48,005 bases of DNA from Pseudomonadota bacterium (lineage in GTDB: Bacteria > Pseudomonadota > Gammaproteobacteria > Burkholderiales > Rhodocyclaceae), in NCBI GenBank assembly GCA_018262285.1, contig JAGTRX010000006.1:1-48005 (forward strand), read 5' to 3'. The position numbers and the translations under genes are program-made. Below are positions 1 through 48,005 of the stretch, in pieces. The notes beneath the pieces are model-generated. The model had not been told where the DNA came from and made no database searches. It saw nothing but the letters and a program-made list of their open reading frames with translations. Every line of letters starts with the position of its first letter. Positions within the stretch are counted from its first letter, which is position 1.

Positions 1-398
1 GCCAGATCGACGCCTTCCGCCAACAATACCCAGAAGGTAAAGTGATCGCTCACCCCGAATGTAATTTCGAGGTTTGCCTCAACTCCGATGATGTCGGTTC
101 GACCGAATACATCGTCAAGACCATCAAGGAGGCCCCGGCCGGAACACGCTGGCTGGTCGGCACCGAATTGAATCTGGTCGATCGCCTGGCCAAGGAAATG
201 CTGCCGCACGGCAAGATCGTCCAGTTCATGTCCAACATCACCTGCATGTGCTCGACCATGCAACGCATCGACCCGCAGCACTTGGCCTGGGTACTGGAAA
301 ATCTGGTGGAGGGCTGTGTCGTCAACGCCATCAAGGTGCCGCCACACGAGGCCGAACTGGCCAAGGTGGCGCTGGAGCGGATGCTCGACATTTCCTGA
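1..398 (+). CDS. nadA: Quinolinate synthase A, C-terminal part
   Basis: This is the 3' part of a gene entering from the left edge (frame from base 3). NadA condenses iminoaspartate with dihydroxyacetone phosphate to quinolinate in de novo NAD synthesis, using a [4Fe-4S] cluster in the cytoplasm. The visible part carries two cluster-ligand contexts, HPECN near the start and TCMCSTMQRIDP in the last third, plus the GTELNLVDRL stretch typical of the family. It ends at TGA 396-398, only 9 bases before the ATG of the severed ybhP stub, so the two genes were probably adjacent before the island inserted. The N-terminal two thirds lie outside the window. Confidence 0.95.
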   Translation, partial: QIDAFRQQYPEGKVIAHPECNFEVCLNSDDVGSTEYIVKTIKEAPAGTRWLVGTELNLVDRLAKEMLPHGKIVQFMSNITCMCSTMQRIDPQHLAWVLENLVEGCVVNAIKVPPHEAELAKVALERMLDIS

Positions 399-407
399 TC
401 GGACACC

Positions 408-452
408 ATGAAAACCTCTGGATTGCACATTGCCACCTACAATATACATTAG
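408..452 (+). pseudogene. Severed 5' end of ybhP-like gene (14 codons)
   Basis: The frame reads MKTSGLHIATYNIH and then stops at TAG. The HIATYNIH part is identical to residues 6-13 of the intact endonuclease/exonuclease/phosphatase protein at 33341, where the motif continues KG. The simplest reading is that this is the original start of that gene, cut off when the island integrated inside codons of the conserved motif. The 9-base gap after nadA fits an ancestral nadA-ybhP-clsB order. The stub is too short to have its own function. Confidence 0.85.
426..442 (+). repeat. attL core, left copy of 17-bp direct repeat
   Basis: CACATTGCCACCTACAA occurs here and, identical, at 33356-33372. The flanking bases diverge except for partial codon-level similarity (AATATACAT against AACATCCAC). 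Both copies lie in the same codons (HIATYN) of the target gene. Position next to an inward-lying integrase gene supports an attachment-site core. Confidence 0.88.
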
Positions 453-560
453 CAATTCATAACAATTCATTGGATTCCAGTCGTGACAATATCCTATTGA
501 TTTAATTGGATACTGTATTTCACAAAGGTTCACAACTTGTCACAACACAGCATATAATGT

Positions 561-580
561 GAGTAGCTAGTCGAGTAGCT
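561..580 (+). promoter_or_regulatory. Candidate integrase arm-site pair, left end
   Basis: GAGTAGCT occurs at 561-568 and again at 573-580, separated by 4 bases (12-base period). The right end of the island has the same arrangement in the same orientation at 33281-33300. The position between the attL core and the integrase start, and the pairing with the other end, suggest binding sites for the integrase N-terminal arm-binding domain. Occupancy could also repress the integrase promoter. Confidence 0.6.
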
Positions 581-599
581 GGGCGCATTGGGGTGTGAC

Positions 600-1814
600 A
601 TGTCAAGGTTGACAGATATCCATATTCGGAATTGGATCAAAGCGGGAAAGCCGGTAGCAAAATCATTTGGCAATGGTCTGACATTCACTCTTTCGGCCAG
701 TGGATATGCGGCATGGGTTCTTCGTTACCGCCTCCATGGCAAGCAGCGCGAACTCACTATTGGTCGTTATCCAGAGTTTTCGATTAAAAAAGCTACCGAA
801 GAGGCGTTCAAGCGTCGCGTGGAAGTCGTCGGTGGCATTGATGTGGCCGGGGAAAAGCGGCGACAAAAAAAGGCAGATCGTACCGCTAAAACGGTCAAGG
901 AACTTGGTGATTTCTACTATGAAGACCTTGCCGCGCGCGGCCGCTCAGTTGAAGGTTCTCGGTGGCATCTCGACGCATACATCGAGCCCAAACTGGGAGG
1001 GTTGCAACTTCATGAGGTCACACCCGACGAAGTGTTGGCGATGTGCGATTCAATTAAAGCCAAGCCTCGGCGACCAGATAAAGAATCCGCTCCTTCATCA
1101 GCACGCGAAGTTCTTGGCACCCTACGCAGGATGTTCGATTTTGCAATAGAACGTCGTTTAGCAAAACTCAACCCAGCAAGCGCCATCAAGCCAAGAACCG
1201 TTGCAGAAAAGAAGAGCCGCGAACGCGCACTTACGCGAGAAGAGCTATCTACTCTCTGGGCAGCTCTTCAAACCGACCAAATATCGCCTACTGCGGGGAT
1301 GGCAATAAGAATGCTGTATTTGACCTTGGCCCGAAAAACCGAGGTTACAAGATCCGCCTGGAGTGAGATCAGCTTTGATCGGGCTGAATGGGACATTCCG
1401 GCCGAACGGACAAAGACTAGAAAGCCTCATCGGGTTTATCTTTCGACACAAGCCCTTACAATTCTCGAAGAAGCCAAGCGGCTTGGGTGTGAGTCACCAT
1501 TTGTATTTCCTGGAAAGAATGAAAAACCAATTGGCGACACGACGCTGAACGAAGCGCTCAAGCGGGCCAAATATTTTGGCTTGAATCCCTTCACAATTCA
1601 CGACTCTCGAAGAACAGCCTCTACCTTCTTGCATGAGATGGATTGGCCCTCAGATGTGATAGAGAAAGCCCTCAACCATACGGCTCAGGGTATTCGTGCA
1701 GTTTATAACCGCGCTGAGTATGCAGATCGACGGCGATGCATGTTGCAGGCATGGGCGGATTTTCTCGATTCGCTTATTGAAAACCGAAAGCAACAACGCG
1801 AATTTCCCACGTGA
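600..1814 (+). CDS. int: Tyrosine integrase, DUF4102/P4 type
   Basis: This protein of about 404 residues should catalyse insertion and excision of the island. The N-terminus matches the DUF4102 arm-binding domain found in P4-like and island integrases (FTLSASGYAAWVLRYRLHG, then a TIGRYPEFS-like strand). A SAM-like core-binding domain follows. The catalytic domain shows the Arg box in LTLARKTEVTRSAW, the H-x-x-R box in IHDSRRTAS, and the C-terminal His and Tyr in LNHTAQGIRAVYNRAEY. All are in the expected order, so it looks intact. ATG 600 is preferred over an in-frame TTG at 588. It lies about 160 bases inside the attL core and reads into the island, the usual position for an element's own integrase. 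Confidence 0.93.
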   Translation: MSRLTDIHIRNWIKAGKPVAKSFGNGLTFTLSASGYAAWVLRYRLHGKQRELTIGRYPEFSIKKATEEAFKRRVEVVGGIDVAGEKRRQKKADRTAKTVKELGDFYYEDLAARGRSVEGSRWHLDAYIEPKLGGLQLHEVTPDEVLAMCDSIKAKPRRPDKESAPSSAREVLGTLRRMFDFAIERRLAKLNPASAIKPRTVAEKKSRERALTREELSTLWAALQTDQISPTAGMAIRMLYLTLARKTEVTRSAWSEISFDRAEWDIPAERTKTRKPHRVYLSTQALTILEEAKRLGCESPFVFPGKNEKPIGDTTLNEALKRAKYFGLNPFTIHDSRRTASTFLHEMDWPSDVIEKALNHTAQGIRAVYNRAEYADRRRCMLQAWADFLDSLIENRKQQREFPT

Positions 1815-1822
1815 GGAAGTGG

Positions 1823-1852
1823 TTGACAAAAAATTAAAACCGGGGGTATTCT
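1823..1852 (+). promoter_or_regulatory. Candidate sigma70 promoter
   Basis: TTGACA at 1823-1828 and TATTCT at 1847-1852 are separated by 18 bases, a good -35 and an acceptable -10. It begins 8 bases after the integrase stop codon and would transcribe the AlpA-like gene at 2067 and the genes behind it. The leader would be about 200 bases; no clear structure was noted in it. Confidence 0.5.
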
Positions 1853-2066
1853 GGAAAAGCGGTGATGGAGTTAATGCGTCATTGCTGCACTGGCCTTGAT
1901 ACCCAAATCTAAAGCCAGGCTTTCATTCCTCTGGGGCGCCCAGCTCGGTGTAGGCGCGCAACTACGAGTATCGAGTGGTCCTTTACGGAACCGCAAGAAG
2001 TTCTTATTGAATTTTTGCCCCGTAACTAACCACATCATTGGTAATCGTTGTTGAAGGAGGAATACC

Positions 2067-2345
2067 ATGTCCAAAAAATATCCCGACAATAAGCTCGGGG
2101 TGCGGAAAGTCTCGGTGGGCGCTACCTTTGAACTCCCACGTGCACTTCGCGAGTTCGACAATCTCCCGGATTCGGCCCACGTAAGGAAGTCTGTCTTAGA
2201 ATTCCTATATTCTTGTTCCGGATCGACAGTTATACGCAGAGTGCACGACGGCCTTCTGCCTGCGCCACACAAACTGTCACCACGCATTTCTGCATGGAAT
2301 GTTGGAGAGTTACGCCGTAACCTTGCTAGCAAAAAAGGGGAGTGA
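2067..2345 (+). CDS. AlpA-like phage/island regulatory protein
   Basis: This 92-residue protein has a C-terminal half that fits the AlpA/excisionase winged-helix pattern. It has a turn-helix with SGSTVIRRVHDGLLPAPHK followed by a basic wing and the ISAWNVGELRRNL end, matching the usual pattern of strand, W and a helix with a terminal basic patch. AlpA in P4-like elements activates the integrase or acts as a recombination directionality factor. The N-terminal 35 residues have no recognised match. A strong ribosome-binding site (AAGGAGG, 2054-2060) stands 6 bases before ATG 2067. It lies next to the integrase and 1 base before the next gene, so translational coupling is likely. Role in excision is inferred. 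Confidence 0.7.
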   Translation: MSKKYPDNKLGVRKVSVGATFELPRALREFDNLPDSAHVRKSVLEFLYSCSGSTVIRRVHDGLLPAPHKLSPRISAWNVGELRRNLASKKGE

Positions 2346-2346
2346 C

Positions 2347-3324
2347 ATGTCCATTACCCCCCCCATGATCACGCTAGGTGAAATGGTCTCTATGCCCATG
2401 GAGACCATAGAATATGCATTTCCTGGTCTTTTGCCGACGGCGCGCAATGTTTTTTTCCAAGTTGCGCCAGGTGTCGATTTCCTATGTTTCGCAAATTTAA
2501 TTGCTTTCAGCATGGCCGGCGGAGCACGTTTTCCGCCTTACGGCACTCCGAAACCGGTAGTTACGCTCGTCATTTCCTGTAGAGGCTATAAGACCAGAAC
2601 AAGCGAGCAGATGGTGTTGAATTTCCGAAAGCGACCTGTAGGCCCGATTTATATACGCGCAAGAAATAACCTTCTATTTCGATATCTAGAGGATGCCGAA
2701 ATTGGCAAGCTAACCAACAGGTACGATCAAGATGAGTTTGTCGACTCGCTTCCTCCGAATTGTCGCTGTGTACTTTTCCATGACGCCCACCATTTGATCG
2801 CGAAGAAACAAGAACATGATGTGGTCAGCAATGCGACATTCGGTCGTCTCCTTTCTGCCTTGAACGAAAAGGGGATCGCGACTTTTGTTTTCTTCAAAAC
2901 ACGCCGGAAGGCTAGTTCTGAAATCGCGGATGAACTTTTTCAGGTGGCCGGAGATCGCCTGATCACTCTTTCCGAGAACCCGGCTGCGCCCCGCGAATAT
3001 GGTGGAGGCTGCACAGTCGAGCGCCCGAAAACGAGCGAGCACGAGGACGTTCCACTCCGCTTCTCATTCTGGTATTCGGTCATCGACGACAAGCTTGAAT
3101 ACGGATGGGAATGCCGCGACCCTGCGGACGCGAACGGTGCAAAGCAAATCGAAATGCTGGAGCGGCGCAAACGTGTTCAAGACATGCTTGAGCGAGGGAT
3201 GCCGCAAAAAGAGATCGCGGGCGAGCTTGGGGTCGATGCGGCAACGATATCGCGAGACGTTGCAAAGGTGAGGGCTGCGATTGCGAAGAAAGCCACTGCC
3301 GAATCTGGCGACGAAGATTTTTGA
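2347..3324 (+). CDS. RecA-like fold protein without Walker A, C-terminal HTH
   Basis: This protein has 325 residues. The order of strands resembles RepA/RecA-type plasmid ATPases: PVVTLVIS, then a Walker-B-like CRCVLFHDAHHL, then IATFVFFKTRR and a LITLSE strand. No GxxxxGK[ST] Walker A is visible, so ATP binding is doubtful. The last 60 residues form a clear helix-turn-helix (MLERGMPQKEIAGELGVDAATISRDV). The product may therefore be a DNA-binding regulator or a degenerate replication or partition protein of the element. ATG 2347 follows a GGGGAG-type site and the AlpA stop by one base. The longer open frame from 2299 overlaps alpA and is not preferred. Function is unknown beyond this. Confidence 0.6.
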   Translation: MSITPPMITLGEMVSMPMETIEYAFPGLLPTARNVFFQVAPGVDFLCFANLIAFSMAGGARFPPYGTPKPVVTLVISCRGYKTRTSEQMVLNFRKRPVGPIYIRARNNLLFRYLEDAEIGKLTNRYDQDEFVDSLPPNCRCVLFHDAHHLIAKKQEHDVVSNATFGRLLSALNEKGIATFVFFKTRRKASSEIADELFQVAGDRLITLSENPAAPREYGGGCTVERPKTSEHEDVPLRFSFWYSVIDDKLEYGWECRDPADANGAKQIEMLERRKRVQDMLERGMPQKEIAGELGVDAATISRDVAKVRAAIAKKATAESGDEDF

Positions 3325-3421
3325 CATTGCGTGGCCCAGCATCGCAGAAATAAAGGGTTTGCAAGGGTGCGCACACACCCTTGCGCCCTACTTAACGAAC
3401 CCAAAACTTGGAGTACAAACC

Positions 3422-4105
3422 ATGGACCTGCCGCATATCCGTAAGGCAAAAATCAATTACCTGCTGACCCAACTGAACGATGGAAAGCGTGTCACAGACC
3501 AAGCCATCCAGTCAGTACTCACCGAGCAGGAGTGGCAAGAACTGGCGAAAGAGATCGACCAATGGAAGATTAAATGCCAACCTAGGGCGAAGCCGTATGG
3601 CCGAATGCCCTCCGAACTGGAGCGCTACGCTGACCTCATAAAGGCTGCAGATTGTTTGTTCAGTCGAGCCAAGGCCTGTCGCGACAAAACATATCCGCGT
3701 TCGGTAGGTTTCATGCTGCCCCCGATGCATCTTCGTGGTTTGACGGCCAAGGAACTGCGCTATTGCGAGGCAGAGAATGCCTACGATGACGCCCTGGAAA
3801 AGCTTGCAGAGATGTTGTCAGACGAGCCCGGTCTTGCAATTTGGCTAGATCGACCGGCCCGGTTCGGTCAGAATGATGGTACGGTATCGGCAAACCCGGA
3901 TGGTGTGCCTCGCTTGATTACCTCGCGCTCCGTGCATGCTCGTCACTACTCGCCAGGCAAGCCTACGAAAAGTTCACTCCAAAAGTGGGCATTGCAGTCC
4001 AGTCTAAACAGGTTCGATTTGTTCCTCAGCTTGGAACCACCGCCGATACCGCAGCGTTATGCGGCCAAAGTGCGGAGAACTCCTGACTTGGACGACGGAT
4101 GGTAA
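3422..4105 (+). CDS. Hypothetical protein of the mobility module
   Basis: This soluble, charged protein of about 227 residues is not recognised. It starts at ATG 3422 after a GGAG site (about 3410-3413). The frame stays open upstream to 3281 but overlaps the previous gene and lacks a good site there. The N-terminus looks helical (KINYLLTQLNDGKRVTDQAIQ); two Cys in the middle (AADCLFSRAKACR) do not form a clear metal site. It is co-directional with the AlpA-like and RecA-like genes and convergent with the Rep gene, so it probably belongs to the replication or maintenance module. Confidence 0.65.
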   Translation: MDLPHIRKAKINYLLTQLNDGKRVTDQAIQSVLTEQEWQELAKEIDQWKIKCQPRAKPYGRMPSELERYADLIKAADCLFSRAKACRDKTYPRSVGFMLPPMHLRGLTAKELRYCEAENAYDDALEKLAEMLSDEPGLAIWLDRPARFGQNDGTVSANPDGVPRLITSRSVHARHYSPGKPTKSSLQKWALQSSLNRFDLFLSLEPPPIPQRYAAKVRRTPDLDDGW

Positions 4106-4224
4106 GTTGCCAGCCTGCTATGGTCAGACGAACTATCAGTCCGCAGACTTGCAAAATTGCATGCATGCACACTTGCAATGGTCGGTGCCAATAACAAGGC
4201 ACCGACCCGGATTACACCCTTTCG

Positions 4225-5550
4225 TCAGAACAGTTCATCGCCGGATAAATCGCCGCCACCAGCGAAATCATCGTCATCGGACGTAACCACTGCATTGCAG
4301 ATGCCGCCACGACAGGACGGCATCTCCTGCCTTTCCAGCAGTTCTGCCGTCTTTGCTTTCAAGGACTCAATTACAGGCGGCACCGACACCCTGGAAAAAA
4401 CGTGATGCTCAAGGCTGTCGGGGGGCACGAACTCCCCCGGAAACACGAACCAGTCCTTCAGGTGCGGCGACAGCTTGGTACTCTGAATCGGCCAGGGTAT
4501 GGAAATATCAACCGCCGTAGCCTCCAGTATCTGCCGCTTGAACGCAGAGAACTTCTTGCTCTGGGCGTTCAGCACCGCTTTGGAGCCACCCACACAATCC
4601 AAGACTAACTCATGCTCGCGGACATTCTGGCCAGCCAAGTGTGCGCGTAAAAGGGTTTGGCTACTTGCTGGCAGCTTGGCAATTATGGCATCTGTAGGGG
4701 CACGCACACGCAGGCCCTCATCAAGGCGCAAGGTATCCCTGGCAAGTTGAAACAGCTTTTCGTAGGCCGTTGGGTTCCCCCGCCAAGCATCAGGCCGATC
4801 AAGCTGATTCTCCCGCAGCCATTTCTCGTGAACCATGACCTCAACGCGGACAACACGCTGCCCAAGTTCAACCAACTCTTGTTTGATTTCCGGGCTGGGA
4901 AACGTGGCAAAGGCATTAGGCGCATTCGGTGCCTTGATATAGGCCGAAACATTGAACTCCCGTTGTTTGATGTACAGGGTGAAGCAATTGTCCGTCCCGA
5001 AGATATAGGTTGCTTGCCTCTTCGCGTTCTGTCGCTGCGGGGCACCAGACACGTGATTCAGCACACCGTCAGCGTAATCCCGGAGTTCCTGATGCCGATT
5101 CAAAGCATCTTCGGGCGAGGGAAACTCAAACAGGAATGTCCCGGTTACCGATTTCAGGCGAACGTTCTCAGGCTTGAACTGGCTGAGGCCAAGCGCTGAA
5201 CAGCCCCTTTCGGCAGCGTAGTACTTGAGTAGCTCTAAGACGCCTTCAGCGGCGCAGGGCACACCATTAACGAGCAGGTGATTACGGCCAATCAAGCAGG
5301 CTGGTACGTTGATTTGTACCTCGTACCCACCAACACGCCCCCGTACATTACTGTTAGCGGGGATGGCCTGTACTTTATATTCTGCCCCGGTCAGCGGGCT
5401 AACGACTGGTACTAGGTCGAAGTATTCAGCCTTGATTTCACCATCCTCGTTAACCTTGCGGTTAAGCTCGAACGGAAACCGGCATTGCTCATATTGTTGG
5501 TCCGATAGTTCGTTCTCGAAGCGATGGACCAGTTTGATGGTATCTACCAT
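4225..5550 (-). CDS. Replication initiator, phage gene II/X (CRI) family
   Basis: This 441-residue protein resembles the gene II/X replication proteins of filamentous phages and some plasmids, which nick one strand and start rolling-circle replication. Supporting features are the N-terminal MVDTIKLVHRFENELSDQQY segment, the GYEVQINVPACLIGRNHLLVNG strand pair, and the YAAERGCSALG and RVVRVEVMVHEKWLRE blocks. The C-terminal 40 residues are acidic and low in complexity (SDDDDFAGGGDLSGDE). A good AGGAG site precedes ATG 5550. The 460-base region upstream is hairpin-rich and may be the origin. The assignment is by overall resemblance; the catalytic Tyr was not pinned down. Confidence 0.7.
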   Translation of the reverse strand: MVDTIKLVHRFENELSDQQYEQCRFPFELNRKVNEDGEIKAEYFDLVPVVSPLTGAEYKVQAIPANSNVRGRVGGYEVQINVPACLIGRNHLLVNGVPCAAEGVLELLKYYAAERGCSALGLSQFKPENVRLKSVTGTFLFEFPSPEDALNRHQELRDYADGVLNHVSGAPQRQNAKRQATYIFGTDNCFTLYIKQREFNVSAYIKAPNAPNAFATFPSPEIKQELVELGQRVVRVEVMVHEKWLRENQLDRPDAWRGNPTAYEKLFQLARDTLRLDEGLRVRAPTDAIIAKLPASSQTLLRAHLAGQNVREHELVLDCVGGSKAVLNAQSKKFSAFKRQILEATAVDISIPWPIQSTKLSPHLKDWFVFPGEFVPPDSLEHHVFSRVSVPPVIESLKAKTAELLERQEMPSCRGGICNAVVTSDDDDFAGGGDLSGDELF

Positions 5551-6011
5551 GACTATTCTCCTGGATCAACACAGCCATAGACCTACACTTGTTGCCTAGT
5601 GAGTAAGAGCAACTGGTATGTAGGTGTTACGGTTATGTAATTGGTAGTAGTTACTTACGTGCATCTTTCAGCCCATCACGAAAACCTGGAAACAGCTTCG
5701 TGGGGGCCTACGATGCGGCGACACCTCTGTAACCACAGACCGGAGGAATGTTTGGTCTGTCGTCAGCGGCAAGTAATTTGCTAAATTACTGTGCTGAAAA
5801 TTGCGTAGGTCTTGGTGGAATTTTCGGGAAAACTAGCGTTAAGGCGTGCCAAATTTTTGAGCCTTAAACTCAAAAGCGGGGCGCCGCAAGAGCAAAACCC
5901 ATTCAGCGATCTGCTCAGTTCCTGGTGCCGAATACCACACAAGCGTTCACTTCCCTGGACTAGCATTTGTGCCAACTGTGAATTTGTAAGCGGCTGCGCT
6001 ATATTTTGCGG
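5551..6011. other. Non-coding region upstream of rep; candidate origin/control region
   Basis: No convincing gene lies in these 461 bases between the divergent rep and IHF-like genes. It holds AGTAATTT-GCT-AAATTACT (5772-5790, perfect 8-bp arms) and TTTTGAG-CCTTAAA-CTCAAAA (5855-5875, perfect 7-bp arms). A CAGACC...GGTCTG pair lies near 5737-5760. The 14-mer TGTTGCCTAGTGAG at 5590-5603 recurs at 25996-26009. Position beside a rolling-circle-type initiator suggests an origin and promoters for both flanking genes. The nick site is not identified. Confidence 0.45.
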
Positions 6012-6305
6012 ATGACTCGCTCCAAACTCATTGCCCAGCTTGTTGAGCGCTTCCTGACGTTGTCCGCGAAGGATTCTGAAGTAGCGGTTTCATTGATAAT
6101 CGATTCGATTGGGGATGCCCTCGCACATGGCCATCGTATTGAGATTCGGGGATTCGGCAGCTTCCGCGCCATCTATCGCCGGCCCCGAATCGGCAGAAAC
6201 CCGAGATCGGGTGAACGGGTTGATGTTCCTGCGAAATATGTCCCGCACTTTAAGGCGGGGATGCAATTGCGGGAACGGGTCGATCCAAATTTAGTTTGGG
6301 TATAG
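6012..6305 (+). CDS. IHF-beta/HU family DNA-bending protein
   Basis: This protein of about 97 residues matches integration host factor beta: [10 protein letters not shown] at the start, then [42 protein letters not shown] and a final MQLRERV. The beta-arm that inserts into the minor groove (RNPRSGE) is intact. Chromosomal ihfB normally lies behind rpsA, so this is an extra, element-borne copy. It could serve as accessory factor for the element's integrase or rolling-circle origin and free it from host IHF. ATG 6012 gives the family-typical N-terminus; no strong ribosome-binding site is visible. Confidence 0.88.
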
Positions 6306-6392
6306 GGCGGAATCGTGGTCTGCTCTCTTTCCGGCGCCCCCATTCCGTTCGCGCTGTGCGCTTTGGCGCCGGTTTCTCCGACGACAAGCTAA

Positions 6393-7028
6393 ATGACTGC
6401 ACTCGTATTCTTAATTCAGCCTCATCAAGTCTGCATGGCCATGGATACCTTAGTCATCGGCGCCGACGACAGAAAGCCCATGAACTTTCAGAGTAAGTTC
6501 TTATCATTTCCAGAGAGCGATCTAGTCGTTGCAGGTACTGGCCACGCCGGGTTTATCAATGGATGGTTTGAGTGTCTTTCCTCTTTTTCGGGTACGGAAT
6601 ATATAGACAAACTGAATATCATTGCGCCTGAAATTTTCCAAGAGTCCGTTAACACCGCAGGTGATTTAGGCGAGGTCACTGCTACGATTTATCACTTCGG
6701 CTATTCAAAAGCTGAAGCTAGGTATGTTGGATATGCTTACCGCTCAACAGCTGGTTTTCAGTCTGAGCCGCTCCCATATGATTGTTTTGGAGTTAAGCCA
6801 GAGGTAAGCGTAGAACTGCCCGAAAACATAGAATTTCCAAGCCTACTCGTTGATCTCATACTCAAGCAACAGAACCAAGATCAAATGCTGCCTATTGAGC
6901 AACAAGTCGGAATTGGCGGCGAGATCGAGTTTGTTGTATTGGCGAACCGAAGTATCCACATCGAAACTGTTCATCGCTTTGCCACGTATGAAAGAGAACT
7001 TCAATATATTGAGAGCCGTGGTGCATAA
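6393..7028 (+). CDS. HslV/proteasome-like Ntn-hydrolase candidate
   Basis: This 211-residue protein is not a known family to me, but its N-terminus lines up with the HslV/proteasome beta fold. A Thr directly follows the initiator Met (MTALVFLIQ), then comes VCMAMDTLV at the place of the HslV 'VVIAGDGQ' strand. Next is KFLSFPESDLVVAGTGHAGFINGWFE, matching the HslV run of Lys, the 'kVIAGFAG' strand and the long helix. If Thr2 is exposed it would be the nucleophile of a threonine protease or amidase. The C-terminal 80 residues have no match. No HslU-type ATPase is near. Its neighbours downstream are a PP2C phosphatase and two protein kinases in the same direction, after a 355-base gap. Confidence 0.5.
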   Translation: MTALVFLIQPHQVCMAMDTLVIGADDRKPMNFQSKFLSFPESDLVVAGTGHAGFINGWFECLSSFSGTEYIDKLNIIAPEIFQESVNTAGDLGEVTATIYHFGYSKAEARYVGYAYRSTAGFQSEPLPYDCFGVKPEVSVELPENIEFPSLLVDLILKQQNQDQMLPIEQQVGIGGEIEFVVLANRSIHIETVHRFATYERELQYIESRGA

Positions 7029-7068
7029 CCCCGCAGTCTGAATAGACTTAATCAAGTCGATCAGCTAA

Positions 7069-7284
7069 GGCGTCAAGCTTCTTGGAGGTCTTCATTTAGC
7101 AGCGATAGCGAAATGTCAATCCATCTATTGCAAAACCGCTCCCGATATTCGGGCAGAACTGGAGCATGGCTTGGCATTCCTTGAAAACGAGGAATTACCG
7201 GATTTTGACACTGCTGAGGAGCGCCGTATCTGGCCTGATCGATGGACAGAGTTCTCCAAGCGCGAAAGTAGCCGCTACAGGTGA
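7069..7284 (+). pseudogene. Possible gene remnant between Ntn-hydrolase and PP2C genes
   Basis: After a TAA at 7066-7068 the frame stays open for 71 codons to TGA 7282-7284. It reads protein-like near its end (RAELEHGLAFLENEELPDF, then TAEERRIWPDRWTEFSK). No ATG or GTG start was found in frame. It could be the 3' end of a decayed gene or chance coding in the 355-base gap. The other strand and frames show nothing better. Confidence 0.25.
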
Positions 7285-7383
7285 CGCTGCTGATCCATGA
7301 AAAAATGATGTAGTGGGAAGTGCTTGTCGTTTGGCTTAACATAGCAAGCACGCAAGAATAACCGTAATAAAACTCGCCTATAT

Positions 7384-8547
7384 ATGAACGCAAATCCATC
7401 GTTGCTCCAAAACCAGCTAACAACTTGGCTTCTACGTAGGACTCCGGCTAATGGGGTTCGACGGGTTGCATCGCTTTCCGCAGCCATTGCGAGCGATCTG
7501 GGGAATGTTCGTGAAGACAACCAAGATAGAGCAGCCATTGCGCGTGGGTGGGATCGACATGGGCAGGAATACGCTCTTGTTGCCGTAGCCGATGGGATTG
7601 GTGGAATGCAGGATGGCGTCACTTGTGCGGCCATGACAATCGGCGTTTTCGTTGCGGCAGTAGATCAGCGTGCACAAAACGCCAGCAACAGCTCAGATCA
7701 TCCAGAAGAGTGGTTGCTTGAAGGCGCTCATGCTGCAAACCAAGCACTCTTCTCAAGGTTTCACGCTAGCGGTGGCTCGACTCTAGTCGCACTATTGCTC
7801 CGACCCGGTACTTGCCCCTACTGGCTAAGTATTGGGGATAGTCGCGTCTATTGCATGAATAACAAAGGCCTAATACAGTCCTCCATTGACGACACAATCG
7901 CAGGTCAGCTTGGCAAGAACCCAGAGGACGCTATTGAACAATCGCGATTGCTTCAGTTCGTTGGTATGGGTGCTGACCTTGAGCCTCACATCGCGAAACT
8001 CGACGCTGACTCTACAGATGCTGTAATTCTAACCACCGACGGAGTCCATTATCTGGCACCAAGTCCTGGCTGGCTGGGCCAGATAATTCACCACTCGCCT
8101 GATCCTGGTGTATGTGTAAAGCGCTTTATTGATCTCGCAAAGTGGTGTGGCGGACCAGACAACGCCACAGTTGCAATGATCACGTTGCCTGTGGAGATGC
8201 AATCTGAAACTAGGCCTGCTTACCCTTGTTTGGAGGTGTGGGATGCATACGGAGAACTGCAAGTTATCAACCCAGCGTCCTCGAAAGCATCGCCAGCCCT
8301 TATCTTAAGCCCTGCGACAACGAGCCAATCTTCACCACCTCCCAGTGTTGCACGTTTAGACCTTGCAATTGATGAGCGTCTAGGTACATCTTCACCAGAA
8401 CAATCCAAATCTCGTCGGGGAAAGTCTTCTCGTAAGCCAAAGAAATCTGCTGACAAACAAAGCAATGGCCTCGATAAATTGAACGAACCGGAACTCCCCC
8501 AGCTGCACATGGAATTTCCGACGAAGTCTAACAACGAGAGTCTCTGA
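7384..8547 (+). CDS. PP2C-family serine/threonine phosphatase with basic tail
   Basis: This protein has 387 residues. Residues about 28-275 form a PP2C catalytic domain with metal-binding and structural motifs in order: GNVREDNQDR, VADGIGGMQDG (about residue 72), IGDSRVYCM, ILTTDGVHY and GGPDNATVAM. It should remove phosphate from Ser/Thr residues, probably reversing the two kinases encoded directly behind it. The last 110 residues are low in complexity, rich in Ser, Pro and Lys (SRRGKSSRKPKKSADK), and could be a kinase substrate or nucleic-acid-binding tail. It lies 4 bases before the first kinase gene. ATG 7384 gives a plausible start; no strong Shine-Dalgarno is seen. Confidence 0.88.
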   Translation: MNANPSLLQNQLTTWLLRRTPANGVRRVASLSAAIASDLGNVREDNQDRAAIARGWDRHGQEYALVAVADGIGGMQDGVTCAAMTIGVFVAAVDQRAQNASNSSDHPEEWLLEGAHAANQALFSRFHASGGSTLVALLLRPGTCPYWLSIGDSRVYCMNNKGLIQSSIDDTIAGQLGKNPEDAIEQSRLLQFVGMGADLEPHIAKLDADSTDAVILTTDGVHYLAPSPGWLGQIIHHSPDPGVCVKRFIDLAKWCGGPDNATVAMITLPVEMQSETRPAYPCLEVWDAYGELQVINPASSKASPALILSPATTSQSSPPPSVARLDLAIDERLGTSSPEQSKSRRGKSSRKPKKSADKQSNGLDKLNEPELPQLHMEFPTKSNNESL

Positions 8548-8551
8548 AATC

Positions 8552-9601
8552 ATGATTGCTGACCGTTACGAAGTCGTTGGTGCTTCTTTTGTTGGAGGCA
8601 TGGCAGCTGTTTGGCCCTGCAACGACATAGTTCTTCAACGAAAGGTCGCAATTAAGGTGATGCCTGGCAGTGCCGAAAAACGCCGGATACGCGACGAACT
8701 AAGCGCTCTCTTGAAGATGCGCTCGAACCATGTCGTTCAAGTCTACGACGTGTTGAACCTCAACAAGGACTTGGCCATTGTTCAAGAATTCGTCGAGGGC
8801 AAGGATTTATTCGATGAAGGCTTAGCTCCCAAGAACAAGAATGAGTACTTGAAGCTACTTTGGCAGATCGCGTCCGGCATCGCTAATATTCACGATCTTG
8901 ATGTCATACATCGAGACATCAAGCCTAATAACATGAAGGTCGATCCGGAAGGCGTCGTCAAAATTTTCGACTTCGGATTAGCTCGGGATGAAGGCCCGAG
9001 CGCAGCAACGCTAGGTTTTGTGGGGACTCCCGGCTTTGCTGCTCCTGAGTTATATCGTCACCACGTTACTTTTACTGCTGCGGTAGATACTTACGCCTTC
9101 GGAGCAACTGCACTTTTTCTAGGTCTTCGAGATTTGCCCCCAGAGCTTGTACATCGCCCTCCCGTGCTTTCAGGAGCCAACTACTTTTCAGCCCTACCAT
9201 TTAAGCTCGCAAAGGACGTTGAGTCGATTTTGAACACCTGCCTTGAGGAGTCCCCCTCTATCCGGCCTGCCATGCGCGACGTTAGGGATTTGCTTGCCAA
9301 ACACCTGCTTCACAATAGGCACAGGGCGTTAATTGTGTTTGATGGCAAGGCATCGTATCTCGACGCAACTCGTCCTAGTGTGGTTCTTCGCCTAGCCTCA
9401 ATTGGTGAGATTGGAATTCGCTACGATGGCTTTGACTTCCTTGTCGACAGGGTTAGTGGTGAAGTTTTCATAAATAACTCTCCCGTTGCGGTAGGTGATC
9501 ATTTGCCAGGTGCCTGCGTCGTTGCGCTGGGTGCCCCAGAACGCAAAGCAGACCGCAAGTACATCACGTTCGACCTATCTCACCCGGAGATTGTGCTGTG
9601 A
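8552..9601 (+). CDS. Ser/Thr protein kinase with C-terminal FHA-like domain
   Basis: This protein has 349 residues. Residues about 6-255 are a Hanks-type kinase with a loosened glycine loop (VVGASFVGGMAAVW), the catalytic Lys in KVAIKVM (K35), HRDIKPNN (near 120), DFGLARD (near 139) and GTPGFAAPELY. Residues about 265-345 look like a degenerate FHA domain: SVVLRLASIGEIGIRYDG, GEVFINNSPVAVGD, GACVVALG, and a final ITFDLSHPEI. The usual FHA Arg/Ser/His phospho-binding residues are not obvious. It is likely soluble, since no transmembrane segment follows the kinase. Its stop overlaps the start of the second kinase by 4 bases, so co-translation is expected. Confidence 0.85.
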   Translation: MIADRYEVVGASFVGGMAAVWPCNDIVLQRKVAIKVMPGSAEKRRIRDELSALLKMRSNHVVQVYDVLNLNKDLAIVQEFVEGKDLFDEGLAPKNKNEYLKLLWQIASGIANIHDLDVIHRDIKPNNMKVDPEGVVKIFDFGLARDEGPSAATLGFVGTPGFAAPELYRHHVTFTAAVDTYAFGATALFLGLRDLPPELVHRPPVLSGANYFSALPFKLAKDVESILNTCLEESPSIRPAMRDVRDLLAKHLLHNRHRALIVFDGKASYLDATRPSVVLRLASIGEIGIRYDGFDFLVDRVSGEVFINNSPVAVGDHLPGACVVALGAPERKADRKYITFDLSHPEIVL

Positions 9602-10677
9602 GCGGCCCGCTAAAACCTAGTGATATTATTGGTGATCGTTATGAAATTCTTCGGTACGTGGGCGAAGGCGGTATGCAGTTCGTGTATCAAGCCAAGGATA
9701 TATTGACTGATCGGCATGTCGCGCTGAAAACCCCCAAAAACAAGTCTGCAACCAAGCGCTTCAGGAGAAGTGCAGTAGTTGCCGCCAAGGTAAACCATCC
9801 GAATGTCGCAAAAACTCTTGATTATCTCAAGGTAGGCACTCAGCGTTACCTAATTGAGGAATATATAGAGGGCAGTGATCTGAAAGCCGCTCTGCTTCAA
9901 GAAACGGCGTATCTTGACCCCTATCTAGCCGCCAAGGTACTGCACCACCTTGCAAAAGGGGTTGCAGCTGCCCACCACGCTGGGGTTGTGCACCGAGACC
10001 TGAAGCCCACGAACATCATGGTCATTGGTGGCTATTCATTGCACGAACTGAAAGTCACCGATTTTGGGATTGCCAGGATGGCGGATGAGGAGTTAAGGGA
10101 GGCAGTAGAAGGTGGCGATGCAAGCATGTCTGCCTCACAAACAGCGGTAGGGGCGCTTCCCTACATGGCTCCCGAGGCTATTGACGAACCTAGCACCGTA
10201 GGCCCTCCAGCAGATATCTGGTCAGTTGGAGCGATGATGTACCACCTACTCTGTGGCCAATATCCGTTCGGTCAAGGTCTAAGGGCCGTTCCTAAGATTA
10301 TGACTGCGAAACTTCCAGACCCCCCTGAATTCCTATCCGCCAATCCACAGTTTGCACCTCTTGCCAAAGAGATACTTGAAATCGCCTTTTCGTGTCTAAA
10401 GAAAGACCCGATGGAGCGACCGACGGCAGACCAGCTAGTCGAGAAATGTAGCACCCTTTGCTACACCTCGTCACCCAGGCAACAAGGGGTTGTATGTGAT
10501 TTCCGATATGGGGCCTGGGGGTTCATCAGAACGCCAGAAGGTAGCGTTTTTTTTCATCGCGAATGTGTTTACGGCCCAATGCCAGTGGTTGGTGATCCTG
10601 TCCTTTTCGCCAGCTACGACGGTGGCGGAGCTGACCGCGCGCTGCCCGTCGTGAAACTGACCGGAGCAACTGATTGA
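9598..10677 (+). CDS. Ser/Thr protein kinase with C-terminal cold-shock/OB-like domain
   Basis: This 359-residue protein starts at GTG 9598, overlapping the previous stop (GTGA). The kinase domain (about 15-285) has a good glycine loop (VGEGGMQFVYQA), HVALKTP (Lys44), VVHRDLKPTNIMV, DFGIARM and LPYMAPEAI. The last 65 residues read like a cold-shock/OB fold: GVVCDFRYGAWGFIR, then VFFHRECV, then VVGDPVLFASYD and RALPVVKL. This matches the usual G-x-V...GFI...VFFH...G-D-x-V-x-F pattern. A kinase fused to a nucleic-acid-binding-type fold beside a PP2C suggests nucleic-acid-sensing signalling. This is inference; the kinase part is certain. Confidence 0.85.
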   Translation: MSGPLKPSDIIGDRYEILRYVGEGGMQFVYQAKDILTDRHVALKTPKNKSATKRFRRSAVVAAKVNHPNVAKTLDYLKVGTQRYLIEEYIEGSDLKAALLQETAYLDPYLAAKVLHHLAKGVAAAHHAGVVHRDLKPTNIMVIGGYSLHELKVTDFGIARMADEELREAVEGGDASMSASQTAVGALPYMAPEAIDEPSTVGPPADIWSVGAMMYHLLCGQYPFGQGLRAVPKIMTAKLPDPPEFLSANPQFAPLAKEILEIAFSCLKKDPMERPTADQLVEKCSTLCYTSSPRQQGVVCDFRYGAWGFIRTPEGSVFFHRECVYGPMPVVGDPVLFASYDGGGADRALPVVKLTGATD

Positions 10678-10910
10678 CGGGTTGATGTTGTAAGAGCGAG
10701 TCTCGCTGGGGTTAACCCTCCAGTTCATATCGAAGTGTCAGGTACGGTTTTTGGGAACACCTCATTCCGAACAGCCCTCACACTATCGAAAAATGGCCAG
10801 CGCGAAACTCATGGCCGACCTATGCCGAAGGCCGAAGGTGGAAGGTGCAGCAAGCTGCCCCGCTGCAAAGTTAGCCGTTTTTCACCACTTCTGCCACTGC
10901 TCCTGTTATC
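10678..10910. other. Non-coding stretch after the kinases
   Basis: No supported gene. Two palindromes lie back to back just after the kinase stop: AGCGAG-T-CTCGCT (10695-10707) and GGGTTAACCC (10709-10718). They may mark an end of the transcript, but no T-run follows. At 10860-10877 lies one copy of an 18-bp sequence that recurs at 17312-17329. Confidence 0.4.
10860..10877 (+). repeat. 18-bp island repeat, copy 1
   Basis: CCGCTGCAAAGTTAGCCG is identical to 17312-17329. Its inner 15 bases (GCTGCAAAGTTAGCC) occur again, inverted, at 33155-33169. All copies are inside the island and in non-coding sequence. Confidence 0.8.
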
Positions 10911-11083
10911 TTAACTCGACGCCCTCGTGGCGCAGATTGTTCACCTGGGCACTCACCGGCCACGCCTCCATCTCTTTGTCTGGATAGGTATGGGCTAGAC
11001 AGAGCAGCAGATTGACGTCACTAGCACCGTTTGGCGGGCACTTCAGAATGCGCAAGGCTGCCCTTGCCTTTCGGCTTGGTCAA
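10911..11083 (-). pseudogene. SRAP/YedK (HMCES-like) C-terminal remnant
   Basis: Read on the minus strand, this frame ends at TAA (10911-10913) and gives LLLCLAHTYPDKEMEAWPVS followed by AQVNNLRHEGVEL. This resembles the C-terminal end of SOS-response-associated peptidases of the YedK/HMCES family (EM-x-AWPVS-x-x-VN...). That family crosslinks to abasic sites in single-stranded DNA through an N-terminal Cys2. Only about 55 codons are left; the frame is broken upstream and no N-terminal Met-Cys start is visible, so the gene is dead. It indicates decay at this junction. Confidence 0.45.
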
Positions 11084-11147
11084 AGTCTCTGCGGGGTTTC
11101 CGCCACCGGCAGCGGATTATCGACTTATGTTTCTATACGCCTCAAGC

Positions 11148-11369
11148 CTAAACAATCCAAACGCCACGCTCAGTTGAAACAAGCGCGCCTCGTGCCTCTT
11201 CTTGTGCGATGTAATCCGCCAACTTTTCGGCTTCATGATCCCGAAAAGTAACATGCGTTTTAGAACCATAAAGATTTGAAGTGACATGAGTGCAATCTGT
11301 CTTAGGAATGAGACCCTGTTCAGTTACTACAGATGACTTGAAGTCGAGTGATGGAGACGATTTTTTCAT
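11148..11369 (-). CDS. Small hypothetical protein
   Basis: This is a 73-residue protein starting at ATG 11369, with an AAAGGG element a few bases upstream. The sequence MKKSSPSLDFKSSVVTEQ and the later TFRDHEAEKLADYIAQEEA look like a real small soluble protein with a C-terminal helix. No family is recognised. The open frame extends to 11429, but the extra residues have no better start. It is co-directional with the Mrr-like gene upstream, 114 bases away. Confidence 0.45.
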   Translation of the reverse strand: MKKSSPSLDFKSSVVTEQGLIPKTDCTHVTSNLYGSKTHVTFRDHEAEKLADYIAQEEARGALVSTERGVWIV

Positions 11370-11483
11370 AAATGCCCTTTCTATATAAACGGTTTTTGGT
11401 TCGAAAACAACATTGGAACAGCCAATCATTGATCAATGTAACTCTGCCCGCGCTGCGATGCCAATTGCCACAGCCTGATTGGC

Positions 11484-12323
11484 TTACGTGTTGATAGTGC
11501 CCTTACACACCGGATATTGAGAACACCCCCAAAACGAGTTACCCGCATTGCCGCCGCGTTTGGCGGTTCTTATTACCATCGGACTACCGCATTTTGGACA
11601 ACTGGGTATTGCCGTTGAGGCGGTCAATGTCACCGGAACGCCGCCCGTTTCTTTCACCATCCGCAGCATGGTGCTGGCTGGCACCAGTTCGATAGAGCGC
11701 CCTTCAACGAATCGTCTGGCTTCTTCGGTGAACTCGCCGGAAGCAACAACGAACCCACCGACAGCACCTTCGGCAGACATGACCCCATATAGCTCCCGAA
11801 CAATGGCAACGCCAACTTTCAGGACTTTCCACTGTTTGCACTGAACAAAGTATTTGTCTTGACCGGAGCGCAGTTCCAAATCAACACCGCCGTCCGGGCC
11901 ATCGCCACCTCGTTCGATGACTTGGAATCCTTTACGCCGAAAGACTTCGGCAGTCAGACCTTCAAACTCCCGCCATGAAATGCTTTCCAAAGCTGTGCGT
12001 GTAGGGTTGTTCACAACTTCCCGGTGCAAAGCTGATTGGCGATGTCTTCTGAAAACGGAAATGCCTGCGCCAAGCAGAAAAGCAACGGGGAAGATGTACT
12101 GCAAAAACATGCTAAAGGTGATCAGCATCTGCCGAACCATGCCGCTTCCAACGGTTTGCCCAAGGTTCTTCATGTCTGCAGCCACAAATGAAGGCGGGGG
12201 TAGCGCAGCTATGAAGTGAAAAATCAAGAACGATACCAAAGCGAGAATCACCCCCGCTTGCCAAGGCAACTTGGAAGCAATCTCGATTAGGTCTTCAAAG
12301 GGAGAGGATTTTTTTCGGGCCAC
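11484..12323 (-). CDS. Membrane-anchored Mrr-like nuclease with topoisomerase zinc finger
   Basis: This 279-residue protein starts at GTG 12323 (MARKKSSPFEDLI), the usual N-terminus of this family; an upstream TTG at 12359 is less likely. Two hydrophobic segments lie near residues 20-40 and 70-95. A restriction-endonuclease-like (Mrr_cat) domain follows: ISWREFEGLTAEVFRRKGF, then GGDGPDGGVDLEL and KYFVQCKQWK, giving the D...QxK catalytic pattern. The C-terminus has a four-Cys topoisomerase-type zinc finger (CPKCGSPMVIRT...FWGCSQYPVCKG). Such proteins cut DNA, often modified or foreign, and may be membrane-tethered defence nucleases. The nuclease core appears intact. It stands alone, without a modification methylase beside it. 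Confidence 0.85.
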   Translation of the reverse strand: MARKKSSPFEDLIEIASKLPWQAGVILALVSFLIFHFIAALPPPSFVAADMKNLGQTVGSGMVRQMLITFSMFLQYIFPVAFLLGAGISVFRRHRQSALHREVVNNPTRTALESISWREFEGLTAEVFRRKGFQVIERGGDGPDGGVDLELRSGQDKYFVQCKQWKVLKVGVAIVRELYGVMSAEGAVGGFVVASGEFTEEARRFVEGRSIELVPASTMLRMVKETGGVPVTLTASTAIPSCPKCGSPMVIRTAKRGGNAGNSFWGCSQYPVCKGTINT

Positions 12324-12687
12324 AGTGCAAATAGGTACTGACAGGAATGATAGGGCCAAATTATGGCAAATGAAACATAATCTGTCTGCAGGTCAGCCTT
12401 TCTGGAATTCAAGAATTGCTGCAGGCATGAGGCTTTTGCGGCGGCCACAGATTTTTCAATTTTCATCATCTCTGATGATCGACACGCGTTTCACTGCAAA
12501 AGAGCACAGTCCTTCTTGGTTTCAGAGTTGTTCTTGTTCAGTTGGAATGACAAGACGGCTGCATAGTGTTAACATTTTCCGACCAAAACAAGTGCTGATG
12601 TTTTAGGACAACAAGTTGTCGTTCCGCAAACTGGTCTCGAACCGAACACAGCGGGGCGAAAATTAATTAGTTTGAAAAGGCGCGCGA
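12324..12687. other. Divergent intergenic region, no gene recognised
   Basis: These 364 bases separate the Mrr-like gene (minus strand) from the gene at 12688 (plus strand). It is AT-rich toward the right. Open frames in it are short and without family resemblance. It should hold both promoters; no confident -35/-10 pair or hairpin was identified. Confidence 0.4.
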
Positions 12688-13551
12688 ATGGATTCGGAAC
12701 CTACAATTTCTCAGACAAAGCTCGCTGGCCCGTTCGAGGAAGAGGTCGTCGTATATCACTCGAATGGGCTGATCTGGGGCACGATTTCTCAATGGTGTTC
12801 TGTACTTAAAGCCCCATACTTCATGCCGGAGTATCTGAACAAAGCAGCCGAAACCAACGCTGCTGCAATGAAAGGGGGGCCTTACTCGACAGCCATTCAG
12901 AGCGGAAAACTGTATCGCTGGCCTCCAATTGCAGCCTCCTTAGACAACTGGTACAGCGCATGGATGCGTAAAGTGGCTAAGGGAGAACACACCCTGATGG
13001 AGTACAACAAACGTCTTGCATCTGAGCGTTTTGCCCTAAACATGGCACAGCTCAAACAGTGGGGTTATGAACTCCAGGAGAGGGAACTCCAAGCAGCAAT
13101 GTCTACAAAGATGACTCCAACACAATCTACCAGTGGTTTGGCAGAAGTCAATCAGGCAATAGAAGCGATTCAATCGCTTGCACAGGTCACACGCCGTGCG
13201 CTAGAAAGGCACGAAGATGCGATTGACGAGCAAAGCGAAAGAATTGATGACATCGAACAAAGCGATCCGGCGAGAAGAGATCCAAAAGCTTTTATTACAG
13301 TTAAGCAGCGCTGCCTTGAGCGCTCACTGTCGGTTGCCTTCGTAGTTGAAGGGCGAATGAATCTATGTCAGGCGTGTGGTCAATTTCTCCAGAAGTCAGG
13401 CGTAGAGAAAGGGCAGCCCATTAAGGAACGCTTAGACGGGTCAAATGTAATCGTCGACGTCGCTGCGTGGCGACGTGAAGATATCGACGATGCGATTGAA
13501 TATTACCTTCCAGATTTTGCCTTGCCGCGGCGACGCAAGGCACGCGACTAG
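12688..13551 (+). CDS. Hypothetical protein with coiled coil, first gene of DUF1848 cassette
   Basis: This 287-residue protein is not recognised. The middle (about 105-190) is charged and helical, including ALERHEDAIDEQSERIDDI, and probably forms a coiled coil. The last 75 residues (FITVKQRCLERSLSVAFVVE, CQACGQFLQKSG, then DVAAWRREDIDDAIEYYLPD) form a compact basic/acidic domain. A DNA-binding or phage-regulator-like fold is possible, but that is a guess. ATG 12688 follows a weak AAAAGG site. It lies 29 bases before the methyltransferase-like gene, which overlaps the DUF1848 gene, so the three look like one operon. Confidence 0.65.
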   Translation: MDSEPTISQTKLAGPFEEEVVVYHSNGLIWGTISQWCSVLKAPYFMPEYLNKAAETNAAAMKGGPYSTAIQSGKLYRWPPIAASLDNWYSAWMRKVAKGEHTLMEYNKRLASERFALNMAQLKQWGYELQERELQAAMSTKMTPTQSTSGLAEVNQAIEAIQSLAQVTRRALERHEDAIDEQSERIDDIEQSDPARRDPKAFITVKQRCLERSLSVAFVVEGRMNLCQACGQFLQKSGVEKGQPIKERLDGSNVIVDVAAWRREDIDDAIEYYLPDFALPRRRKARD

Positions 13552-13580
13552 CTGCGAACGAAATTCAGACAGGACGGTAA

Positions 13581-14396
13581 ATGGATGATCTGGACAAAGC
13601 TTTAAGCCACTTTGACTCAATGGTGGACTACGAGGTAGCACCGGTCTGTCCTGACGGAAGGAAAAGATCAGCGAGTGCGTGCCGTAAATGCCTGCAGAAA
13701 CAATACTTCCCAGGAGGTACAGTCGACTACTCATGTTCCCAACTGCGCCTTCTATATGTTCTGTGCTACTTGCCAGTTCATTTGAAGGAGAATCTCGATG
13801 TATTGGAGGGATTGAACCGGAATGGGGTTGAAAATTCTTGGGCACCATCTATTGAAGTACTTGCTCTTGGTGGTGGCCCCGGTTCTGAAATTGCAGGCTT
13901 CCAAATATTCGTTGCCAATCACGGTTTTTTCGGGTCAAACCCCGCTGGAATCGAAATAACCCGATTGGACAGGGTTGCTGAATGGTCCGAAATATTCAAG
14001 ACTGTGCGTAGCATTGCCCAAGGCACCGAAACGAAATTTAAGTACTCTAGGATCAAGGACGACGTTCGTAAAATAAATCGATACAAAGGCACATATGACC
14101 TTGTATTCTTGTCTTACATCGTCTCTGAACTTACAGATGTTGAGGCAGTTCAGCTTGGAAAGGCACTTGCTAACGTTATTAAAAAGAAATGCGTATTGGT
14201 ATTCAACGACAGAAACGAAACCGATGTCGTTAACAGGATTGATACAATCACCAAACTACTTCCGCCAGCAATTACTGAGTATGAGTCTAAATCAGCTTGT
14301 CACGTTGGAATGCCTTACCCTGAAGCAATAAAAGAAAGGGTCGGCCCCAAATTGCATCTAAGCTCATATAGGCGTGGAATTGTCGTCGTCTCATGA
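13581..14396 (+). CDS. SAM-dependent methyltransferase-like protein
   Basis: This 271-residue protein carries a Rossmann glycine motif in VLALGGGPGSEIAGF (about residue 95-105) and an acidic strand end (GIEITRLDRV) that could bind the SAM ribose. A YDLVFLSYIVSEL segment follows, at the place of motif IV. These fit class I methyltransferases; the substrate is unknown. A short Cys cluster near the N-terminus (CPDGRKRSASACRKCLQ) may bind metal. The gene overlaps the DUF1848 start by 4 bases (ATGA), indicating translational coupling and probably joint action. It is reminiscent of the pairing of three-Cys-motif partner proteins with DUF5131-type proteins, but no homology is claimed. Confidence 0.65.
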   Translation: MDDLDKALSHFDSMVDYEVAPVCPDGRKRSASACRKCLQKQYFPGGTVDYSCSQLRLLYVLCYLPVHLKENLDVLEGLNRNGVENSWAPSIEVLALGGGPGSEIAGFQIFVANHGFFGSNPAGIEITRLDRVAEWSEIFKTVRSIAQGTETKFKYSRIKDDVRKINRYKGTYDLVFLSYIVSELTDVEAVQLGKALANVIKKKCVLVFNDRNETDVVNRIDTITKLLPPAITEYESKSACHVGMPYPEAIKERVGPKLHLSSYRRGIVVVS

Positions 14397-15328
14397 TCAT
14401 CAGCGCAAGCCGCAGAACCGACATTCCAGCTTTTTACGCCGAATGGTTCTTGAACAGAATTTCAGATGGGTATGTGCTGCTTAAAAACCCGTTCAATGCT
14501 CACCAGATTCGCCGTGTATCTCTTCGAGCAGAAGATGTCGACGCAATAGTTTTTTGGACAAGGAATGCTGAGAAACTAATACCCTCTCTGAAGATATTGG
14601 ATGCACGGGGCTATCGCTATTATTTCCAGTACACCATCACAGGCTACCCAAGATCGATCGAGCAATCGGTTCCTGCCACGCGCCGTGCGATTCAGACTTT
14701 CATTGAGCTAAGTGCATTGATAGGCCCAGAAAAGAACATATGGCGCTATGACCCCATTTTGGTATCGAACGTCACAAGCATTGACGAGCATAAGCGCATT
14801 TTCGAGAAAATTGCTCGTGCTCTTGAGGGCCACACAAACCGTGTGGTTATCAGTTTCGTAGATATGTACAAGCGGGTATCTGCAAACATTGGGCAAGTGC
14901 CGGGGCTAATAATGGAAAAAGAAACTGCCAAATGTGAAATGTTTCAAACCTTGGCTCAGCACTTTGCAAATATCTCTGCGCAGTTCGGAATGTCAATCCA
15001 GAGTTGTGCGGAGGAAATTGACCTTAGCCGTCAAGGAATCATGCATGGAAAGTGCATAGACGACGAGTTAATACGATCCTTGTTTGACATTTCTGTGGCC
15101 AGACGAAAAGACAAGAATCAAAGGCCATCATGTGCGTGCATTGAAAGTGTAGACATTGGCCAATATGACACCTGTCTTCATGGGTGCAAGTACTGTTATG
15201 CCACCACAAATCATGCTCTTGCTACACGGAACTTCGAGAAGCACAACCCAAAGAGCCCCCTTCTCTTAGGTGAGCCAGAAATGCCGCTCGAGCCAAATAT
15301 TGATCACCAGCAGGAATCACTTTTTTAG
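14393..15328 (+). CDS. DUF1848 family protein (radical-SAM-like, Cys cluster)
   Basis: This 311-residue protein begins MIISASRRTDIPAFYAEWF, the hallmark start of DUF1848, followed by KNPFNAHQIRRVSL, DAIVFWTRNAEKLI, YYFQYTITGYPRSIE and IWRYDPILVS. Near the C-terminus is a Cys cluster (RPSCACIESVDIG...CLHGCKYCYATTNH) like those that bind an iron-sulfur cluster in DNA photolyase-repair and radical-SAM relatives. The catalytic role of this family is unknown to me. It overlaps the methyltransferase-like gene by 4 bases, so the two likely work on the same substrate. Confidence 0.85.
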   Translation: MIISASRRTDIPAFYAEWFLNRISDGYVLLKNPFNAHQIRRVSLRAEDVDAIVFWTRNAEKLIPSLKILDARGYRYYFQYTITGYPRSIEQSVPATRRAIQTFIELSALIGPEKNIWRYDPILVSNVTSIDEHKRIFEKIARALEGHTNRVVISFVDMYKRVSANIGQVPGLIMEKETAKCEMFQTLAQHFANISAQFGMSIQSCAEEIDLSRQGIMHGKCIDDELIRSLFDISVARRKDKNQRPSCACIESVDIGQYDTCLHGCKYCYATTNHALATRNFEKHNPKSPLLLGEPEMPLEPNIDHQQESLF

Positions 15329-15481
15329 CAATTTCTGCGCGCCAATCAATAGACCGGCCCCGCCTTTACCTTTTACATCTAGGACAAGTGAAGACTTAGG
15401 CCGAAATTCTGACCTCCCCCAGGTTGCTTGAAGATACCTGTCGACCAAAAGCGGCCATGAGAGAACCGTTGTGCAGAAATA

Positions 15482-17116
15482 TCAAGCTGCTTTCTTCGAT
15501 TTTTTCTTCGGGGGAATCTTCGTAGTCTTAGAGTGCATTTCATCAACGCCAATCTTCAAGAGTTCTACCTTGTACCCATACCCCTTCAATACTTTAGTAG
15601 CGTTATTAGCATTTACTCTTGAAAAGAACGGGAGGTACAAATTCTTTTCTTTCGCATTGCTAATAACAGCGTAGACGATAGTGAGTTCATCCTGCGTTGG
15701 TTTCTCATCGACTCGAATTAAGTTGATAAACGGCGCGACAAGTTGACCTCTTACCTTCTGCCTGAACTCTGGGTCAATCTGAATTAATTGGCCAGACACA
15801 AAGCCCTGTGCGAAAAGATGGCTGAAAACGCTGGATTTCCCATACATCTTGACATGGATAAGTTCGCCATCGATGGAAAGCAGGTCGCATATCTCGACCT
15901 GTCCATAACCGCCACCATGCATGATTTTCTTGGTGTCATCAAGCAGGGCGTAGAGTTCCGGTTCAGTCTTTGCGACATCCGCATTGTAGGTTCCCTCGCC
16001 TCCACCTTTATATTCTGGAAGTTCCAGCTTCGAAGCTGGAATCTTGGAAAAATCGGCATTGGTCTTTGCGACAAAGTCCATCGCCACAGTAAACCACTTT
16101 CCATCGTTAAGAATGTATTTTTTCTCGTTCAGATCGATCTCTGCGTAGAGGCACTTGAAAACTGGCCACGCATTGAGAACCCTCTTATGCTCAGCATCAG
16201 CACAATAAACCTTGCGCTGGCGGAACAAGTCAAGCGATAAAGTCGTCCCAACTCCGACTGTTTTGAGAAACCCATTTAGAGTGATATCCGGGTGCACTTC
16301 TTTACCGCCGTGCATAAACATAAAGCCTTGCACGGTTGCCCAGTTGATAATCTCTGGTATCGACAACCAGATGTCCTTAAAGTCCTTCGCCACAAGTTTG
16401 GCATCCAACGCTTTTTCGAGGTCGACAATGACTGCTGTGCTTTTCGTTATGGAGATGTTGTTCACCCATTGGTGATCATTAGCGCTTAGATCGGCCTCAA
16501 ATTTTTTCCGGTACTCATCCAAAAGGAAAGGCAAATCAGACAAGCTCATCTTGACCGCGACAGACAAGGAATCACTACCAGCCATTCTAGTGCCTAGCGC
16601 TTCATCTAAAGGAGCGCCAACAATCGCCTTCAACATGTCTTGCTCAACATCGAGACCAAATTGATCAGGGGTTGTTGCCTGCCCCGATTGAATTCTTGTA
16701 TGGCTCTGAATGGCATCTAGTGACTGTACATCAACGCATCTGAAGCTTTCTGGGTCTACCGAATTGAGCGCACAAAGAAGCCCAAATCTCTCCTCATATA
16801 CATCATCCTTCAATAAAAAGCGCCCGCCTTGCCCAAACGCCAGTACGAAGCAACGCCCATTTACCTGAATAAAGAATGCGGCTGAAACGCCTGGGACAGC
16901 GAGCATGGCAAGATCAAGATACTCGCCAAATAGGCTAGCCCACTTGGGAGGAGTTGGGTGGGTTTTCTTGATGAACAGCTGACCTGCGCCGCATCCCGGA
17001 ATCTGTACCTTAATTGCAGGGTCGCATGCCCCCTTGTTTAGCACTAGATCACTAGTGGTGTAGCCCTGCTTGATGAGGAATATGTTGTGGTTAAATAACT
17101 TCTTATCAGCAGACAT
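15482..17116 (-). CDS. TIGR04141/DUF6119 sporadically distributed protein
   Basis: This 544-residue protein matches the overall pattern of the TIGR04141 family, large sporadic proteins common in defence islands. The N-terminus reads NHNIFLIKQGYTTSDLVLNK, followed by ASLFGEYLDLAMLAVPGVSA and FVLAFGQGGRFLLKDDVYEERFG. The second half has KKYILNDGKWFTVAMDF and CDLLSIDGELIHVKMYGKS, then SHLFAQGFVSG. The C-terminus is a basic tail (TTKIPPKKKSKKAA). The molecular activity is not established as far as I know. It stands alone between two intergenic regions, and its ATG 17116 follows a GGAG-like site. Family call by pattern recognition. Confidence 0.7.
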   Translation of the reverse strand: MSADKKLFNHNIFLIKQGYTTSDLVLNKGACDPAIKVQIPGCGAGQLFIKKTHPTPPKWASLFGEYLDLAMLAVPGVSAAFFIQVNGRCFVLAFGQGGRFLLKDDVYEERFGLLCALNSVDPESFRCVDVQSLDAIQSHTRIQSGQATTPDQFGLDVEQDMLKAIVGAPLDEALGTRMAGSDSLSVAVKMSLSDLPFLLDEYRKKFEADLSANDHQWVNNISITKSTAVIVDLEKALDAKLVAKDFKDIWLSIPEIINWATVQGFMFMHGGKEVHPDITLNGFLKTVGVGTTLSLDLFRQRKVYCADAEHKRVLNAWPVFKCLYAEIDLNEKKYILNDGKWFTVAMDFVAKTNADFSKIPASKLELPEYKGGGEGTYNADVAKTEPELYALLDDTKKIMHGGGYGQVEICDLLSIDGELIHVKMYGKSSVFSHLFAQGFVSGQLIQIDPEFRQKVRGQLVAPFINLIRVDEKPTQDELTIVYAVISNAKEKNLYLPFFSRVNANNATKVLKGYGYKVELLKIGVDEMHSKTTKIPPKKKSKKAA

Positions 17117-17469
17117 GTCACACTCCTACCCAATAAACCGCATTGTTTCTACCAATTCAAAAGAATAATCTTAGCGTTGCCGATTATGGCAAACAATTAT
17201 TCAAATTCAAAGTTTTTGCTGCATTATTAATAGTAATGTGTGATCTATGGCGGGGCGTTTGACATACTAAGGTGGCCGCTACGGCCGAAAAAATGCGTTC
17301 CCATAGTCGTTCCGCTGCAAAGTTAGCCGCTGATCGACCCGGCGTTGCGCCTTTGGTACGATAACGTTATGGCGCTTGCGGTTCGCGCCAATCATCCGCT
17401 AGCTGCTGCCGGTTTTCTGCCGGCCTACCGTTTCGGCTGGCTTCCTCACTTTCCCCTGGAGTCCCTATC
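17117..17469. other. Intergenic region with 18-bp repeat copy 2
   Basis: No gene is supported in these 353 bases. It contains the promoter side of the TIGR04141 gene, a hairpin GGCCG-CTA-CGGCC at 17274-17286 without a T-run, the 18-bp repeat copy at 17312-17329, and a perfect 10-bp palindrome ATAACGTTAT at 17361-17370. The composition changes sharply, from AT-rich to GC-rich, near 17260, suggesting a junction between DNA blocks of different origin. Confidence 0.4.
17312..17329 (+). repeat. 18-bp island repeat, copy 2
   Basis: Identical to 10860-10877 in the same orientation. Together the two copies bracket about 6.4 kb that holds the SRAP remnant, Mrr-like nuclease, DUF1848 cassette and TIGR04141 gene. 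Confidence 0.8.
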
Positions 17470-17802
17470 ATGTCTGATATGCATCGGGCGGCTTGTGCTC
17501 GCCCTGAAAATTTGGCTGTTCAGCCAAACCAACCACTTTTCCCGCTAGGCCAGATCGTCGCCACCCCTGCGGTACTGGAACATTTTCGCCGTCACGGTAT
17601 TGATCCATTTGAGTACCTTCGACGTCATCGTTGCGGAGATTGGGGTGGTGAACTTTGCGCCGAGGATATTGCCGCGAATCGTTCTGCGGTTCAAAACGGT
17701 TCGCGGGTATTCAGCGCCTACCGGATTGCTGGCGAGAAGGTCTGGATCATCACCGAAGCAGATCGCAGCGCAACGACACTTTTGTTTCCCGAAGAGTATT
17801 AG
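17470..17802 (+). CDS. Small plasmid/island-associated protein
   Basis: This 110-residue protein has the core FEYLRRHRCGDWGGELCAED followed by a SRVFSAYRIAGEKVWIITEAD segment. It resembles small proteins seen often on plasmids and integrative elements of proteobacteria, which have no established function. A CTGGAG site precedes ATG 17470. It lies 2 bases before the next gene. The context (small genes next to a second recombinase) suggests a piece of another mobile element. Confidence 0.65.
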   Translation: MSDMHRAACARPENLAVQPNQPLFPLGQIVATPAVLEHFRRHGIDPFEYLRRHRCGDWGGELCAEDIAANRSAVQNGSRVFSAYRIAGEKVWIITEADRSATTLLFPEEY

Positions 17803-17804
17803 CC

Positions 17805-18185
17805 ATGGAAAAGCTCTGCGAGGACAACCGTCGACCGATGCGCGATCTGTTATTGCAGTTGCCTTTACTGTCAGTCACTCCTTCAGGTGAAATCGACTAC
17901 GAGGCTGCTGACCCTGACCTGTTGGTACAGATCGCCGATAACGCTGAGATTTCCATGCGAACCATTCATCTTGGGCTATCAGCCATTGGGATTCTGCTTG
18001 CCCATGCTGCGCCAGAACTTGAAACGGGGGATGTCACTGCAAATGTTATCGAGGCAATTGGCTGGACGATGGCTGAGATGGGAGATTTTGCGTCTACTGC
18101 CCATTGCCTTGCCGTCGCTTCGCGCCGATATACCACCGACTACAACCCTCAAGAATCCCACTCAGTGGCAAACGTCAAACCTTGA
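17805..18185 (+). CDS. Small hypothetical protein
   Basis: This protein of 126 residues starts at ATG 17805, directly after the previous stop. The sequence is mostly helical (LLVQIADNAEISMRTIHLG, TANVIEAIGWTMAEMGDFAS). It reads like an accessory protein commonly paired with the upstream small protein. No domain is recognised. A longer frame from 17655 overlaps the upstream gene and is rejected. Confidence 0.55.
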   Translation: MEKLCEDNRRPMRDLLLQLPLLSVTPSGEIDYEAADPDLLVQIADNAEISMRTIHLGLSAIGILLAHAAPELETGDVTANVIEAIGWTMAEMGDFASTAHCLAVASRRYTTDYNPQESHSVANVKP

Positions 18186-18312
18186 TGCTATTTCCCCTCT
18201 GATCTGTTGCGGCCATTCGCCGCTTTTTCAAACGCCGCTAAGCGCCGAATAATCACAGTATTCGTAGGTCAGCTTGACCAGCCAAGCGGCATATTTCACG
18301 AAAGAAAATCGT

Positions 18313-19236
18313 ATGCCCCCACCTGAAAGAATGATTCAGGCGGATCGTTCCGCCATGACCGAAGCAGACTATCTGGAAGCAACCCGAGCCGAATCGACAC
18401 GACATGAGTACGCCAAAGACCTGAGATACTTTATCGATTCAGGCGGCAGTATTCCTGCCACAGTCGATCAGATTGTCGAACACATTACCAGCATGGCCCA
18501 AACCTTGGCGACCGGCACCATCGAAAAACGTCTGGTCAGTCTGCATGTTGCGCATCTGGAACAAGGCTATCCATCGCCGGTTCACGATCCACGCATCAAA
18601 CAATTGATGCAAGGCGTTCGCCGTAGCCTCGGAGTGGCACAGCGTCAGGTTAAAGCCATCGAAAAGGAAGTGTTGCTAGATATGTGGTCGGTCGCCAGCA
18701 AGGGGTTGCCAAACTGGGCAGCCCGCACAACGGCCTTGCTGGCGGTCGGATGGGCAGGCGCGTTCCGGCGCAGCGAATTGGTCTCGCTAACTTGGGAATC
18801 GGTGACCTGGCTGGAGAGTGGGATCGAAATCTTGCTCAAATCATCGAAGGTCGACCAAGCCGGTGCGGGATTCGTGAAGTTCATTCCGCAGGCTTATGGT
18901 GACCGTTGCCCGGTGAAGGCGCTGAAGCTTTGGCAAGAGGTATCCGGTGGAGAGACAGGGGTGATTTTTCGGCCGGTCAATCGGCACGATCAGATTATCG
19001 ACAAGGGGCTGACACCGCATGCAGTGGCGCAGATCGTCAAACGCTTGATCGAAGAGACCGGGCGTGATCCGAAAGTGTATTCAGGCCATAGTCTGCGGGC
19101 AGGGTTTGCGACGGCAGGGACACTTGCCGGATTGCCAAGTTATCAGCTAATGCAAATCACGGGCCACAAATCCGAAGTCACGCTGCAAAAGTATGTGCGG
19201 ATCGGCAAACGGCGACAGATTCCGTCATTGCTGTGA
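18313..19236 (+). CDS. Second tyrosine recombinase (site-specific integrase)
   Basis: This recombinase of about 307 residues is unlike the DUF4102 integrase at the left end. A SAM-like N-terminal core-binding domain (RAESTRHEYAKDLRYFIDSG) precedes a catalytic domain with the Arg box AGAFRRSELVSLTW, Lys in LKSSKVDQAG, H-x-x-R in GHSLRAGFATAG, and His and Tyr in ITGHKSEVTLQKYVRIG. All catalytic residues appear present. ATG 18313 is preferred; a TTG at 18274 is possible. It may have moved a smaller element now nested in the island; its own attachment sites were not found. Confidence 0.88.
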   Translation: MPPPERMIQADRSAMTEADYLEATRAESTRHEYAKDLRYFIDSGGSIPATVDQIVEHITSMAQTLATGTIEKRLVSLHVAHLEQGYPSPVHDPRIKQLMQGVRRSLGVAQRQVKAIEKEVLLDMWSVASKGLPNWAARTTALLAVGWAGAFRRSELVSLTWESVTWLESGIEILLKSSKVDQAGAGFVKFIPQAYGDRCPVKALKLWQEVSGGETGVIFRPVNRHDQIIDKGLTPHAVAQIVKRLIEETGRDPKVYSGHSLRAGFATAGTLAGLPSYQLMQITGHKSEVTLQKYVRIGKRRQIPSLL

Positions 19237-19297
19237 TCCAGCATCCAGATCAGTCCTGACACTTCCAATGCCTCCGTTTCCTGCTAATCCATCAGTT

Positions 19298-19852
19298 TCA
19301 ATATGCAATTCCATGGCTTTGCAGATATATTGCACTTTTTAGCACTGCAGCACATGATGCCCCGTGTGTGATTTTCGATTCAAGCACCATTGTCAAGACC
19401 TCAGAGAATGGAATTGCTAACCGCTGCAGTGGCTCGTCGGCGGATGGTTCGTGCCATTCAGGAAATGCCGCCTTCAGGGCAAGAAACATAAAGTTTGGGG
19501 AATCAACTACCGACGTAAATGGATCTAATCTTCCCAAATCAACCCAAGTTTCTGATGTCGTCCCGGTTTCCTCAAGCAGTTCGCGTTTTGCAGCTTCTAG
19601 CGGAGTTTCAAATTCATCAACCCCACCACTGACAAGCTCTATTGAGCGTCTATTGATCGCATACTTAAATTCGTCAACAAGCATGGCATTCATTTGCTCG
19701 TCTAGGGCTAAAACCGTTGAGCCGCTCTTCATTTGCACTATGCCGAAACATCCTTCTTTTCCGCCGGGCCGCGTGACACGATCCTCCCTAACTATAATCC
19801 ATGGGTTAACGTACACCTCGCGACTGGAATTGACCAAAAATGGATTGCACAC
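19298..19852 (-). CDS. Nudix hydrolase (ADP-sugar pyrophosphatase-like)
   Basis: The Nudix box is complete: GGVDEFETPLEAAKRELLEE then TG. The region before it (VYVNPWIIVREDRVTRPGG, then a GIVQM strand) is like ADP-ribose and nucleotide-sugar pyrophosphatases of the NudF/YffH type, which split nucleoside diphosphates linked to a sugar. GTG 19852 is chosen because GGAG lies 6 bases upstream and the N-terminus then fits the family (about 184 residues). The open frame continues to 20011 without similarity. It is divergent from the MurA-like gene across 195 bases, which suggests shared control. Substrate unknown; a nucleotide sugar fits the neighbours. Confidence 0.8.
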   Translation of the reverse strand: MCNPFLVNSSREVYVNPWIIVREDRVTRPGGKEGCFGIVQMKSGSTVLALDEQMNAMLVDEFKYAINRRSIELVSGGVDEFETPLEAAKRELLEETGTTSETWVDLGRLDPFTSVVDSPNFMFLALKAAFPEWHEPSADEPLQRLAIPFSEVLTMVLESKITHGASCAAVLKSAIYLQSHGIAY

Positions 19853-20047
19853 ATCCCTCTCCAAAACTAGGTTAAAAGAAAAAACAGAGTGTAATAACTC
19901 TTCGCGACTGCGACCCCAAAAAGCACGTCCACACACCAGCCTATCAGCTACATGCCACTTATTGAAAATGACGATACAATTACCATAACACATCCCGACA
20001 TTGTCTTGCACTCTTTGAGCAAAATCTCGCTAAGAAAAGGTAACGGT

Positions 20048-21385
20048 ATGACTACCGCAACTATCATCGGCCCCACCAGGCTCAACGGATCATTGTCAGT
20101 ACAGGGCAGCAAGAATGCTGCGCAAAAGATGATCCCCGCAACATTGGTCTTCCCCGGAATATATGTAATAAGGAACTTACCGTCGATTCAGGACACCTGT
20201 AGTCAATTAGACGTGGTTTCATTTCTTGGTGGCAAGGTCACGAGAGAAGGGACAATTGCAACTATCGATACCAGAACTATTACGTCTAAAGATATACCTC
20301 CTGAAATCACAGCTAGGTCTACTGGAACTTTCTTGTTTGCAGGCGCACTGCTTAGCCGGTTTGGCTTCGCAAAGGTACACCATCCCGGCGGATGCGAAAT
20401 AGGGCGCCGTCCTGTCACTTGGCACCTTGACGCATTTAGGGCTTTGGGAGCCACGGTAACAACTAGTCATGATCATTATGAGGCTCAATCAGCCAGGTTG
20501 AACGGCTGCGAGATCGTCTTTCAGAGACCGACTGTCAATGGCACTGTCAACGCGATTTTGGCGGCCGCTCGGTGCGAGGGCACGACGATCCTCCGCAACA
20601 CCCCTACCGAGCCGGACATCGAAAACACAGTAGACCTATTGAACAAAGCTGGAGCGTCCATAAGCATTTCTAGTGGTACCGTTGAAATTCTGGGGCGCAT
20701 ACCTTCTAGAGACGCTGCTGTTGACTTGGCTGTAATCCCAGACAGAAACGACGCTGCCACCTTTGCGATTGCCGCTGCTATGCTTGGTGGCTCTATACAA
20801 CTATCGCCGATCAACCCCGACCACCTAGACCCTTTGCTGGTGGCACTTTCGAAAGCTGGGGCGCGGTGGTCAGTGGTCGGTTCTGAACGAGGTCAAGTGC
20901 TGACAGTAAGCAGAATTACACAACCTGTTAGCCTATCATTAGAAAGTGGGCCATTTCCGGCCTTTTCGACGGATTGGGGTCCTATGTTCCAGGTGCTAAT
21001 GACGCAACTCGGTGCTGCCAGCACATTTCACGAAACAGTATTTTCTGACCGCTTCAAGCACATTCCAGACTTGGTTAGCATGGGCGCAAAAATTGAATAT
21101 TTTCAACCAACGACATCATCAAAGTATCAATACAACTTTGACTCGCCTTCAGAGCCAGGAAGGGGGCATGCGATACGCGTTTTTGGTTCATCGGAACTCT
21201 TTGGGCGGTCTGTATATGCTAATGACATACGTGCCGGTGCCGCACTGGTGCTTGCAGCAATGGCTGCCAAAGGAACAACACAGGTTGCGAATTATGACCA
21301 AATTTTTAGGGGATATGAGGATTTCGCCCAAAGGCTTAACAAATTAGGGGCGCAAATTTCGGTGCATGACGACCAGAAAATATAA
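20048..21385 (+). CDS. MurA-like enolpyruvyl transferase, island-borne paralogue
   Basis: This protein of about 445 residues has the EPSP-synthase/MurA fold. MurA transfers enolpyruvate from PEP to UDP-GlcNAc. Key residues can be placed: SVQGSKNAAQKM gives Lys22/Asn23, HHPGGCEIGRRPV gives Cys116 at the position of the PEP-reacting Cys115 of MurA, and FSTDWGPMFQVLM gives the catalytic Asp. The enzyme may thus be active. Sequence between motifs looks divergent, and the essential cell-wall murA should be elsewhere in the genome. Its stop abuts the start of the patatin gene with no gap, so the two are one operon. A related nucleotide-sugar substrate is plausible. ATG 20048 is preceded by AAAAGG. 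Confidence 0.82.
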   Translation: MTTATIIGPTRLNGSLSVQGSKNAAQKMIPATLVFPGIYVIRNLPSIQDTCSQLDVVSFLGGKVTREGTIATIDTRTITSKDIPPEITARSTGTFLFAGALLSRFGFAKVHHPGGCEIGRRPVTWHLDAFRALGATVTTSHDHYEAQSARLNGCEIVFQRPTVNGTVNAILAAARCEGTTILRNTPTEPDIENTVDLLNKAGASISISSGTVEILGRIPSRDAAVDLAVIPDRNDAATFAIAAAMLGGSIQLSPINPDHLDPLLVALSKAGARWSVVGSERGQVLTVSRITQPVSLSLESGPFPAFSTDWGPMFQVLMTQLGAASTFHETVFSDRFKHIPDLVSMGAKIEYFQPTTSSKYQYNFDSPSEPGRGHAIRVFGSSELFGRSVYANDIRAGAALVLAAMAAKGTTQVANYDQIFRGYEDFAQRLNKLGAQISVHDDQKI

Positions 21386-23389
21386 ATGCCATATTTTGAC
21401 TCGTTTCAAGCTAAGCTGATTATCGGGCAACATGAAGCACGCCGACTAGCGGGTGAGAATCGTTTCGGAGAATCTCTCGAACTGCTAACTCAGCTCCAAG
21501 CGACCTTAACTGACAAGAGGGTTCAGAGAGGGTTCAGTGGCGCGTATACGGCTTTGGCTGAGATCCAAACACTTAGAGCAAATATATTTCGTGACCAGGG
21601 CCAGGTTAAAGGATCTAGCGGAGCGTACATACAATACCTGCAGGCCTACAAGATATTTCGCGAGTTCGGGAATGATTATGGCTGCGGGGAAATTGCTCTG
21701 TACCTTGGCGCATGCCATGAGATGACGGGGGCGCTTGCTAGCGCTGCAGGATTTTACCGTTTATCGATAGACGCGCTGAAGAATGTATCTAATGCTGATC
21801 ACCTGTGCGCGAAGGCCTACCTTCGCATGTCAACTGTCTTTGCCAAATTGCGCGAATTCAGTTCAGCCCAACTATTTTTTGATGCCGCGCTATCTCTAGC
21901 TGAGAAGGCTGATGTATCGGGGGCGCAGTGGTCTTTAATTCTGCAAAAACAGGCGCTTCTGAAGTTCGATCAGAAACCTGAACACGCTTTTGATACCCTT
22001 GATGCTGCGGAGCAGTTGCTGCCGAAACATGCAGCTTTGGCCATGACACAACTTTACTCAACTCGTGCCCTACTACTACTTCGCGTCGGAGAAGACACTG
22101 CGGGGCTACGGGCTGCCGACATCGGAATGGCTCTGGCAACTGAACATAACTTTGGCCACCAACTAAAGCGCCTGATCAGCATTGTTAAGTCACACAACCA
22201 ATGGCGTTGCCGGCCGCACTACAAAGGTGCTTTCAATCACGAAATAATTCCCCCTTCCCGGATTTGCACCGATTTTTTCGTGGCTGATCATCTCCGTTCT
22301 ATAAACCGGCCAGCAATCTCAGAATATCTTCGGGCAGCCCGTAGCACGATTAGCGACTCCTCCTGCGTTCCTAATCTCCCATATAGGCACCCACGCACGC
22401 TTGTTCTAAAAGGTGGTGGAGCGAAGGGCCTAGCATTTGTAGGGGCCATATCCGTATTGGCCAAATACTATGAGTTTACTTCGTTTGTCGGCACATCAGC
22501 TGGTGCAATTGCGGCTTGCCTATTAGGTGCGGGACATGACATAGAACGCCTTGAAAAAGTCCTGTCCAGTACTGACTTCGAAAAATTTATGGACAGCGGA
22601 TTATTCGCCGGACTCTTGCGGCTAGTGCTACGGGGCGGATTCTATCCCGGAACCTATTTTACGAATTGGATGGAGGCATTACTTCAAGAACGGATTGCGT
22701 CTAAAACGCCCCTTTCAATGAAGAATCTTCCACACAGAACGATTCTTTATGCAAGTGGCTGGAATTCTGAGGGCACAGTACGCTTTGATTCACAGGGTGA
22801 GAATGCCGAGGTGTCAGCAACTCTAGCTGCACGCGCCAGTATGTCTATTCCTCTAATATTCCAGCCAGTCTCACTGGCTGGATTGATTCTATTTGACGGT
22901 GGCTTGCTAAACAACTTCCCATTCGAACATCAATTGAATCTTGAACCAGATCGCGAGTTGCTTGGTATCTACCTTTCAGATGGAACGAAACCTGCAAGGG
23001 ACGTTTCTTCGCAATATTTAGGATTACTCGATGTCTTACGAGCATTCTTTGATGTTGTATTACGGCGAGACGAGCAAAAGATCGTTACCACCCATGAAGA
23101 CAAAATCGTGATAGTAGATCCATCCCCAATTGGTACTATCGACTTTGCCCTTTCCTCGAATCAGAAGAAGCTGTTGATTTGGGCGGGACGGAGAGCCGCT
23201 TACGAATTTCTAAAAGGCAAGGGATTTAATGTTGACGACTTGGCCGACCAGTGCCCAACCAAAGAAGCGCTGGAGCAACTCCGACAATCCGTGATCGAAT
23301 TTGAGGGTAAGCGACACCGACAACAAATGATGTATCGTATTGCTTTCATGGCACTGCTGCTGGCAACCTTCATTTTTCTCTTGTACTAG
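21386..23389 (+). CDS. Helical-repeat patatin-like phospholipase with C-terminal membrane anchor
   Basis: This protein has 667 residues. Residues about 1-270 are TPR-like helix pairs (ARRLAGENRFGESLELLTQL, GEIALYLGACHEMTGALASA, AKAYLRMSTVFAKLREFSSA). Residues about 340-560 are a patatin domain with the oxyanion-hole motif KGGGAKGLAF, the Ser nucleophile in GTSAGAIAA and the dyad Asp in FDGGLLNNFP. The last 20 residues are a hydrophobic tail (RIAFMALLLATFIFLLY), suggesting a tail anchor. This is an architecture expected of a membrane-attacking effector with a protein-interaction or sensing domain. It starts directly at the MurA-like stop and ends 20 bases inside the convergent PIG-L gene. Confidence 0.85.
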   Translation: MPYFDSFQAKLIIGQHEARRLAGENRFGESLELLTQLQATLTDKRVQRGFSGAYTALAEIQTLRANIFRDQGQVKGSSGAYIQYLQAYKIFREFGNDYGCGEIALYLGACHEMTGALASAAGFYRLSIDALKNVSNADHLCAKAYLRMSTVFAKLREFSSAQLFFDAALSLAEKADVSGAQWSLILQKQALLKFDQKPEHAFDTLDAAEQLLPKHAALAMTQLYSTRALLLLRVGEDTAGLRAADIGMALATEHNFGHQLKRLISIVKSHNQWRCRPHYKGAFNHEIIPPSRICTDFFVADHLRSINRPAISEYLRAARSTISDSSCVPNLPYRHPRTLVLKGGGAKGLAFVGAISVLAKYYEFTSFVGTSAGAIAACLLGAGHDIERLEKVLSSTDFEKFMDSGLFAGLLRLVLRGGFYPGTYFTNWMEALLQERIASKTPLSMKNLPHRTILYASGWNSEGTVRFDSQGENAEVSATLAARASMSIPLIFQPVSLAGLILFDGGLLNNFPFEHQLNLEPDRELLGIYLSDGTKPARDVSSQYLGLLDVLRAFFDVVLRRDEQKIVTTHEDKIVIVDPSPIGTIDFALSSNQKKLLIWAGRRAAYEFLKGKGFNVDDLADQCPTKEALEQLRQSVIEFEGKRHRQQMMYRIAFMALLLATFIFLLY

Positions 23390-24737
23390 TTGCAGCATCA
23401 AGTTCTGTCCATGTTGCCCAGTCGACTTGTAGTTCATCCGTTCGGCAATAAGTGTGCATGAGTACCTGATAGCCAAGAAATGGCGGCACAATTGGTAATT
23501 TGACCCGTTTCGAAAGCTCGCTTAGGATTGCCACCTGAGTAAGGGAGTTAATGCAAGCACCGGTTCCCCATGCGTGGATTCCCATGCAACCAACAATAAC
23601 GTTGTCGGCGGAAAATGGATTTCTAATAATAGTCAAGATAGATAGGTCTTCGATGGTTTCCCGTATCCCATCCACTCGTTCGTTACCGTACTTAGCAAAG
23701 TGCTCCGTTTTTTTCCATCGGTCAATGATACGGATATTTCTAACACCAGGCATATCATAGTCAATAAGAAAGCGGAGTTGCGGAATGTGGTTGAAATACA
23801 TTTGCGCGATTCGGTTGGAGACAGGACCGCCTTCTAAAAGAACATTACTTCGGTAAAACAAGAGGTCAATTCCCGGTTCTTCAGAGCTGTGCTCATGAAT
23901 ACTGTAATTCGCCATCGAATTCTTACTAAATGCATCTCGTAGTCGTGACAGTGCAGAACGAGCAGGGGATGTTGCAGGCTCTAGCCATTGAGATGCCCCC
24001 CGAAGTCTTGGGGCACTAAAGAGGCAATAGATTTCCCTACTGGTTATCAGTTGCCTCCAAAATCTTCCGAATTGAGAGCAATCTACCATGCCAACAAACG
24101 GCAAGATATCTTGGGCGCCTTCCTGAATAGTAAGTTCAAAAGCTTCCGCAAACTTGGTTTCAATCGACTGCGCCATCGTCTTCTCAAATAGCGCCATATT
24201 CTGCCATTGCAAGCGATTGATGTCGTTTTGAGAAGAATGACACTTCAACGCTTCAACCTTTCTGTCGCGGAATTCAGAGATATCAACAAACATCTCAGGA
24301 CTAAACCCAGGTCTTATTAAAGAATTGACCACCCCAAAATGGAGGATTAGAGAGTTCCGTAGAGCGCCTAGAGCGATCTCCCGCGCTGCCCGGTGATCGT
24401 TGTGGGAATCGTGCTCACTATGAGTGATCGCGATACGTGGATTTATTCCTTTGGTTCGCAAAAGCGCCTTTACTTTGCGTACAGAACCACCATTACCAAC
24501 CAAATATCCGTCACGCATATCTAGAAAGGTGACATTCTCTTCGGAGACTCCAAGAATCGCCGCCGATCTGATCGCTTCAGTCTTTCGCTTTTCGCGAATG
24601 TCGGAGTTGACCTCGGAAGTTAGAATGAATATATGCACTTCAAATTCAAGACTGCGAAGTTTGAAAATGGTACCAGCGGCGCCGATCTCCAAATCGTCTG
24701 GGTGTGCTGCAATTACTACGATATCAGGCTTCATCAT
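23370..24737 (-). CDS. PIG-L deacetylase with extra C-terminal domain
   Basis: This protein has 455 residues. The N-terminal 220 residues are a PIG-L/LmbE zinc deacetylase: VVIAAHPDDLEIGAAGTIF supplies the first His and Asp, and ITHSEHDSHNDHRAAREIAL the later His residues. Such enzymes remove acetyl groups from GlcNAc-type sugars. Residues about 275-455 form a second domain with NVLLEGGPVSNRIAQMYFN and VIVGCMGIHAWGTGACINS. I know no name for it; motifs of the type 'GGP-x-x-N' and 'G-x-H-x-x-GT' suggest a nucleotide- or ligand-binding role. The start overlaps the formyltransferase gene by 14 bases. Confidence 0.8.
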   Translation of the reverse strand: MMKPDIVVIAAHPDDLEIGAAGTIFKLRSLEFEVHIFILTSEVNSDIREKRKTEAIRSAAILGVSEENVTFLDMRDGYLVGNGGSVRKVKALLRTKGINPRIAITHSEHDSHNDHRAAREIALGALRNSLILHFGVVNSLIRPGFSPEMFVDISEFRDRKVEALKCHSSQNDINRLQWQNMALFEKTMAQSIETKFAEAFELTIQEGAQDILPFVGMVDCSQFGRFWRQLITSREIYCLFSAPRLRGASQWLEPATSPARSALSRLRDAFSKNSMANYSIHEHSSEEPGIDLLFYRSNVLLEGGPVSNRIAQMYFNHIPQLRFLIDYDMPGVRNIRIIDRWKKTEHFAKYGNERVDGIRETIEDLSILTIIRNPFSADNVIVGCMGIHAWGTGACINSLTQVAILSELSKRVKLPIVPPFLGYQVLMHTYCRTDELQVDWATWTELDAATSTREK

Positions 24738-25725
24738 CTATTGAAATTTGGTTCGGAGACATGATTCTCTGACCTACTCTTAAGCATGCCATATTGCCGC
24801 TTGAGCATTTAAGGATTCGAATGGCGGAATCGGAAGTGGAAATTGCATACGAGCCGTCACAATTCAGCTCAAGTATCGTGCCCGGGGAGATGTTGGCTTT
24901 TCTGTCTTGCTCGCATGCGTCTTGAACTATAAAGATGGCATCTCCAGCGACGAAGAATGCACCGGGATATGGGCTATGACAAGCGCGAATAAGCCTTAAT
25001 AGTTCTTTTGATTTCAAATTGAAATCAAGCCATCCGTCCCTCGGCTGCCTTCGTCCCCAGTAAGTGGCATTGCATTGCATTTGAGGCTCAGCGATCAAAG
25101 CTCGATTTCCAAGCATCTCCGCGAGGCGTTGCCCAATCCGCCGATGACATCTGGCCACCTTTTCAAATACATCTCCCGCGTGATCAAGATCATCAATTTG
25201 AAAGAATTCTTGATCAATAATACCTCCACTATCTGCTTCCTCTTCAAGCAAAAATGCGGTTACGCCCGAATTATGCAAGCTTTTTATTATGCTCCATGGT
25301 ATTGGAGCACGCCCGCGACCAACAGGTAAAATAGTAGGATGCATTCCGATGCAGCCATAACTCTCTGAGTGCCTTGACCGCGCATGATTGAAATTCTTAG
25401 GCAGATCGAGTATGGCGGGGGGAACTAATTGTGACAGCCCAACTACTAGCAAGTAGTCGTGCCTTGTCTGACTCAAGAATTTGCCGACAGGCGCAGACGA
25501 CAAGGAGTGGAAACAGCGGGCATTTAGCGATCGTTCACATGAAAATGTGTACAGATCCGAATATCCCACGACAGAATAGGCGTGCATCGGGTGCTGGCAG
25601 AGGACTGCTGCTATGTTAAGCGAACCCCGACTGAAGGCCTCAGACTCCATTAAGCCAGAAAGAGCCTCCACACCAAAACGATGGCCCGACACGAATACCA
25701 CCCTGGCCGCATATCCCTCAGGCAT
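24724..25725 (-). CDS. Formyltransferase (Fmt/ArnA-N family)
   Basis: This 333-residue protein has a formyltransferase domain: HDYLLVVGLSQLVPPAIL, then IGMHPTILPVGRGRAPIPWS with the catalytic His and the family's HP-x-x-LP-x-x-RG motif, then EEADSGGIIDQEFF with the catalytic Asp in ADSG. A C-terminal FMT_C-like part follows (ATYWGRRQPRDGWLDF). The family moves a formyl group from N10-formyl-THF to an amine, such as an amino sugar or Met-tRNA. Together with the overlapping PIG-L gene a deacetylate-then-formylate step on an amino sugar is suggested. An initiator-tRNA role is unlikely for an island copy. Start at ATG 25725. Confidence 0.8.
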   Translation of the reverse strand: MPEGYAARVVFVSGHRFGVEALSGLMESEAFSRGSLNIAAVLCQHPMHAYSVVGYSDLYTFSCERSLNARCFHSLSSAPVGKFLSQTRHDYLLVVGLSQLVPPAILDLPKNFNHARSRHSESYGCIGMHPTILPVGRGRAPIPWSIIKSLHNSGVTAFLLEEEADSGGIIDQEFFQIDDLDHAGDVFEKVARCHRRIGQRLAEMLGNRALIAEPQMQCNATYWGRRQPRDGWLDFNLKSKELLRLIRACHSPYPGAFFVAGDAIFIVQDACEQDRKANISPGTILELNCDGSYAISTSDSAIRILKCSSGNMACLRVGQRIMSPNQISIDDEA

Positions 25726-26110
25726 AATTCATCCATCGAAAGAATATAATTAATTTTTGCATAATGGCGAACGGCTATGGCTGTCTGTCATTCGAAACTT
25801 TTGTAATGCGCAATAGGGATTTTTGTTATGGGGCATGTTGCAGCCACACCAATAATCAAAAGCTTCAATAGGCAGTGGAAAGCATGTTTCATTGAACTGA
25901 AATGGAAACGCTGTAGACACATGATCATGCAGCCGATTCTATCATTGTGCAATGCTTTGTACATTTTCAATGATGTACTTTGGATAGCCCATGCCTGTTG
26001 CCTAGTGAGGTATTAGCCTATTAATACCAAAAAAGTGGTTCGCAATTTTAGCATTCCGACCAATTTGTCCAGAAATTGGTGCCGAGCACCAAAAGGAGGC
26101 AATATACCGC
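25726..26110. other. AT-rich non-coding region with repeats and hairpins
   Basis: No gene is supported in these 385 bases. It contains a second copy of TGTTGCCTAGTGAG (25996-26009; the first is beside rep), a GGTATTA...TAATACC pair (26008-26027), and two abutting hairpins, CCAATTT-GTCCAG-AAATTGG (26060-26079) and GGTGC-CGA-GCACC (26078-26090). The promoter of the formyltransferase operon should be at its left end. Confidence 0.4.
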
Positions 26111-26224
26111 ATGGGTGGCTTAGAAAAAAGAGTTTCAACGCCTTGTCATGATGCGCGCTCGATCAACTATTCGAAACCAAAAGCGGCAACATGGCATCCC
26201 TTGCACACCAAGCCACCGCCTTGA
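26111..26224 (+). CDS. Possible 37-residue peptide behind double hairpin
   Basis: ATG 26111 follows a strong AAAGGAGG site (26092-26099; 11-base spacing) directly after two hairpins. It gives MGGLEKRVSTPCHDARSINY and a Pro/Lys-rich end, stopping at TGA 26222. The peptide has no known relatives to me. The strong site may instead serve a decayed gene, since a second frame (ATG 26191) overlaps the end. Treat as a possible leader or small-protein gene. Confidence 0.3.
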   Translation: MGGLEKRVSTPCHDARSINYSKPKAATWHPLHTKPPP

Positions 26225-26328
26225 GGCGCTATCAGGATTTCTTGTGGCAATTGGAACGTAGCAGCGGCCAGTTCAAGAACGCCGTATCCTCGATTTTGTC
26301 GATAGTCATTTGTCTGCCCTGCCAGTTT

Positions 26329-26553
26329 TTACCACTGACTAGGAATGCCTGGCTCCTTCTGCAAGGGTTGTGTGACCAGCGGAGCATAACCTGCGTGCAA
26401 GTCCTTCGCCTTGACCGGCCGCATCACAATATCCCCGGAATCCATCAGCCGGATGTACAAATAGTCGCCAGCTACCAAGCCAGTCCGCTCGGCAATGTAT
26501 TTCGGCAGCCGCACGCCAAGAGAATTTCCCCAAACACATAGTTTCATTGCCAT
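26329..26553 (-). CDS. AbrB/MazE-type DNA-binding protein (orphan antitoxin-like)
   Basis: This 74-residue protein starts at ATG 26553 after GGAGG. It has the SpoVT/AbrB swapped-hairpin signature MKLCVWGNSLGVRLPKYIAE, followed by the second strand pair (DYLYIRLMDSGDIVMRP). MazE-like antitoxins bind DNA with this fold and a toxin with the tail. No MazF/PemK toxin lies beside it, so it may be an orphan regulator. It is divergent from the small gene at 26674 across 120 bases that contain a long hairpin, which could be its target. Confidence 0.8.
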   Translation of the reverse strand: MAMKLCVWGNSLGVRLPKYIAERTGLVAGDYLYIRLMDSGDIVMRPVKAKDLHAGYAPLVTQPLQKEPGIPSQW

Positions 26554-26634
26554 GAGTGCTTTTCCTCCACGTTGATCAACAATGGCTATCAAATTGTTGA
26601 CCCAGGCTCGGACAGCCATTCCCGTCCTGTAAAG

Positions 26635-26667
26635 CCTTAGAACGCCACTTGGCGTTTTACTAAGGAG
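26635..26667 (+). promoter_or_regulatory. Hairpin enclosing the Shine-Dalgarno of the next gene
   Basis: CCTTAG (26635-26640) and AACGCCA (26641-26647) pair with TGGCGTT (26650-26656) and CTAAGG (26660-26665), with a 2-base loop and a 3-base bulge. The 3' arm contains most of the AAGGAG (26662-26667) that serves ATG 26674. In mRNA the ribosome-binding site would be largely paired, which suggests translational control or transcript processing. As DNA it could also be an operator for the divergent AbrB-like protein. Confidence 0.6.
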
Positions 26668-26673
26668 CAAGCA

Positions 26674-26916
26674 ATGGAAAACAAGTACGCCCTTCAGATT
26701 GAAGCCCGCTTACTCGAAGGCGGCCTGAGTGTTGTGGATACCGTTCCCATCAACTACGGGCAGCAGATCAAACTGGATTGCGGGATCAACGTAAATGTAT
26801 ACAGCACGGGGAAGATACTGGTGCAGGGCAAACTGCATTTCTGCGCCCCGGAGTCGACAAGGGGGCAACTGGAAGCCATCCTGCCACCCCATACCAAATG
26901 GAACCTCGGCGGATAG
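26674..26916 (+). CDS. Small protein with TBP-like/RNase-HIII-N-like motif
   Basis: This protein of 80 residues starts at ATG 26674, 6 bases after AAGGAG. The segment CGINVNVYSTGKILVQGKL resembles the DUF3378/TBP-like N-terminal domain of RNase HIII, where a 'YSSGK-x-x-x-QGK' motif contacts RNA/DNA hybrids. Only this half-domain is present; there is no nuclease part. It might be a stand-alone nucleic-acid-binding or inhibitor protein. A likely terminator follows at 26927. It is likely real because of the strong site, good coding character and terminator. Confidence 0.6.
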   Translation: MENKYALQIEARLLEGGLSVVDTVPINYGQQIKLDCGINVNVYSTGKILVQGKLHFCAPESTRGQLEAILPPHTKWNLGG

Positions 26917-26926
26917 GCCATTAACT

Positions 26927-26956
26927 GGAAAGGCGGGCCTTGGGTTCGCCTTTTCC
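26927..26956 (+). terminator. Probable rho-independent terminator
   Basis: GGAAAGGCG (26927-26935) can pair with CGCCTTTTCC (26947-26956) with one bulged base and an 11-base loop. The 3' arm runs into TTTTCCTTTCT. It is 11 bases after the small gene ending at 26916, so it fits as its terminator. Confidence 0.6.
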
Positions 26957-27113
26957 TTTCTCGCCATGACCAAACCGACAGGATCAATTGATAAGCCAGT
27001 CGAGCATCTATCGCCACTACGCTGGTGATAGCCGATGGCTATCAATGCCTGGGCAACGCAATTTCAGCGCACTGGCCAAGCCGGCCAGCGCCCTTCCTCT
27101 TCAGGAGATTGCC

Positions 27114-27596
27114 ATGCCCCAACTGCGAACATTCAACCAGATCGTCAAGGAAGAACAACCGGACGTGCTCTGCATCATCATTCCAGACCCGTCGTGGGAA
27201 CATTACCATCCAGAGCGCTTTCCCATCCCTTTGCAGCATTGGTTCGACACCTATTTGCCGAATACCTTGATCGAGCGCATCGCCGGGTTCGATCCGCATT
27301 ATTCGATGCGCTACCCGGATGATCCCAACTTTCCCCCAAGCACCATAGAACTGACGCATCCCATGTTTCGTGTTGGCATGACCGAGGCGCAGGGGGATTT
27401 TCTGGAACGATATTGGAGCGAGAACATGCCGCAACCCAAGAATGGCACCAATGACTTCATGTTGTGCACGTTCGTGCATCCAGCGCGGCCTCTGCAGTTT
27501 TTTGAACTGGACGCAGAAGTAGATACGGCTTTTGCAACGGAGATACGGTCATCGGAAATGCAAGCCGACCCGACTCAGGGCTGTTCTGCTACTTGA
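27114..27596 (+). CDS. Hypothetical acidic protein
   Basis: This protein of 160 residues starts at ATG 27114 behind AGGAG (27103-27107). The open frame continues upstream to 26988 without a better site. It is rich in Pro, Trp and acidic residues (HYHPERFPIPLQHWFDTYL, DPHYSMRYPDDPNFPPSTIE). No domain is recognised and there is no signal or membrane segment. It ends 8 bases inside the convergent NlpC/P60-like gene. A palindrome GATAGCC-GAT-GGCTATC (27027-27043) lies in its leader. Confidence 0.6.
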   Translation: MPQLRTFNQIVKEEQPDVLCIIIPDPSWEHYHPERFPIPLQHWFDTYLPNTLIERIAGFDPHYSMRYPDDPNFPPSTIELTHPMFRVGMTEAQGDFLERYWSENMPQPKNGTNDFMLCTFVHPARPLQFFELDAEVDTAFATEIRSSEMQADPTQGCSAT

Positions 27597-28374
27597 TACG
27601 AGGACGGGCAATTATCATGTGCGAGTCTTTGTCCTGCAGGGCCAATCTTGATTTGCTGAAAGCATTTGAGTACGCGCGGAGATTGCCCGCTTCGTCGGTG
27701 AAGATGTACATGCGCCCCCTGCCAACACCTGTGATCTTTTTCAGTGTGGGTTTGCCTGAGTTTTCCAGTTGGGCAGCGTCTGCTTGTGCAGCGTTGGCCC
27801 CTTGAACGTAACGCGTGTCGTCGTGGCTGAGAGGGCCGGGATAGGAGTCCATTACCCATACTTCCCATTGCACCAGTCCCTCGGCAAAGGGAGCGCGTTG
27901 CGGCTCAACTTTGACAGGTTCAGAATCAATCATCACGACATGCCCGTTGAAGACAGTGCCCGTTGATGCTTTGACTTTGGGCATGAGCTTCCACATAAAC
28001 AGATCGCCGGGCTTCATGTCCTTGACGGTTTTAATCTGGTCGAACATCTCGCCGCGTTCAACCCCGTCGACCCAGTCGATGATGCTATAGCGGTCGCTCA
28101 GAAGGCGCGTCGAAAAACGCAGACTGATTCCGTTGCCACGATCCAGCATGGCTTCGATGAACCCGGTGCAGTCAGTGTGCACCGTGTATCCTGAAGACGG
28201 AAAACGGATGTAGCGGGCCGAGGTCTCGTAGTGGTATAGGTTGTTTTCCGGTTTGATGTTCTGCACCAATTCACGGGCGACTTCCAGGTATTTCGGGACG
28301 GATTCTTGTGCATTGGCGGTGAAAAGCACCTGCACCAGAGCCATTGCCATGATCCAGCGAAATAGTGTTTTCAA
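27589..28374 (-). CDS. Secreted NlpC/P60-like (CHAP-like) protein
   Basis: This protein of about 261 residues starts at TTG 28374, which gives a normal signal peptide (MKTLFRWIMAMALVQVLFTA, cut near ANA-QES). The domain has a Cys in HTDCTGFIEAML and a later His in FNGHVVMIDSEP, the spacing and context of NlpC/P60 cysteine hydrolases that cut peptidoglycan stem peptides. Between them lies KDMKPGDLFMWKL, as in family members where P-G-D-L precedes the His strand. It probably acts in the periplasm. It is the last gene of a minus-strand run of envelope genes; whether it is co-transcribed is unclear. Confidence 0.65.
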   Translation of the reverse strand: MKTLFRWIMAMALVQVLFTANAQESVPKYLEVARELVQNIKPENNLYHYETSARYIRFPSSGYTVHTDCTGFIEAMLDRGNGISLRFSTRLLSDRYSIIDWVDGVERGEMFDQIKTVKDMKPGDLFMWKLMPKVKASTGTVFNGHVVMIDSEPVKVEPQRAPFAEGLVQWEVWVMDSYPGPLSHDDTRYVQGANAAQADAAQLENSGKPTLKKITGVGRGRMYIFTDEAGNLRAYSNAFSKSRLALQDKDSHMIIARPRIK

Positions 28375-28476
28375 GAAACCCCGCCTTTGTCGATGCCTCT
28401 GCAGAGATGGAAAGCGCCAGTTCGCGGGCCTTGATGGCCAAAGACATCTGGGCTTCCCGTGCGCTCTGCGCATTGT

Positions 28477-28884
28477 TTACTCTACAAAAACCCAGCCATT
28501 TTCTGACTTGATCAATTTGAATTCAACTGCAACATCGAAAGTCTGACCCTTTTTCAAGCCGTTATCTACAAACGTGTTATTGGAGGCCAGAACTGTAGTG
28601 AATGCCACTAAAGTTGGAAGCGGGCAGTTTTGATGAAGGAATCGGTCCATATCATCCGATCGGGGTATATCTCTAACAATCTCGATTTGGTATGAGATTG
28701 CCAATTGATATCTGTCGCCATGATCTATCCCATTTTCTTTCTTGATATTGATTGGCTTTACCAAGCGACAGGGTTCCCAGACTTCCTTGATCGCCTCTTC
28801 AACATCACTGACATCGGGCTTGCTTGAGCAACCTCCAAGCAGCGCTCCTCCTAGGAATACAGCCAGCGCTAGTTGTGTTTTCAT
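28477..28884 (-). CDS. Lipoprotein, hypothetical
   Basis: This protein of 135 residues has a lipoprotein signal (MKTQLALAVFLGGALLGGCS, lipobox LGGC with Cys19). The mature part has no recognised domain; two further Cys (EPCRLV, HQNCPLP) could form a disulfide in the periplasm. GGAGG precedes the ATG at 28884. It is part of the minus-strand envelope gene series. Confidence 0.8.
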   Translation of the reverse strand: MKTQLALAVFLGGALLGGCSSKPDVSDVEEAIKEVWEPCRLVKPINIKKENGIDHGDRYQLAISYQIEIVRDIPRSDDMDRFLHQNCPLPTLVAFTTVLASNNTFVDNGLKKGQTFDVAVEFKLIKSENGWVFVE

Positions 28885-29005
28885 GTTTCCTCCAGTGAAT
28901 AATATTTCGATTAAATAAACATTTCCGGGTCAGCGGCATGGCTGGGCAGTGCAATCGTGTTCGTCCAATCAGGTTCCAGACTTTGCCGAAGACTTACGAA
29001 CTGAC

Positions 29006-29866
29006 CTACCTTTTTTCACGCTGCAATTTGAGGGTGCAAATTCGTCCCTGCTTGGTTTTTTCCATGACTTCTCCGCCGTCGGAGGTACGACGTAAGCGCA
29101 GAAATACCTGGTTCCCATCTGCGACAAATTTTTCGCCCTGAAACACACCTATAAAAAAAGTGCTCCAGTGATCCAGTGGGTTGACACCATTGCCTGATAA
29201 AAATCCAGATGCTTTCCGCTTCTCAATGCTTATGGCACCGGTCAAACGCTCAGAACCGCCGCCCTCTCCCCTCCGCTCAAGAAGCATTTCTCCGCCCGGT
29301 TTGACGACCACGGAAACCAGTATGGCGAATGCGCTATTGGGGCCTGCGTCGGCATCGTTGTAGACTTGGTCACACACGTAATCGCCTTTCCAGACACCAA
29401 CGTACCGGTTCGCGATGTAGTAATTTTTCATCGATTTATTGACCGCCTCTACGATTGAGGGAACAGCCTTAATCTCCAGCACAAAACCAAGTTTCTTGTC
29501 TTTGGTGACCTGCGTGCTATACGCAATGTCTTTTCCAAACTGAACCCCGCCTAGAGTTCCAATGGTCACCTTCGCTTTGCAGCTCTGATTCTTGGTTTTG
29601 GAGTCGTACCCATCGCTGACGATGTTGTTCAATTCGACCTTGAGTGAAGACAAGTAAGCCGGTATCAACCCTTCAGGGTCTTTGTCGTCGTCTGCCTTGA
29701 TTTCCGACACATATTTTTCCACCTCTTTTACCAGCAGGCTTTGCGCAACCCGAGTGGTGTCAGGGTCGGCACAGCCCGGTGGTTTGTCAGCGCAGGCAGT
29801 GATCAGACAGGTCAATGTACTGACGATGCCGAAATGGACCAGACGACTTGGTTTGGTTTTGTTCAT
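29006..29866 (-). CDS. Lipoprotein, hypothetical
   Basis: This protein of 286 residues starts at ATG 29866 behind AGGAAG; an upstream ATG-less extension to 29914 is rejected. The signal (RLVHFGIVSTLTCLITAC) ends in a lipobox-like ITAC, so it is likely a lipoprotein. The mature part has a helical region (LLVKEVEKYVSEIKADDDKD), a mixed middle, and a C-terminal beta-rich part (NRYVGVWKGDYVCDQVYND) that resembles the domain of the neighbour at 29939, where DGQWKGFLQCG opens the mature protein. Function unknown. Confidence 0.75.
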   Translation of the reverse strand: MNKTKPSRLVHFGIVSTLTCLITACADKPPGCADPDTTRVAQSLLVKEVEKYVSEIKADDDKDPEGLIPAYLSSLKVELNNIVSDGYDSKTKNQSCKAKVTIGTLGGVQFGKDIAYSTQVTKDKKLGFVLEIKAVPSIVEAVNKSMKNYYIANRYVGVWKGDYVCDQVYNDADAGPNSAFAILVSVVVKPGGEMLLERRGEGGGSERLTGAISIEKRKASGFLSGNGVNPLDHWSTFFIGVFQGEKFVADGNQVFLRLRRTSDGGEVMEKTKQGRICTLKLQREKR

Positions 29867-29938
29867 CGCTTCTTCCTTGCTCGTTTTTCTATTTGGGAAA
29901 TCGCCAGCCACCATCCGGGGCCGGCGTTACCATTCCTC

Positions 29939-31477
29939 TCACAACTCTTGCTGATTCTCGACCTCCCAGACATGGCCGCAGGTACGGCAGCGGTATTCAA
30001 TCAGGACTTTCACGTAGGTCGTCTGCACATGCCGGGTATTGGTGCCCCGACTGTGTTTTTCCGTCACCCTCTTGGTGCCGCGCCAGCGGTCGGTTTCCGT
30101 CCTGCTCAGCGTTTCGGGATTGGTGGCCTTGCATTGCGGACAACGCAGCCGGATAAACTTGTGCCAGATGAAGCCGGCGAGGACGCCAACGACGATGATG
30201 AGCATCACGATCAAGTTGAGGCTGCCTACCGATTGGGTGCGCCGCTCGGCCACTTCCTGGCGGTTGCTTTCGGCTTGTTGATCGAGCCGTTGTTGCGCCG
30301 CATCGGAACGCGCCGCTTCGGCGGCTGCACGCTCATTTCGCAGACGTTCTTGTTCGACGGCATCGCGTTGCCGCTCCGCTTCTCGGCGTAGGGATTCCTG
30401 TTCGGCTCGCTTCACCCGGTCGATTTCTTCCTGAATACGCCGATCCCGGCGTTCGATGGATTTGAGTCCGTTCGGGTAGCTGGTGCGATGGACGTCGACC
30501 ATCACCGCCTGTTTTACCGAGTCGGGCAAGGTACTGAGGCGTTGGCATTCCTCTTCCTTGCGCATCATCTGGTCGACATGCTCTTTCTTCCACTCACTGG
30601 CTTTCAGCCCATAGAGCATCTTGTTCTGATCGTTGCTGTCAATGTCGGCCAAGGCGCTCCAGTCAAGCGGGCATTTCAGTTGTGGGCTACTGCCGGACTC
30701 CGGTACGTTGGGTGCCGTCGGCGGTGCGACACTGGAGGGAGCAATCGCCTGACCGGGAGGCGGTTCGGCTTCCTTCACGATTTGGGGTGCGGGTGCTGGC
30801 GATGGCGGGGGTAATGCAACTGTTACTGGAGGTGCTTTGGCTGCAGGGGCGCTCTGCACCGCTACCGGTTCGCGGACAGCAAGTTGCGGCGATTGCTTGA
30901 CGACTGGCACTGCTGGTGGCGGTACGGCTCTTGGAGCTTCGGCAGTGGTCAGTGCTGGTTTTCTGGCTGTGGCTTGTGGAACAGGTTTGTCTGCCTGAAC
31001 TGTTTTTTCTGATGCGGCAGGTTGAGCAACGGCAACCTGAATGAATTCCACAGAGCAATCCCGCCATTTCATTCCTTCGGCAGTATAGATTCCACCACTG
31101 GCCGTGAACTGGTTGCCAGAGAATTTACCAGACAGTTGGGTGACCCAACTCTGGCCGCTGCCACTCTTGAAATAGCCGTTTCCGCTGAGAGAGACAACAC
31201 CACCGGCACCAAGCCTGCCGTTCAATTCTTCGCGGACTTTTTCAGTATCGCGGGAAACTGTTACTGCCTTGCCCGAAACCGACATGGCAATCGGTACATT
31301 GAAGGCTGGCGACTTGGCGGGATTGGTCAGCAAGGCACCGCATTGCAGGAAGCCTTTCCACTGCCCATCGAGTGCTGCAGCCTGAGCCACCGACAAACCG
31401 GCAACGACCAGCGCCAGCAGGATTAAGTTTATTCGGATAGCGGCATTGGCAGGCCGCATGAAGGAAATGGTTTTCAT
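29939..31477 (-). CDS. Large envelope protein with Pro/Ala linker, coiled coil, TM and zinc ribbon
   Basis: This 512-residue protein shows several parts in order: a signal peptide (LILLALVVAGLSVAQAA), a beta-domain (DGQWKGFLQCG...FTASGGIYTAEGMKWRDC), and a Pro/Ala/Val-rich linker (about 160-265). A coiled coil rich in Arg, Glu and Gln follows (about 325-425). Then come a transmembrane helix (LNLIVMLIIVVGVLAGFIW) and a cytosolic zinc ribbon (RCPQCKATNP...YRCRTCGHVWEVE). If so, a periplasmic sensor head would be linked to a cytoplasmic metal-binding end. Its ATG overlaps the LemA stop by 4 bases, so they are one operon. I know no named family for the whole. Confidence 0.75.
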   Translation of the reverse strand: MKTISFMRPANAAIRINLILLALVVAGLSVAQAAALDGQWKGFLQCGALLTNPAKSPAFNVPIAMSVSGKAVTVSRDTEKVREELNGRLGAGGVVSLSGNGYFKSGSGQSWVTQLSGKFSGNQFTASGGIYTAEGMKWRDCSVEFIQVAVAQPAASEKTVQADKPVPQATARKPALTTAEAPRAVPPPAVPVVKQSPQLAVREPVAVQSAPAAKAPPVTVALPPPSPAPAPQIVKEAEPPPGQAIAPSSVAPPTAPNVPESGSSPQLKCPLDWSALADIDSNDQNKMLYGLKASEWKKEHVDQMMRKEEECQRLSTLPDSVKQAVMVDVHRTSYPNGLKSIERRDRRIQEEIDRVKRAEQESLRREAERQRDAVEQERLRNERAAAEAARSDAAQQRLDQQAESNRQEVAERRTQSVGSLNLIVMLIIVVGVLAGFIWHKFIRLRCPQCKATNPETLSRTETDRWRGTKRVTEKHSRGTNTRHVQTTYVKVLIEYRCRTCGHVWEVENQQEL

Positions 31478-32013
31478 TGTGACTCCCTGTTTGTTGTTGG
31501 GTATGGGGGATCGGAGAGTTCCTGATCCGACAAGAAGGGTTTGGCTTGAAAGTGGAACGGCGTCAGCAAGACGTTGCCGGGGAATTGCACGATCACCGTG
31601 TTGTAGGAGCGGACGGTCGAGTTGTATTGCTCCCGTCGGGTGGCAATGTCTTCTTCAACCTCAGCCAGTTGCTGCATCAGGTTCTCGTAGAGGCCATCGG
31701 CCTTCAGTTCTGGGAAGGCCATGCGCAGCGAAGCAAGACGTTCGATGATGCCCGGCGTTGCGCGGGCTGTGCCGCCAAAATCCCCGGACACCTTCCCTTG
31801 GACGCTGCTCTCGTGCAGTCCGTAGGAATCGACAATTGAAATCAGTTTGCCGATCAGGTCGGTGCGCTTCTTGATCAGCACGGCGATGTTGGAGTGCATC
31901 TCCGGGATGATGTTGAGCAGGCGTTGCACCTGGTTGTAGAGGCTAACGCCCCAGACAACAACGATGACGACGGCCAACAGGATCAGGCTGGCGAATAGTT
32001 CGATGGTGGTCAT
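31474..32013 (-). CDS. LemA family membrane protein
   Basis: This 179-residue protein has one N-terminal transmembrane helix (LFASLILLAVVIVVVWGVSL) followed by YNQVQRLLNIIPEMHSNIAV, and later REQYNSTVRSYNTVIVQFPG, both close to the LemA signature (YN-x-L...W-x-x-I, then YN-x-x-V...P). LemA proteins are helical-bundle membrane proteins of uncertain function, tied to envelope stress. It is first in a minus-strand operon with the zinc-ribbon protein and is divergent from an XRE regulator; a palindromic operator lies between. Confidence 0.88.
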   Translation of the reverse strand: MTTIELFASLILLAVVIVVVWGVSLYNQVQRLLNIIPEMHSNIAVLIKKRTDLIGKLISIVDSYGLHESSVQGKVSGDFGGTARATPGIIERLASLRMAFPELKADGLYENLMQQLAEVEEDIATRREQYNSTVRSYNTVIVQFPGNVLLTPFHFQAKPFLSDQELSDPPYPTTNRESQ

Positions 32014-32049
32014 TTCTTGTCTTTCAATGGAGGCCTCAACCCAAGCGAA

Positions 32050-32110
32050 TACACACTATGGGTTTGGTTATTCGGTGCAAATATACCGCAAACCAAACGT
32101 ATAGTGTGTT
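32050..32110. promoter_or_regulatory. Imperfect inverted repeat, probable XRE operator
   Basis: The arms 32050-32069 and 32091-32110 are inverted copies matching at 17 of 20 positions (core ACACACTAT-N2-GTTTGGTT), 21 bases apart. An inner CGGT/ACCG pair lies between them. It sits in the 130-base gap between the divergent LemA operon and the XRE regulator, exactly where an autoregulated operator is expected. Confidence 0.65.
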
Positions 32111-32143
32111 CAATCAAAAGAGCATGACTGCAAAACTCCGGTC

Positions 32144-32392
32144 ATGCGCAAACCAATCTCAAAGTGTGGTGCGCAGCAGTTATTCGCGACCAACCTGAAA
32201 CGGATTCGCCGGGAGAAGAAACTGACTCAGGAGAAGGTGGCGGAGGCGGCTGAGCTTCATCCGAATTACATCGGCTCCGTCGAGCGCGGAGAACGCAATA
32301 TCTCGATCTGCAATATCGAGCGGATCGCGTTCGCCTTGGGGGTGTCGATGGCAGAGTTGGTTAGCGAGCCTCCGCCAGAAGCGGAAGGCTGA
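32144..32392 (+). CDS. XRE-family HTH regulator
   Basis: This 82-residue protein is a stand-alone XRE/Cro-type helix-turn-helix: FATNLKRIRREKKLTQEKVA, AEAAELHPNYIGSVERGERN, then ERIAFALGVSMAELV. This is close to controller proteins of restriction-modification systems and of small operons. It probably binds the inverted repeat 32050-32110 and controls both itself and the LemA operon. A hairpin terminator follows. Confidence 0.9.
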   Translation: MRKPISKCGAQQLFATNLKRIRREKKLTQEKVAEAAELHPNYIGSVERGERNISICNIERIAFALGVSMAELVSEPPPEAEG

Positions 32393-32418
32393 CCGTCCCA
32401 ATCGGAACTGGGACGGTC
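32391..32418 (+). terminator. Rho-independent terminator between convergent genes
   Basis: GACCGTCCCA (32391-32400) pairs perfectly with TGGGACGGTC (32409-32418) across an 8-base loop; GGCGCTTTTCGTTCT follows. It overlaps the XRE stop codon by two bases and lies before the convergent C39-like gene, so it can serve both. Confidence 0.8.
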
Positions 32419-32436
32419 GGCGCTTTTCGTTCTCTC

Positions 32437-32913
32437 CTACTTCTTGCCGGTTGCCGGAGGATTCATCTGAGTGACGCCGATGAACCAGGAGATCGGAAAG
32501 CCCTTGATGTCGACCCTGACCTGCTTTTCGACAGGTACCCAGTAGGCCGGGTCGATGATGTATTCCACGGCCTGCTTGGTTCCGGCAAACTGGCGATGAA
32601 AGAGGACATGCCTACCGATTTCCAACTCGGGATCGTATTCGACCATTCCGATAGCCAGATCAGGAATTGAGGCGAGGCCAGTGCTTTCCTTCCATAAGGT
32701 GGCCACCCAACCAAAGTGGGCCAGCAGTTTGCAGATCGCTTCTTCGGAAATCCAGTAGGGGCCGTGTTTCAAGTAATTCTTGTCGAAGGCGACTTGTTTG
32801 ACCTCGGCAAGGGTTTTGCCGGTAATCATAGCGATACAGGCAAGGGCGCAGTCGTGGTCGTTTTCTTGCTGGACGCGCTTGAAGGCGGGTTGAAAGTCTT
32901 GCGGTGTTGACAT
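32437..32913 (-). CDS. C39-like cysteine peptidase domain protein
   Basis: This protein of about 158 residues starts at ATG 32913 behind TTGGAG; a TTG 12 bases upstream is rejected. It resembles a stand-alone peptidase C39 domain: RVQQENDHDCALACIAMITG (catalytic Cys after Asp-His-Asp), ISEEAICKLLAHFGW, then GRHVLFHRQF with the His and YIIDPAYW with the Asp. C39 domains cut double-glycine leaders of bacteriocins, normally fused to an ABC transporter, which is absent here. A free-standing papain-like hydrolase of unknown substrate is the safe reading. Confidence 0.65.
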   Translation of the reverse strand: MSTPQDFQPAFKRVQQENDHDCALACIAMITGKTLAEVKQVAFDKNYLKHGPYWISEEAICKLLAHFGWVATLWKESTGLASIPDLAIGMVEYDPELEIGRHVLFHRQFAGTKQAVEYIIDPAYWVPVEKQVRVDIKGFPISWFIGVTQMNPPATGKK

Positions 32914-33154
32914 GGAATTCTCCAATAAGTGAAAAAATGGACGCGCGCCGACGCCTCCCTGAGTGTTTGGCTCGGGATGCCGGGTGTTGCGGAAAAGGGA
33001 TGGCCTCGGTTGTGCCGGTGTTCCGGGGTTTAGCCCGGAGGGGCACTCAAAGGAGGTGCGGTGCGCAGGGAGTCAAGGGGCGGCACGAGGAAATAGCGAA
33101 ATGTGCCACGCTGACAGCACCATTTTGACAGAGTTCGGCTGAAGGTGCTTGTTG

Positions 33155-33169
33155 GGCTAACTTTGCAGC
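33155..33169 (-). repeat. Island repeat, inverted 15-bp copy
   Basis: GGCTAACTTTGCAGC is the reverse complement of the inner 15 bases of the repeats at 10860 and 17312. It is near the right end of the island, in non-coding DNA. Confidence 0.7.
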
Positions 33170-33280
33170 ATCTTAACTATGAATGCGCGCTAACCAGATT
33201 CGTAATATGCTTTGATAAGATACTTATGCGGATGAACCCTGAAGCGAGGCAACCTGCAAAAAGAAGGCGATTCAATGACT

Positions 33281-33300
33281 GAGTAGCCAATTGAGTAGCT
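33281..33300 (+). promoter_or_regulatory. Candidate integrase arm-site pair, right end
   Basis: GAGTAGCC (33281-33288) and GAGTAGCT (33293-33300) are spaced by 4 bases, the same period and orientation as the pair at 561-580 near the left end. It lies 55 bases inside the attR core. Confidence 0.6.
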
Positions 33301-33340
33301 AATTACAATCAGTATTTACTAGATACAGCAAATCCGCGCC

Positions 33341-34096
33341 ATGGCGAACACTCTTCACATTGCCACCTACAACATCCACAAGGGTTTTTCGCAATTCAAT
33401 CGGCGCATGATGGTGCATGAATTGCGTGAGCGGCTACGCCATCTCCATCCGGACATTGTTTTTTTGCAGGAAGTGCAAGGGCTGCATCTGGGGCATGCCG
33501 AACGCCATGAAAACTGGCCGGAAACGCCGCAACATGAATTTCTGGCCGAGGATTTCTGGCATGACACGGCTTATGGCCGCAATGTCCTGTATGACCACGG
33601 GCATCACGGCAATGCCATTCTGTCGCGCTTTCCCATTATCGATGCCCACAATCAGGATGTCACCCACCACAAATTCGAGAAGCGCGGTCTGTTGCATTGT
33701 CGAATCCGACTCCCGAACAAGCAGATCGTGCATTGCGTTTGTGTACACCTCTCGCTGTTCGGACGCTCGCGCCGGCGCCAGATGAGCGCGCTGGCCGACT
33801 ATCTCGAGCAGCAGGCCGACCCGCAGGAAGCGCTGATCATTGCTGGCGATTTCAACGACTGGCGCAACCGCGCCCACGATTTGCTGGCCGAGCGCCTCGG
33901 TCTGACCGAGGTTTTTGGTGGTTGTGCCGGTGTGCCGGTCAAGAGTTTTCCGGCGGCACTGCCTGTTTTCCGACTCGACCGCATTTATGTGCGCGGTTTC
34001 CACGTCGAGCGCATGGAAGTCCATTGCGGCCGCCCCTGGTCGAAAATTTCTGATCACGCTGCCTTGTCGGCGCATCTGAGCCCGCATGTCGACTGA
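33341..34096 (+). CDS. Endonuclease/exonuclease/phosphatase family protein, YbhP-like
   Basis: This 251-residue protein is of the EEP fold: HIATYNIHKGF at the start, DIVFLQEVQG (metal-binding Glu), GHHGNAILSRFPI, LIIAGDFNDWRN (catalytic Asp/Asn) and ISDHAALSAHL (catalytic His). Relatives cut phosphodiesters in nucleic acids or lipids; ybhP is paired with clsB in enterobacteria, as here (11-base overlap with the next gene). The first five codons (MANTL) are encoded by the island and replace the original MKTSGL start left at 408. There is no clear Shine-Dalgarno before ATG 33341, and its promoter is now island DNA. Confidence 0.9.
   Translation: MANTLHIATYNIHKGFSQFNRRMMVHELRERLRHLHPDIVFLQEVQGLHLGHAERHENWPETPQHEFLAEDFWHDTAYGRNVLYDHGHHGNAILSRFPIIDAHNQDVTHHKFEKRGLLHCRIRLPNKQIVHCVCVHLSLFGRSRRRQMSALADYLEQQADPQEALIIAGDFNDWRNRAHDLLAERLGLTEVFGGCAGVPVKSFPAALPVFRLDRIYVRGFHVERMEVHCGRPWSKISDHAALSAHLSPHVD
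33356..33372 (+). repeat. attR core, right copy of 17-bp direct repeat
   Basis: Identical to 426-442. It lies in codons 6-11 (HIATYN) of the intact gene starting at 33341, so the codons before it come from the island and those after it are the original gene. Confidence 0.88.
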
Positions 34097-35267
34097 ATAT
34101 CGCGCCGGTAACCGGTTGATCCTGCTCAATTCCAATGCCGAGTATTTGCCAGCGCTGCTCTCGGCCGTTGCCGAGGCACAGCACGAAATTTTCCTGGAAA
34201 GTTATATTTTCGCCAACGATCCCACCGGCCACGTCGTCGCGGCCACCCTGGAAGAAGCGGCGCGGCGCGGCGTGACCGTGCGGGTACTGGTGGACGGCTT
34301 TGGCGCCAGCAATTTTGCCCGCGATTTTCTGCCCCGTCTGACAGCGGCCAGCGTTCAGGCCATGATCTACCGGCCAGAGGTAGCAAGGTTCCGCCTGCGT
34401 CGGCATCGTTTGCGCCGTCTGCACCGCAAGCTCGCCATCATCGACGGTCGTATCGCCTTTGTCGGTGGTATCAATATCATCGACGACAAGAATGTGCCAG
34501 CCAGAATGAAGCCGCGCTTCGATTACGCGGTTCAGGTCGAAGGACCGGTGCTGTTTGAAATTCACGCCGCCATGGTGCGCATGTGGGAAATCGTCGCCTG
34601 GGTCAATTTCAGGGGGCGTTTTCATATTGAGGAAACCTGCCAGCCAACCGGCCTTGTTACCGGCAATCAGGAAGCGGCTTTTCTCATCCGCGACAATTTC
34701 CGCCACCGTAACGCAATCGCCAATGCCTACGACGACGCCATCGAAACAGCGCGCGAGGAAATCATTATCGCCAACGCCTATTTCCTGCCCGGCATCCGTT
34801 TCCGGCGGGCATTGGTAGCAGCCGTGCAGCGGGACGTGCGCGTCACCATCCTGTTACAGGGGCGCAGCGACCACAAGCTGGTGCAATACGCAACGCAGGC
34901 GCTCTACGGCGCCATGCTCGTCAAGGGCATCCGTGTCTTCGAATATCGTCGCAGTTTCCTGCACGCCAAGGTGGCCGTCATCGATCAACATTGGGCAACG
35001 GTCGGATCTTCCAACATTGACCCCCTGAGTCTGCTGCTTTCGAAAGAAGCCAATCTGTTCATCCGCGATAAACATTTTGCCGGCCAATTGCACGCCAGCC
35101 TGCTGCATGCGATGGAAGATGGCGCCGTCGAAATTCACCCGCACGACCTGAAAAAAATGAGCCGCCTGCAACGCTTGCGCTGCTGGCTGAGTTACGCCCT
35201 GGTGCGTCTGCTGCTTGGGCTGGCGGGCTACGACCCAAGCTGGCTGCCACACGCCGACGAAAGCTGA
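34086..35267 (+). CDS. clsB: Cardiolipin synthase B
   Basis: This 393-residue protein has two phospholipase-D HKD motifs: HRKLAIIDGRIAFVGGINI and HAKVAVIDQHWATVGSSNID. It begins with RLILLNSNAEYLPALLSAVA and has no N-terminal membrane segments, which matches the ClsB (YbhO) group rather than ClsA. It makes cardiolipin by joining phosphatidyl groups. It overlaps the ybhP-like gene by 11 bases and so is co-translated with it. It is convergent with gluQ, with a 40-base overlap at the 3' ends. Confidence 0.92.
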   Translation: MSTEYRAGNRLILLNSNAEYLPALLSAVAEAQHEIFLESYIFANDPTGHVVAATLEEAARRGVTVRVLVDGFGASNFARDFLPRLTAASVQAMIYRPEVARFRLRRHRLRRLHRKLAIIDGRIAFVGGINIIDDKNVPARMKPRFDYAVQVEGPVLFEIHAAMVRMWEIVAWVNFRGRFHIEETCQPTGLVTGNQEAAFLIRDNFRHRNAIANAYDDAIETAREEIIIANAYFLPGIRFRRALVAAVQRDVRVTILLQGRSDHKLVQYATQALYGAMLVKGIRVFEYRRSFLHAKVAVIDQHWATVGSSNIDPLSLLLSKEANLFIRDKHFAGQLHASLLHAMEDGAVEIHPHDLKKMSRLQRLRCWLSYALVRLLLGLAGYDPSWLPHADES

Positions 35268-36178
35268 AGATTTTCCAAATCCACACAGATGCCACGCTGG
35301 CGCGGAATCTGATCAAAGTTCCAGTGCGAAAAGGCCCACCGCCAGATTTCAGCGCAGCGGCTAGCGGCCAGTTCCGGCGGCGGATGTTGGCCGAGAAAAG
35401 CGAGCGCCCTGACCAGTTCGGCGCCAGCCTGTGCCGGATTTAGCGCCGGTGCCAGGGTTTGTTTGGAGAGTTTTTCGCCTGCCGTGTTGCACGCCACCGG
35501 CAGATGCGCATAACTCGGCGTTGTCAGACCCAGGCAGCGCTGCAGCCAGATCTGGCGCGGCGTTGAATCGAGCAGGTCGGCACCACGGACGACATGCGTG
35601 ATGCCTTGCGCGGCATCATCAACGACCACCGCCAACTGGTAGGCATACTGGCCATCGGCGCGCAAAAGAACAAAATCGCCAACGTCGTTTTCGAGTTTCT
35701 GGGCAATACGCCCCTGCACACGATCGTCAAAAGCGATTTCGCTGTTGTCGGTGCGTAGGCGCCAGGCGCGGGGCGCAACACCAGACGGCAGGCCATTTCG
35801 ACAAGTGCCGGGATAGACCAGGCCACCGTCGATGGCGGTGCGGATGGCGCTGTCGCCAATTTCGCGGCGCGAACAGGCGCAGCCATAAACCAGACCGGCG
35901 GTTTTCAGTTCTTGCAGCGCGGCGGCGTAGGCGTCCAGCCGCTGACTTTGCCAGACGATTTCGCCATCCCACTCAAAACCGAAGTCTTCCAGTGCCTGCA
36001 GAATGGCATCGTCAGCACCTGACACGGTGCGCGGCGCATCAACATCTTCCATGCGCAGCAGCCACTGGCCGCCCTGACTTTTGGCATCGACATAGCTGCC
36101 GACGGCGGCCACCAGCGAGCCAAAATGCAATGGCCCGGTGGGTGAGGGGGCAAAACGGCCGCGATAGGTTTCAGGCAT
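35228..36178 (-). CDS. gluQ: Glutamyl-Q tRNA(Asp) synthetase
   Basis: This protein of 316 residues resembles the catalytic half of glutamyl-tRNA synthetase. It attaches Glu to queuosine of tRNA(Asp). Visible motifs are YRGRFAPSPTGPLHFGSL (HIGH region), the zinc Cys set (YGCACSRREIG...YPGTCRN) and KLSKQ. The anticodon-binding domain is absent, as expected. ATG 36178 overlaps the thiE stop by one base (TGATG), so the two are translationally coupled. The frame extends upstream to 36253 only inside thiE. Confidence 0.95.
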   Translation of the reverse strand: MPETYRGRFAPSPTGPLHFGSLVAAVGSYVDAKSQGGQWLLRMEDVDAPRTVSGADDAILQALEDFGFEWDGEIVWQSQRLDAYAAALQELKTAGLVYGCACSRREIGDSAIRTAIDGGLVYPGTCRNGLPSGVAPRAWRLRTDNSEIAFDDRVQGRIAQKLENDVGDFVLLRADGQYAYQLAVVVDDAAQGITHVVRGADLLDSTPRQIWLQRCLGLTTPSYAHLPVACNTAGEKLSKQTLAPALNPAQAGAELVRALAFLGQHPPPELAASRCAEIWRWAFSHWNFDQIPRQRGICVDLENLQLSSACGSQLGS

Positions 36179-36822
36179 CAAACGTGGCAGATAGCGTGGT
36201 CGATTTCCCGGCGCAGCGCTGCCGTCGCCACCGCCACATCCGGCTGGCCGCAAATGGCCGAGACCACCGCAACGCCTTGCGCGCCGGCAGCAATGATGGG
36301 GGCGCAGATACCAGGCTGGATGCCGCCGATGGCAACGACCGGCAGGTTAATCGACGACAACAACTCGGTCAGACCGCTCAAGCCAAGAACCGGCGCGGCA
36401 TCAGTTTTGGTGCTGGTCGGGTAAATCGGGCCAACGCCAAGATAATCGACCCCGGCCAGCGACGATGCCGCCAGTTGATCGGCGCTGGCGACGGACAGCC
36501 CCAACAGCTTGTCCGGACCAATCAATTTCCGCACCATCTCTGGCGGCAGATCGGCTTGACCGACGTGAACACCGTCAGCATCAACCGCCAGCGCAACATC
36601 AACTTGGTCGTTGATGATGAGCGCAACGCCAGAGCCTGCCAAAACCTGTTTCAAGGCCAGCGCCGTTTCCAGCCACTGCCGCTTTTTCCAGTTTGGCGCC
36701 CGCAGTTGCACCATGCGCACGCCGTGGTTAGCGGCAATACGGGCAGTTTCGACCATGCCAGCGCGGCCGCCACACAGGTCGGGATCGAGCACCAGATACA
36801 ACGATAGATCAAAGCGTTTCAA
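36178..36822 (-). CDS. thiE: Thiamine-phosphate synthase
   Basis: This protein of about 214 residues joins the pyrimidine and thiazole parts of thiamine. Motifs fit Thi[72 protein letters not shown], and VAIGGIQ with VAVVSAI. TTG 36822 is chosen because it overlaps the thiM stop (TTGA), gives the family length, and upstream codons lie in thiM. A TTG start in a tight thiM-thiE-gluQ chain is notable. Confidence 0.92.
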
Positions 36823-37622
36823 ATCTTTTCTTCCAGCAATTCTTCTGGCGTCAGCAGGTAAAGGGCGTCGAGGAGGGCTGCCTTGAATGAACCCGGCCCC
36901 TTGCTGGCGGCCTGAGCGCGTTGGCCACAAATGCCGGCGAGGGCGCAGGCTGCGGCAACGGCATCTAGGCGTTTGGCTGCACCGGCCGTAAAGGCCGCCA
37001 CCAGCGCCGACAAGGCACAGCCAGTACCGACCACGCGGGTCATGATGGGATGACCCCAGGGCGTTGCCCAGGTCTGCTCGCCATCGGTGATGTAATCGAT
37101 TTCGCCCGTCACCGCGACGATGGCACCCGTTCGGCGTGCCAGTTGCTGCGCGGCATCAAGCGCCTCATTCGAGCCACTGGTGCTGTCAACACCACGTCCG
37201 GCGTCGGAAAAACCAGCCAGTGCACGGATTTCCGAGGGATTGCCACGAATGGCGGCCGGCTGCAGCTCAAGCAGTTCGCGACAAAAAGCACTGCGGTATT
37301 CGAGAACACCAGCGGCGACCGGGTCGAGCGTCCACGGCACGCCAGCGGCGTTGGCGGCGAGAACAGCTTGTCGCATGGCGGTTTCGCGTGCAGGATACAA
37401 GGTGCCGACGTTGATGAGGACGGCACTGGCGATTGCGGCGAAGTCGCTTGCCTCCTCTTCGGCGACAATCATGGCAGGCGAAGCACCGGCCGCCAACAGC
37501 ACGTTGGCGGTAATTTCCTGTACGACTTCGTTGGTGAGCAGATGCACGAGAGGATTCAGCTTGCGCAGGCGCTTCAATTCCCAGGCAACAATGGAGACAG
37601 GCAAGGTAACAGGCTCAGACAT
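36819..37622 (-). CDS. thiM: Hydroxyethylthiazole kinase
   Basis: This protein of 267 residues phosphorylates the thiazole alcohol in thiamine salvage. The family pattern is clear: [46 protein letters not shown]-like strand ([13 protein letters not shown]), [37 protein letters not shown] and [16 protein letters not shown] with the catalytic Cys. ATG 37622 follows GGAG by 6 bases. It leads the thiM-thiE-gluQ overlap chain; no TPP riboswitch is seen in the 35-base gap upstream. Confidence 0.94.
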
Positions 37623-37657
37623 GGGGAACTCCGTTGTGTACGAAAAGACGCGCAAGC

Positions 37658-38440
37658 TTAAATGCGGGGCGGCGGTACTTTCGGTTTTGGCACTTCAGCG
37701 GCCTTGAGCTTGATGATGGCGAGTGAAACATTATCGCCTTCACCCCCGCAACGGTCGCGCGCCCGCTTGATCAAGACCTCACAAGCTTCGCGGGCGGAGA
37801 AGGCTGCCAGCACACCGCCCAGTTCGGCTTCGGTGAAATAGGCCCAGAGGCCGTCCGAACACAGGAGATAACAGTCGCCATCGGCGAGATCGGTGACTTC
37901 GCCAAAGGTCATTTTGGGGAGATCATCACCCCCCAGCGAGGTGATCAGCACGTTGCGGTAAGGGTGGGTCAGCGCCTCTTCTGGCTTGATTTGCCCGGTT
38001 TCGATCAGATGCTCGACATAGGAATGATCGACAGAGCGATGCGCCAGACGATCACCTTGAAAACGGTAGAAGCGGCTGTCGCCGCAGTAGCCCCAACTGA
38101 CCCGCCCCGGTTGCAACAGCATGATGACAACAGTGCTGTGTGGATCCTTCTCGTTCATGCAGCGCGCCGCCTTGATCATGGTGTGCGCTTCCAGGATGCT
38201 GCCTTCGATCAATTTTTGCGGTGGGTCTTCGCTCGGCGAAAAATGCCCCAGGTTATTGCGCACGGTGTGGATCACCTGCTCTGCCGCCAGCGCCCCGCCG
38301 GTATGCCCGCCCATGCCGTCGGCCACCACCGCCACCGCCACGCCCTTGACCTTGGGGTGCGGCATGATCGCCACCCGGTCTTGTTGCTCCTTGCGGTCTC
38401 CCAAATGCTGCGCGAAGCAGGCGTCAATGCCCAGTCCCAT
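37658..38440 (-). CDS. PP2C-family protein phosphatase
   Basis: This protein of about 260 residues is a housekeeping-type PP2C phosphatase: [47 protein letters not shown] and [11 protein letters not shown] provide the metal-binding Asp residues in order. The C-terminus is a Pro/Lys-rich tail ([10 protein letters not shown]). ATG 38440 follows GGAGG; a TTG 12 bases upstream is rejected. No kinase gene is beside it. It is not closely like the island PP2C in sequence between motifs. Confidence 0.92.
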
Positions 38441-38516
38441 GCTTTCCTCCAAGTTGGCAGATTAGCACGAAAGCAATAGGAGAGACATTGGTACAAACCC
38501 CCATGGTTGTTGGCCT

Positions 38517-39467
38517 TTATTTAGCCGGCAAACCGTCGAGCCAGACTTCCAGCCCTTGCGCATCGAGCTCGAGGTCGGTTTCCCACCAGTCGAGCAAGTC
38601 CCTTTGCGGGCAAGTGCAGCCAAAAGTACGGGCTTCGTCGATCAAATAGCAGCTCAGTTCGGCCTTGATATTGGTGTGACGCTCGGCAGTCTCGGTACGA
38701 TGTGCTTCTGCAATGGCGGCAAAACGGTCAAGACGGCGAAAGAGCTCATCTTTCTGGCGCATCGGATCGCGCAACTGGCCGTAGTGGGTCAGATAAAGCG
38801 CCGTTGGTTGCTGTTGCATGACCATTTCGACCGAGCGGCGCATGGCTTCCGGATCGAACTGGGTCGGCGTTGTGGTTGGGAAGAGAAATTGGCGGTCGCC
38901 GACATCCATATTGCGGTAGGAGAGCCCGAACAGGTCGCCGGTAAAAGCAGCACCGGCTTTTTCGTCGATGATGGCGATATGGTGACGGGCGTGGCCGGGC
39001 GCATCCAGGCACAGGAGCTTTCGCCCGGCCAGATCAATCACGGTTTCGTGCTTGGCGGCGATAATACGTTCCGGCGCAATGGGCAGAATTTCGCCGTACA
39101 TTTTCTGGACGTAATCAGCGCCATAAACTTGCGTCACTCCGGCCACCAGTTGCGAAGGCTCGGCCATGTGACGGGCGCCACGCGGATGCACCACCAGCCG
39201 CGCCTGCGGAAAAGCCTGCATCATGGCGCCGGCACCGCCGGCATGATCGAGATGAATATGGCTGAGCAAAATGTAATCGACCGCATCGGCACCCAAACCC
39301 AGTTTTTCCAGCGCAGCGAGCGTATTGGCCAAAGTGTCGTTGGTGCCGGTATCGACCAGCGCCACCCGGCCGGCCTCGACCACCATATGCACAGAAGCCA
39401 GCAGCGGCCAGATGTAACCGGCGTCGAAGGCGTAAATCCCGTTTCCGTAATCCCTGAAGTCAAACAT
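38517..39467 (-). CDS. MBL-fold metallo-hydrolase
   Basis: This protein of about 316 residues has the metallo-beta-lactamase metal site SHIHLDHAGGAG, with later ligands in VVHPRGARH, DAPGHARHHIAI, FTGDLFG and YLTHYGQLRD. It probably hydrolyses a small thioester, lactone or ester. The C-terminal part (about 235-316) is helical with two Cys (FGCTCPQRDLLDWWE). ATG 39467 is used; a GTG at 39473 is equally possible. It is divergent from the alpha/beta hydrolase gene. Confidence 0.9.
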   Translation of the reverse strand: MFDFRDYGNGIYAFDAGYIWPLLASVHMVVEAGRVALVDTGTNDTLANTLAALEKLGLGADAVDYILLSHIHLDHAGGAGAMMQAFPQARLVVHPRGARHMAEPSQLVAGVTQVYGADYVQKMYGEILPIAPERIIAAKHETVIDLAGRKLLCLDAPGHARHHIAIIDEKAGAAFTGDLFGLSYRNMDVGDRQFLFPTTTPTQFDPEAMRRSVEMVMQQQPTALYLTHYGQLRDPMRQKDELFRRLDRFAAIAEAHRTETAERHTNIKAELSCYLIDEARTFGCTCPQRDLLDWWETDLELDAQGLEVWLDGLPAK

Positions 39468-39532
39468 CGTCACGAACCCCTGAAAGTTGTCGGATTATAC
39501 TTGGCCGTCGAGTCATTTGAGCCTGTCCAACC

Positions 39533-40363
39533 ATGAGCCACTACCTTGCCGACGACGGCGAAAAAATCCATGTTCAGGTTTCCGGCGAAGGTTCGCCGCT
39601 GATTCTGTTACACGGCTGGACGGCCAGCCATCACGAATGGTCGCCCTTCATGCGCGGCCTCAACCAGCACCACCAGGTTTTTCGCTGGGATGCGCGGGCG
39701 CATGGAAAATCCTCCGAGGAAACCTCGCGCTCCGAGCCAACCGTGCAGCGCATGGCGCGCGATCTGCAAAACCTGATCGACCATTACCGGCTCGACAAGG
39801 CCAATATCCTTGGTCACTCGATGGGTGCTTTGGTGCTTTGGCAATATCTGCACGATTTCGGCACAGCACGCGTTAACAAGCTTTGTTTCATCGATCAATC
39901 GCCCAAACTGGTGACAGACGACGACTGGGATCTGGGTGTTTACGGCGATTTTGATGCCGAACGCGCGCAGGCCTTTATTGACAGCCTGCACGAAGATTTT
40001 GCCGAAGGCGTCTTGAAACTTATCGCCTTTGGCCACAATCGCAAAGCGCGCGAGGATTATCTGGCCGACACGCCGACCTGGCAAAAAACCCGGCAGTTGT
40101 TCCGCACCCTCAAACCCGGGCCGCTCATCACCTGCTGGAAAAGCCTGACCGAAGCCGATTACCGCGATGTTTTGCGCACCATCGACGTTCCGACTTTGCT
40201 CATCTACGGCGGCCAGAGTAATTTTTATGTGCCGGCGACAGCGCACTACGTCGCCGGCTCAATTCCCGAAGCCATTCTCCGCGTCTATGAGAGCGAGGAT
40301 CACTCGCCCCACCTCTGGCAGCGCGAACGCTTTCTCAAGGAATTGCTGGAGTTTTTGGCGTAG
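39533..40363 (+). CDS. Alpha/beta hydrolase
   Basis: This 276-residue protein has the alpha/beta-hydrolase fold: LILLHGWTASHHEW (oxyanion region), DARAHGKSS, nucleophile Ser96 in ILGHSMGALVL, and catalytic His in ESEDHSPHLW. At the usual acid position it reads LLIYGGQSNFYVPA, with Asn in place of the common Asp, so the acid may come from another loop. Substrate unknown. Convergent with the next gene. Confidence 0.9.
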   Translation: MSHYLADDGEKIHVQVSGEGSPLILLHGWTASHHEWSPFMRGLNQHHQVFRWDARAHGKSSEETSRSEPTVQRMARDLQNLIDHYRLDKANILGHSMGALVLWQYLHDFGTARVNKLCFIDQSPKLVTDDDWDLGVYGDFDAERAQAFIDSLHEDFAEGVLKLIAFGHNRKAREDYLADTPTWQKTRQLFRTLKPGPLITCWKSLTEADYRDVLRTIDVPTLLIYGGQSNFYVPATAHYVAGSIPEAILRVYESEDHSPHLWQRERFLKELLEFLA

Positions 40364-40377
40364 CTAGCGGTTCCTTG

Positions 40378-41064
40378 CTATTTTTGTGTGGAGCTAACTT
40401 TCTTGAGTCGAGTAAAGCGTGCGAGGGCAGACGGAGGTGGCTCAAGTACACAACCATCAAGCCATATTTCCTCGACCGAATCAGGGAATGGTATTGCACT
40501 CAAAACTTTGTCCCAGTCGTCGGGATCTGTGTAACCGACCGACACTGGCTGCCCTGGCTTTTGCGTCGAGAGTTTGTGAACAAGGGCTTCGGTAATTTGG
40601 CGACGCAGTGTGGCAACCCGCTCTAATTGAGACTGCTCTCTCAAATGTATGATAATTTCACGCGGCATTGAAACAAGCGTCTCATCTTCGTAGCCAATCG
40701 CCGACAGTTTACTTGCAAGGTCTTGCCAGGTTTTATCCAGCAACTGTGCATCGCTGCCCGAGAGTTGGAAGAAAGGTCTTTCGAAATGGTCAGCCTGCGG
40801 GTCGGCAGGTCCGGTAGTCATGGCATTTTCAACGCCAAGGCAACCCGAAAGGAATACCCCTTCAGAGAGCTTCATTTCCAGATCGATTTGGCGTGAATAG
40901 TAGTCGCGAGGATTGCCGATCCATTCCCTCTCGATAACGGGCGGATTGCCAAACGCCCGCAGGATTTCGGTGCGGGAGGTTTTTCCTGCGGCAGCACCGC
41001 GATGTCGAAAATAGAGCGACCAAAAGCGAAGCTTGCCAGAAGCAATGGTTTTTCGTTCTGTCAT
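40378..41064 (-). CDS. Hypothetical protein
   Basis: This is a 228-residue soluble protein with no recognised domain. It begins MTERKTIASGKLRFWSLYFR and ends PPSALARFTRLKKVSSTQK. The mid-part is mixed alpha/beta. It lies between the hydrolase and polA and reads in the direction of polA but 52 bases behind it, so it could be co-transcribed. Composition is more AT-rich than the neighbours, which may indicate recent gain. Confidence 0.65.
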   Translation of the reverse strand: MTERKTIASGKLRFWSLYFRHRGAAAGKTSRTEILRAFGNPPVIEREWIGNPRDYYSRQIDLEMKLSEGVFLSGCLGVENAMTTGPADPQADHFERPFFQLSGSDAQLLDKTWQDLASKLSAIGYEDETLVSMPREIIIHLREQSQLERVATLRRQITEALVHKLSTQKPGQPVSVGYTDPDDWDKVLSAIPFPDSVEEIWLDGCVLEPPPSALARFTRLKKVSSTQK

Positions 41065-41116
41065 ATCTTTACCAGAAAACTATCCCATCTTACGCAAATA
41101 AAGGCACGCCACATTT

Positions 41117-43822
41117 TCAATGCGCCGCTTCCCAATTCGGCCCGATGCCGACTTCGGCCACCAAAGGTACAGACAGTTTCGCCACCTGCGTCATCAGGCG
41201 CGGCAGTTCGAGACGAACTTGCATCAATTCTGCATCCGGCACTTCCAGAATCAGTTCGTCGTGCACTTGCAGGATCAGTTTGCTGGCCAGCTTTTCGCGT
41301 TCCAGCCAGGCTTGTACGGCAATCATCGCCAGCTTGATCAGGTCGGCCGCGGTGCCCTGCATTGGCGCATTGATGGCGGCACGTTCAGCCCCTTGGCGCC
41401 GCCCCTGCTGGCTGGCGCGGATATCGGGGAACCACAGGCGACGACCAAAAGCGGTTTCGACATAGCCCTTTAGACGCGCTGTTTCGCGTGCTGCCTCCAT
41501 GTAATGCGCCACACCGGGATAGCGGGTGAAATAGCGCTCGATGTAGTTTTGTGCGGCGCTGCGCTCCAGCCCCAATTGGCGGGCGAGGCCGAAGGCACTC
41601 ATGCCGTAGATGAGGCCGAAGTTGATGGTTTTGGCGACGCGCCGCTGGTCGGGGCCGACTTCCAAGGGCGTGACGCCAAAGATCTCGGCAGCGGTGGCCC
41701 GGTGTACGTCTTCACCCTGCTTGAAGGCTTCGAGCAAGCGCTTGTCTTCCGACAGATGCGCCATGATGCGCAACTCGATCTGCGAATAGTCGGCAGAAAC
41801 GAGACTGCAGGCTTCCGGCGCAATAAAGGCGGTGCGGATGCGCCGCCCCTCTTCGCTGCGTACCGGAATGTTCTGCAAATTGGGGTCACTGGAAGCCAAG
41901 CGCCCTGTCACTACAGTGGCTTGCGAAAAGTGAGTATGCACTCTGCCGGTCACCGGATTGACCATGCGCGGCAATTTGTCGGTGTAGGTGCCTTTGAGTT
42001 TGGAGAGACTGCGGTGTTCGAGCAAAAGCTTGGGGAGAGGGTAATCGAGCGCCAGTTCGGAAAGCACTTCTTCATCGGTCGACGGGGTGCCGCCCGGCGT
42101 TTTTTTCTTGACCGGCAAGCCTTGTTTCTCGAACAGGATTTCCGCCAGTTGTTTGGGTGATGCCAGATTGAAGGGCTGACCGGCCAGTTCGTGCGCCCGC
42201 GTTTCCAGCGCCATGATTTTCTGGCCGAGTTCGTGACTTTGCCTACCGAGCGCGACGCTGTCGATCAACACACCGTTGCGTTCCATCTGCCAGATGATCT
42301 GGCGGGCTGGAAGTTCCAGTTCTTCGTAAATACGCTTCAACCCGGCCTCGCCGGCAAAGCGCGGATAAAGGGCTTGATGCACGCGCAGGGTCACATCAGC
42401 ATCTTCGGCAGCGTAGGTGGCGGCACGTTCGAGATCGACCTGATCGAAGCCGATCTGGTTGGCACCTTTGCCGCAAACCTCGGTATAGGGAATGGTTTTG
42501 AGATTGAGGTGGCGGGTGCACAGCTGTTCAAGATCATGCCCCTTGTCCGATTCCAGCACGTAGGATTCGAGCATGGTGTCGTGCGCAACCCCTGCCAGCG
42601 CAATGCAATGATTGGCGAAGATGTGCTGGTCGTACTTGGCGTTTTGCAACACCTTCCGATGCCGTTCCGATTCCAGCCAGGGCTTGAGCCGGGTAAGCAC
42701 TTGCTCACGCGACAATTGCTCTGCCACGCCGGGGCCGCTGTGGGCAAGCGGGATATAGCAGGCTTCGCCGACCGTCACGCAGAGCGAAATACCGACAATG
42801 CGGGCGCCAATAGCATCGAGGCTGGTGGTTTCGGTATCGAGCGCGGTCAATTCGGCGGCTTCGATCTTGGCCAGCCAGGCATCGAACTGCAGCCAAGTCA
42901 GCACCGTTTCGTATTGAGGGGTAATAGGAGAAGGCGTGTGCACTGGGGCTGATGGGGTTTGCTCCTCACTCCTCACCCCTTTCTCCTCACCAATTTCCTT
43001 TAGCCAGCTTTTGAAGCCGAAGCGCTCGATCAAGCCGCGTAGTGTTTCGCTATCGGGTGTTTGCGGCAGCAGCGTGGTCGGCGCCGGCAGGTCAGGCACA
43101 TCACATTTCACCGTCACCAGCTGGCGGCCCAGCGGCAGAAAGTCGAGATGTGCGCGCAGATTGTCGCCCACCACACCGCCGATTTCGCTGGCGTGAGCGA
43201 TCACTTCATCCAGCGTACCGTAATGGGTCAGCCACTTCACCGCCGTTTTGGGGCCACACTTGCTCACACCCGGCACGTTATCGATGGCATCGCCCACCAG
43301 CGCCAGATAATCGACCATGCGCTCTGGCGGCACGCCAAATTTGGCGGTCACCCCCGCCACATCAAGCACCTCGTTGCTCATGCTGTTGTACCAGCGCACC
43401 TGGTCGCTCACCAATTGGGTCAAGTCCTTGTCACCGGTTGAAATCACGGTGGTCAGACCAGCAGCAGTGGCCTGCGTCGTCAGCGTACCGATCACATCGT
43501 CCGCCTCAACCCCTTCGATCATAATGAGCGGCCAGCCCGTAGCGCGAATGGCAGCGTGCAGCGGTTCGACCTGCCCCGCCAGATCTTCCGGCATGTGGGG
43601 TCGATTGGCCTTGTATTCCGGATACCAGTCTTCGCGGAAAGTTTTGCCACGCGCATCGAAAACAACCGCCCGGTAGTCCGCCTTGTACTCGGATTCCAGC
43701 CGGCGTAGCATGCTCAGGACGCCATAAATGGCGCCAGTCGGCTCACCGGCGCGATTACGCAAATCCGGCAGAGCGTGAAAAGCGCGATAGAGGTAGGACG
43801 AACCGTCGACCAGCAAGAGCAT
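41117..43822 (-). CDS. polA: DNA polymerase I
   Basis: This 901-residue protein has three intact parts. The 5' nuclease (1-290) has LLVDGSSYLYRAFHALPDLR and GDKDLTQLV. The 3'-5' exonuclease has LDTETTSLDAIGAR, NAKYDQHIF and YAAEDADVTL, so all proofreading residues are present. The polymerase has DYSQIELRIMAHLS (motif A), RRVAKTINFGLIYGMSAFG (motif B) and QVHDELILEV (motif C). A low-complexity linker (about residues 286-307) interrupts the exo junction. The start is 8 bases from the divergent LOG gene and lacks a good Shine-Dalgarno; relatives often start two or three residues earlier. Confidence 0.97.
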   Translation of the reverse strand: MLLLVDGSSYLYRAFHALPDLRNRAGEPTGAIYGVLSMLRRLESEYKADYRAVVFDARGKTFREDWYPEYKANRPHMPEDLAGQVEPLHAAIRATGWPLIMIEGVEADDVIGTLTTQATAAGLTTVISTGDKDLTQLVSDQVRWYNSMSNEVLDVAGVTAKFGVPPERMVDYLALVGDAIDNVPGVSKCGPKTAVKWLTHYGTLDEVIAHASEIGGVVGDNLRAHLDFLPLGRQLVTVKCDVPDLPAPTTLLPQTPDSETLRGLIERFGFKSWLKEIGEEKGVRSEEQTPSAPVHTPSPITPQYETVLTWLQFDAWLAKIEAAELTALDTETTSLDAIGARIVGISLCVTVGEACYIPLAHSGPGVAEQLSREQVLTRLKPWLESERHRKVLQNAKYDQHIFANHCIALAGVAHDTMLESYVLESDKGHDLEQLCTRHLNLKTIPYTEVCGKGANQIGFDQVDLERAATYAAEDADVTLRVHQALYPRFAGEAGLKRIYEELELPARQIIWQMERNGVLIDSVALGRQSHELGQKIMALETRAHELAGQPFNLASPKQLAEILFEKQGLPVKKKTPGGTPSTDEEVLSELALDYPLPKLLLEHRSLSKLKGTYTDKLPRMVNPVTGRVHTHFSQATVVTGRLASSDPNLQNIPVRSEEGRRIRTAFIAPEACSLVSADYSQIELRIMAHLSEDKRLLEAFKQGEDVHRATAAEIFGVTPLEVGPDQRRVAKTINFGLIYGMSAFGLARQLGLERSAAQNYIERYFTRYPGVAHYMEAARETARLKGYVETAFGRRLWFPDIRASQQGRRQGAERAAINAPMQGTAADLIKLAMIAVQAWLEREKLASKLILQVHDELILEVPDAELMQVRLELPRLMTQVAKLSVPLVAEVGIGPNWEAAH

Positions 43823-43830
43823 AGGAAGTT

Positions 43831-44556
43831 ATGAACAAGAATAAATTGATCAGCAACGAAAACCCGGAAATACCAGGCAACGGCCATTCGACCACGGAAG
43901 CCTGGCGCATCTTCGGCATTATGTCAGAGTTTGTCGAAGCCACCGAACGCCTGGCCACCATCCGGCCGGCCGTCACCATGTTCGGCAGTGCGCGCGCCAA
44001 GCCGGGTTCCCCCTGCTACGATCTGGCCGAAAATATTGCCCGCCGGCTTTCCGATGCCGGCTTTTCCGTCATTTCAGGCGGTGGCCCCGGCGTCATGGAG
44101 GCGGCCAACAAAGGTGCCTATCATGGCAAATCGCCTTCGGTCGGCCTCAACATCCAACTGCCGCATGAGCAGGCCGCCAATCCTTTTCAGGATATTTCGC
44201 AGACCTTTCGCCATTTTTTCGCCCGCAAGTACATGTTCGTGCGTTTTGCCAGCGCCTATGTGGTCATGCCCGGCGGCTACGGTACGCTTGACGAACTAAT
44301 GGAAGCGCTGACCCTCATCCAGACCGGCAAGTCCCGCCAGATTCCGCTCATACTGGTCGGCACGGATTTCTGGAAAGGCTTGATCGACTGGTTCAAGGAG
44401 CGCCTGATTGCGGAAAAAATGATCGATCCGTCTGACCTCGACCTCATCCAGCTCATCGACGAGCCGGACGAAATCGTTGCCGCCATTTTCCGGCATTACC
44501 AGACCCGCAGCTTCTCGCCGCTGCCGTCCGAAAAGGAAATGATGCTGAATTTGTAA
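43831..44556 (+). CDS. LOG family protein (TIGR00730; nucleotide 5'-monophosphate phosphoribohydrolase-like)
   Basis: This 241-residue protein carries VISGGGPGVMEAANKGA and MPGGYGTLDELMEAL, the two signature motifs of the LOG/'lysine decarboxylase-like' family. Such enzymes split nucleoside 5'-monophosphates into base and ribose-phosphate, as in cytokinin activation. The catalytic Arg/Glu of PGGxGTxxE are present. AGGAAG serves ATG 43831. It is divergent from polA with only 8 bases between start codons, so each promoter must lie within the other gene. Confidence 0.9.
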   Translation: MNKNKLISNENPEIPGNGHSTTEAWRIFGIMSEFVEATERLATIRPAVTMFGSARAKPGSPCYDLAENIARRLSDAGFSVISGGGPGVMEAANKGAYHGKSPSVGLNIQLPHEQAANPFQDISQTFRHFFARKYMFVRFASAYVVMPGGYGTLDELMEALTLIQTGKSRQIPLILVGTDFWKGLIDWFKERLIAEKMIDPSDLDLIQLIDEPDEIVAAIFRHYQTRSFSPLPSEKEMMLNL

Positions 44557-44718
44557 GACCAACCGTCATCACCAAATTGACCGATTTTGGGGTTTGCATC
44601 TATGCAAAACGCACTGTTGAAGGAAAAAGCGAAATGTTTCTGACCCTTTTCCGCAGTTGTCTACATTACGTAGGACTTATACCAAGTTCGATAGTAACCT
44701 CTGCCAGATAGGAGCAAT

Positions 44719-45225
44719 ATGAAAAAACAAATGATTTCCTGGGGAATGGCATCTCTCCTCACACTTTCAGGTTGCGCAGGTCAATATGTCCTTCCAGAAG
44801 GATCGCCACAAGCAACGCTCCACATTGTTACCAAACATCCATTTCCATGGATCTCTGGGTGGAGGTACTACTCCGATAGCGAATGTACAGATTCGTCATC
44901 GGTGATATTGGGCGCATTTAGTGGCCTTTATGAAGGCGAAAAGCGGGTTCAGATTCGTGCAGGCACCAAGGGGTATCTCGTTGTGCGAGTTAGGACTATT
45001 GGCCCTACGGTAGTATTACCTTCTGGTAGCATTACCACAAAAACCGGCGAGTATTGTGGAGTCCAATTTGAAATATCACCGGTTCCTGGCCGAACATATC
45101 GTGCTGAACAAAAACACTCAGAACTTGGGCATAACTGTGGTGTTACGATTATTAACGAAGACACAGGAGCAATTTCTATTGACGCTAAACCTATCGCAAT
45201 ACCAATTAATTGCAGGTTGAAATAG
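44719..45225 (+). CDS. Lipoprotein, hypothetical
   Basis: This 168-residue protein has a lipoprotein signal (MISWGMASLLTLSGCAG, lipobox LSGC). The mature part has no recognised domain and is rich in beta-type residues, with four Cys (SECTDSS, EYCGVQF, HNCGVTI, INCRLK) that could pair in the periplasm. AGGAG precedes ATG 44719. The gene is more AT-rich than its neighbours and is followed by a repeat patch. Confidence 0.75.
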   Translation: MKKQMISWGMASLLTLSGCAGQYVLPEGSPQATLHIVTKHPFPWISGWRYYSDSECTDSSSVILGAFSGLYEGEKRVQIRAGTKGYLVVRVRTIGPTVVLPSGSITTKTGEYCGVQFEISPVPGRTYRAEQKHSELGHNCGVTIINEDTGAISIDAKPIAIPINCRLK

Positions 45226-45244
45226 CGCTTCATTATGTCTGAGC

Positions 45245-45326
45245 TGCCATAGTGCCATAGGAGTGCCATAGGGGTCGGAGTGCCATAGGGGTCAGAGTGC
45301 CATAGAGTGCCATAGGAGTGCCATAG
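45245..45326 (+). repeat. Short tandem repeats of TGCCATAG
   Basis: Seven copies of TGCCATAG start at 45245, 45253, 45264, 45281, 45298, 45308 and 45319. They occur with spacers AG, GAG or GGGTCAGAG (one GGGTCGGAG), so units of 8, 10-11 and 17 bases alternate. The patch lies in the 272-base gap between the lipoprotein and DUF2782 genes. Arrays of such degenerate units are often linked to REP-type elements, but no transposase is nearby. Confidence 0.8.
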
Positions 45327-45497
45327 GGGTCAGAGCCAATTAGCCTTTTGAACTAGACAAGGGCTTGTTCCTCACAAATCCGATTCGCTGCGTTTTCGTC
45401 GGCTTGAAAAATATTGAGCAGCCCTTTGTTTGCAGGGGACTCGATAGCACCCCCGACACTGCGCTAGAATGTATTCAATACTTTAAGGATGATTGCC

Positions 45498-45833
45498 ATG
45501 CGCCGTCTGCTCCCCCTTCTGTTCATTGCCGCCTTGCCCGTCTGGGCGCAAGACAAACCGGCCAATCTACAGCCGCTACCCGCCATTCCGCCACCGCCGC
45601 CCGAAATGAGTTCCTGGGACAATCACCTTGAGCCGCAGGTCACCATCAAGAAATCGGACAAGGAAGAGCGCGCGGAATACCGCGTCAATGGCCAGTTGTA
45701 CATGATCAAGGTGACACCTGTCGGTGGCCCCACCTATTACCTGGTTGACCAGCAGGGCAACGGCAGTTTCAGCCGGGTCGAAACCATTACGCCCAACGTG
45801 CGGCCGCCCATGTGGGTGATTTACCGATTCTGA
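45498..45833 (+). CDS. DUF2782 family protein
   Basis: This protein of about 111 residues has a signal peptide (MRRLLPLLFIAALPVWAQ), a Pro-rich segment (PLPAIPPPPP), and the family's conserved part: EPQVTIKKSDKEERAEYRVN, then MIKVTPVGGPTYYLVD. It is periplasmic and of unknown function, and often lies near polA in betaproteobacteria. ATG 45498 is used because AAGGAT then has proper spacing. Its stop overlaps the next start by one base (TGATG). Confidence 0.85.
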   Translation: MRRLLPLLFIAALPVWAQDKPANLQPLPAIPPPPPEMSSWDNHLEPQVTIKKSDKEERAEYRVNGQLYMIKVTPVGGPTYYLVDQQGNGSFSRVETITPNVRPPMWVIYRF

Positions 45834-46540
45834 TGCAAGGCTCCCTCGGCTTCCCGCTTGCCCCGAAGCCATTTGACGGCAATAGCCGCAGAGTCGAAGC
45901 GGGAGCGGCTTTTAACTGGCTGCGTCAGGGCTGGGCGCTGTTTCTCGCCCGGCCGCTGCTCTGGCTCGCCGCCACAATTGCCGTTCTGCTTTTCGCCATC
46001 GCTTGCCTGTTGCTGCCGCAGCCCGGTTGGGCGCTATTTTTTCTGCTTCTTCCCGCCCTGATGGTCGGCACGCTACTCTTTTGCCGCGAATTGGCCGAGG
46101 GCAGGAAGGCTGGCCTGGCAGATTACCTGGCCGGTTTTCGTATCCGCGCTGGCGGACTGGCGCTCATTGGCCTGCTGCTGGCGCTCTTTCTGCTGGCGGC
46201 CTGGTGGTGTGGCCGGGCACTGGTTGGCGATGCGGCGGCAGGCTTATCGGCACGCCTGTTTTCCGCGCTGGCCACCCTGCTATTGGCTCTGCCCGTATGG
46301 CTGGCGGCGGCCTTTGCGCCAGCGCTGTATTTTCTCAACGACATGCCGCCGCTGGAAGCTATGAAAGCCAGTTTTAACGCCTGTGCGCAAAACTGGCTGG
46401 CGCTCCTGGTTTTTTCGGTGCTGTTTTTGCTGCTGGCGCTGGTGACTACCTTTTCGGCCGGACTCGGCTTTTTCCTCCTCATCCCGGTGATGAGCGGGGC
46501 GCACTACGCGGCCTATCGCGACTTTTTTCCTGGAACATGA
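45833..46540 (+). CDS. BPSS1780-family membrane protein
   Basis: This protein of about 235 residues has an N-terminal cytoplasmic segment (GAAFNWLRQGWALFLARP) and about six hydrophobic helices. It fits the BPSS1780 family, whose function is unknown. ATG 45833 overlaps the DUF2782 stop. It is followed by a paralogue with a 4-base overlap (ATGA), and both end in similar phrases (FFLLIPVMSGAHYAAYRDFF here, IVFASFYVSYRDVFG in the next), so a duplication or heteromer is likely. Confidence 0.85.
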   Translation: MQGSLGFPLAPKPFDGNSRRVEAGAAFNWLRQGWALFLARPLLWLAATIAVLLFAIACLLLPQPGWALFFLLLPALMVGTLLFCRELAEGRKAGLADYLAGFRIRAGGLALIGLLLALFLLAAWWCGRALVGDAAAGLSARLFSALATLLLALPVWLAAAFAPALYFLNDMPPLEAMKASFNACAQNWLALLVFSVLFLLLALVTTFSAGLGFFLLIPVMSGAHYAAYRDFFPGT

Positions 46541-47310
46541 AAGCAAACTCATTACCCGCCATCTCCGGCTTGAACTGGTTGCAGGGTGGCTATGCCATCT
46601 ACCGCCGTAATCCTGCCTTTCTGGTACTAATCTGCATGACCTACTGGGCGCTGGTCATTCTGATCAACCTGGTTCCCTTGCTTGGCCCGATTGCGGCTTC
46701 CATCGTAATGCCTGCGCTTTCAGTTAGCGTCATGAATGCCTGCCGTGATCTGGATGATGGCCGTCCTCCCCTGCCCGGCGTGATTTTTTCGGGATTTCGT
46801 GAAGGCCGTAAAACACTTTTCCTGCTCGGCGGCCTTTATCTGGCGCTTTCACTCGGCATCGTCCTCTTTTCCGCCCTGCTCGATGGTGGCGCCATGTTGC
46901 GCTTTCTGCTGACGGCAAAGACGCCGGAGGCAACAGCATCAGACCCATTCCTGTCGGCGCTGACGCCGCTGGTGATTCTTGGCCTGTTTACGCCGGTATT
47001 CATGGCCTATTGGTACGCGCCCATACTGGCCGCCTGGTATCGCCTGCCGATTTTCAAAGCACTCTTTTTCAGCTTCATCGCCTGCTGGCGCAATTGGAGC
47101 GCCTTTCTGGTCTATGGGCTGGTGTTGGTGGTACTGCTGCTGTTTGTACCCGCAGTGGTGTTGACCCTTGTCATTTTAATCCTGCCGTCACTGCAGGGCT
47201 TAGCCACCGCCTTTCTCGTATTCCCGGTGTTGCTCATTGCGATGCCCATTGTTTTTGCCAGCTTTTACGTCAGCTACCGCGACGTTTTCGGTGTTTCGGA
47301 ACTGGCCTGA
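46537..47310 (+). CDS. BPSS1780-family membrane protein, second copy
   Basis: This 257-residue protein starts LPAISGLNWLQGGYAIYRRN and has about six hydrophobic helices, among them FLVLICMTYWALVILINLVP and a long one near the C-terminus. It is a paralogue of the preceding gene in architecture and end motif. The start overlaps the upstream stop by 4 bases; its stop overlaps the nadD start by one base (TGATG), so the run from DUF2782 to nadD looks like one translation-coupled operon. Confidence 0.85.
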   Translation: MKANSLPAISGLNWLQGGYAIYRRNPAFLVLICMTYWALVILINLVPLLGPIAASIVMPALSVSVMNACRDLDDGRPPLPGVIFSGFREGRKTLFLLGGLYLALSLGIVLFSALLDGGAMLRFLLTAKTPEATASDPFLSALTPLVILGLFTPVFMAYWYAPILAAWYRLPIFKALFFSFIACWRNWSAFLVYGLVLVVLLLFVPAVVLTLVILILPSLQGLATAFLVFPVLLIAMPIVFASFYVSYRDVFGVSELA

Positions 47311-47972
47311 TGGAAAGTACATGTCGCGCCATCGGTGTTTTCGGCGGAACGTTCGACCCCGTCCATTTTGGCCACCTGCGTCTGGCCGAGGACGCGCGGC
47401 AGCAACTCGGCCTGAGTGAAGTTCTCTGGGTTCCAGCCGGCCAGCCCTGGCATCGCGATCAACCCGAAGTCAGCCCGGCACAGCGGCTGGCGATGGTTGG
47501 TCTGGCACTGGCGGATAATCCTGCTTTCCGGCTTGACCCCAGCGAAGTTGAATCAAACCAGCCCAGCTACACCGTGCTGACACTGGAACGTTTGCGCAAG
47601 CAACTCGGCAAAACGCAACCCCTCGTTCTGCTGCTCGGCGCGGATGCCTTTGCCGGTTTGACGACCTGGCATCGCTGGCAGGCGTTGTTCGGCATGGCAC
47701 ATATTGCCATTGCCCATCGTCCCGGCTTTGCCATCGATCCGGCGGGCTTGCCTGAAGGTCTGGCGGCAGAATACCGGCAGCGCCTGGTTGAAGATGCAAC
47801 ACCCCTGAACACCGCGCCAGCCGGCCATATTGCCGGTTTTTGCATGACCCAGCTCGACATTTCCGCCACCCGTATTCGTGCCCTTCTAGCGTCCGGGCAA
47901 AGCCCGCGCTATTTGCTGCCGGATGCGGTTATCGCCTATATTCAACACCACCAACTTTACCGAAAGCTCTGA
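47310..47972 (+). CDS. nadD: Nicotinate-nucleotide adenylyltransferase
   Basis: This protein of 220 residues adenylates nicotinate mononucleotide in NAD synthesis. It shows GVFGGTFDPVHFGHLRLAED (the GGTFDPxHxGH nucleotidyltransferase motif), LLLGADAFAGLTTWHRW, and the C-terminal ISATRIRALLASG, equivalent to the S-x-T-x-I-R motif. ATG 47310 overlaps the upstream stop by one base. It is followed by rsfS with a one-base overlap, the usual order. Confidence 0.95.
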   Translation: MESTCRAIGVFGGTFDPVHFGHLRLAEDARQQLGLSEVLWVPAGQPWHRDQPEVSPAQRLAMVGLALADNPAFRLDPSEVESNQPSYTVLTLERLRKQLGKTQPLVLLLGADAFAGLTTWHRWQALFGMAHIAIAHRPGFAIDPAGLPEGLAAEYRQRLVEDATPLNTAPAGHIAGFCMTQLDISATRIRALLASGQSPRYLLPDAVIAYIQHHQLYRKL

Positions 47973-48005
47973 TGAACCTCAGTAAATTGCAAACCACCGT
48001 GGTTT
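47972..48005 (+). CDS. rsfS: Ribosomal silencing factor, first codons (partial)
   Basis: Only 11 complete codons are visible (MNLSKLQTTVV). The start overlaps the nadD stop (TGATG). The residues fit the beginning of RsfS and the nadD-rsfS order is common, so the call rests mainly on context. Confidence 0.6.
   Translation, partial: MNLSKLQTTVV

Follow-up and report, generated by a model that had tools for sequence, protein, structure and literature searches.

The contig analysed here raises the question of whether a phosphatase gene, two kinase genes and a hydrolase-like gene ahead of them form an undescribed conflict system, or whether some or all of them belong to one that already has a name. 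The window, the whole stretch of 48,005 nucleotides that was analysed, is the whole contig of its assembly. The four genes at issue are as follows.

6393 to 7028, forward strand: gene for a protein of 211 aa with a predicted proteasome-like Ntn-hydrolase fold, a neighbour judged to lie outside the module.
7384 to 8547, forward strand: gene for a PfpC-like PP2C phosphatase (387 aa, 1164 bp).
8552 to 9601, forward strand: gene for a PfkB-like Ser/Thr kinase with a predicted C-terminal FHA-fold domain at about residues 256–346 (349 aa, 1050 bp).
9598 to 10,677, forward strand: gene for a PfkA-like Ser/Thr kinase with a putative C-terminal cold-shock-like domain containing GFI (residue 308) (359 aa, 1080 bp, GTG start).

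The coordinates of the open reading frames leave a gap of 4 bp between the phosphatase and the first kinase and an overlap of 4 bp between the two kinases, in agreement with the tight packing reported in the preliminary description. A promoter and terminator scan gave 4 and 6 hits, where shuffled sequences gave 5.3 and 5.6, and is uninformative about transcription units. The phosphatase matches PP2C_2 (PF13672) above the Pfam cut-off (E 2e-8) and phrog_17277 across residues 8–382 (E 3e-76), and the kinases at 8552 and 9598 match the Pfam family Pkinase (PF00069) with E values of 3e-35 and 3.5e-49, respectively. GGM, VA[IL]K, HRD and DFG are found in both kinases. The phosphatase contains NQDR, DGIGG, GDSR, TDG and GGPDN, which we take to be the PP2C catalytic motifs. 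The expected catalytic motifs are therefore seen in all three proteins, as had been noted.

This arrangement corresponds to the KKP module of the Pf6 prophage (Guo et al. 2024, PMC11341870), which by that paper's count occurs in more than 1000 other prophages and is also named in PMC13048266 and PMC11676413. The search rule used there asks for a PP2C gene and, after it, two kinase genes, each 900–1300 bp long; the C-terminal domain of PfkB is described as FHA and that of PfkA as cold-shock, the latter with a GFI/A motif, and GGM, HRD and DFG are named as motifs of the kinases. The window triad has the same gene order on one strand, gene lengths (1164, 1050 and 1080 bp) that satisfy the size rule, the three motifs in both kinases, an FHA tail on the first kinase (here by fold only), a cold-shock tail with GFI/A on the second, and a putative mobile-element context. 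This likeness is judged from the published description and from the relatives of the triad.

PP2C/kinase sets also occur in other conflict systems, and both kinases do have matches to PADLOC kinase models such as mad6 (E 3e-41 and 4e-61), which would be in keeping with a kinase set of the TerY or MADS type. However, these matches are confined to the kinase domain, the scores of the kinases with the NCBIfam model MADS6 (98 and 137 bits) fall short of its cut-off of 460, and PADLOC listed no other MADS protein for the 10 window proteins that it scanned. Similarly, a Pfam scan of 30 window proteins, those flanking the triad on either side included, found no vWA family, in line with the earlier remark that a TerY vWA gene is missing. 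We consider a TerY-type or MADS-type set extremely improbable. The conflict-system role that had been suggested for the PP2C/kinase set stands in the form of the match to KKP.

Of the two kinase tails, the first is read mainly through its fold. The last 106 residues of PfkB, aligned with 10 viral relatives, gave an all-beta AlphaFold model with a pLDDT of 89.5. Foldseek returned nothing at E ≤ 0.001 for this model (best 0.013), and many of its leading rows above that value are FHA or FHA-like proteins. With VIA-align, the best match reached a Z of 9.0 (2.5 Å across 81 residues), and the top 50 rows are all FHA domains or FHA-holding proteins, although the domain is not named in every title. 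By sequence, PF00498 matches none of the 16 PfkB members (the window protein and 15 relatives) at E ≤ 0.1, and hhalign of the tail against 20 FHA domains from related genomes gives a probability of 3.9%. The window tail contains neither GR nor SxxH in a scan for the canonical phosphothreonine-binding motifs, and the lack of recognizable motifs of this kind distinguishes it from the published KKP. We take the tail to be a divergent FHA fold in which the phosphothreonine pocket has possibly been lost; phosphopeptide binding is doubtful because the canonical motifs are missing. The FHA-like tail ascribed to this kinase, for which structure prediction was expected to show an FHA fold, is thus borne out by AlphaFold and VIA-align, although PF00498 gives no match. 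Since that profile matches none of the 16 members, the FHA domain of PfkB may exceed the divergence that the present PF00498 can reach, and searches that require PF00498 may miss KKP members.

For the second kinase, the evidence comes from sequence profiles. Comparison by hhalign of 11 PfkA tails with 12 cold-shock proteins gave an alignment that takes in the GFI motif, at a probability of 77% and E 2e-5, and control comparisons of the tails with FHA and HslV profiles gave less than 1%. PF00313 matches five of the 16 PfkA members at E ≤ 0.1 (best 2e-4); the window PfkA is not one of these five and falls below both the PF00313 and the S1-like cut-offs. GF[IA] is present in all 16 tails. These comparisons support a cold-shock relationship of the PfkA tail at the sequence level, and the cold-shock-like tail proposed earlier for the kinase at 9598 is retained on the basis of the hhalign result and the PF00313 matches in relatives.

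The order of the three genes is conserved well beyond this contig. A tblastn search of plasmids with PfkA found 250 records at E ≤ 1e-10. Five loci, among the best-scoring of these matching records, were read; four carry the annotation PP2C-kinase-kinase, and L003, the fifth, has a phosphatase that is split into two frames. When viral contigs were scanned with the PfkB alignment, 87 loci were found and 80 kept. The order PfpC-PfkB-PfkA is present in the 5 plasmid loci and in all 12 viral loci whose PfkB match is near full length (L013–L024), with PfpC split in L021; the viral counts rest on these 12 of the 80, the other 68 being weaker kinase matches that stand outside the count. A PfpC homologue lies upstream of PfkB in all 17 loci (12 viral and 5 plasmid), among which L003, L015 and L016, and likewise L019 and L024, are near-copies as judged by equal scores. 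The closest of the aligned relatives is L013, with 60% identity in PfkB and 69% in PfkA. DNA of the L015 triad occurs at 99% identity or more in 14 of 5,426 complete E. coli genomes. In the one E. coli chromosome examined, an L015-like triad is flanked by genes for a replication endonuclease and a portal protein and lies inside a P2-like prophage, a location named for KKP in PMC11341870. Among 369 genomes of the class (own included), with at most five candidates scored per genome, PfkB at E ≤ 1e-40 gave two matches, the window's own and one other (G401), and no convincing PfkB besides the window's own. The other match is a 500-aa frame that scores 145 against 144 bits with the two kinase profiles and was taken as a generic kinase. 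We conclude that the triad is very probably a new copy of the already published KKP and not a new system.

In addition to the four genes above, the contig holds the following features.

42 to 398: partial nadA (the end of the gene, by a NadA match).
588 to 1814, forward strand: tyrosine integrase (PF00589, E 1e-21; PF13356; phrog_1, E 3e-67).
4225 to 5550, reverse strand: weak match to a phage replication protein (E 5e-5).
6006 to 6305: IHF-beta-like gene, 1.1 kb upstream of PfpC.
18,274 to 19,236: second integrase.

The contig thus runs from the nadA end through the integrase, the phage-replication-like gene, the IHF-like gene and the Ntn gene to KKP. After KKP come a gene for an Mrr-type nuclease, two overlapping genes, one methyltransferase-like and the other for DUF1848, then a TIGR04141 gene and the second integrase. 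With an integrase next to a partial nadA, the module may lie within a mobile element. The G+C content is 49–52% for stretches from 588 to 19,300, compared with 54% for 19,952–48,005. No prophage was identified around the module from the matches of the neighboring genes. The first integrase, upstream of PfpC by about six genes and 5.6 kb, falls beyond the 5 genes or 3 kb that PMC11341870 allows between KKP and mobile-element genes. A genomic island around the module fits these features but is unproven, and a position on such an island beside nadA is a difference from the published KKP. Taking the architecture, the relatives and the setting together, we regard positions 7384–10,677 as very probably a PfpC-PfkB-PfkA module of the KKP kind that sits on a genomic island.

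The gene at 6393 requires separate consideration. Its protein has no Pfam match up to E 1 and no NCBIfam match. Searching PDB sequences was no more informative: it yielded trypsin matches at E 0.4, which were taken as chance. Five models built from a seven-sequence alignment had pLDDT values of 47.6–80.8, two of them below 50, and the best (80.8) adopts a proteasome/Anbu fold. Foldseek matched this model to proteasome subunits (E 7e-10), and VIA-align matched it to Anbu and 20S subunits, with a best Z of 18.1 (2.8 Å across 182 residues). The top VIA-align partner is Anbu (5nyw_J), and that alignment starts from residue 2 of the model and residue 1 of the chain. Residue 2 is Thr or Ser in the family, and D18, K35 and G48 are invariant in all five sequences. 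Fuchs et al. (2021, PMC8665760) describe a Thr/Ser1-Asp17-Lys33-Gly47 set for proteasome-like proteins, a group of 22 families of homologues that includes Anbu and HslV and for which phage-borne members are reported. The fold and the Thr/Ser, Asp, Lys and Gly positions are shared by the protein at 6393, and by the distribution described there, GPH or a Firmicute cluster are candidates for its family. The Ntn-hydrolase fold is accordingly a prediction reached through structure comparison, and any hydrolase activity is putative.

The preliminary description had called this protein an HslV-like, threonine-type Ntn hydrolase. The Ntn part agrees with the fold and the conserved positions, but the HslV part does not hold, as hhalign against 25 HslV sequences gives a probability below 1%. 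A PF00227 gene is present elsewhere in the same genome, on another contig (C141). Homologues of the protein were found in 137 plasmid records, 2 viral contigs, 9 genome contigs and 2 of 101 related genomes (own included); borderline matches (E 4e-4 to 5e-4) come from 5 records of Lactobacillus phages. The family is thus plasmid- and phage-borne. The PHROGs label of terminase for this family is probably an error.

It had been proposed that the kinases sense nucleic acid and control this protein as a protease-like effector, which would make a four-gene system. All four genes are indeed on one strand, the protein is predicted to have a proteasome-type fold with the conserved Thr/Ser, Asp, Lys and Gly positions, and the possibility that the cold-shock domain binds single-stranded nucleic acid is raised in PMC11341870. 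However, the gene ends 355 bp before PfpC and hence is not packed with the triad. Moreover, the main text of PMC11341870 uses none of the terms proteasome, HslV and hydrolase, so that the upstream Ntn gene is a further difference of the window from KKP as presented there. The neighborhood survey was negative in both directions. In the DNA examined around the 17 KKP loci there is no Ntn gene; before PfpC this DNA extends over about 0.6 kb in L003 and about 1.1 kb in L014. Conversely, none of 14 Ntn loci has a KKP in the DNA examined, a count that includes neighborhoods read in 3 of the 137 plasmid records and in which about six loci are both informative and independent of one another: L011 is nearly a copy of L012, L010 and L096–L101 seemingly form one lineage, L101 begins inside the Ntn gene, and L094, a near relative on a contig of a Rhodocyclaceae MAG, ends inside it with the KKP side unseen. 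In these loci the gene is therefore not conserved with the kinases, an outcome that had been named beforehand as refuting the effector proposal, and we consider a four-gene system very unlikely. A narrower version, in which this lineage has brought a mobile Ntn hydrolase alongside KKP and PfkA/PfkB phosphorylation switches it, appears highly improbable; if true, it would give KKP a proteolytic effector. Because neither survey found the two together, we treat the gene at 6393 as an independent mobile gene, and its likeliest status is that of a chance neighbor of KKP on the genomic island.

The IHF-like gene raises a different question, namely whether the module, being KKP, serves chiefly to regulate its own mobile element rather than to defend the cell. 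Such a role would resemble that of the Pf6 module, as Pf production is reported to be under KKP control through the nucleoid protein MvaU (PMC11341870), and the IHF-like gene at 6006–6305, close upstream, could be a target. Counting this gene, four members of the HU/IHF family were found in the genome. On the other hand, an IHF-like gene occurs in none of the 17 KKP loci in the DNA examined, and a conserved IHF neighbor of KKP was rejected on this count. Among the 14 Ntn loci, one (L094) has an IHF-like frame, located directly behind a pheT-like gene. We read the latter by eye as pheT, and the frame is presumably an ordinary ihfA. Furthermore, the four additional KKP modules tested in PMC11341870 all protected E. 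coli from T4, together with at least one of T1, T5 and T7; phage lambda was unaffected by the published modules. A chiefly self-regulatory role is thus unlikely, and we return to a KKP module that would act in defense.

By analogy with the tested modules, a mechanism can be proposed for the KKP of the window; gene order, domains, catalytic motifs and family relationship come from the present analysis, and toxicity, neutralization, trigger and targets are taken from the published modules. According to PMC11341870, the kinases are toxic only as a pair, both tails are critical for the joint toxicity, and PfpC neutralizes it. PfkA and PfkB would accordingly act jointly, with the FHA tail of PfkB and the cold-shock tail of PfkA both needed, and PfpC, the proposed antitoxin or switch, would keep the pair and its targets dephosphorylated and the pair inactive. 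In the published E. coli case, T4 Gp59 is a PfpC-binding protein that reduces PfpC activity to a modest extent, and a phage protein may block PfpC here in a comparable way. The freed kinases would then phosphorylate many host proteins, leading to growth arrest and an incomplete phage cycle. The same phosphorylation could also tune a resident prophage.

With a published name now assigned to it, the candidate leaves the list of unknown conflict systems. What it adds is a KKP module from a Rhodocyclaceae-like genome, very probably carried on an island that is not recognized as a prophage.

The Ntn-hydrolase gene (6393-7028, +), predicted to have a proteasome-type fold, lies upstream of the predicted KKP anti-phage module (PfpC phosphatase, kinases PfkB and PfkA). 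Plasmids of the IncHI2 and IncX7 types and of Paenibacillus carry homologues of it, as do Lactobacillus phages, and it may belong to a cluster of proteasome-like homologues surveyed by Fuchs et al. 2021 (PMC8665760). In PHROGs (phrog_13702) and in phage records, the family is labeled "terminase large subunit". The identical label is borne by orf35, two genes beyond the Ntn homologue in phage KC5a, the sole phage genome inspected; there, orf35 is likelier to be the real terminase than the Ntn homologue.

The following genes were also annotated in the window, the last beyond the putative genomic island and the others within it, as is KKP:

6006-6302, IHF-beta-like gene (NCBIfam PRK00199)
11484-12359 (-), Mrr_cat nuclease domain with C-terminal zinc ribbon
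13581-15328, methyltransferase-like gene and DUF1848 gene, overlapping by 4 bases
15482-17116 (-), TIGR04141/DUF6119 "sporadically distributed" protein
37658-38452 (-), a PP2C_2 gene, the second besides PfpC's

The IHF-beta-like protein scores 127 bits against PRK00199 (cut-off 115) and below the cut-off of TIGR00988 (NCBIfam); with its gene, the genome has four HU/IHF-family genes identified in all. By eye, the N-terminus of the Mrr_cat protein appears hydrophobic. The pair at 13581-15328 matches C3a159 and RTasDUF1848 in PADLOC; despite the latter match, no reverse transcriptase was found among the 30 window proteins scanned with Pfam.

Among the compared KKP loci, PfpC is broken into two frames in a plasmid locus (L003:604-1775) and a viral-contig locus (L021:4747-5954), beside intact PfkB and PfkA frames in both. 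Barring sequencing error, a split phosphatase next to open kinases is puzzling, because the KKP kinases are toxic as a pair.
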